38,616 bases of DNA from an uncultured Ignavibacteriota bacterium. GTDB lineage: Bacteria; Bacteroidota; Ignavibacteria; UBA10030; UBA8401. The notes below the pieces were generated by a model. It saw only the letters and a list, made by a program, of their open reading frames with translations, ran no database searches and had not been told where the DNA came from. The stretch covers positions 1-38,616 of the forward strand of contig CAJBTU010000078.1 in assembly GCA_903958625.1 (NCBI GenBank), read 5' to 3'. Shown here piece by piece: positions 1-38,616 of this stretch (position 1 is the first letter of the stretch; each line of letters begins with the position of its first letter). A program made the position numbers and the translations under genes.

Positions 1-65
1 ACTAAGGGCGGCACCCCGCACTATTAATTTTAAGGAGGCGGGGGACTCCCTTCCGGTGCACAACG

Positions 66-92
66 AAACCCTGCTATTTTAGCGGGGTTTTT
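66..92 (+). terminator. Rho-independent terminator-like hairpin
   Basis: AAACCCTGCT-atttt-AGCGGGGTTT stem (one G-U pair) followed by TT. Confidence 0.6.
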
Positions 93-177
93 ACGTTCTA
101 AACAATGTAAGAACAGGCTGGAAATGGACTGGTGACAATCGTGGTGACTGCTTGCCTCACAAAAAGGAGGCAATCTT

Positions 178-742
178 ATGTTTCTCTACAAATCTTCATC
201 GGGAATTTACCATCTATACTATGCGGGGTCAAACGAAAAACGGCAGAAGGTATCTACAGGTTGTAAAATCAAATCCCAAGCTCTCCAATTTCTCCAAACC
301 TTTAAGACCGAGAAAACAGACAAACCAAAGGTTGTAACATTATCTCAGTTCAGCCAAGAGTTTCTCTCATTTGCTGAAACCAGCTACAGTAAGTGCACTG
401 CAGGAAAATACAGATCGTCAGTGAAGAAATTCAAAAGCATATTTGGAGATATGCCCCTTACATCGATTACACCTCATCATTGGGATAAATACAAGTCTGA
501 ACGATTAAAATCTGTAAGAAACGGGAAAAGAATATCTCTAATTACGGTGAATATTGAATTACGGACATTACGCACAGGAACATCAAAAATCATCAATGAA
601 GACGGTACGTTATTTAAAAGTATAACCCGGACATTTAGATTGTGTTTTTGTGTGGTTCAGATAAACACAGAGGATATCTTAATGATGTTGAGGCATAAAA
701 AAATATGCTAACCAATTTGAAACCGCTGGTGTAGCAGGATAA
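178..742 (+). pseudogene. Decayed tyrosine recombinase/phage integrase
   Basis: N-terminal SAM-like/core-binding domain (LSQFSQEFLSFAETSYSKCTAGKYRSSVKKFKSIFGDMPLTSITPHHWDKYKSERLK...); catalytic domain missing. A different frame near 712-742 reads YANQFETAGVAG*, resembling an integrase C-terminal tail. Confidence 0.6.
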
Positions 743-827
743 GTAACGAAGTTATCGTCTAGACTGCTCTTTTTTGCCTATATTCATAAAAGTCGGTATA
801 TTATTTTCAGGAAGGATTTTCATACTT

Positions 828-1115
828 ATGATTCCGCGAATTTACATCGATACTTCAGTGATTGGAGGATACTTTGATCCGGAATTCGAAGAATTTACGA
901 AGCCTTTTTTTCAAAGAGTTTTGGACGATGAATTAAGGCTCATTTATTCAAGTATTACAGAAGAAGAATTGTCGAATGCTCCCGAACATGTGAAATAATT
1001 TATGCGCGATTTACCGGAAGACTCCATTGAGTATGTTGAAGTTTCTGGCGAGTCGACAGAATTGGCGATGGCTTATCTCAACGAAGGAGTTGTTGGAAAA
1101 TATGAAGAAGATTGA
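828..1115 (+). pseudogene. PIN-domain (VapC-like) protein interrupted by an in-frame TAA and 3' truncated
   Basis: MIPRIYIDTSVIGGYFDPEFEEFTKPFFQRVLDDELRLIYSSITEEELSNAPEHVK*FMRDLPEDSIEYVEVSGESTELAMAYLNEGVVGKYEED*: same frame continues after the stop at 996-998. Confidence 0.65.
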
Positions 1116-1281
1116 TTCATCAGATGAAAAGGCATTGGATGCAGTCCGATTTATGCGCCAAGCACGCGATAAGATCAGCAGAGACATAGCGAATCTTTCG
1201 AAAGAAGAAATTGTAGAATACTTTAAAAAAAATATTCCTAAAGAGCGGATTATTCCGAAGCATTCTTCGGTAACAGCATAA
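1102..1281 (+). CDS. Small antitoxin-like/hypothetical protein that pairs with the PIN remnant
   Basis: MKKIDSSDEKALDAVRFMRQARDKISRDIANLSKEEIVEYFKKNIPKERIIPKHSSVTA. Internal ATG at 1102 in the frame of ORF 1027-1281; overlaps the end of the PIN remnant. Confidence 0.45.
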   Translation: MKKIDSSDEKALDAVRFMRQARDKISRDIANLSKEEIVEYFKKNIPKERIIPKHSSVTA

Positions 1282-1291
1282 CTTAAAATAC

Positions 1292-1317
1292 AAGCCCCGC
1301 CATCTCTGACGGGGCTT
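1292..1317. terminator. Hairpin between convergent genes
   Basis: AAGCCCCG ... CGGGGCTT perfect 8-bp stem with 10-nt loop. Confidence 0.5.
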
Positions 1318-1323
1318 CCAATC

Positions 1324-1779
1324 TTAACAAACAACAATATCCCACCGATCCCAATAACCCTTGAACTCAGAAAGAGGAACGGCACACTTTAAACTCCCAA
1401 CGCCATCCTCAGAAGCATCAAGACTCGAATTCATAACAAAGATATGAGTAGTGGAATATCCATAGATCACAGCATAATGTTCGTCTGAACAGATACTGAT
1501 CAGTACAGGCGAACCTTTGTCGATTGCACTCTTCACATCACGAATTATCATCTTTGTTTTCGTCGTTACCTTCAATCCAACCTTCTTCATTGCTTGTTTG
1601 ATATCCAACGGGGAAGTCCCATCTTCATCAGCACCGGGTTGTTGCTCTACGGATTCATGGATGCATCGCTTGTTGAAATATTTCAAGATGATGAATGTGC
1701 TTCGACTTCACAGTAATATGAATTGAGTTGGATACTTCCTTGGGAAGTGAGGCAGAATCTTTGAATCAGGATATGGCAT
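1324..1779 (-). pseudogene. C39-like/papain-like cysteine peptidase remnant
   Basis: Upstream in-frame MPYPDSKILPHFPRKYPTQFILL* then SRSTFIILKYFNKR...DEDGTSPLDIKQAMKKVGLKV...GSPVLISICSDEHYAVIYGYSTTHIFVMNSSL. TGA and likely frame damage around the expected catalytic Cys (YYCEV in another frame). Confidence 0.55.
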
Positions 1780-1984
1780 GTCAATCCTAATATGAAAATG
1801 TAATTTACTATTTAAGATTTATTGGTCTGCTATTGCATGAACACCAATCATTAACACTTCGACAAAAACTTGTTGTGAATATTATTAATGTTTTCTTCAC
1901 CAAATACTTCTTATGTTACCTTATTGATTCAAAAATATATTTATCATCTTTTTATCTTTTTTCCACATAATCAAGGATACATTT

Positions 1985-2776
1985 ATGGCTGATTTTGAAA
2001 AACGTCTTTATATGATAGTCTTTCCGGTCAATGCGTTGGTCGCTTCGCAATTGAATCCGGTGCAGTTTGCAGAACATTATACGACCGGCAGTTCAAAACA
2101 CTTCAAAGGGAAAGTGATATTCGTTGAGATAGAGAATACATACCGCAACATGTATTTCGACATCGATCACTATTTATCCCTCACCGTTCCGCATCCGGAC
2201 GGCACACCGAAAAAAACGAAATTCATCTCGTCCTATGCCGTGCTGGAGCATATTGACCTGAAGGCGATGAAGAACATGTACCTTGTCACCACAAACGGCA
2301 AAGCGCTTGAGTTACAATCGCAGCCCTATACCGCAGTAAATGAGTCCGGTCTTGTGCGAATTTATCAGGAAATAACGCCGGTATCCAACCTTGTCGCCTC
2401 GACACTGGGTCAGCGTGAGTTCGGTAAATATCTGACGGTCGGAACAAAATCCAAAGGTGCGCCGAAAGTCTGCTTTACACAGTACGAGTTTGATGTGGAA
2501 GATTTCCATAAAAAGTATGCTGCGTCGCACATCCATTATTCCCCAATCCCAGAAACGAACTCTGCGCGATTGAATGAATATCTGACCGAATTGAAATCCC
2601 ATCCGGACAAGAAAACAAAGACGCTGAATTTGAATTCAACGCTGATCGCGACTTCGTATTCATTGATACGTCACGGGTTCTGGTTTGCGGCGGGGAACGA
2701 ACTGCTCTTCTATCCAATGCCGTCCGGAGATATGCTGAAGAAAGACCATTACGATTGGCTGAAACATTCGCATTGA
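1985..2776 (+). CDS. Hypothetical protein, 263 aa
   Basis: Intact ORF after an AT-rich leader, followed by a terminator hairpin; no family recognised. Confidence 0.7.
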   Translation: MADFEKRLYMIVFPVNALVASQLNPVQFAEHYTTGSSKHFKGKVIFVEIENTYRNMYFDIDHYLSLTVPHPDGTPKKTKFISSYAVLEHIDLKAMKNMYLVTTNGKALELQSQPYTAVNESGLVRIYQEITPVSNLVASTLGQREFGKYLTVGTKSKGAPKVCFTQYEFDVEDFHKKYAASHIHYSPIPETNSARLNEYLTELKSHPDKKTKTLNLNSTLIATSYSLIRHGFWFAAGNELLFYPMPSGDMLKKDHYDWLKHSH

Positions 2777-2814
2777 TGTATCCCGCCGGATATAATTCCG
2801 ACGGTCTGAAAAAT

Positions 2815-2850
2815 AAAACACCTTACAGTAACATTATGTGAGGTGTTTTT
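2815..2850 (+). terminator. Rho-independent terminator
   Basis: AAAACACCTtACA...TGTgAGGTGTTTTT stem ending in a T-run. Confidence 0.75.
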
Positions 2851-2917
2851 GTTTAATATATCGAGGCTTGTTACTTTAACAAACCCTATAGTAGAAATAT
2901 AAGTTTCACCAAAATAA

Positions 2918-2940
2918 AAACCCCAATATCATTGGGGTTT
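2918..2940 (-). terminator. Terminator of the minus-strand regulator gene
   Basis: AAACCCCAATatcATTGGGGTTT just beyond the stop at 2963; T-tract on minus strand. Confidence 0.75.
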
Positions 2941-2962
2941 AGTTGTGCAAAGTGCTAATCTA

Positions 2963-4222
2963 TTATCTGGTTCCGCTGGAATCATTCCCGTCCTGTTTTT
3001 TCAGGTTAAATGTCTTTTGTTCAAAGTGGGTGATATCGGCATTGAAAATAGCTTGGCTGATCCCTTCAGATTTAACGATGAGCGTAAAATAGAATGGTTC
3101 CGATATTTTTGTCTTTACCAGTTCTGTCTGGATCTTTATAAGCATCGATTTATCAACGGATGCGCGGGCGGCTTCCAATACCCCTGTGTCGGCAAAGCCG
3201 AGCATCAGCATAATGTTGCTGCCGTTCGGTCCTACTCCTTTTGTCAGCACCGAATAATCCTTTTCATATTTTCCCCCCTTCATTTCTCCCGGCCGATAGA
3301 CAATAATGGAATCCTCTCCGCGAGTCTTCAAATGAAATTCGTTCGGCGACAGTTGGTAGTCAATATCAAAGATGTGCAAGAATTTTTGTACGGCAAAAAG
3401 ATTCTTGAACGATCCGATGAAGATAATATTATTCGCCTTCAGATCTTCTACGGTGAATTCGGAGGCAAGTTTTAATGAATAACCGTTCGGTGAATGCTGC
3501 AGTACGGGAAGAATTTCGGCCAGACTCCAGCTTGCACTTGGACGTAGAAAAGTGAATTCGCTCTGAACATATTTTTCAGCGAATGTTGGATTGGTTCTGA
3601 TATACTGACGGTAATCTTCCGGAGTATTAAAGCGAAGATCCCGGACGAAATTCCCCAGCTTTCCTTCGGCACCGCGTTCAAACAAAAAATAAAAATCTCC
3701 CAGCACCACCAATGTTGGTTTTGCTCCCGGAGTAACGAACTCATGCCAGATGGGATTCTGTTCCAGCGGATTTTCCCTGAAGAGGGAGGGGAATGCGCGA
3801 TCGATAACGATGAAGGCGGCAAGGAAAACCAGAAGAACAGAAAGCGAGAGGATAATTAACCGGTGCTGCTTTTTCGTCCGGACAAAATTTTCTTTCTGAT
3901 CAATCTTCGTGAACTCAACTTCATAGTGTCCCTTGGGGATGTGTAGTTTATATACAGGAACACTGTCTGTCGTCAGATAATAGTGCTCCAGTTTTTTCCG
4001 AAGGTTGTTCAGGTATACACGGACCGTCGGGTCTTCTTTCGGATCAAAGCTGGAATCCTTGCTGAAGAACTGCATACCGATGGTGATCTCTTTAGGCACT
4101 TTACCGGAAAGAGTCTCTTCTACTAGGTAGGTCAGGAGTTCCTGAAACCGTTTTGAATCCTTAAATTCGGGACTTTGCAGGATTTCACCGAGGATCTGTA
4201 TTGCTAGTGCTCGTTCAACCAC
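2963..4222 (-). CDS. Membrane-anchored winged-helix-like regulator A: N-terminal wHTH-like domain, one TM, C-terminal extracytoplasmic domain
   Basis: ILQSPEFKDSKRFQELLTYLVEETL...FDPKEDPTVRVYLNNLRKKLEHYYL...IPKGHYEVEF matches the wHTH-like domain seen in ToxR/CadC-like and TPR proteins; TM segment RLIILSLSVLLVFLAAFIVI; paralogous to 37382-38611. Confidence 0.75.
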   Translation of the reverse strand: MVERALAIQILGEILQSPEFKDSKRFQELLTYLVEETLSGKVPKEITIGMQFFSKDSSFDPKEDPTVRVYLNNLRKKLEHYYLTTDSVPVYKLHIPKGHYEVEFTKIDQKENFVRTKKQHRLIILSLSVLLVFLAAFIVIDRAFPSLFRENPLEQNPIWHEFVTPGAKPTLVVLGDFYFLFERGAEGKLGNFVRDLRFNTPEDYRQYIRTNPTFAEKYVQSEFTFLRPSASWSLAEILPVLQHSPNGYSLKLASEFTVEDLKANNIIFIGSFKNLFAVQKFLHIFDIDYQLSPNEFHLKTRGEDSIIVYRPGEMKGGKYEKDYSVLTKGVGPNGSNIMLMLGFADTGVLEAARASVDKSMLIKIQTELVKTKISEPFYFTLIVKSEGISQAIFNADITHFEQKTFNLKKQDGNDSSGTR

Positions 4223-4359
4223 ATGGTTCTCCGGAATGGTACATCATCATCACAGTTCATTTGTGAAGAAACATAACTATTCAATTTCTTTTATGCAACA
4301 GGGATTGTCTCCGCGCCAATTACATATTGAAAAATGCTCAATGTTTTTATTGAAACGCC

Positions 4360-4396
4360 TGTTAATTAACATACCGGCAACCGTTCTTATCTTGTA
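4360..4396 (+). promoter_or_regulatory. Conserved upstream element, copy 1
   Basis: TGTTAATTAACATACCGGCAACCGTTCTTATCTTGTA; near-identical to 12921-12957; contains palindrome GTTAATTAAC. Confidence 0.75.
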
Positions 4397-4423
4397 ACCG
4401 CTCTTTAGAGTATCGTATTTTGA

Positions 4424-4450
4424 TGCATAAGTTTTTTAAAGTTTTATGCA
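4424..4450 (+). promoter_or_regulatory. Inverted repeat in the 5' leader of the 4479 gene
   Basis: TGCATAA (4424-4430) / TTATGCA (4444-4450), upstream of the ribosome-binding site. Confidence 0.35.
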
Positions 4451-4478
4451 AAAAAATACACTTAATTAAGGAGTAAAA

Positions 4479-7400
4479 ATGAAACGCATTTCTACAGTTG
4501 TCTTTATGATCGTTTGTTTTGGATTACTCACCATGAGTGCGTGGGGACAGTCTACTGTATTTTATGATAGTTTTAATCGTGCGGCTCTCTCTCCCGGCGG
4601 TGCACCGGCTATGACGTATAATACGCCGGTAAACACAAGCAATACCGGAGTGCCGATTATTGAATCTGCCAGTGCAACCGGTACAGTCCCATATTTTAAA
4701 CTTGTAACATATCTCAGCGCCGCAACAACGGCAGGTCAAAGTTATATGACGGGACCTTTGGCTTCGTTTTCAAGTCAATACAAACCGACTCTGTCATCCA
4801 ATACGGGCGTTGTTACGTGGTCGTTCAATATCCGTGAAAACCAAGGGACGATGAGCGGTCTCTTAAATACTCAACGGTACATCGGAGTAGTTCTGGCGGC
4901 TAGCGAGGCAGATCTCTTAAGTGCGACATGCCAGGGGTATATGATATCCCAGGGTGCAACAACAACAAGCGGACTTCAATTAGTAAAGTTTAGTGCCGGT
5001 CTCGGAAATGCCGCCACACCAACAACGATCATTTCTGCACCAACAGTGACTTCCGCTAAAGACTGGTTTAGTGTAAAAGTAACATATGAACCTTCTACCA
5101 ATACCTGGACGTTGTACCAAAGAACAGATGCGCTTAGCGCTACAATCGGATGGGCTGATCCATCAATCGGTACATTTACCTCGGTAAGCACACCAACAGT
5201 AGATGCTGATTATGTCGGTACACCAATGAGTGTATTTGGTTTCTTTGGAAATCATCCTGCAAGCAATACCGCGTTCAACTGTTTGTTTGATAATTTCAGA
5301 GTTCAGGTAAATGTGCCCGTGACCTGGACAACGGGTTGGCCGAAAGTTGAAAATACAACGCCGACCGGATTTACTGCAAAGGCAAAAACTGATGTTGCCG
5401 GTACGGCATACTATGTCGTTCTGCCGAGCGGCGCAACTGCTCCAACTTCGGCCCAGATAAAAGCCGGACAAAATGCCGCCGGAACAGCAGTAGCCGCAAA
5501 TGAAAAAGGTTCAATAGTCTGTGCTGATGCAATGGTGGAGTACTCTTCCGCCGTGACCGGTCTTTTAGGCACAACGACCTATAATGTTTATTTTGCTTCA
5601 GAAGATGCTGCGGGACAGAATTTACAGGATACTCCCGTAAAGGTTTCTGCAACAACAACAGCCAGTGCCACCGCGCCTCTCATTAATGAACCAACGGTAA
5701 GCGGAATAACAAACAATTCGTCTGTACTCGGGGGTAATATCACTTCGGATGGAGGAAGTTCTCTCACCGAACGAGGAACGGTATGGAAAATTTCAACCGG
5801 TGTAACAATTGCAGATAACAAATTAGCCGAAGGGAGTACTGGTACCGGCGTTTTCACTCACAGCCGTTCATCTCTGCCGGTCAAAACACAGATCTACTAT
5901 AAAGCGTATGCATCCAATGTTATTGGAACAACATTATCTTCCGAAGGAAATTTCTTCACGCTTGCCGATGAACCAATAAACCAGGTAACAAATTTTTCTG
6001 CTAACTCAACATCAAGCACATCTATTGATCTTTCTTGGAGTGCCGCAGCGGGTGCAGACGGCTATATTATTCTGCAGAAGAAAGGCAGCGCGGTTGCCCC
6101 CACCGGAACACCTGTTGATGCCAATGTATATCCTGTCGGCAGCTCTCTCGGCAATGGATTTGTCTCTGCATATATAACCTCCGGTTCTGGTACGTCTAAA
6201 ACTATAACCGGTCTTTTGCCGACTTCTATCTATGCTTTTATCATCATGGCGTATAACTCTGACGGAGTTAACTATCAAACGTATAACTACTTGTCAACAT
6301 TGGCCCCCACTGCTTCAGATACAACACTCGCACCATTGGCTCCAGGAATTCTTCTTGGCAAAACGACGGTCAATTTTGGGAACGTGAAAATTTCCGATAA
6401 AAAAACCGATACAATCTCAGTAACGAACAATGGGACCGATACACTCCGGGTATCAAGTATAAACGCATCGAACAGTATCTTCAGTATTTCGGATACCATG
6501 TTTAATTTGCGGCCATCCGGTGTTAAGTCTCTGGTTGTTTCATTTACGGCAAAGGATACCGGAACGATGGCCGGAAAATTTATCATCTCGCATAATGCAG
6601 GCACAGGGAAAGACACCATTCAGGTAACGGCATTCGGCGTATCGGTTAAAATATCGCTCGAAAAATTGGCAATGAATTTTGGCGGGATGGCAGTGGCTGC
6701 GCAGAAAAAAGACAGCGTTGTGGTCACCAACAGAGGAACAGCTGCCCTAACGGTTGATTCAGTGAAATCCGACAACGTGATGTTCACAGTTACTCCTGCC
6801 AATAGCGTTATTGCACCGTCCGGAACAGCAAAGTTCTACGTTACCTTCAGTCCCACAAGCGCCGGTGCTAAGACCGCCAACATTTTATTTTATAATAATT
6901 CACCAACAGTGAAAGATACTGTCAAAGTAAGCGGAACTGGCGTAGCCGGCGCATTCTATACTGAGGACTTTACCTCGTCGGCCAGTACGGCATTAACATC
7001 AGCCGGATGGACCATTAGTGGAACGTCTGTCGTCAGTCCTATTACGATCACCGCTCCGGGATTATCGATAGGGAAGTATTCCGGTTCGGGCGTAGGCAAT
7101 GCGGCAACGCTCACCACCACCGGTCAGGATGTATTCGCCGGTTTCCCGTCCATCAATGCGGGAACAGTGTATCTTTCGTTTATGATGAATGTTGCAAGCG
7201 CAGGAACAGGTGATTATTTCATAGCACTATCACCGGCTTCATCGCAGACCAACTATTATGCACGTTTGCATATTAAGACATCGGGAACAGGATATGTTCT
7301 TGGCATCAGCAAGAGCAACGAGGTATCCGGAGGAGCTCAGTATGGCACTACCGTATTGAGTTTTAACAATACCGCGCTTGTCGTAGTGAAGTACACATTT

Positions 7401-7958
7401 ACTGTGGCGGATACAACAAATGATCCAATCAGCGTGTATGCATTCACATCAACAATACCGACAACGGAACCGGCTACGGCGGAGATTGCTTCTTATGTTG
7501 TGGCAACAAAATCCGACGCATCCGATCTTGGAAACATAACGCTGCGTCAGGGTTCAACAGGTGCAGCTCCGGCATTGGTCATCGACGGATTACGTGTTGG
7601 TACGACATGGGCGCTGGGTGTTCCGAGTGCAGTGACGGATATGTTTTCCGGTATACCGACGGTGTATGAACTGCAGAATAATTATCCGAATCCGTTCAAC
7701 CCGTCAACCACGATCCAATATGGTTTACCGAAACAGAGCAATGTAACGGTAAAGATATATTCGATATTGGGACAAGAGGTGAAGACGCTGGTGAATGATG
7801 TTCAGAATCCGAGCTATTACCGAGTAGTATGGAACGGAACGAACAGCAATGGAAAATTGGTTGGAAGCGGGATCTATTTTGTCCGCATCACAGCACAATC
7901 GAATGAACCGAACAGCAAACCGTTCATTCAGGTAAAGAAGATGTTATTAATGAAATAG
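4479..7958 (+). CDS. Large secreted multidomain protein (LamG/beta-sandwich-like, FN3, choice-of-anchor D-like domains) with T9SS type A sorting domain
   Basis: Signal peptide MKRISTVVFMIVCFGLLTMSAWGQS; FN3 region; repeats like VNFGNVKISDKKTDTISVTNNGTDTL; C-term ELQNNYPNPFNPSTTIQYGLPKQSNVTVKIYSILGQEVKTLVN; SD aaggag. Confidence 0.85.
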   Translation: MKRISTVVFMIVCFGLLTMSAWGQSTVFYDSFNRAALSPGGAPAMTYNTPVNTSNTGVPIIESASATGTVPYFKLVTYLSAATTAGQSYMTGPLASFSSQYKPTLSSNTGVVTWSFNIRENQGTMSGLLNTQRYIGVVLAASEADLLSATCQGYMISQGATTTSGLQLVKFSAGLGNAATPTTIISAPTVTSAKDWFSVKVTYEPSTNTWTLYQRTDALSATIGWADPSIGTFTSVSTPTVDADYVGTPMSVFGFFGNHPASNTAFNCLFDNFRVQVNVPVTWTTGWPKVENTTPTGFTAKAKTDVAGTAYYVVLPSGATAPTSAQIKAGQNAAGTAVAANEKGSIVCADAMVEYSSAVTGLLGTTTYNVYFASEDAAGQNLQDTPVKVSATTTASATAPLINEPTVSGITNNSSVLGGNITSDGGSSLTERGTVWKISTGVTIADNKLAEGSTGTGVFTHSRSSLPVKTQIYYKAYASNVIGTTLSSEGNFFTLADEPINQVTNFSANSTSSTSIDLSWSAAAGADGYIILQKKGSAVAPTGTPVDANVYPVGSSLGNGFVSAYITSGSGTSKTITGLLPTSIYAFIIMAYNSDGVNYQTYNYLSTLAPTASDTTLAPLAPGILLGKTTVNFGNVKISDKKTDTISVTNNGTDTLRVSSINASNSIFSISDTMFNLRPSGVKSLVVSFTAKDTGTMAGKFIISHNAGTGKDTIQVTAFGVSVKISLEKLAMNFGGMAVAAQKKDSVVVTNRGTAALTVDSVKSDNVMFTVTPANSVIAPSGTAKFYVTFSPTSAGAKTANILFYNNSPTVKDTVKVSGTGVAGAFYTEDFTSSASTALTSAGWTISGTSVVSPITITAPGLSIGKYSGSGVGNAATLTTTGQDVFAGFPSINAGTVYLSFMMNVASAGTGDYFIALSPASSQTNYYARLHIKTSGTGYVLGISKSNEVSGGAQYGTTVLSFNNTALVVVKYTFTVADTTNDPISVYAFTSTIPTTEPATAEIASYVVATKSDASDLGNITLRQGSTGAAPALVIDGLRVGTTWALGVPSAVTDMFSGIPTVYELQNNYPNPFNPSTTIQYGLPKQSNVTVKIYSILGQEVKTLVNDVQNPSYYRVVWNGTNSNGKLVGSGIYFVRITAQSNEPNSKPFIQVKKMLLMK

Positions 7959-7973
7959 TATTCAGTTTAAACA

Positions 7974-7998
7974 AACCCCGCTGAGTTTTAGCGGGGTT
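7974..7998 (+). terminator. Terminator-like hairpin
   Basis: AACCCCGCT-gagtttt-AGCGGGGTT perfect stem just after stop at 7958; no strong T-run follows. Confidence 0.6.
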
Positions 7999-8023
7999 GA
8001 TCATGAAGTAAATAGTTTTAATT

Positions 8024-8060
8024 GATGAAAGGGGAGAGCCCTCTTTCATCGACCTTTTTT
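8024..8060 (+). terminator. Second tandem Rho-independent terminator or attenuator
   Basis: GATGAAAGgGG-agag-CCctCTTTCATC followed by GACCTTTTTT, about 18 nt before the next start codon. Confidence 0.65.
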
Positions 8061-8077
8061 CTCAACCTCGGTTAATA

Positions 8078-8983
8078 ATGGTAATCATTCGGTACGCAAC
8101 GGTCATGTGTTTGTTATTCAGTATAACATCTGCACAACCATCACATCGTCCATTGAGTTCTCCTCTCTATGGACAAGTGAACGTTGAGAGTGATATTCTC
8201 TATGGACAAAGCATTGGCGTCAATGATTCCATCGTCAACCTACTCCTTGATGTTTATACCGGTACGGGAGATACGGCACAACAGCGTCCTTTAGTATTAT
8301 TTATCCACGGCGGCGGTTTCAAAAATGGGAACAAGGTTCTTAAGATGAGCAAACTGTTCTGTTCCCGTTTTGCGAAGTGCGGTTTTGTTGCGGCATCCAT
8401 CAACTACCGTCTTTCTCAATCGATACGGTCGAACGATGAATACTTTGCGGCCATGATTCACGCGGTGCAGGATGCAAAAGCAGCAGTGCGGTTCTTTAGA
8501 AAGAATGCCGTCCGGTTTATGATTGATACGTCAAAAATATTTGTCATGGGTACATCGGCTGGTGCAATCACCGCACTGCATATGGCCTATCTTGATCAGA
8601 ATGAATTTCCGACATCGGTCGACGTGAAAAAGACCGGTACCCTTGAAGGAAACAGCGGGAACCCGGGATACTCATCCGCTATTCACGGCGTTATTAATTG
8701 CTGGGGTGCAATGGCGGATTTTCGCTGGATTCAAAATGGAAATGTGCCGGTCTTTAATATCCACGGCGTATGTGATTCCACCATTGCGTTCGATTCTTCC
8801 TTCTCGTATAAGGCATTCAAATACGGCAGTACAGTTATTCATGACCGCGCATTGAAAGTGGGAGTCAAATCAGGATTACGACTGTTTTATCAAACCGGAC
8901 ACACATTGGATAATGATCCGGTCAAACAGGACAGCGCGGCAAATGATATTACAGATTGGCTTTCAAAGATTATTCAAAACTGA
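8078..8983 (+). CDS. Secreted alpha/beta-hydrolase, carbohydrate esterase/feruloyl-esterase-like
   Basis: PLVLFIHGGGFKNG oxyanion motif, GTSAGA nucleophile elbow, GHTLDND His region. Confidence 0.8.
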   Translation: MVIIRYATVMCLLFSITSAQPSHRPLSSPLYGQVNVESDILYGQSIGVNDSIVNLLLDVYTGTGDTAQQRPLVLFIHGGGFKNGNKVLKMSKLFCSRFAKCGFVAASINYRLSQSIRSNDEYFAAMIHAVQDAKAAVRFFRKNAVRFMIDTSKIFVMGTSAGAITALHMAYLDQNEFPTSVDVKKTGTLEGNSGNPGYSSAIHGVINCWGAMADFRWIQNGNVPVFNIHGVCDSTIAFDSSFSYKAFKYGSTVIHDRALKVGVKSGLRLFYQTGHTLDNDPVKQDSAANDITDWLSKIIQN

Positions 8984-9079
8984 TATTCACATATTTGAAA
9001 TATGACGCCGTCAAACAGTGAATAAACAAAGATGTTTTTTTGATTGGAACAGTAGTGTGCCCCGAAGGGATGTAAGAAA

Positions 9080-10498
9080 ATGAAAACAATACGTACTATA
9101 TCAATCGTTGCTATCATTCTTTTTGCAATGATCCTTCCGTCATTTTTAGCGGCGCAGGAAGAAATTATAGTGAAGGCGAAGAAAAAGATCTACCATGCCG
9201 ATGGATCACGGTCGTATGGCGATTGGAAGGAATACCAGACTCAACGCATAGAAAATTTAACAGGATTTATTCCGAAGAAAGAACCTTCCTATTCCCGGTA
9301 CGGAGGAAGACTTGATACTCGTGTTGAATCGACCGGATTCTTTTATCCCAAAAAAATTGAAGGGCGATGGTGGCTTATTGATCCGGACGGTTATTTATTC
9401 ATTCACAAAGCCATTGTTACTGTGAAGCCGGGTACATCGTCAAATCAAAACTCCGTAGTTGCAAAAAAATTCGGTGATACGAAAAAATGGCTCGATTCAA
9501 CGTCCCGGCTTTTATCATCGACCGGATTTAACGGTACCGGTAACTGGTCCGATGCAGATCTGGTAAAAGAGTCACCGATTCCGCTTGTCTATACACGCGG
9601 TTTCAACTTTATGTCGGCGTACGGAAAAAAACGGGGAGGCACGTATCAACAACCCGGCCACACGGGATATCCCAACGATCTGATCTTTGTCTTCGATCCT
9701 GAATTTGCCCTGTTCTGCGATACGGAAGCGGCCGATGCACTTGCTTACAAAAACGAAAAAAATCTTCTCGGATATTTTTCCGATAATGAAATGCCGTTTC
9801 CCGATAACGCGCTGGACCGGTACTTATCGCTCGATCCAAAAGATCCGGGATACCAGGAAGCATCACGATGGCTCACGTCAAAAAGAGTAGAGCAACAATC
9901 ACGGAAGGAAATCACGAACGAAGAGAGAAGTGCATTCCTGGCCTATATGTCGGACAGATATTTTTCCATCGTTTCGAAAGCGATAAAAAAATATGATCCC
10001 AACCATCTCTATTTAGGATGCCGGTTTCATGGGGACATTATCAGAAAACAACCGGTATTCGAAAGTGCCGGCAAATATATGGATGCTGTTTCGGTGAATT
10101 ATTACGATGTGTGGACGCCGGAGAACGACCGTCTTCAGAAATGGGCCGAATGGTCCGGAAAACCGATCCTCATCACCGAATGGTATACCAAAGGGGAGGA
10201 TTCAGGATTGAAGAACCAGACCGGCGCTGGATGGATAGTGCCGACACAAAAAGACCGCGGATATTTCTATCAGAATTTTACCCTGGCGCTGCTCGAATCA
10301 AAAGTTGTGGTGGGATGGCACTGGTTCAAATATCAGGACAATGATCCGAACGATAAGACGGCCGATCCTTCGAACGCCGATGCGAATAAAGGGATCGTTG
10401 ATAATAATTTTACGCCTTACTATCCCTTACTGCAGGAGATGAAAGAAATAAATACCAACGTGTACAGCATCATCGATTACTTTGACGCAAAAAAATAA
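9080..10498 (+). CDS. Secreted clan GH-A-like TIM-barrel glycoside hydrolase (agarase/GH50-like annotation tentative)
   Basis: Signal peptide; GRWWLIDPDGYLFIHKAI; GYFSDNEMPF (candidate acid/base E); PILITEWYTKGEDSG (candidate nucleophile E). Confidence 0.6.
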   Translation: MKTIRTISIVAIILFAMILPSFLAAQEEIIVKAKKKIYHADGSRSYGDWKEYQTQRIENLTGFIPKKEPSYSRYGGRLDTRVESTGFFYPKKIEGRWWLIDPDGYLFIHKAIVTVKPGTSSNQNSVVAKKFGDTKKWLDSTSRLLSSTGFNGTGNWSDADLVKESPIPLVYTRGFNFMSAYGKKRGGTYQQPGHTGYPNDLIFVFDPEFALFCDTEAADALAYKNEKNLLGYFSDNEMPFPDNALDRYLSLDPKDPGYQEASRWLTSKRVEQQSRKEITNEERSAFLAYMSDRYFSIVSKAIKKYDPNHLYLGCRFHGDIIRKQPVFESAGKYMDAVSVNYYDVWTPENDRLQKWAEWSGKPILITEWYTKGEDSGLKNQTGAGWIVPTQKDRGYFYQNFTLALLESKVVVGWHWFKYQDNDPNDKTADPSNADANKGIVDNNFTPYYPLLQEMKEINTNVYSIIDYFDAKK

Positions 10499-10512
10499 AG
10501 CGAGCATTCCCA

Positions 10513-12891
10513 ATGAACAAATTAATATTCATCCTTCTTTTTCTCTTTGCTGCGGTCTCTGTTGCCCAAAAAAATATTCCTGCAGGAAATCCGATCTACC
10601 ATGAGGGATGGAACGATCTCAACAAGAACGGGAAAATGGACCCTTATGAGAATTCCAAACTTCCTGTTGAACAGCGGATCAAAAACCTGCTGAGCTTGAT
10701 GACGCTGAATGAAAAGACAAATCAAATGGCAACACTGTACGGTTACGGCAGGGTATTGAAAGATGAACTGCCGACCGCAGGGTGGAAGAATGAAATATGG
10801 AAAGACGGCATCGCAAATATAGACGAACATCTGAATGGACTTGACAGACCGAATACAAAAACTGAATATTCATGGCCGCCGTCAAAACATGCCGGAGCCA
10901 TCAATGAAACTCAACGGTTCTTTATTGAAGAAACCCGTCTCGGCATTCCGGTTGATTTTTCAAACGAGGGGAACAGAGGATTGTGTCAACATGGTGCAAC
11001 AGCGTTCCCTTCACAGCTTGGCGTTGGCGCAACATGGGATGTCGATCTTGTTGCTCGCATTGGTGCAATTACCGGCAAGGAAGCAAAGATTCTTGGCTAT
11101 AGTAATGTGTATTCCCCTATTCTGGATCTTGCGCGCGATCCCCGGTGGGGCAGAGTGGTGGAATGTTATGGAGAAGATCCTTTTCATATTTCGCGATTAG
11201 GGGTTGCGCAGGTTAAAGGAATTCAGGAGCAGCATGTTGCGGCGACCGTGAAGCACTTTGCCGTTTACAGTGTTCCCAAAGGCGGACGGGACGGCGAGGC
11301 CCGCACCGATCCTCATGTTGCCCCGCGCGAAGTTGAGACCATGTATCTTGCACCATTCAAAGCGGCGTTTGTTGAAGCGAAGGCGCTCGGAACCATGAGT
11401 TCCTATAATGATTATGACGGCGTTCCAATTACCGGCAGCAGCGATTTTTTGATCAAAAAATTGAGGAAAGAATGGGGGTTTAACGGCTATGTGGTTTCGG
11501 ACAGCAAGGCGGTTGAATATCTTTATACAAAACACCATGTTGCGAAAGATCAAAAAGATGCCGTTCGTCAGTCGGTACAAGCCGGTCTGAATGTTCGGAC
11601 CGAATTCACCCCTCCGGATGATTTCATCCTTCCGCTGCGGGAATTGGTGAAGGAAGGTACTATTCCTCAAAAGATGCTGGATGAACGTGTTGCCGATGTC
11701 CTGCGTGTAAAATTTCTTTTAGGGTTATTTGATCAACCCTATGTTCAGCATCCGGAACTTGCCGATACAATAGTTGGATCAGCAGAGAATCAAAAAGTAT
11801 CGCTGGAAGCATCGCGCAAATCGATCGTGTTGCTGAAGAATGCCGGTCAGATCTTACCGCTGAAAAAAAACATCCGTTCAATTCTGGTCACCGGACCGAA
11901 TGCTGCCGCAACAAAATCATCTGTGAGTCGATATGGCCCGAACAGAATTGATGTCGTTTCGATTCTTGAAGGGTTGAAGCGTAAAGCAGGTGATTCAACA
12001 CAAATTAAATATACAAAAGGGTGCGAGCTTGTTGATGCGAACTGGCCGCAGAGCGAAATACTTCCATCACCGATGTCCGTTGAAGAAAAAGAGGAAATCG
12101 AAAAAGCTAAAGCATTGGCAAAGACGGTTGATGCGGCGATTGTTGTTGTCGGCGACGATGAACGGATCGTGGGCGAATCAAAATCGAGAACAAGTCTTGA
12201 TCTTCCCGGTTATCAGCTCGATCTGGTAAAAGCAATCTACGAAACCGGCGTGCCGACGATTGTTGTTTTAATCAATGGCCGTCCGATGACCATTAACTGG
12301 ATAGATAAATATGTTCCGGCTATCGTTGAAGCGTGGTTCCCAGGAAAATGGGGAGGCGATGCAGTAGCCGATGTTCTCTTCGGTGATTATAATCCGGGTG
12401 GAAAACTTCCCATCACATTTCCAAAAACCGTTGGTCAGGTGCCGTTAAATTTTCCCTATAAGCCGGGATCCGACATCGGTGATCCGACGTCGGTCTGTGA
12501 TGTGCTATATCCTTTTGGTTTTGGATTGAGCTATACGGAGTTTAAATATTCAAATCTTTCCATTACACCGTTAAAGCATTTGATGGACGGGAATGTTGAA
12601 GTTTCGTGTGATATCGAAAACACGGGGAGCATGGATGGCGAAGAAGTTGCACAATTGTACGTTCATGATGAAACAAGCAGCGTTACGACGTACGTGAAAA
12701 ATCTGCGCGGATTTCAGCGGATATTCGTACCGAAAGGGAAGAAAACACACGTCCGTTTCGTTCTTTCTCCTGCAGATTTTTCGCTACTGGACCGGAACAA
12801 TACCGTTGTTGTAGAGCCCGGTCTGTTTACGGTAATGATCGGAAGTTCTTCTGTGGACATACGGCTTACGGAAAAATTCATGCTAAAATAG
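10513..12891 (+). CDS. Glycoside hydrolase family 3 (beta-glucosidase/xylosidase-like)
   Basis: SPILDLARDPRWGRVVECYGEDP, VKHFAVY, GFNGYVVSDSKAVEYLY (nucleophile Asp), C-terminal FN3-like domain. Confidence 0.92.
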   Translation: MNKLIFILLFLFAAVSVAQKNIPAGNPIYHEGWNDLNKNGKMDPYENSKLPVEQRIKNLLSLMTLNEKTNQMATLYGYGRVLKDELPTAGWKNEIWKDGIANIDEHLNGLDRPNTKTEYSWPPSKHAGAINETQRFFIEETRLGIPVDFSNEGNRGLCQHGATAFPSQLGVGATWDVDLVARIGAITGKEAKILGYSNVYSPILDLARDPRWGRVVECYGEDPFHISRLGVAQVKGIQEQHVAATVKHFAVYSVPKGGRDGEARTDPHVAPREVETMYLAPFKAAFVEAKALGTMSSYNDYDGVPITGSSDFLIKKLRKEWGFNGYVVSDSKAVEYLYTKHHVAKDQKDAVRQSVQAGLNVRTEFTPPDDFILPLRELVKEGTIPQKMLDERVADVLRVKFLLGLFDQPYVQHPELADTIVGSAENQKVSLEASRKSIVLLKNAGQILPLKKNIRSILVTGPNAAATKSSVSRYGPNRIDVVSILEGLKRKAGDSTQIKYTKGCELVDANWPQSEILPSPMSVEEKEEIEKAKALAKTVDAAIVVVGDDERIVGESKSRTSLDLPGYQLDLVKAIYETGVPTIVVLINGRPMTINWIDKYVPAIVEAWFPGKWGGDAVADVLFGDYNPGGKLPITFPKTVGQVPLNFPYKPGSDIGDPTSVCDVLYPFGFGLSYTEFKYSNLSITPLKHLMDGNVEVSCDIENTGSMDGEEVAQLYVHDETSSVTTYVKNLRGFQRIFVPKGKKTHVRFVLSPADFSLLDRNNTVVVEPGLFTVMIGSSSVDIRLTEKFMLK

Positions 12892-12920
12892 GCAAAAAAC
12901 AGGCTTTTTAAGCAATTACA

Positions 12921-12957
12921 TGTTAATTAACGTTCCTGCAACCGTTCTTATCTTGTA
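12921..12957 (+). promoter_or_regulatory. Conserved upstream element, copy 2
   Basis: TGTTAATTAACGTTCCTGCAACCGTTCTTATCTTGTA; 3 mismatches to 4360-4396. Confidence 0.75.
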
Positions 12958-13015
12958 TTACAGCATTAACAGAATTATTTTAGTTTAGAAAATTATCGGG
13001 TAATTATGTATTCGA

Positions 13016-13165
13016 GACATCTGAAAAATCTCACATCAATGTCATTCCGAGGAGTGAAGCGACGAGGAATCTCAATCTTCTACTCAAATAGAAGAACAAG
13101 ATTCTTCGCTTGCCCCTTCGGGGCTTCGCTCAGAATGACAATGGACAACCTATTTTTCAGATGTC
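13016..13165. repeat. Palindromic interspersed repeat (REP/MITE-like)
   Basis: Outer arms GACATCTGAAAAAT (13016-13029) / ATTTTTCAGATGTC (13152-13165), with the common inner element TGTCATTCCGAGgagtgaagcgacGAGGAATCT...AGATTCTTCGC...GGCTTCGCTCAGAATGACA. Confidence 0.75.
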
Positions 13166-16100
13166 ACTATTCAGATATTTGGAAAGCCAAAATATCTCCA
13201 AAGAATGCCGTATTCTTCCTTCTTTTGCTGTCGAATTTTCTTTGCGGATTTCTTCTCGCTGAAAACGCAGGTAAAATTTCCGGTACAATTAAAGATAAAA
13301 CGAACAGCGAACCGCTTGTCGGTGCGACAGTCGTTCTGAAAGGAACAAAACTTGGTGGCATCACTGACGTTGCCGGTGATTATTATATTTTAAATGTCCC
13401 CCCCGGTACGTACAATGTCACAGCATCGATCGTCGGGTATGGAAAAGTAACACAAACGGAGGTTCTGGTACGGATCGATCAGACAACAACACTCAATTTC
13501 CGGCTGGCGGAAGAGGTTGTTGAGGCAGAGGGCGTTACCATTGTTGCAGAAAAACCGAAGGTTGAACTCGATCTCACCGCAAGTAAAGCAACCGTATCAC
13601 GCGAAGAGATCTCGAACGGATGGGTGAAGGATATCAAAGATGTTATCACCGACCAATCATCAACAAATATCAATGGAGGCATTCGCGGAAGTTTCGGCGG
13701 CGATGTTTCATATCGTGTGGACGGCCTCGATCTTCGTGATGTTGGTTCGAACACCAATTTTTCTTCGGTGAATCTATCCACCGTTCAGGCGATCGAAGTT
13801 TTGACGGGAGGATGGAACGCCGAATACGGACAGGCGAACGGCGCGATCGTTAATATTGTTTCACGAAAAGCGACCGACAAGATCCATGCCGTTGCAACGT
13901 ATAAGTCGAGGCCTTCCGGTAAATATCATTGGGGAAGAAACATCTACGATAAGAATGATGTGTTCCATACCGTGATGGCAACACCGGAATTTTGGGATAC
14001 ATCAAAAACGTGGCGGACGCAGTGGATGGCTCCGGGTGAATCGCAAAAGGGGAATCTCGGAGACGGAAAATTTGCAAAAATGACTCCGCAGGAAAAGGCG
14101 GACTGGTGGAAGAATTTCATCAATGACAGCAAACGGTTCCCGCAATTCGATTATGCCGACAGAGCGGAATGGGAACAGGAAGTAACGATCTATGGTCCAA
14201 TTCTGCCCGAACTGAATTTTTTGGTTTCCGGCCGGTATAAAGAAGGAGTTGGTATTTATCCCTCCGCATTAAAGTACAATCCCGACATGACATTACAGGG
14301 ATCACTAGACTGGTCGCCGGTAAGTACAACAATGGTCAGTTTCAACGGCATGTTCACAAAATTCGAAAATTCCGGCGCTCCCAGGACCAATTATCAATCA
14401 TCCGAAACGATTGTTGCCGACAACGCGTCTCAAACGTTGCCGTTCATTGACGATCCGTATAACAAATATAAATTTTGGTTTTATGGACCGTCGAATAACG
14501 GCGGAAGTTTCGGCGACGGCAGCACGATCCGGGCCCCCGAACGCGCTCAACTGATGAATGTCCAAGCAAAGCTTACGCAGGTTTTTACTCCCGAAACATT
14601 TCTGAACATGGCCTTCCAGCATAGCCAGATGCAATACAATCTTGATTTTCGTGATATTGCGCAGACAGCACAATTTGCTGCGTTTGGATTTCCTTCACCG
14701 ACGGATTCCGTTCTTTCGTACGGCGTATGGCTGACCTCATTCGGGAAACCGCCGACTTCGAATTTGTTCGACTCCCAACGGTGGGGATATGCCGGAGATA
14801 TTTGGAGGAGTGAATCGAGAACGAAGAATTACAGCGTCAAGGCAGATCTTACAAGTCAGATCACCAAAGCGCATCTGGTGAAATCAGGTTTTATCTTTTC
14901 TTTGCAGGAGATAAAGACATTCATTCACGAAGGAAATATTCAATCGGCCCCCTACGTGCAGGTGAACGACATTATTCCGATCGTCGATCATCCGTACGAA
15001 GGTGCCGGATACATTCAGGATAAAATTGAGGTCGGCGGGATGGTGCTGAATGCCGGTATCCGTTTCGACTTCTTCAATGCGAATAAAAATGTTGCGGCAG
15101 ATTTCTACGATCCGTTGATGATCTCGGAATACACACTTGGAAATTCGGGAAAGACCGGACTGATCGGATACCGTCCGGGCGGAAGCGGTGCGGCGTATGT
15201 AAAAACTCCCACACGATATGCATTCTCACCCCGCATCGGAATTTCACATCCCATCACTGAAACAACGGTGCTGCACTTCATGTTTGGAATTTTCAATCAG
15301 CGTCCGTCATGGGTAAAGATGCTTTCCAATCCTGTTGTCTGGACGGATAACAGGGCCAGCGGAAATCTTGATGACCTGATCAAAGCGAACAAACTTAACT
15401 CGGACCTTGGTCTTCCCGATACGCTCCTGGTAACGTACCGGTATCTTGGCGCGAAAGTCGGGAACCCTTCGTTAACATGGGAAAAAATGACGCAGTATGA
15501 GGTTGGTATCGTGCAGAATATTGAGGATCTCGTGATGATTGAAGCAACAATGTATTACAAAGAGGGAAAAGATCTTACCTCTCTTGGAATAGATCAGGGT
15601 CCGGCTACTGGTGAGATAAAACAATCGGGCGGCAATGTAGATGTCCGTTTATATGGAGACCCGTTCCAGGCGGACAACAGAGATCCCGGCAAGTATATCG
15701 GGAACTTCACGACCACAGTGAACGGAGCCTGGGCAGATGTTCGCGGTATCGAAATGAAAATGAAATCACAATTCCGCTGGATCAATGTTGAACTTGCCTA
15801 TACGCTTTCCTATTTGGCCACCGGCCGGTATCACGACAGTAAATTATTCAAACTATCCTCTCTCACAGGAAAACAACTGGCCGACAATGTTTTTGCCGGT
15901 GCAAATAATACTGATGGCGGCGGTATCGGCGTGAATGATATGTTGTGGAATCCGAGTAATTCCGGAATGATAAAGCTTACGATGAACAGCCCGGAAGATT
16001 TTGGCCCATCCATTATGGAATTTTATCCGTTTGGAAGCTGGGTGGTCAGTTCCTCCACCCGATGGGTGCGGGGCAATGAATTTACTTGGTATCCCACCGA

Positions 16101-16398
16101 TTTTCAGGATATCAAACTTCCGAATAACAGACGGTGGGAAGACCGTTGGAATACCAATATGAATATCAGCAAAAATATTCATCTCGCCGACAATATTTCA
16201 TTCAAATTGTTTATTCAGGTAACGAATCTATTCAACGAAAAACATCTTGTTCAATTCAGCGAAGGTTCAACATCACTGAATAATTATATGGCAAATAATA
16301 TTCTTCCGTTCCAATCAACAACAAAGGAGCCGACGGAATGGAATTGGTACACTAATAATCCGCGGCAGATATATTTTGGTACAACGGTCGAATTTTAA
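13141..16398 (+). CDS. TonB-dependent outer-membrane receptor with carboxypeptidase-regulatory-like N-terminal domain (ORF track start 13006 probably too far upstream)
   Basis: GKISGTIKDKTNSEPLVGATVVLKGTKLGGITDVAGDYYILNVPPGTYNV; plug region DVSYRVDGLDLRD...VLTGGWNAEYGQANGAIVNIVSR; C-terminal FGTTVEF. Confidence 0.88.
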   Translation: MDNLFFRCHYSDIWKAKISPKNAVFFLLLLSNFLCGFLLAENAGKISGTIKDKTNSEPLVGATVVLKGTKLGGITDVAGDYYILNVPPGTYNVTASIVGYGKVTQTEVLVRIDQTTTLNFRLAEEVVEAEGVTIVAEKPKVELDLTASKATVSREEISNGWVKDIKDVITDQSSTNINGGIRGSFGGDVSYRVDGLDLRDVGSNTNFSSVNLSTVQAIEVLTGGWNAEYGQANGAIVNIVSRKATDKIHAVATYKSRPSGKYHWGRNIYDKNDVFHTVMATPEFWDTSKTWRTQWMAPGESQKGNLGDGKFAKMTPQEKADWWKNFINDSKRFPQFDYADRAEWEQEVTIYGPILPELNFLVSGRYKEGVGIYPSALKYNPDMTLQGSLDWSPVSTTMVSFNGMFTKFENSGAPRTNYQSSETIVADNASQTLPFIDDPYNKYKFWFYGPSNNGGSFGDGSTIRAPERAQLMNVQAKLTQVFTPETFLNMAFQHSQMQYNLDFRDIAQTAQFAAFGFPSPTDSVLSYGVWLTSFGKPPTSNLFDSQRWGYAGDIWRSESRTKNYSVKADLTSQITKAHLVKSGFIFSLQEIKTFIHEGNIQSAPYVQVNDIIPIVDHPYEGAGYIQDKIEVGGMVLNAGIRFDFFNANKNVAADFYDPLMISEYTLGNSGKTGLIGYRPGGSGAAYVKTPTRYAFSPRIGISHPITETTVLHFMFGIFNQRPSWVKMLSNPVVWTDNRASGNLDDLIKANKLNSDLGLPDTLLVTYRYLGAKVGNPSLTWEKMTQYEVGIVQNIEDLVMIEATMYYKEGKDLTSLGIDQGPATGEIKQSGGNVDVRLYGDPFQADNRDPGKYIGNFTTTVNGAWADVRGIEMKMKSQFRWINVELAYTLSYLATGRYHDSKLFKLSSLTGKQLADNVFAGANNTDGGGIGVNDMLWNPSNSGMIKLTMNSPEDFGPSIMEFYPFGSWVVSSSTRWVRGNEFTWYPTDFQDIKLPNNRRWEDRWNTNMNISKNIHLADNISFKLFIQVTNLFNEKHLVQFSEGSTSLNNYMANNILPFQSTTKEPTEWNWYTNNPRQIYFGTTVEF

Positions 16399-16421
16399 TC
16401 TTTCTTAACAGAGGCTGTGAA

Positions 16422-18503
16422 GTGAATATCAATTTGAAAGAGCATGTTTGTGCAACGATGGTGAAGCTAATGGTAGCCGTGATGTTTGCGTCTTCTTCAC
16501 TGTTTGCGCAAAGCGTCAATCCTGAAAGATTGACGCGTACAAAATATTGGGTCAAGACGGCACCGAATGGCGCTCTGGACAGAGAAACAACGATTGGAAA
16601 TAATCAGTGGCTCTCTCTTTATCCCGGCGATTACAATGCGCAGGGTGAATCAGCAGGTGGCTGGGATGCGAATGTGATCTATAACGGAGCGATGGTGGCC
16701 GGACAACCTGTTGGCTGGTATTACAGAAGCGTGCAATATAACAGCCCCAATGTGTATGCCATTTCCCAAACAGCGGTCACACAAAACTATAATCTCGTCA
16801 ATCCCCTGCGCGCAGAAGAATATCTCACCGGAGATATCGGTTCGTATCAGTTCGACGGAGCGGGGAAGAGGCATATGAAGTATACGCTCTCCGGTATAGT
16901 ACGGGTGTGGAGCCAGCCGAAGTACGATGACTTTGTGATCATGGAATGCACGCTTACCAATACCGATGATACCACGTTCAACGATTTTTATTACGCACGG
17001 CTCGTCACTCCGAACGGCCCGTACCGGCCTTCGTCCGTTTCTGTTGGATGGGACAAGGAGTATGAATGGGATACGGTGATGGGAGATACTCTTGGATATA
17101 TTTTTTATGATGGAACATCGCTTCCTCCAACAACAACTGCTCCCGTCTATTCCATTCCTCCCGGTGATTCAACGGGCAATGCCGGTGATCCCGGGAATAT
17201 CGGCGTGCAGGGGTCCAGAAATTACAAACTCTATTCACCGTACGTGTATGCCTATACTTTTTTCATCGATTCGCTTCCGAAAAATAAATTCGGCGAGAAA
17301 AAAATATGGCGTAAAATTGTGTCGACAGACAGCAGGGCAGCTGCATTGGAACTTTTGCCTCCGCGCTACGACGACGGGCTGGGTCAATACAGTACGCTGG
17401 TGAACTTTATTACCACCAATGAACAACCGAAGACAAGCTGGAAAAACGGCGCCGATTCGGGAATCGTCGGTGCAGGCAGCAAATGGGAAAGAAATCCGCG
17501 GTATCTCTATGCGATCGGTCCGTTTGATATTAAAAAGGGTGAATCGATCCATTGGTATGAGATCTTTGCGGCCGGACAAATGGACCGCAATATTTCTATG
17601 AAAGGCGGATATGAAGCCACACGGCGGTTTAAATCCGAAGGTATCACAAATCTTAAAGAGAATTTTCGTGCGGCAAAAAGTTTGATCCGGGGGAAATTTG
17701 CGCTGCCGTTCGGAACAGTTCCTCCTCCGACACCGGCCGATGCACCGCGTATCGGAAATACCAATGAACTCAAAGTCATTCCTTATGCGATCAATGTAAA
17801 CAACCAAAGAGTGCAGGGAGTTCAGGTTTCATGGATGGGAGTTCACAAAGGATATAAAGATCCGCAGACAAAACAAGCGGATTTTGCCGCATACAAAATT
17901 TATAAATCGACCAATTCCATCGAAGGTCCGTGGGAGATGATCGATTCGATCCATGTTTCGCGTTTTGATTCGCTGAAAACCTCGGTCGACAGTTCGTATG
18001 TCGTCATCGATTCGGTATCGAGTACGGGTGCGTTTCCGTTCGTTAAATATTTCATTAAAGCGGAACCCAATGTGCCGTACCGGTACTGTGTAACGAGCAT
18101 CGACAAGACGGGCAATGAAAGCGGAATGACCGGATATTGTTTCTACCCGGTATCGGCAGAACCTCCGCCGACCAATCAACAAAAACAGATTCTTGTCGTC
18201 CCGAATCCGTTCCGGCAGGTGAGCGGTTTTGCCGAAAGCGCAGAGTATAAACGAATTGCCTTTGTGAATATTCCGGCACTCTGCACGATAAGAATCTATA
18301 CACTTGCATTGGACCTTGTAAAAACTCTGGAGCATACGAGCGGCGGTGGAATTGAAACATGGGGTTCTCAATCCGGAAAAGATTATATGCTCACCGATTT
18401 TGCCCAAAATGTTCAGCCCGGCATCTACATCTTTCATGTGGAGTCGCACGTTCCCGGACACGAAGGGGAAACATCGGTTGGTAAAATAGCGATCATTAAA
18501 TAG
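16422..18503 (+). CDS. Secreted protein with degenerate T9SS/FlgD-like C-terminal domain, partner of TonB receptor
   Basis: Signal peptide; C-term ILVVPNPFRQ...IRIYTLALDLVKTLEH...PGIYIFHVES...GKIAIIK; 23 bp after receptor stop. Confidence 0.75.
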   Translation: MNINLKEHVCATMVKLMVAVMFASSSLFAQSVNPERLTRTKYWVKTAPNGALDRETTIGNNQWLSLYPGDYNAQGESAGGWDANVIYNGAMVAGQPVGWYYRSVQYNSPNVYAISQTAVTQNYNLVNPLRAEEYLTGDIGSYQFDGAGKRHMKYTLSGIVRVWSQPKYDDFVIMECTLTNTDDTTFNDFYYARLVTPNGPYRPSSVSVGWDKEYEWDTVMGDTLGYIFYDGTSLPPTTTAPVYSIPPGDSTGNAGDPGNIGVQGSRNYKLYSPYVYAYTFFIDSLPKNKFGEKKIWRKIVSTDSRAAALELLPPRYDDGLGQYSTLVNFITTNEQPKTSWKNGADSGIVGAGSKWERNPRYLYAIGPFDIKKGESIHWYEIFAAGQMDRNISMKGGYEATRRFKSEGITNLKENFRAAKSLIRGKFALPFGTVPPPTPADAPRIGNTNELKVIPYAINVNNQRVQGVQVSWMGVHKGYKDPQTKQADFAAYKIYKSTNSIEGPWEMIDSIHVSRFDSLKTSVDSSYVVIDSVSSTGAFPFVKYFIKAEPNVPYRYCVTSIDKTGNESGMTGYCFYPVSAEPPPTNQQKQILVVPNPFRQVSGFAESAEYKRIAFVNIPALCTIRIYTLALDLVKTLEHTSGGGIETWGSQSGKDYMLTDFAQNVQPGIYIFHVESHVPGHEGETSVGKIAIIK

Positions 18504-18516
18504 CGGTCATTCACAG

Positions 18517-19596
18517 ATGCTAATACAAAAATCGGACATGATAAATCGAATGAACAGAATTTTCACCTTCATCATCGCGGTGGTGCTGTTATCCGTTCAG
18601 GCCAAAAGCCAGGTTGGGAATAATACGGTGGGATGGGGAGTGGAACCACTGGAGATCAGCAGAGTTGCCGCTGCGGGATGGCAGTTTTTGAAATTACCGA
18701 CTGACGCACGCAGCGCGGCGCTTGGAGGAATAAAGTCGGCGATAGGGCACGGCAACGCAAACTCGGCGTTCAATAATCCTGCTTCGGCTTCGGATATCTC
18801 CGGTTCGGATATTCAACTCTCTGCAATGAACTGGGTAGCCGATATTCAATATAACAGCATCTCCTACGTGCAGAATGTTGAAACATGGGGAACATTTGGC
18901 ATCAACTGTATATATCTGAATTATGGCGATATGGTCCGCACTAAAGTTGCGCAGGGTTTTGATGCATTGGGGAATGATATCGGTATAGTGCCGATCACGG
19001 AAGGTTTGCCAACATTTACCGCACATGATCTGGCTGCGGGGATTTTATATTCGCGCCGGATCACCGAGTTCCTTCAAGTTGGAGGAAGTCTGAAATATAC
19101 GGAACAGCAGATCGATGATGCGAAGATGGGAAGCTGGGCACTGGACATCGGAACGATGTACTGGACCGGAATAGGAAGTTTGCGTATCTCGATGCTTGGG
19201 AAAAACTTCGGGCCGGACGGCGAATTTTTAACATACGAAGGAAGGATCGCGCAGGCGCCGGCAATGGTCAAAATGCCGATGATTTTTATCCTTGGCGCTG
19301 CATACGATATTCTTCAGCCGAACAACGACAGCCGGCAACGATTGACACTTGCCGCCGAGTATGTGAAACCCAACGACGGTCCTGATAAGGTCAATGTCGG
19401 TTTTGAATATTTCATGTTTTCCAATATCTATTTCCGCGGCGGATACCGGTTCAACTACGATGAGGAAAGCTATACGTTCGGGTTCGGCGTTGAATATTCG
19501 GTGGACGATGACGTAAAAATTAAAATGGATTATGCGTATGCCAATGTCGGCAGGTTCAAGTATGTGAATATGCTGACATTCGGATTTGGATTTTAA
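18517..19596 (+). CDS. PorV/UPF0164-like outer-membrane beta-barrel protein
   Basis: AAGWQFLKLPTDARSAALGGIKSAIGHGNANSAFNNPAS...MNWVADIQYNSISYVQN; C-term aromatic FGFGF. Confidence 0.75.
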   Translation: MLIQKSDMINRMNRIFTFIIAVVLLSVQAKSQVGNNTVGWGVEPLEISRVAAAGWQFLKLPTDARSAALGGIKSAIGHGNANSAFNNPASASDISGSDIQLSAMNWVADIQYNSISYVQNVETWGTFGINCIYLNYGDMVRTKVAQGFDALGNDIGIVPITEGLPTFTAHDLAAGILYSRRITEFLQVGGSLKYTEQQIDDAKMGSWALDIGTMYWTGIGSLRISMLGKNFGPDGEFLTYEGRIAQAPAMVKMPMIFILGAAYDILQPNNDSRQRLTLAAEYVKPNDGPDKVNVGFEYFMFSNIYFRGGYRFNYDEESYTFGFGVEYSVDDDVKIKMDYAYANVGRFKYVNMLTFGFGF

Positions 19597-19643
19597 TATC
19601 AATTTTTAATCGAAATGAACATTTATTCAATAAGGAGGTAATC

Positions 19644-22600
19644 ATGAAGAGTTATTTTCAGAGCATTCTTTTTGTTCTCATTTTTTCTTTCTCCGCACCA
19701 TTACTGCATGGGCAGATAATGATACAGGAAGATTTCAATTATACTGCGGGTACCGATCTTGTCACCAACGGATGGTCGAAAGCAGCACTCGTTTGGAATC
19801 CGGTCACCGTCGTATCACCCGGCCTTACGTACCAGGGATATATCGGTGCAGGCGTAGGGAACGCGGCATTGTTAATGGACTATACCGAACGGTATTCAAA
19901 ATCCATTACGGTCCCAACAGCCGGAGATCTTTATGCAGCATTTATGGTCAGGGTTGACACTGCAACTTCCTCGGGCGGTTACGTTGTCTGTTTTTATTCA
20001 AACAATGCGGCACGCGGCAGATTTTGGATCAAAAATGACGGATCCGGGAATTTGAAATTCGGTTTAAGCGGAAAAAGTGCATCGGCTCCCGTTACGTATG
20101 AAGCAACAAATTATCTTTTCAAAACAACATATCTGGTGGTGTTAAAATATTCGATCGTTGTAGGAACAACGAACGATTTATATTCGCTGATCGTCAATCC
20201 ATTGCCCGGGAAAGCGGAGCCGGTTGCAAATATTTTGCCGTTTACCGATACTGGAAGTGATCTTGGGGCAAATACTTCCGGTGCAAGTCTTTCCATTCAA
20301 GGACGGGACAGCCTGGGAACGGGTGCCGTGTTTGTTGTAGATGGAATACGCGTTGGAACTGCCTGGACTTCGGTCGTTCCGCCGCCGCCGTTCTATTATA
20401 AAGGAACCGGCGCTGTTGATGATCCGAATAGTTGGGGTGACAACACCAACGGGTCGGGGAACCATCCGGTTGATTTTGGCGTGGACAACCAGTTATATCT
20501 ATTAACGAATACAACATCAGTAACTCTTTCGTCACCCTGGGTGGTATCGGGTGCTGGTTCAAAAGTTATTGTTGCCGGCGGAACTGCGCTGACCGTTGCA
20601 ACGGGCGGAGTTCTTTCTGCCACCATAGATGTAGCATCCGGCGGAGTGCTCAATTTAACCAGCGCCGATTTCCTTCCGGTATTCGGTACGAACGGCGGCA
20701 CAGTAAACTTCGATAATGCTGCCGGTATCACTCTTACCCAGGATGTGGTTCTGCCAACCAGTTCCGGTTATTATGTACTGGCAAATGGAAACCTTAATGT
20801 TGGTACATATAAACTTTCTGTCAAAGGAAGACTGCGAACCAATAATTTTAAAGTCCTTGGCAGCGGAACTTTTGCATTGGATTCCGCAGGCACCTTAGCG
20901 GTCTCTTCACCCGATGGAATCGTTGCCAGCGGATCAACCGGTGATATACAAACAACGGGCAGATCATTCTCCCGGTACGCAAACTATATCTACTCCGGTA
21001 CAGCCAATCAAACGACGGGCAATGCAATTCCGGATACCGTTGCAAACATAACAGTAGCAATGAACAATCGTAATTTGACAACAACACTGTCCAAACCGAT
21101 TGTTGTTACCGGTAACCTTACAATGACAAGCGGAAAATATAAATTAGGGAATTTTAATCTTGTCTTCTCCAATCCGAGCGGACAATCAGATACATCGTAC
21201 GTTATCACCGACGGTACCGGTGCTTTGATCAGAACAACGGCGAACACAGGACGAAAAACGATGCCGATCGGCTCGGCTCTTGAATATCGCCCGGCAGTAT
21301 TCATTTTTGAATCAACACCGACCGGTATGCGCAATATCGCATTCCGTTACATTACCGGAGATACGGGGTCGGTCGGCTTTCCCGTGAATATCTTTTATCG
21401 TTACAAAGGGGGATATTGGAATGTTGCAAGCGACAGCGCAAGTAATCCAGTTTACCGGTTAGATATAATTTCGCCGAATGGATTTGCCGATCCGTCCACA
21501 CGGAGGATCATCTATCGCGCAAGCAATACGGTGAAGTGGGATACTATAGCGAACGTACTCAATACATTTTATGCGGATACGGTGACGCAGGGGGGCATCG
21601 ATAAGTTTGGTCAGTTTGCCATCGGAATCGGAACTCCTCAATCGCCGACAACGGGAAAACGGTATGAAAGCGAAGTATTCACTTCATTCCAAATTCAGTC
21701 TGCGATTCCGTATGGTACGGATGTCAAACAAACGCTGGATCTTTATACCGGCACAAGCGACAGCCGCACAGATCGTCCGCTGGTAGTGTTTATTCCCGGC
21801 GGCGGATTTAAAGCGGTGAATGCGCCCGGCGGATTCAGTAATATTCTCGGCGGCGGGTTGGCAAAACGTGGATATGTTGTCGCGAACATCAATTACTATC
21901 GCACGGCTTCCAGTCAGCCCACGGATTCTTCCTCATTCGAAATAATGCTAAAAGCACAGCAGGATGTAAAAGCGGCGATACGGTTCCTGAGAAAAAATGG
22001 AACATCGTACGGTATTGATACGTCGCAAATTTTTCTTACCGGCAGTTCTGCCGGTTCCATTACCGCTCTCCATATAGCATATCTGGATTCTGCAGAAGTG
22101 CCGGGCAAGTATGTCAACTGGAGCAACATTGGAGGTACCTTTGACGGACCGGATCGCGGAACACCCGGAATTTCCACACGCGTTTCCGGAGTCATCTCGA
22201 ACTGGGGAGCGATTGGTGATACTGCCTGGATGAAGAACAGCAAAGTGCCGGTGTATTGTGTTCACGGCCTGGCAGATTCGACCGTGTTTTATGATTCCAT
22301 TCCTGCCGATGGTCCATTCCGGTATTCCAGCAAATATATTTACGCGACTACTCAGAGACTGGGTATCACCAGCGGATTAAAAACGTTTGTTAACACTGGT
22401 CATACGCTGGATAATGATGCGGCCAAACAGGACGACGCCTATAAATCTTCAAGCACCTGGCTTTTGACGCTTCTCAAACCCAGTACGCTTGGTGTTCAGA
22501 ATGAACAAAGGATAGTTCCGACGTCGATCAGTCTGCTGAACAATTATCCGAATCCGTTCAATCCTTCAACAACAATACGGTATCAGCTTCCATCGATGAT

Positions 22601-22784
22601 GCACATAAGAGTCAGCGTATATAATATCATCGGACAAGAAGTCGCAACATTAGTGAATGAAATAAAGGATGCAGGAGAATATTCTGTTACGTTTGATGCA
22701 TCGAGACTTGCTTCGGGTTTGTATCTGTATCAACTGAAAGCCGGTTCGTTCGTTCAAACAAAGAAAATGTTGCTTCTAAAGTAA
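19644..22784 (+). CDS. T9SS-exported fusion: N-terminal beta-sandwich module, beta-repeat region, C-terminal alpha/beta-hydrolase esterase, T9SS sorting domain
   Basis: PLVVFIPGGGFKAV, GSSAGS, GHTLDND; sorting tail NNYPNPFNPSTTIRYQLPSMMHIRVSVYNIIGQEVATLVNE; SD aaggaggt. Confidence 0.85.
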   Translation: MKSYFQSILFVLIFSFSAPLLHGQIMIQEDFNYTAGTDLVTNGWSKAALVWNPVTVVSPGLTYQGYIGAGVGNAALLMDYTERYSKSITVPTAGDLYAAFMVRVDTATSSGGYVVCFYSNNAARGRFWIKNDGSGNLKFGLSGKSASAPVTYEATNYLFKTTYLVVLKYSIVVGTTNDLYSLIVNPLPGKAEPVANILPFTDTGSDLGANTSGASLSIQGRDSLGTGAVFVVDGIRVGTAWTSVVPPPPFYYKGTGAVDDPNSWGDNTNGSGNHPVDFGVDNQLYLLTNTTSVTLSSPWVVSGAGSKVIVAGGTALTVATGGVLSATIDVASGGVLNLTSADFLPVFGTNGGTVNFDNAAGITLTQDVVLPTSSGYYVLANGNLNVGTYKLSVKGRLRTNNFKVLGSGTFALDSAGTLAVSSPDGIVASGSTGDIQTTGRSFSRYANYIYSGTANQTTGNAIPDTVANITVAMNNRNLTTTLSKPIVVTGNLTMTSGKYKLGNFNLVFSNPSGQSDTSYVITDGTGALIRTTANTGRKTMPIGSALEYRPAVFIFESTPTGMRNIAFRYITGDTGSVGFPVNIFYRYKGGYWNVASDSASNPVYRLDIISPNGFADPSTRRIIYRASNTVKWDTIANVLNTFYADTVTQGGIDKFGQFAIGIGTPQSPTTGKRYESEVFTSFQIQSAIPYGTDVKQTLDLYTGTSDSRTDRPLVVFIPGGGFKAVNAPGGFSNILGGGLAKRGYVVANINYYRTASSQPTDSSSFEIMLKAQQDVKAAIRFLRKNGTSYGIDTSQIFLTGSSAGSITALHIAYLDSAEVPGKYVNWSNIGGTFDGPDRGTPGISTRVSGVISNWGAIGDTAWMKNSKVPVYCVHGLADSTVFYDSIPADGPFRYSSKYIYATTQRLGITSGLKTFVNTGHTLDNDAAKQDDAYKSSSTWLLTLLKPSTLGVQNEQRIVPTSISLLNNYPNPFNPSTTIRYQLPSMMHIRVSVYNIIGQEVATLVNEIKDAGEYSVTFDASRLASGLYLYQLKAGSFVQTKKMLLLK

Positions 22785-22801
22785 GATCTTCACAAAATAC
22801 A

Positions 22802-22843
22802 GGAGCCATCAAAGAGATTTTGGTGGCTCTTGTCCTTTTTATC
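22802..22843 (+). terminator. Terminator-like hairpin
   Basis: GGAGCCAtc...gTGGCTCttgtccTTTTT just after stop. Confidence 0.6.
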
Positions 22844-22870
22844 GCTTGCCAATAGAAAACATCCTCGATC

Positions 22871-24697
22871 ATGAAATATTTTCGCATCATAGTATTTGTT
22901 CTTACTGCGCTCATCCAAACAGCGGGATCCCAATCGATCACGTATTATGTGGATGCTGCCGGCGGTAATGATGCAAATACCGGAAAATCTCCGGCTGTTC
23001 CATGGAAGAACATTACGAAAATAAACGCAATAACATTTCAACCCGGCGACAGCATCCTGCTCAAATCAGGATCTGTGTGGAGCGGACAATTGCTGCTTCA
23101 AGGGTCGGGTAAGAAAGAGAAACCGGTAATTGTTGACGCATACGGCGGCACGCAAAAACCGAGAATAGACGGCAATGGAATTATAGGTTCGGCAGCATTA
23201 CATCTCAACAACGGTAAATTCTGGGAGATCAATAATCTTGAAATAACCAACGACTCGCCCACAGCTGCCGATCGCCGGGGAGTTCTGATCAGCGCATCCG
23301 ATTTTGGCCTGGTTGAGCATATCTATCTCCGGAATCTGAATATCCATGACGTGAAAGGAATTGTTGGAGGCGACGATGCATCCAAACGGACAGCCGGTAT
23401 CGGGATCGAGACAACAACCGACAGAATCCTGGCGACACGATTTGATGATATTTTGATCGAAGGATGTACGATCTGGAATATTGATAATACGGGGATATAC
23501 ACGGACAATCTCATCTTTCGGAACACACCGGGATCTGCGGATTGGACCAAACGACGTTTCACGAATTTCATCATACGCAAGAACACCATTCATCATATCG
23601 CAAAAAATGCGATGATCATACGGCTTTTTGACGGCGGACTTGTAGAAAACAATGTGTGTTACGAGACAGCATTAAAAACTACCGGCAATACAATGTTCAC
23701 CGCTTCCTGCAATGGTACGGTGTTTCAGTACAACGAAGGATATTTTAACCGGGCATCACTGCAAGGTGGGGATTTCGGAGATGGCAGTATGTATGATGCG
23801 GATCTTAAAAGTTCGAACATTATTTTCCAATACAGCTACAGTCATGATAACAGCCACGGATTATTTTGGAGCTGCACCACCCAGCCGGATTCAGGGATCG
23901 TCTGCCGGTACAATGTCAGTCAGAATGACAAAGGGATCATTTTCTGCATCAATTATCCGGTGACATCGGTTCAGATCTATAACAATACAGTCTATATCGG
24001 CCAGGGACTTTCATCGAAGATCATTTCGGAACGGAATGTGAACACAGGAACACGAAACTATAGTTTTAAAAACAATATCATTTATAATCTCAGCGCGAAT
24101 TCAGTCTATGATTTTAGAACGACAGGATACACGCGCGATATTAATTATAATACATTGTACGGATTTCATCCTTCGAACGAACCGGCCGATTCCAATAAAC
24201 TCACCAACGATCCGAATTTTTTTAATCCAGGGTCGGCGGGCACTGGGATCTCAACAATATTAGGATACATGCTGCAGGCAAATTCATCCGCCATTAATAG
24301 CGGAATAATGTTTCCGAACCATCCGGTGAGGGATATTGCCGGCAACAGCGTTCCGGTGGATGGAAGCGTGGACCGGGGAGCTTTCGAGTTCCAGGGTCCC
24401 GTCGGTATTCTTCAAGACCATGATTCTGCGCCGCTTCAGTATGAATTGAATCAAAACTTCCCGAATCCGTTCAACCCTTCCACACGAATAACCTATTCTA
24501 TCCCTTCCTTGCAAAAAGTTGTGCTCGAAGTTTTTAATATGCTGGGAATGAAGATTGAAACACTGGTAAACGACGTCATTCCGGCAGGAGTCCATTCGGT
24601 TGCGTTTAATGCTCTACATCTACCGAGTGGAGTTTACCTGTATCGCTTGCGCGCCGGCACGTATGAGTGCGTAAAGCGCATGGCATTTGTGAAGTAG
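22871..24697 (+). CDS. Right-handed parallel beta-helix protein (polysaccharide lyase-like) with T9SS sorting domain
   Basis: ITYYVDAAGGNDANTGKSPAVPWKNITKINAITFQPGDSILLKSGSVW; repeated NxIxxN rungs; FPNPFNPSTRITYSIPSLQKVVLEVFNMLGMKIETLVND. Confidence 0.82.
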   Translation: MKYFRIIVFVLTALIQTAGSQSITYYVDAAGGNDANTGKSPAVPWKNITKINAITFQPGDSILLKSGSVWSGQLLLQGSGKKEKPVIVDAYGGTQKPRIDGNGIIGSAALHLNNGKFWEINNLEITNDSPTAADRRGVLISASDFGLVEHIYLRNLNIHDVKGIVGGDDASKRTAGIGIETTTDRILATRFDDILIEGCTIWNIDNTGIYTDNLIFRNTPGSADWTKRRFTNFIIRKNTIHHIAKNAMIIRLFDGGLVENNVCYETALKTTGNTMFTASCNGTVFQYNEGYFNRASLQGGDFGDGSMYDADLKSSNIIFQYSYSHDNSHGLFWSCTTQPDSGIVCRYNVSQNDKGIIFCINYPVTSVQIYNNTVYIGQGLSSKIISERNVNTGTRNYSFKNNIIYNLSANSVYDFRTTGYTRDINYNTLYGFHPSNEPADSNKLTNDPNFFNPGSAGTGISTILGYMLQANSSAINSGIMFPNHPVRDIAGNSVPVDGSVDRGAFEFQGPVGILQDHDSAPLQYELNQNFPNPFNPSTRITYSIPSLQKVVLEVFNMLGMKIETLVNDVIPAGVHSVAFNALHLPSGVYLYRLRAGTYECVKRMAFVK

Positions 24698-24845
24698 AAA
24701 ACGATTTGGAACAGCCGGCAAATCTCATTGCTGCACCACTGTTTTTGCATGAAAAAGAACCCGGTGGTTTGACGGAAAGGGTCGTTTAAGGGAAAAGTTA
24801 TACGTGGTTTATTCCCCATAAAATTCGACAGGACCAATCAGTTAA

Positions 24846-24860
24846 GTTCATTTCTTGTAA
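24846..24860 (+). promoter_or_regulatory. Partial third copy of the conserved element, upstream of the metabolic operon
   Basis: GTTCATTTCTTGTAA vs GTTCTTATCTTGTAA in copy 1 (13/15 identical); preceding half not conserved. Confidence 0.35.
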
Positions 24861-24969
24861 TTCTGGAGTGTATTGCCAGTAATATACTGTTTAATACTGA
24901 AATCTCCGGTGAAGGTTTGCGTTATTATATTACGAAATTAAGTTTTTCTCACTAAGAACAGGTCATAAA

Positions 24970-25815
24970 ATGAAATATTCAATGGAAGGTCTTAAAGGAA
25001 AAGTCTGTGTCATCACCGGCGGCGGCGGAGTAATCGGAACATCGTTAGCGATCGGGTTGGGTGAGGCAGGAGCAGTGATTGCTATTGTTGATTTTGTGAA
25101 AGAAAAAGCAGACGAAGTGGCAAGGATCGTTGCCGAAAAAACCGGCGTTGCTACGATTGGAGTGTTCGGCAATGTTCTGGATAAAGGAACGCTGATCGAA
25201 GCGAAGAAACTGATCAATGAACGGCTTGGCAAAATCGACATACTTGTGAATGGTGCAGGGGGAAATGCGCCGACAGCAACCACGCAGGTCGAATTCATGA
25301 CCAAAGATACTTTGGGAGATCTTTCCAAAGGATTTTTCGGACTTGATATCGAAGGATTCCGGAAAGTTTTCGATCTGAATTTTTTAGGAACGGTACTGCC
25401 GACGATGGTCTTTGCCGAAGACATGGCGGGACGGGGCGGAAACATCATCAATATTTCTTCCATGAATTCTTTCCGTCCGTTGACAAAAATTCCGGCGTAT
25501 TCGGCCGCAAAAGCAAGCATCAACAATTTAACGGAATGGCTTGCCGTTCATTTTGCAAAACTTGATATCCGCGTGAACGCGATCGCTCCGGGATTTTTCC
25601 TTACCGATCAAAATCGATTTTTATTGACCGATAAAGAAACAGGCAAACTCACTGCCCGGGGGAACAAGATCATCGACAATACGCCGATGGGAAGATTCGG
25701 CGAACCGGACGAATTGATCGGTACACTTTTATATCTCACGTCGGATCTTTCCAAGTTCGTCACCGGCGTGGTCATTCCTGTTGACGGCGGTTTTAACGTT
25801 TACGCTGGAGTATAA
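24970..25815 (+). CDS. uxuB: SDR-family D-mannonate (fructuronate) oxidoreductase, UxuB-type
   Basis: GKVCVITGGGGVIGTSLAIGLGEAGA, NGAGGNAP, YSAAK catalytic motif; uronate operon context. Confidence 0.75.
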   Translation: MKYSMEGLKGKVCVITGGGGVIGTSLAIGLGEAGAVIAIVDFVKEKADEVARIVAEKTGVATIGVFGNVLDKGTLIEAKKLINERLGKIDILVNGAGGNAPTATTQVEFMTKDTLGDLSKGFFGLDIEGFRKVFDLNFLGTVLPTMVFAEDMAGRGGNIINISSMNSFRPLTKIPAYSAAKASINNLTEWLAVHFAKLDIRVNAIAPGFFLTDQNRFLLTDKETGKLTARGNKIIDNTPMGRFGEPDELIGTLLYLTSDLSKFVTGVVIPVDGGFNVYAGV

Positions 25816-25919
25816 GGAACGTGTAACATGATGTTCCCTTTATTGTGCGGGCCAAGAACCGGCGGCACTAGTAAAACAGAAAAAATATTTTCTATAAATA
25901 TTATTTAAAGGAGCTAACA

Positions 25920-26999
25920 ATGAGCGGCTTAGTCATAAAAAAAGAAGGGGCTTTGGATCTTGTATCACTCGGCGCATTGGTCAATCGTCTTGATCCCGGC
26001 ATCATCCCGTTTCGAAAAGCAACGGAATGCAAAATTCATGTGAGCGGCGGCGAGTTCAACGTGGCCGCAAATTTGTCCGATTGTTTCGGAATGAAAACCG
26101 GTATTGCAACGGCAATGGTCGATTATCCGGTCGGTGAATTAATCGCGGAACGCGTGCGTGCGATGGGAGTAAAACCGTTCTATAAACGATTCAAGCACAA
26201 CGGTGTGAACGGACCCAATATGGCAACGGTGTACAGCGATCAGGGCCATGGTGTGCGTCCGCCGGTAGTGTTCTATAACCGTTCCAATGAAGCCGGAGCT
26301 CAATTAAAACCGGGTGATTTCAATTGGGATGAAATTTTTGCCGGCGGTGTGCGGTGGTTCCATAGCGGAGGAATATTTTCGGCACTCTCGGAAACGACTG
26401 GACAATTGATCATTGAAGGGATGAAGGCCGCCAAGAAAGCAGGCGCGGTCACAAGTTTTGACTTGAATTACCGCGCAAAACTGTGGAATATATGGGGGGG
26501 CGAGAAAAAAGCGGCAGAAGTAATTCACGGTATTGTTGAGAATGTTGACGTGCTGGTGGGGAACGAAGAGGATCTGCAAAAAGGTCTGGGAATGCCGGGG
26601 CAGGATGTCGAATCAACATCGGCACTCGATCCGACCGCATTCTTTAAGATGATCGAATCGGTCGTCAAGAAATATCCGAATGTCAAAGCGGTTGCAACAA
26701 CGTTGCGCGAAGTGCATTCCACCAACCACCACAGCTGGGCGGCCGTTGCGTGGATCGACGGGAAGACGTATGTTTCCCCAACATGTGAACTGGATGTTGT
26801 TGATCGTGTGGGCGGCGGCGACGGTTATGCGTCAGGATTTTTCTACGGACTTTTATCCGGTGAATCTCCTGAAGATGCCGTAAGACTCGGCTGGGCGCAC
26901 GGGGCAATGCTGACAACAACGCCGGGCGATACCACAATGGTAACGGCGGATCAGGTTCGCGCGTTTGCCAAAGGCGGATCGGCGCGAATTCAGCGGTAA
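25920..26999 (+). CDS. PfkB-family sugar/aldonate kinase 1 (KdgK-like, divergent)
   Basis: VSGGEFNVAANL, DLNYRAKLW, NEEDLQKGLG, DRVGGGDGYASGF signature. Confidence 0.88.
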   Translation: MSGLVIKKEGALDLVSLGALVNRLDPGIIPFRKATECKIHVSGGEFNVAANLSDCFGMKTGIATAMVDYPVGELIAERVRAMGVKPFYKRFKHNGVNGPNMATVYSDQGHGVRPPVVFYNRSNEAGAQLKPGDFNWDEIFAGGVRWFHSGGIFSALSETTGQLIIEGMKAAKKAGAVTSFDLNYRAKLWNIWGGEKKAAEVIHGIVENVDVLVGNEEDLQKGLGMPGQDVESTSALDPTAFFKMIESVVKKYPNVKAVATTLREVHSTNHHSWAAVAWIDGKTYVSPTCELDVVDRVGGGDGYASGFFYGLLSGESPEDAVRLGWAHGAMLTTTPGDTTMVTADQVRAFAKGGSARIQR

Positions 27000-27020
27000 G
27001 TTTTTTGAAATAATTTCGTG

Positions 27021-27046
27021 ACGCCGTTGAATGTGACCAACGGCGT
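27021..27046. other. Intercistronic perfect stem-loop without T-run
   Basis: ACGCCGTTG-aatgtgac-CAACGGCGT between the kinase and LarA-like genes. Confidence 0.6.
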
Positions 27047-27118
27047 TGCCGAAGTTATTACAGCAGTTTCCAAAATATTGCGCTATCAAAGCAGACGTGG
27101 AAGAAAGTTTAGAATCCT

Positions 27119-28390
27119 ATGTTATATTTTTCAAAAGGTTCAAGCAGCACAGTTCTTACGGATGAGGAATTACGGAGCGCACTGCATTCCGTTTTCGAAA
27201 AATTCGGAAATGTAAAACGGGTGCTTGCCATTCCGCCGGATGCAACCAGGTTTCATTCGTATGCCGGGCCGCTGACAGTCTTTACCTACCAATATTATCA
27301 GGATCGTCTTAAAGCAGTTCTTCCCGCACTCGGCACTCACTCTGCAATGACCTCTTCACAGATCGATCACATGTTTCCCGCTGTTCCGCACAATCTGTTC
27401 AAAGTGCACGATTGGAGAAACGGACTGGTAACGTTGGGTGAAGTCCCCTCCGAGTTTGTCAGCAGTGTATCCGAACAACGGGTGAAATATTCATGGCCGG
27501 CTCAGGTGGACAAAGAACTGGTGGAGGGGAACTATGACGTGATCTATTCGTTGGGTCAGGTGGTCCCTCATGAAGTTGTCGGCATGGCCAATTATAATAA
27601 AAATATTTTTGTCGGCACGGGCGGATCGGAAGGGATCAACAAGAGTCATTTTCTCGGTGCCGCATACGGCATGGAGCGGATCATGGGCCGCGCTGATACG
27701 CCGGTCCGGCAGGTGCTGAACTATGCATCGGATCATTTCGCGAAGCATTTACCGATCATCTACATACAGACCGTTGTAGGAAAAGATGCGTCGGGGAAAT
27801 TGGTCGTCCGCGGATTATATATCGGCGACGATGTGGAATGTTTTCTGCTGGCTTCAAAACTATCGCTTGAAGTGAATTTCGAAATGCTGGATCACGAATT
27901 GGATAAGGTGATTGTCTATCTCGATCCGTCAGAATTTAAATCAACGTGGTTGGGGAACAAAAGCGTGTACCGCACGCGTATGGCAATTGCCGATGATGGG
28001 GAACTTGTCATTCTCGCGCCGGGATTGAAAGAATTCGGCGAGGATCCGACGATCGACAAACTGATCAGAAAATACGGATATGTGAAAACCCCGCAGGTTC
28101 TGGAACATGTGAAAAAGAACGATGATCTGCGCAACAACCTTTCTGCGGCGGCTCACTTGATCCATGGTTCCTCTGAAGGACGCTTTTCCATCACGTATTG
28201 TCCCGGCATGCTTACGAAGGAAGAGATCGAATCGGTGAATTTCAAATATGCGGACCTTCATACGATGATGAAGCGTTATGATCCGGCGCAGTTGAAAGAC
28301 GGCTATAACGTGATGCCCGACGGAGAAAAAATATTCTACATATCCAATCCCGCTCTCGGACTATGGGCGTATAAGGAAAAATTTAAATAG
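27119..28390 (+). CDS. LarA-like (DUF2088) racemase/epimerase family protein, candidate D-mannonate 2-epimerase
   Basis: IPPDATRFHSYAG, LGTHSAMTSSQIDHMF, VVPHEVVGMANYNKNIFVGTGGSEGINKSHFLGA. Confidence 0.8.
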   Translation: MLYFSKGSSSTVLTDEELRSALHSVFEKFGNVKRVLAIPPDATRFHSYAGPLTVFTYQYYQDRLKAVLPALGTHSAMTSSQIDHMFPAVPHNLFKVHDWRNGLVTLGEVPSEFVSSVSEQRVKYSWPAQVDKELVEGNYDVIYSLGQVVPHEVVGMANYNKNIFVGTGGSEGINKSHFLGAAYGMERIMGRADTPVRQVLNYASDHFAKHLPIIYIQTVVGKDASGKLVVRGLYIGDDVECFLLASKLSLEVNFEMLDHELDKVIVYLDPSEFKSTWLGNKSVYRTRMAIADDGELVILAPGLKEFGEDPTIDKLIRKYGYVKTPQVLEHVKKNDDLRNNLSAAAHLIHGSSEGRFSITYCPGMLTKEEIESVNFKYADLHTMMKRYDPAQLKDGYNVMPDGEKIFYISNPALGLWAYKEKFK

Positions 28391-28403
28391 AAAAGGTAAA
28401 AAC

Positions 28404-29858
28404 ATGAATCAGAATAAAGCAGATATCGCGGTTATCGGCATCGGTGTAATGGGTGAGAACCTTGCCCTCAATTTTGAAAGCAAAGGATTTACCGCTGCGG
28501 TGTTCGATATCGACACTAATAAAGTAAAACACTTCGTTGAAGGAAGAGCAAAGGGAAAGAATATCATCGGCGCTTATTCCTATGCGGAATTGGCAGGAGC
28601 AATGAAACAGCCGCGGAAGATCCTGATTATGGTGCAGGCGGGCAAAGCAGTTGATGCGGTGATCGATGCCATTGTCCCTTCTCTGCAGCCGGGCGATATC
28701 CTTATCGACGGCGGGAATACGCATTTCCCAGATACCACAAGGCGTGTGAAGGCGCTTGAACAAAAAGGACTGCTCTTTATCGGGACGGGCGTTTCCGGCG
28801 GAGAAGAAGGAGCGCTGTTAGGTCCGGCAATTATGCCGGGCGGATCCGTGAAAGCGTGGGAGCATGTAAAAGCGCCGCTGCAGGCGATCTCGGCCAAGGT
28901 CGACGGCGTTCCGTGCTGCGACTGGCTCGGCGAAGATGGGGCTGGTCATTTTGTGAAAATGGTGCACAACGGAATCGAATACGGCGATATGCAGCTGATC
29001 TGCGAAACATATCAAATGATGAAAACAGCGCTTGGACTATCCAATGAAGAGATGCATGAAGCGTTCAAGGATTGGAATAACGGCGAACTGAAAAGTTATT
29101 TAATCGAGATCACCCGCGACATCTTGAATTATAAGGATAGCAGCGGAACGGCTGTTGTCGATACAATATTGGATAAAGCCGGGCAGAAGGGAACGGGTAA
29201 ATGGACTGTTGTGACTGCGCTCGATACGGGCATGCCGCTTACCCTGGTCACCGAATCCGTTCTTGCACGGTGTCTTTCCGCACTGAAGGATGAACGTGTT
29301 GCCGCGTCAAAAAAATTGCATGGACCAACATCCGCTCTCCGCACCGACAAAAAACTGTTTCTGGACGAATTGAAAAAATCATTGTATCTGGCGAAGATCA
29401 TTTCCTATGCCCAGGGTTTCAACTTGATGCGCGCGGCAGCGAAGGAGTTCAATTGGAATTTGAACTTCGGCGGAATTGCATTGATCTGGCGCGGAGGATG
29501 CATTATCCGTTCGGTCTTCCTGAATAAGATCAATGAGGCATTTATTGCAAATCCTGATCTGGAAAATTTGCTGCTCGATCCGTTCTTCAATACGATCGCC
29601 AACGAGTATCAGCAATCGCTGCGCAATGTTGTAGCGGAAGCTGCACAACGCGGCGTGTGGATACCCGCTCTATCATCTGCGCTGATGTACTATGACGGAT
29701 ACCGCACGGCGACTCTTCCGCACAACCTCTTGCAGGCGCAGCGCGATTATTTCGGGGCGCACCAATACGAGCGTGTTGACAAGCCGCGGGGCGAATTTTT
29801 CCATACGAATTGGACCGGCCGCGGCGGAGAAACAACGTCATCGGTCTATACTGTATAA
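28404..29858 (+). CDS. gnd: 6-phosphogluconate dehydrogenase, decarboxylating
   Basis: IGIGVMGENLALNFESKGF, GTGVSGGEEGALLGPAIMPGG, KMVHNGIEYGDMQLI, QAQRDYFGAHQYERVD. Confidence 0.95.
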   Translation: MNQNKADIAVIGIGVMGENLALNFESKGFTAAVFDIDTNKVKHFVEGRAKGKNIIGAYSYAELAGAMKQPRKILIMVQAGKAVDAVIDAIVPSLQPGDILIDGGNTHFPDTTRRVKALEQKGLLFIGTGVSGGEEGALLGPAIMPGGSVKAWEHVKAPLQAISAKVDGVPCCDWLGEDGAGHFVKMVHNGIEYGDMQLICETYQMMKTALGLSNEEMHEAFKDWNNGELKSYLIEITRDILNYKDSSGTAVVDTILDKAGQKGTGKWTVVTALDTGMPLTLVTESVLARCLSALKDERVAASKKLHGPTSALRTDKKLFLDELKKSLYLAKIISYAQGFNLMRAAAKEFNWNLNFGGIALIWRGGCIIRSVFLNKINEAFIANPDLENLLLDPFFNTIANEYQQSLRNVVAEAAQRGVWIPALSSALMYYDGYRTATLPHNLLQAQRDYFGAHQYERVDKPRGEFFHTNWTGRGGETTSSVYTV

Positions 29859-29874
29859 CAGAAATTGAACTATC

Positions 29875-31014
29875 ATGCGCGTTGTTGTTGATAAAAATAA
29901 CCCTTGTGTTACGGATGCATTCCGGCAATTTGGCGAAGTGCGTGCACTGACGACGGCGGAAATAACCAAAGAGACAGTGCATGATGTCGACATTCTGATC
30001 GTACGATCAGAGACCAAAGTGACAAAAGATCTCCTTGACGGCAGCGCTGTAAAATTTGTCGGCAGCGCAACCATCGGCACCGATCATGTTGATATCGAAT
30101 ATTTGGAATCGACCTCAAGAGTTTTTGCCAGTGCTCCGGGCTCCAACGCCAACTCCGTTGCGGAATATGTTGTTGCGGCACTTCTGCAGTTTTCTCAGAA
30201 AAGATCGTTCGCACTGCGCGGCAGGTCGATCGGTGTCGTCGGCGTCGGTAACGTAGGATCAAAAGTTGTCCGATTTGCCGAAGCTTTGGGTATGACGGTT
30301 CTGCAAAACGATCCGCCGCTGGCCAGAAGTACAGGCCATTCACATTTCCTTCCGCTCGATTCGCTGATGGAATGTGATTTTCTCACGATCCATGTTCCCC
30401 TGACACGAGTTGGCGAAGATCCAACATATCACCTTTTTTCCCGGGAGCGAATATTGAAGATGAAAAAGGGAGCGGTGTTGATCAATACATCGCGCGGATC
30501 GGTAGCAGACGGAAATGCGATAAAGGAAGCTCGAAATTCCGGTCATCTTTCCGGGGTAATTCTTGATGTGTGGGAACATGAACCGCTGATCGACATTGAA
30601 TTGCTGCGGATAGCGGACATCGGCACACCGCATATTGCCGGTTATTCGTATGACGGAAAAGTTGCGGCGGTGAAAATGTTGTATGATGCTGCATGCCGTC
30701 ATTTTGCTCAGCAACCGGTATGGTCGCCGGCATTGAATGGTACCGGCTCTGATCGAGCGTCCATTGACGTAGATCAGGGAGGGAATGAATATGAAAAAAA
30801 GATCCATGAAATTGTTTGCCGGAGTTACAACATAGAAAAGGATGACATGGCCTTACGATCGATCGGTTCCGTTTCTGAACAGGAACGCAGAGCGTATTTT
30901 CGCCGTTTACGGTCCGAATATCCGATACGCAGGGAATTTTTCAATACGCGTGTGACCGGATCACCGGATCAGATAACGGATATATTGTACCATCTGGGAT
31001 TTCAAAAACATTGA
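29875..31014 (+). CDS. pdxB: 4-phosphoerythronate dehydrogenase
   Basis: FVGSATIGTDHVDIEYLE, GVVGVGNVGSKVVRFAEALGMTVLQNDPP, LDVWEHEP, IGTPHIAGYSYDGK, PdxB-type C-terminal extension. Confidence 0.85.
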   Translation: MRVVVDKNNPCVTDAFRQFGEVRALTTAEITKETVHDVDILIVRSETKVTKDLLDGSAVKFVGSATIGTDHVDIEYLESTSRVFASAPGSNANSVAEYVVAALLQFSQKRSFALRGRSIGVVGVGNVGSKVVRFAEALGMTVLQNDPPLARSTGHSHFLPLDSLMECDFLTIHVPLTRVGEDPTYHLFSRERILKMKKGAVLINTSRGSVADGNAIKEARNSGHLSGVILDVWEHEPLIDIELLRIADIGTPHIAGYSYDGKVAAVKMLYDAACRHFAQQPVWSPALNGTGSDRASIDVDQGGNEYEKKIHEIVCRSYNIEKDDMALRSIGSVSEQERRAYFRRLRSEYPIRREFFNTRVTGSPDQITDILYHLGFQKH

Positions 31015-31061
31015 AATAAAAAGAATAGGTCTTCATAACCAACCGCACTACAGGTGAGCAT

Positions 31062-32471
31062 ATGAGTCCATTTATTACGGAAAATTTTCTTCTTTCCAAC
31101 GCCACGGCCGTTAAACTGTTTCATCAGTATGCAGAACAGCAGCCGATCATTGATTATCATAATCATCTTCCTCCGCAGGAGATCGCAGAGGATAAACGAT
31201 GGAACAATATCTCGCAAATCTGGCTGAACGGCGACCACTATAAATGGCGGGCAATGCGGGCCAATGGAATCGACGAAAAATATATCACCGGAAATGCCGC
31301 GGACAAAGAAAAATTCCTTGCCTGGGCAAGGACCGTTCCCAAGACATTGCGCAATCCGTTGTACCATTGGACGCACATGGAATTGAAGAATTCATTCGGC
31401 ATCACCGATGTTGTTCTTGACGGTTCAACGGCGGAGAGTGTTTGGGAGAGAACCTCTGCGCGGATCGCATCGAAAGATTTTTCCTGCAGAGCGCTCTTAA
31501 AAAATTCGAACGTCCAGGTATTATGCACAACGGATGATCCTACAGATTCTCTTCAATATCACACATCCATAGCTGCTTCACCGTTTACCGTACAGGTGCT
31601 TCCGACATTCCGTCCTGATAAAGCGATGGCGGTTGAACAGCCGGAAGCATTCAAGGCGTGGACAAAAAAACTTGGAGAGGTAACGAACATAGAGATCGGG
31701 AAATATTCCGATTTCATCGGCGCGATTCGATTGCGGTATCAATACTTTCATAATGCCGGTTGCCGCTTATCTGACCATGGTATCGAAACGGCGTATGCAG
31801 AAGAATACACAGATAGCGAGATCGCAAAGATCTTTGCAAAAGCTTTGTCCGGTAATCCTCTTTCGCCTTTGGAGATCCGTCAATTCAAATCGGCAATGCT
31901 GTTCGAGTTCGGATGCATGGGGTCGGAAAAGGGATGGACTCAGCAATATCATATCGGACCGATCCGGAATGTGAATGCACGAATGTTCAAAACGCTCGGT
32001 CCGGACACAGGATTTGATACTATTGGAGACGCAGAGATCGCTAAGCCCCTGGCAAAGCTTCTTTCACGTCTGGACGAGAACAATAATCTGGCTAAGACCA
32101 TCATCTATAATCTCAACCCGCGCGACAACGATATGTTTGCCGCGATGATCGGTTGTTTTCAGGATGGCAGTTCTGCCGGAAAGATCCAATACGGCAGTGC
32201 GTGGTGGTTTCTCGATCAAAAAGACGGTATAGAGAAACAGATCAATTCACTGTCCAACATGGGTCTGCTTAGCCAATTTGTAGGAATGCTGACCGATTCC
32301 CGGAGTTTCCTCTCATATTCACGTCACGAATATTTCCGGAGGATACTATGCAACATGCTCGGCAATGATATTGAACAAGGATCGCTGCCGAATGATATCG
32401 ATCTGATCGGCGGCATGGTAACGGATATCTGCTATGCAAACGCAAAAAAATATTTTGGCTTTAATGTATAA
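31062..32471 (+). CDS. uxaC: Glucuronate (uronate) isomerase
   Basis: IIDYHNHLPPQEIAEDKRWNNISQIWLNGDHYKWRAMRANGI; SRHEYFRRILCNMLG. Confidence 0.95.
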   Translation: MSPFITENFLLSNATAVKLFHQYAEQQPIIDYHNHLPPQEIAEDKRWNNISQIWLNGDHYKWRAMRANGIDEKYITGNAADKEKFLAWARTVPKTLRNPLYHWTHMELKNSFGITDVVLDGSTAESVWERTSARIASKDFSCRALLKNSNVQVLCTTDDPTDSLQYHTSIAASPFTVQVLPTFRPDKAMAVEQPEAFKAWTKKLGEVTNIEIGKYSDFIGAIRLRYQYFHNAGCRLSDHGIETAYAEEYTDSEIAKIFAKALSGNPLSPLEIRQFKSAMLFEFGCMGSEKGWTQQYHIGPIRNVNARMFKTLGPDTGFDTIGDAEIAKPLAKLLSRLDENNNLAKTIIYNLNPRDNDMFAAMIGCFQDGSSAGKIQYGSAWWFLDQKDGIEKQINSLSNMGLLSQFVGMLTDSRSFLSYSRHEYFRRILCNMLGNDIEQGSLPNDIDLIGGMVTDICYANAKKYFGFNV

Positions 32472-32521
32472 CATGACACAATAATTTCAATCAGCCCACT
32501 CAACCAAAAGGAAAACAGACT

Positions 32522-33082
32522 ATGTCTCCTTCAGCAGCATTATCTCCATCATATAACAGCGCCGTATTGCCGTACCGCGGAATGCAGGCAGTGTATGTTC
32601 AGGCAATATTTATTTCTATGGCGATCGCTCTGCCAGTCGTAGCCCACGCTGTGAATGCGCCGATTCGTTACGTTCTGCCGATGCATTGGCCGGTGCTGCT
32701 GGCAGGTCTGCTGTACGGTTGGCGCGCAGGAGCAGTGACCGGTATTTTGGCACCGCTGGTAAGTTATGCCGTTTCCGGTTTTCCGCTCCCCGCAATTTTG
32801 CCTTCCATGACAGCTGAATTATTTGTTTATGGTTTTGCCACCGGAATGCTTCGACAAAGATTCAATGTTAATGCTTTCCTTTCCATCGGCGCATCGATTG
32901 CGGCGGGCAGGATCATTTTTATTCTTACCGTTATTCTCACCGGAAGCGCATCGGTCTCCGATACCGGATATTTCACCGCCGCTCTAATGCCGGGACTTGT
33001 CGCGGCGTTGTTGCAGATTGTTTCGATCCCGCTGTTGTCACATTCTCTAATGAAGAATTTTCATGCGGATGATGTAAAATAG
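32522..33082 (+). CDS. ECF transporter S-component-like small membrane protein
   Basis: About 6 hydrophobic segments, 186 aa; HWPVLLAGLLYGWRAGAVTGILAPLVSYAVSGFP. Confidence 0.6.
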   Translation: MSPSAALSPSYNSAVLPYRGMQAVYVQAIFISMAIALPVVAHAVNAPIRYVLPMHWPVLLAGLLYGWRAGAVTGILAPLVSYAVSGFPLPAILPSMTAELFVYGFATGMLRQRFNVNAFLSIGASIAAGRIIFILTVILTGSASVSDTGYFTAALMPGLVAALLQIVSIPLLSHSLMKNFHADDVK

Positions 33083-33147
33083 TGCGTCGATACGACCGGG
33101 AATTTATTGAACTGATTTTTTTCACATTACTATAACGAAGGAACACC

Positions 33148-34410
33148 ATGGAGCAGCTTTCAGAAAAGATCGGCAAACAGCGATGGAAAATCTGCGCGTT
33201 ATTATTTTTTGCAACAACAATCAATTATATGGACCGTCAGATCCTTGGTCTGCTGGCACCTGTTCTGCAGAAAGAGATCGGGTGGAGCGAAAGTGAATAT
33301 GCGTGGATTGTTACCGCTTTCCAGGCGGCATATGCATTGGGTCTTGTTGCTTTTGGATGGTTCATCGATAAGTTCGGAACGAAAATAGGATATGCCGTAT
33401 CGATCACCGGATGGAGTATTGCCGCCATGGCGCATGCATTGGTCAGCACGGTATTTGGTTTTGGGGCTGCCAGAGCCGGTTTAGGATTGAGCGAGGCGGG
33501 CAATTTTCCGGCGGCGCAGAAAGCGGTCGCCGAATGGTTCCCGAAAAAAGAACGTGCCTTGACAACCGGGATCTATAATTCGGGAGCGAACATCGGAGCA
33601 GTGCTGGCGCCGGCTGTTGTGCCGTGGCTGACCGTGATGTACGGCTGGCAGGAGGCTTTTATTGTTGTCGGCGCGCTGGGATTCATCTGGATAGTTTTTT
33701 GGATGGCGATGTACGATAAGCCTGAGAACAAAAAAGCGGTGACGAAGGCAGAGCTTGAATACATTCAACAGGATCCGGCAGAACCGGCAATGGAAAAAAT
33801 GTCGTATATGAGTCTGTTCAAATTTCGTCAGACATGGGCGTTCGTTTTGGGAAAATTCCTTACCGATCCGATATGGTGGTTCTATCTCTATTGGCTTCCG
33901 AAATATTTTGCAAAAGAATATAATTTAACGATCACCGGTCTTGGTTTGCCGTTGATCACCATTTATATGATGACCAGCATCGGCAGTATCGGCGGCGGCT
34001 GGCTTTCGTCCAATTTCATCAAACGCGGCTGGACGATCAACCGGTCGAGAAAAACGGTGATGTTAATTGCGGCGGTGATGGTTCTCTCTATTATTATTGC
34101 ATCGCAAGTTACCGATCTGTGGACGGCTGTATTGTTAATCGGCATCGCAGCAGCCGCTCATCAGGGATGGTCTGCCAATATTTTCACCACGGCTTCCGAT
34201 ATGTTCCCCAAAAAAGCGGTCGGCTCGGTGACCGGTCTTGGCGGAATGGCCGGTTCGGTCGGCGGAATGCTTTTTGCTCCTTTCATCGGATATATTCTTG
34301 AATGGACAGGGAGTTATTTCATACCGTTTATGATCTCCGGATCGGCGTATTTAATTGCGCTCGGCATCTTCCATCTGCTTGTTCCGAAGATGGAACCGGC
34401 AAAGATATAA
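33148..34410 (+). CDS. MFS hexuronate transporter, ExuT-like
   Basis: NYMDRQILGLLAPVLQKEIGWSESEYAWIVTAFQAAYALG...GLSEAGNFPAAQKAVAEWFPKKERALTTGIYNSGANIGA. Confidence 0.9.
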   Translation: MEQLSEKIGKQRWKICALLFFATTINYMDRQILGLLAPVLQKEIGWSESEYAWIVTAFQAAYALGLVAFGWFIDKFGTKIGYAVSITGWSIAAMAHALVSTVFGFGAARAGLGLSEAGNFPAAQKAVAEWFPKKERALTTGIYNSGANIGAVLAPAVVPWLTVMYGWQEAFIVVGALGFIWIVFWMAMYDKPENKKAVTKAELEYIQQDPAEPAMEKMSYMSLFKFRQTWAFVLGKFLTDPIWWFYLYWLPKYFAKEYNLTITGLGLPLITIYMMTSIGSIGGGWLSSNFIKRGWTINRSRKTVMLIAAVMVLSIIIASQVTDLWTAVLLIGIAAAAHQGWSANIFTTASDMFPKKAVGSVTGLGGMAGSVGGMLFAPFIGYILEWTGSYFIPFMISGSAYLIALGIFHLLVPKMEPAKI

Positions 34411-34429
34411 TCAATAGTGAATACGGCCG

Positions 34430-34472
34430 GCGGTTTCACCAATATCATTTTATTGATTATTGCGGAGACCGC
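34430..34472. other. Intercistronic stem-loop between transporter and second kinase
   Basis: GCGGTTTC (34430-34437) / GAGACCGC (34465-34472), one G-U, with AT-rich inner pairing. Confidence 0.4.
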
Positions 34473-34534
34473 TTGGTGCAAAAAGAAGTAATGACGGAAA
34501 CCGGAATTAACGAATTTCATCAGAGGAAATACTT

Positions 34535-35620
34535 ATGTCTTTAAAAATAAAATCGGCATCAGAAACTCACTTCGATCTCTTTTCCCTCGGCGAATGTATG
34601 ATCCGTCTCTCGCCCCCGGCACATCAACGCATAGAATTTTCACCTCAATTGGAAGTATGGGTCGGCGGAGGTGAGTACAATGTCTCTTACGCACTGTCCC
34701 GTTTAGGGCTCCGTGCCGGTTGGATCGGCGGACTTAATGATGCACCGATGGGAGCAATTGTTAAGAACCACGCGCGGGCAGTCGGCGTGAATGTTGACTA
34801 TGCTGTGATACGGAAATATGACGGGATGGGAAAAAAAGACCGGATCGGATTGAATTTCACGGAAGTCGGATTTGGTCCGCGCGCATCGGTCACGCTCTAT
34901 GATAGAGCATATTCTGCAACGGCTGGGATCAAACCAGGCGAGATCAATTGGAAGCAGCTCTTTCAGGAAAAAGGTGTGCGCTGGTTCCACACCGGCGGGA
35001 TATTCTCCGCATTATCGGAATCGACGAGGCTGGTTGTTGCGGAAGCGGTAAAAGCTGCGCACGAAGCAGGCACCATCGTGTCATATGATCTCAATTTCCG
35101 CTCTAAATTATGGAGCAGCAAAGAAGCGATCGAAACGACAAAGCCGTTGGTCCCCTATATCGATTGTCTGATCGGAAATGAAGAAGATTTTCAAAAAGTC
35201 TTAGGATATGAAGTGGAAGGGGTGGACGTTGAAAAAGGAGAGATTGATACGGCGGCATTTAAGAATATGGTGAACAAAGTTGTGAAGGATTTTCCGAATG
35301 TCAAAGTTGTTGGAACGACGCTCCGTGGAGTGAAAACAGCAGGGATCAACGACTGGTCGGCGATCATGTGGAACGACGGAACATTCTACGAAGGATTGTC
35401 CATGCCCGGACTGGAGATTGAAGACCGGGTCGGCGGCGGAGACGGATTTGCATCAGGTTTCACGTATGGTTTTCTGAATAACAAAACACCGCAGGAGTGT
35501 GTGAATCTTGGTGTTGCGCATGGTGCAATGCTAATGACCACACGCGGTGATTCAAGCATGATCACTCTTGAAGAATTGCTGCACGTTGCCAAAGGCGGTT
35601 CTGCAAGAATAAAACGGTAA
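34535..35620 (+). CDS. kdgK: PfkB-family 2-dehydro-3-deoxygluconokinase-like kinase 2
   Basis: FDLFSLGECMIRLSPP, VGGGEYNVSYALSRLG, DLNFRSKLW, NEEDFQKVLG, DRVGGGDGFASGF. Confidence 0.85.
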   Translation: MSLKIKSASETHFDLFSLGECMIRLSPPAHQRIEFSPQLEVWVGGGEYNVSYALSRLGLRAGWIGGLNDAPMGAIVKNHARAVGVNVDYAVIRKYDGMGKKDRIGLNFTEVGFGPRASVTLYDRAYSATAGIKPGEINWKQLFQEKGVRWFHTGGIFSALSESTRLVVAEAVKAAHEAGTIVSYDLNFRSKLWSSKEAIETTKPLVPYIDCLIGNEEDFQKVLGYEVEGVDVEKGEIDTAAFKNMVNKVVKDFPNVKVVGTTLRGVKTAGINDWSAIMWNDGTFYEGLSMPGLEIEDRVGGGDGFASGFTYGFLNNKTPQECVNLGVAHGAMLMTTRGDSSMITLEELLHVAKGGSARIKR

Positions 35621-35626
35621 TCGTTC

Positions 35627-36601
35627 ATGAAAAATATCCGTTGGGGAATAATCGGATGCGGTGAAGTAACCGAAGTAAAGAGCGGTCCGGGATTTCAAAA
35701 GGCAAACGGGTCGGAACTTGTTGCCGTGATGCGCCGCAATGGTGATCAGGCAAAAGAGTACGCTCTTCGGCACAACGTTCCCAAATGGTATACCAGCGCT
35801 GAAGCGCTGATCTATGATACCGCCGTCGATGCCGTCTATATCGCAACACCGCCATCCACACACAAAGCCTATACTGTTGCGGCAGCAAAGGCGGGGAAAA
35901 CGGTTCTTGTTGAAAAACCGATGGGTATGAATTATGCTGAATGTCAGGAAATGATCAGCGCCTGCCGCCTTTCCGATGTTCCCTTGTTTACGGCATATTA
36001 CCGCCGGGCACTTCCGCGTTTTCAAAAAATTAAATCTCTGCTGGACAGTTCGGCGATAGGCTCCGTACAAAATGTTTCCTTGCGATACTGCCGACCTCCG
36101 CTTGAGATCGACCGTGCACGAAAAAAACACTGGCGGACAGATCCGGCGATCGCCGGTGCCGGGTATTTTTTCGATCTGGCATGTCATACTATTGACCTTA
36201 TTCACTATCTCATTGCCCCTATACAATCCGTGAACGGTTTTGCCTCCAACCAGCTGCATCTCTATCCGATTGATGATAATTTTACGGCATCGTTTCATTG
36301 TGAGAACGGAGTTCATGGGATTGGCATGTGGAATTTTTCCTCCGCGCTGGAAATTGATGAGACCGAGATCATCGGGTCGAAAGGGAGGATACTTTTTTCT
36401 ACATTCCGCAACGATCCGATCCGGGTGATAAGGAACAATGAAATTGAAGAGATCATTATTGATCATCCCGAACACGTTCACCAGCCGCTGATACAGTCGG
36501 TGGTTGACGAATTACGGAAGACCGGAACATGTAACAGCACCGGATTGACCGGTGCGCACACGAACTGGGTGATGGACAAAATTCTTGGAAGGATCACATG
36601 A
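35627..36601 (+). CDS. Gfo/Idh/MocA-family NAD(P)-dependent oxidoreductase
   Basis: IRWGIIGCGEVTE...DAVYIATPPSTHKAYTVAAAKAGKTVLVEKPMGMNYAEC. Confidence 0.9.
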   Translation: MKNIRWGIIGCGEVTEVKSGPGFQKANGSELVAVMRRNGDQAKEYALRHNVPKWYTSAEALIYDTAVDAVYIATPPSTHKAYTVAAAKAGKTVLVEKPMGMNYAECQEMISACRLSDVPLFTAYYRRALPRFQKIKSLLDSSAIGSVQNVSLRYCRPPLEIDRARKKHWRTDPAIAGAGYFFDLACHTIDLIHYLIAPIQSVNGFASNQLHLYPIDDNFTASFHCENGVHGIGMWNFSSALEIDETEIIGSKGRILFSTFRNDPIRVIRNNEIEEIIIDHPEHVHQPLIQSVVDELRKTGTCNSTGLTGAHTNWVMDKILGRIT

Positions 36602-37323
36602 AGATGAACATGGTCTCAATACGAATGACGATTCTTTTCCTGTTTGCCGGTTTCTTGTTAGGGCCGCTTGCCGCGCAAGACTCAACATTCCGAGGAGAGA
36701 AGATACGTTTTCAAAAAGACATCAGGGAATATTTGGTGCGGGATTCAGTGCAGCCACCGCCGAAACAATCCATATTGTTTATCGGCAGCAGTATCTTCCG
36801 CCGGTGGACTACCCTTACCGATGATATGGCGCCGCTGCCGGTCTTCAACCGTGCATTCGGTGGATCACGGACTCATGATGTTTTGTATTATATGGATAAG
36901 ATCGTCTTCCCGTATGAACCAAAACTGATCTTCTATTATTGTGGCAGCAATGATGCCGGCGGTTCGGTCCCGGCAAACAAGGTGGTGAACAACATCAAAG
37001 ATTTTTTTGAAAGGGTGGAACAACGTCTGCCGGAAACGAAAATCTTTTTTGTATCGGTGAACCGCTCTCCGCAAAGGATTGCGAAATGGCCCGGCATTGA
37101 TTCGATTAATGCGATGATACAGGCGTATTGCCGGCAATCGGCAAAACGTCAATATATCGACGTGAATATAGCCCTTTTTGACAGAACCGGGAAACCACGG
37201 TACGATCTGTATCTCGACGATCAACTCCATTTTAAGGAAGAATCGTATAAGGAATTTACGCGGATCATCAAGCCCATTGTCGCAAAGGAATGGACCGCGT
37301 TACATCCGCCCTCAGAACGATAA
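36598..37323 (+). CDS. Secreted SGNH/GDSL-type esterase
   Basis: ILFIGSSIFRRW, NRAFGGSRTHDVLYYMDK, YYCGSNDAG, DQLHFKEESY; 4-nt ATGA overlap with previous gene. Confidence 0.82.
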   Translation: MKMNMVSIRMTILFLFAGFLLGPLAAQDSTFRGEKIRFQKDIREYLVRDSVQPPPKQSILFIGSSIFRRWTTLTDDMAPLPVFNRAFGGSRTHDVLYYMDKIVFPYEPKLIFYYCGSNDAGGSVPANKVVNNIKDFFERVEQRLPETKIFFVSVNRSPQRIAKWPGIDSINAMIQAYCRQSAKRQYIDVNIALFDRTGKPRYDLYLDDQLHFKEESYKEFTRIIKPIVAKEWTALHPPSER

Positions 37324-37381
37324 GCTCGGGGCGGCCGCGCTCCGTGCCGTGACACTGTTTGTGATGATTAAGCTGAATCGC

Positions 37382-38611
37382 CTATCGTTTTGAGGTGTTT
37401 TTGAGAAGGGTGAAATGCTTGATTTCCGAACGGAACACGGTATGACCGACACCTTCTGTTTCGGAGATCATCTCAAAAAGAAAACGATCTTGATCGACCG
37501 GTTTTTTCGTGAACGAATTGATGCGGGTAATAAGATTTTTGTCTGACGCAGCCTTTATGGATTCCATCACTCCCACCTCGCTGAAACCGGTAAGGAAAAC
37601 GATGGAATTATTTTTTGAACCGAGCAGTTTAAGTACGATGCTGTAATCCTTCTGATAATTGCCCCCCTGCCAATTCAGATTCATGGTTTGAGAAGAATCA
37701 TTTTGCACTCCGAGAATCGTCAACGAGTTCGGATTGAGATTGTATTTAAGATTTGTTCTCGAAAATATTGTATCAAGTTTGGCCAGAGTCTTCAGCGTGC
37801 CCAGATAAATAATATTATTGTTGTCGAAATCATCCCACTTTAATTGCGAGGATAGCTTTACGGAAAACGGTTTCGATGAATTCCGGATGACATTGATAAT
37901 CTCCGACACGCCTAATGCCGTTGCATCCCCGACATACGTAACGTCAGCGATCTGATATTTACTGTACTTCTCGGGTTGGCCGGAAGCCGCCGAGCGCAGT
38001 TCTTTATCGCTGTTAATTTTCGGGTCTCTCAGGAACGTTCGTCCGACGACGATACTTTTTTCAGTCAGGACCAGAAAATCACCAAGGACGATCAACGTGG
38101 GATGCTCATTGTTCGCCAGGAACTCATTCCAAATTGGATTGACCGCGGCTGAATTTTCACCGGTGACGGATGTTCCATTCCCCCAAAATTCACGAAAGAG
38201 AATCACTCCGACGAGAAGCGCAATAACTGTTAATGACGCCGCCGGCACATAGGTCCGGATTCGCTTCGGTAAAAGATTCTTCGTCCCCTTTGTGTACTTT
38301 ACGAGGTATTGACCTTTAGGTATTTCCAGTCTATAGTCGAATTGATTTTCTGTTGTCAGGTAGTAATGTTCAAGTTTTTTCCGGAGGTTGCTGATGTAGG
38401 ACCTGATCAATGGGTCGGCGGCCGGATCGAAACTTGAACTTTTTCCAAAAACGTCATGGGCTATTTCTGTTTCCTTCAGGGAAGTTACTTTTGATGATTT
38501 TTCAACGAGATATCGCAATAATTCCTGATAACGGACAGAGTCATGGAATTCGGGACTTTGCAGAATTTGAGCGAGGAGAGAGTTTTTTTCTAATTCACCA
38601 GGTTGAGTCAT
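37382..38611 (-). CDS. Membrane-anchored winged-helix-like regulator B, paralog of 2963-4222
   Basis: LAQILQSPEFHDSVRYQELLRYLVE...FDPAADPLIRSYISNLRKKLEHYYLTTE...IPKGQYLVKYTK; TM segment; shared extracytoplasmic motifs NPIWNEF, PTLIVLGDF, NNIIYLGT, GGNYQKDYSIVLK. Confidence 0.75.
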   Translation of the reverse strand: MTQPGELEKNSLLAQILQSPEFHDSVRYQELLRYLVEKSSKVTSLKETEIAHDVFGKSSSFDPAADPLIRSYISNLRKKLEHYYLTTENQFDYRLEIPKGQYLVKYTKGTKNLLPKRIRTYVPAASLTVIALLVGVILFREFWGNGTSVTGENSAAVNPIWNEFLANNEHPTLIVLGDFLVLTEKSIVVGRTFLRDPKINSDKELRSAASGQPEKYSKYQIADVTYVGDATALGVSEIINVIRNSSKPFSVKLSSQLKWDDFDNNNIIYLGTLKTLAKLDTIFSRTNLKYNLNPNSLTILGVQNDSSQTMNLNWQGGNYQKDYSIVLKLLGSKNNSIVFLTGFSEVGVMESIKAASDKNLITRINSFTKKPVDQDRFLFEMISETEGVGHTVFRSEIKHFTLLKNTSKR

Positions 38612-38616
38612 TATTC

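Follow-up and report, generated by a model that had tools for sequence, protein, structure and literature searches.

Regulator A, encoded at positions 2963-4222 (minus strand) of the window, i.e., the whole 38,616-nucleotide stretch of DNA that was analysed, is likely an activator of transcription, of the membrane-tethered one-component kind, that is dedicated to a polysaccharide-utilization locus (PUL). The gene has a GTG start and encodes 419 aa: residues 1-106 form a wHTH-like domain, residues 117-143 one TM helix and residues from about 156 to 406 an extracytoplasmic alpha/beta sensor. A paralog with the same architecture and 36% identity to A, regulator B, is located at the contig end (37382-38611, minus strand), and these two are the only full copies of the regulator in the genome. 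Regulator A was found to be kept end to end, with 95% identity in a genome of the same genus and 36-56% identity in other genomes. Considering this full-length conservation and the existence of a full-length paralog, it may be concluded that regulator A is a real gene. All of the motifs listed for this ORF in the sequence-only reading were located, including PTLVVLGDFYFL at residues 169-180, NNIIFIGSFKNL at 264-275, GGKYEKDYSVL at 316-326 and NIMLMLGFADTGVLEAA at 336-352.

A scan of the genome collection yielded 36 loci, and 33 full-length members (A and B of the window and the members from 31 loci) were aligned. The family occurred in Ignavibacteria (Ignavibacteriales), candidate division KSB1, Calditrichia, one proteobacterium and Bryobacterales (Acidobacteriota), the relatives from the last group being more distant (15-17% identity in the sensor). 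Its distribution was patchy: 14 of the 298 sampled genomes of the phylum gave matches, and even among close relatives only 6 of 41 genomes did so. Fifteen additional, more distant members were also found, and in most of them the upstream gene was again divergent.

The AlphaFold2 model of full-length regulator A was confident (pLDDT 87); it begins with helices at the N-terminus and continues through a wHTH core and the TM helix (117-143) to an extracytoplasmic alpha/beta domain. The core contains three helices (H24-38, H45-52 and H66-84), including the recognition helix, and a beta-hairpin wing (E91-94/E103-106), with a pLDDT of about 83-96. The four-stranded beta-sheet found at the N-terminus of OmpR/ToxR-type domains was absent from this model, which opens with helix H4-15. 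At E<0.01, Pfam Trans_reg_C (PF00486) matched 22 of the 33 family members, the best at 7.3e-5. Regulator A itself scored far under the curated cut-off (E=0.19), and B reached E 5.7e-4 (20.3 vs 26.2 bits). The best PDB profile matches were DNA-binding response regulators (E 0.03-0.2; top 0.027). The modelled core and the matches in these 22 members support the earlier assignment of the N-terminus to a ToxR/CadC-like wHTH, A itself being below the threshold, and the inner end of regulator A probably binds DNA.

A single hydrophobic helix was detected in regulator A at residues 122-140, with a positively charged flank on its N-side. Net positive charge precedes the hydrophobic segment in both A and B, and exactly one such segment was present in 32 of the 33 aligned members. 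One TM segment after the N-terminal domain had been proposed from the sequence, and this agrees with the observed helix and the predicted topology. By prediction, therefore, regulator A follows the plan of ToxR-like receptors, with the N-terminus inside, a single TM helix and a C-terminal periplasmic domain.

The sensor is an alpha/beta domain of approximately 250 aa, and when it was modelled alone by AlphaFold2, a pLDDT of 90.4 and a pTM of 0.89 were obtained. Searches of Pfam, NCBIfam and PDB sequences gave no matches for it, in agreement with the earlier reading, in which no known sensor family was recognised for it. Foldseek was rerun with the sensor only, because in the full-length model the wHTH and TM parts lowered the TM values. 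The top structural match was the periplasmic cellulose-synthase subunit BcsB (E 3e-3, probability 0.99, TM 0.38-0.42), which is made of carbohydrate-binding-like and flavodoxin-like domains (PMC11379886), and the second was the N-terminal domain of GH67 alpha-glucuronidase (E 1e-2, probability 0.98). The TM-score to BcsB and the GH67/GH115 N-terminal domains did not exceed 0.42 of the sensor. In profile alignments, GH67N scored best (19.5, P=0.056), followed by GH115N (18.3) and BcsB (12.8); unrelated controls scored 10.5-15.9 and reversed GH67N 13.7. In the GH67N alignment, IIFIGSFKNL and LMLGFADTGVLEA fall in corresponding places. Given this P value and these TM-scores, homology to GH67N, GH115N or BcsB is not claimed, and the likeness of the modelled sensor to BcsB and the GH67 N-terminal domain is a weak lead. 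Because these fold matches are weak, the case for sugar binding rests on genomic context, which favours a glycan as the putative ligand. Of the two signals previously suggested for the sensor, a glycan or an envelope state, only the former thus gained ground, and no support was found for the latter.

This context was consistent across the family. In all 29 complete non-acidobacterial loci, the regulator was divergent from an upstream glycan-related gene, and in 18 of them this partner was a TonB-dependent receptor (SusC-like). In two acidobacterial relatives, the regulator gene was located immediately upstream of a TonB-receptor-type barrel, in the same direction. A binomial estimate for 17/28 TonB partners was 2e-25 with shared ancestry ignored; the loci do share ancestry, so their counts are not independent. 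Since there are only about 29-47 CarboxypepD_reg genes per genome, the pairing with TonB receptors is far beyond chance even with shared ancestry allowed for. By its genomic position, the family would thus fall in the functional class of PUL regulators: the gene is divergent from or within SusC-type loci, and predicted operators stand before susC.

The frequency of the receptor as a neighbour also bears on the nature of the ligand. By analogy with FecR/ECF systems, it could suit a sensor that binds a protein rather than a sugar, be it the TonB receptor itself, a lipoprotein of the envelope or a component of secretion, and BcsB, which the sensor model resembles, also contacts proteins. However, the regulators of the other 11 loci face GH2 (2), GH43, GH88 (2), a chondroitinase-B-type lyase, a sulfatase, an MFS sugar transporter or T9SS-type proteins (3), and the receptors diverge to 16-30% identity across loci while the sensor stays related. 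A protein ligand is therefore possible but rather doubtful, and a glycan remains the favoured one.

In the window, regulator A faces a plus-strand cluster of 20 genes (4479-37323). The first of them, which is its first predicted target (4479-7958), encodes a secreted protein of 1159 aa that carries both Ig domains of the ASH/HYDIN type and a T9SS sorting domain, so that the divergent gene had been correctly recognized as T9SS. The Ig domains of this protein are tandem HYDIN_VesB_CFA65 and Cep192 domains, names that otherwise come from eukaryotic cilium/centrosome proteins. The next genes (8078-12891, plus strand) encode a BD-FAE esterase, an unknown 472-aa protein and a GH3 enzyme, and they are followed by a SusC-like TonB-dependent receptor with CarboxypepD_reg and Plug domains (13006-16398, plus strand). 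On the 3' side of the receptor, two unknown proteins (693 and 359 aa), a T9SS esterase and a T9SS protein are encoded (16422-24697, plus strand). The genes of the 693- and 359-aa proteins (16422-19596) had no Pfam matches and also occur behind the SusC-like gene in loci L045, L046, L048, L054, L056, L057, L058 and L062; their position suggests that the pair is an unrecognised SusD-like surface glycan binder and its partner.

A putative uronate-catabolic/transport operon is located farther downstream (24970-37323, plus strand) and encodes SDR, PfkB, Lar_N-like, 6PGD, 2-HADH, UxaC, ECF component, MFS, PfkB, GFO/IDH and GDSL proteins. The match of the protein at 27119-28390 to the lactate-racemase N-terminal domain was weak. 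No intact ORF for the GDSL esterase gene beside regulator B (36598-37323) was found in the same-genus genome G004 (L104, 18129-18533). In G004, which is syntenic, regulator B faces a gene for a 959-aa SusC-like protein. The counterpart in the genome of the window is contig C216, so that by synteny the regulator B of the window would face a SusC-like gene on this contig. Positions 1000-18747 of this contig (L102, G000:C216) contain a sulfated-glycan PUL with four sulfatases, a chondroitinase-B-type lyase and a radical-SAM/SPASM protein, the latter being possibly a sulfatase-maturing enzyme.

An unsupervised motif search of the divergent regions revealed a shared 40-bp motif (log-likelihood 291 vs 118-134 for shuffled sequences). 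When the groups were considered separately, the log-likelihood was 147 for A (98-103 shuffled) and 282 for B (104-115 shuffled), and the two versions independently showed a direct-repeat period of 21 bp, i.e., two helical turns. The window was scored with PWMs trained without its sequence against a null of 100 Markov-simulated windows. Two predicted A operators were found on the minus strand: operator 1, ACAAGATAAGAACGGTTGCCGGTATGTTAATTAACAGGCG (4356-4395, score 22.2), and operator 2, ACAAGATAAGAACGGTTGCAGGAACGTTAATTAACATGTA (12917-12956, score 24.4), which lies between the GH3 gene and the SusC-like gene, outside the divergent regions used for motif discovery. The next best site scored 7.2, and the null maximum was 12.8. 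Across the 4-Mb genome, the 17-bp A core was matched without mismatch at just two places, 4378-4394 and 12939-12955 of the window. A predicted B-type operator, TCAGTATTAAACAGTATATTACTGGCAATACACTCCAGAA (24861-24900, minus strand), was found 5' of the uronate-catabolic operon with a score of 16.6 (null maximum 11.6); its counterpart in G004 scored 14.6.

In the sequence-only reading, regulator A had been suggested to act on the intergenic region 4223-4478 and to drive the divergent T9SS gene. A predicted operator (operator 1) was found in this region, which measured 256 bp rather than the 257 bp given before. The T9SS gene proved to be only part of the predicted target, however, which is the whole PUL, with the second, near-identical operator at the SusC-like gene.

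Operators were also recognized outside the window. Held-out loci L045, L053 and L063 gave scores of 23-28, and L047 contained a half-match to the A operator (4.3); the operator of L048 was left unscored, as the recorded sequence has N in its central part. Contig C216 contained two B-type operators, at 18812 and 8442; one precedes the SusC-like gene and one the radical-SAM gene. The A and B matrices revealed no recognisable operator in the distant members L068, L070, L072, L020 and L033. Among the 15 more distant members, L019, L021, L022 and L023 matched one matrix significantly and most of the others had no match, which indicates that the operator changes as members become more distant. An A-type operator (score 23) was also observed 5' of a GH39-like gene in genome G012 (L107, G012:C64:58000-72999, at 7587-7626), on a contig other than that of the A-type regulator of this genome; the GH39-like gene is a candidate unlinked regulon member.

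A box of the form TAnnTT is like the -7 element of Bacteroidota. Such a box was found 19-20 bp past the operator edge on the PUL side at 16 of 27 sites, compared with at most 2 sites at other offsets, none at the equal offset on the regulator side and a maximum of 6 after shuffling. In the window, the candidate -7 boxes are TATTTTG (4416-4422, plus strand), 20 bp past operator 1 toward the PUL, and TATTTTAG (12976-12983, plus strand), 19 bp past operator 2. For operators remote from regulator genes, the polarity toward the downstream gene was unchanged.

The same protein and operators could also serve repression of the PUL that is released by ligand binding. The operator overlaps the -33 region, which can suit repressors, and geometry alone leaves the sign of regulation unfixed. 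However, a fixed spacing (here 19-20 bp to TAnnTT) together with a constant polarity typically marks activators that substitute for the -35 contact, and SusR, a published one-component PUL regulator, is an activator (PMC3878776). Repression by regulator A is therefore unlikely, and activation is the preferred reading.

Natural chimeras connected the operator with the DNA-binding domain. In L054, L055, L056 and L058, the wHTH fell in clade B (support 0.977), and the sensor fell in clade A (0.827; nested 0.993). The B PWM fitted the operators of these loci (0/300 shuffles each), whereas the A PWM did not (p 0.3-0.6). Because regulators with a B-type wHTH carry B-type operators, operator type tracks wHTH type, as direct binding predicts. 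The sequences of these four loci also provide evidence of apparent domain swapping among PUL regulators. The motif adjoins a promoter-like box, and it might be the site of another factor, e.g., an ECF sigma promoter, to which the regulator is merely adjacent. Since the motif type follows the wHTH type, the chimeras included, and since, within genomes, motifs of a given paralog type are found together with regulator genes of that type, this explanation appears highly unlikely compared with direct binding by the regulator.

Sensing of envelope stress or redox state as in ToxR/CadC, which the general ToxR-like architecture would allow, deserves hardly any credence, because the A and B sensors contain no cysteine (0-3 across the rest of the family), which argues against disulfide sensing of the ToxR/CadC type, and the neighbours examined were glycan genes only, with no stress genes.

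The following mechanism is proposed for regulator A as a PUL activator. The periplasmic alpha/beta domain would sense either a ligand derived from a glycan or the state of the machinery that imports glycans, and the signal would cross the single TM helix to the cytoplasmic wHTH domain. This domain, probably as a head-to-tail (tandem) dimer, would bind the direct-repeat operator of approximately 40 bp, which abuts the promoter with its -7-like box 19-20 bp away, and the bound protein would replace the -33 contact so that transcription of the PUL is turned on. We infer the DNA binding, the dimerisation, the activation rather than repression and the sugar ligand in this scheme. Regulator A would control two units, that of the T9SS protein, esterase and GH3 (at 4479) and that of the SusC-like gene (at 13006), thereby switching on capture and outer-membrane functions, and regulator B would switch on the uronate-catabolic operon at 24970 and the neighbouring sulfated-glycan PUL.

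Transmembrane transcription regulators are an already described broad class (PMC10269533), and the predicted plan of regulator A agrees with that of ToxR/CadC: an N-terminal cytoplasmic wHTH-like domain, a single TM helix and a C-terminal periplasmic domain. It differs from them in that its wHTH is only remotely similar and is modelled without the N-terminal beta-sheet, its sensor is another one, cysteine-free in A and B, and it is dedicated to PULs. With the BcsB periplasmic domains and the GH67/GH115 N-terminal domain, the sensor shares likeness in structure only, with no significant sequence similarity.

Among PUL regulators, three kinds that are specific to Bacteroidetes (the SusR-like one, hybrid two-component systems or HTCS, and ECF/anti-sigma) were named in a comparative B. 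thetaiotaomicron study (PMC3878776). The HTCS and the ECF-sigma/FecR anti-sigma pairs resemble A in that they control PULs in Bacteroidota, but no kinase, receiver, AraC, Reg_prop or FecR domain was found by Pfam in A or its family; Reg_prop and FecR proteins occur elsewhere in the source genome. No report of the A family, or of a wHTH-type PUL regulator, was found in the open-access literature. The A family is probably a fourth, undescribed class of PUL regulators, with an N-terminal wHTH, a single TM helix, a new sensor and a 21-bp direct-repeat operator, present in Bacteroidota (Ignavibacteria and others), KSB1, Calditrichia and Acidobacteriota, with sensor and DNA-binding domains swapped between PULs. 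If so, an undescribed class of control proteins would switch on complex-sugar digestion in environmental bacteria, and its readable operator would make PUL regulons predictable directly from genomes, for uncultured Ignavibacteria and KSB1 as well as for related groups from the environment. The family would also define a new sensor domain outside the cytoplasm, with a possible evolutionary link to domains of the carbohydrate machinery, and the natural chimeras would mean that sensor and output are recombinable.

Like regulator A, the SusR-like regulators of Bacteroides are one-component inner-membrane proteins with a periplasmic sensor, a tie to the SusC locus, direct-repeat operators and two spaced sites (PMC3878776). 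However, SusR has as its DNA-binding domain a C-terminal HTH that resembles no known family, whereas the C-terminal part of A is an unrelated, extracytoplasmic alpha/beta sensor, preceded by one TM helix and an N-terminal wHTH. The A family works most like SusR, yet it is not a member of the SusR group, as its DNA-binding domain is N-terminal and winged.
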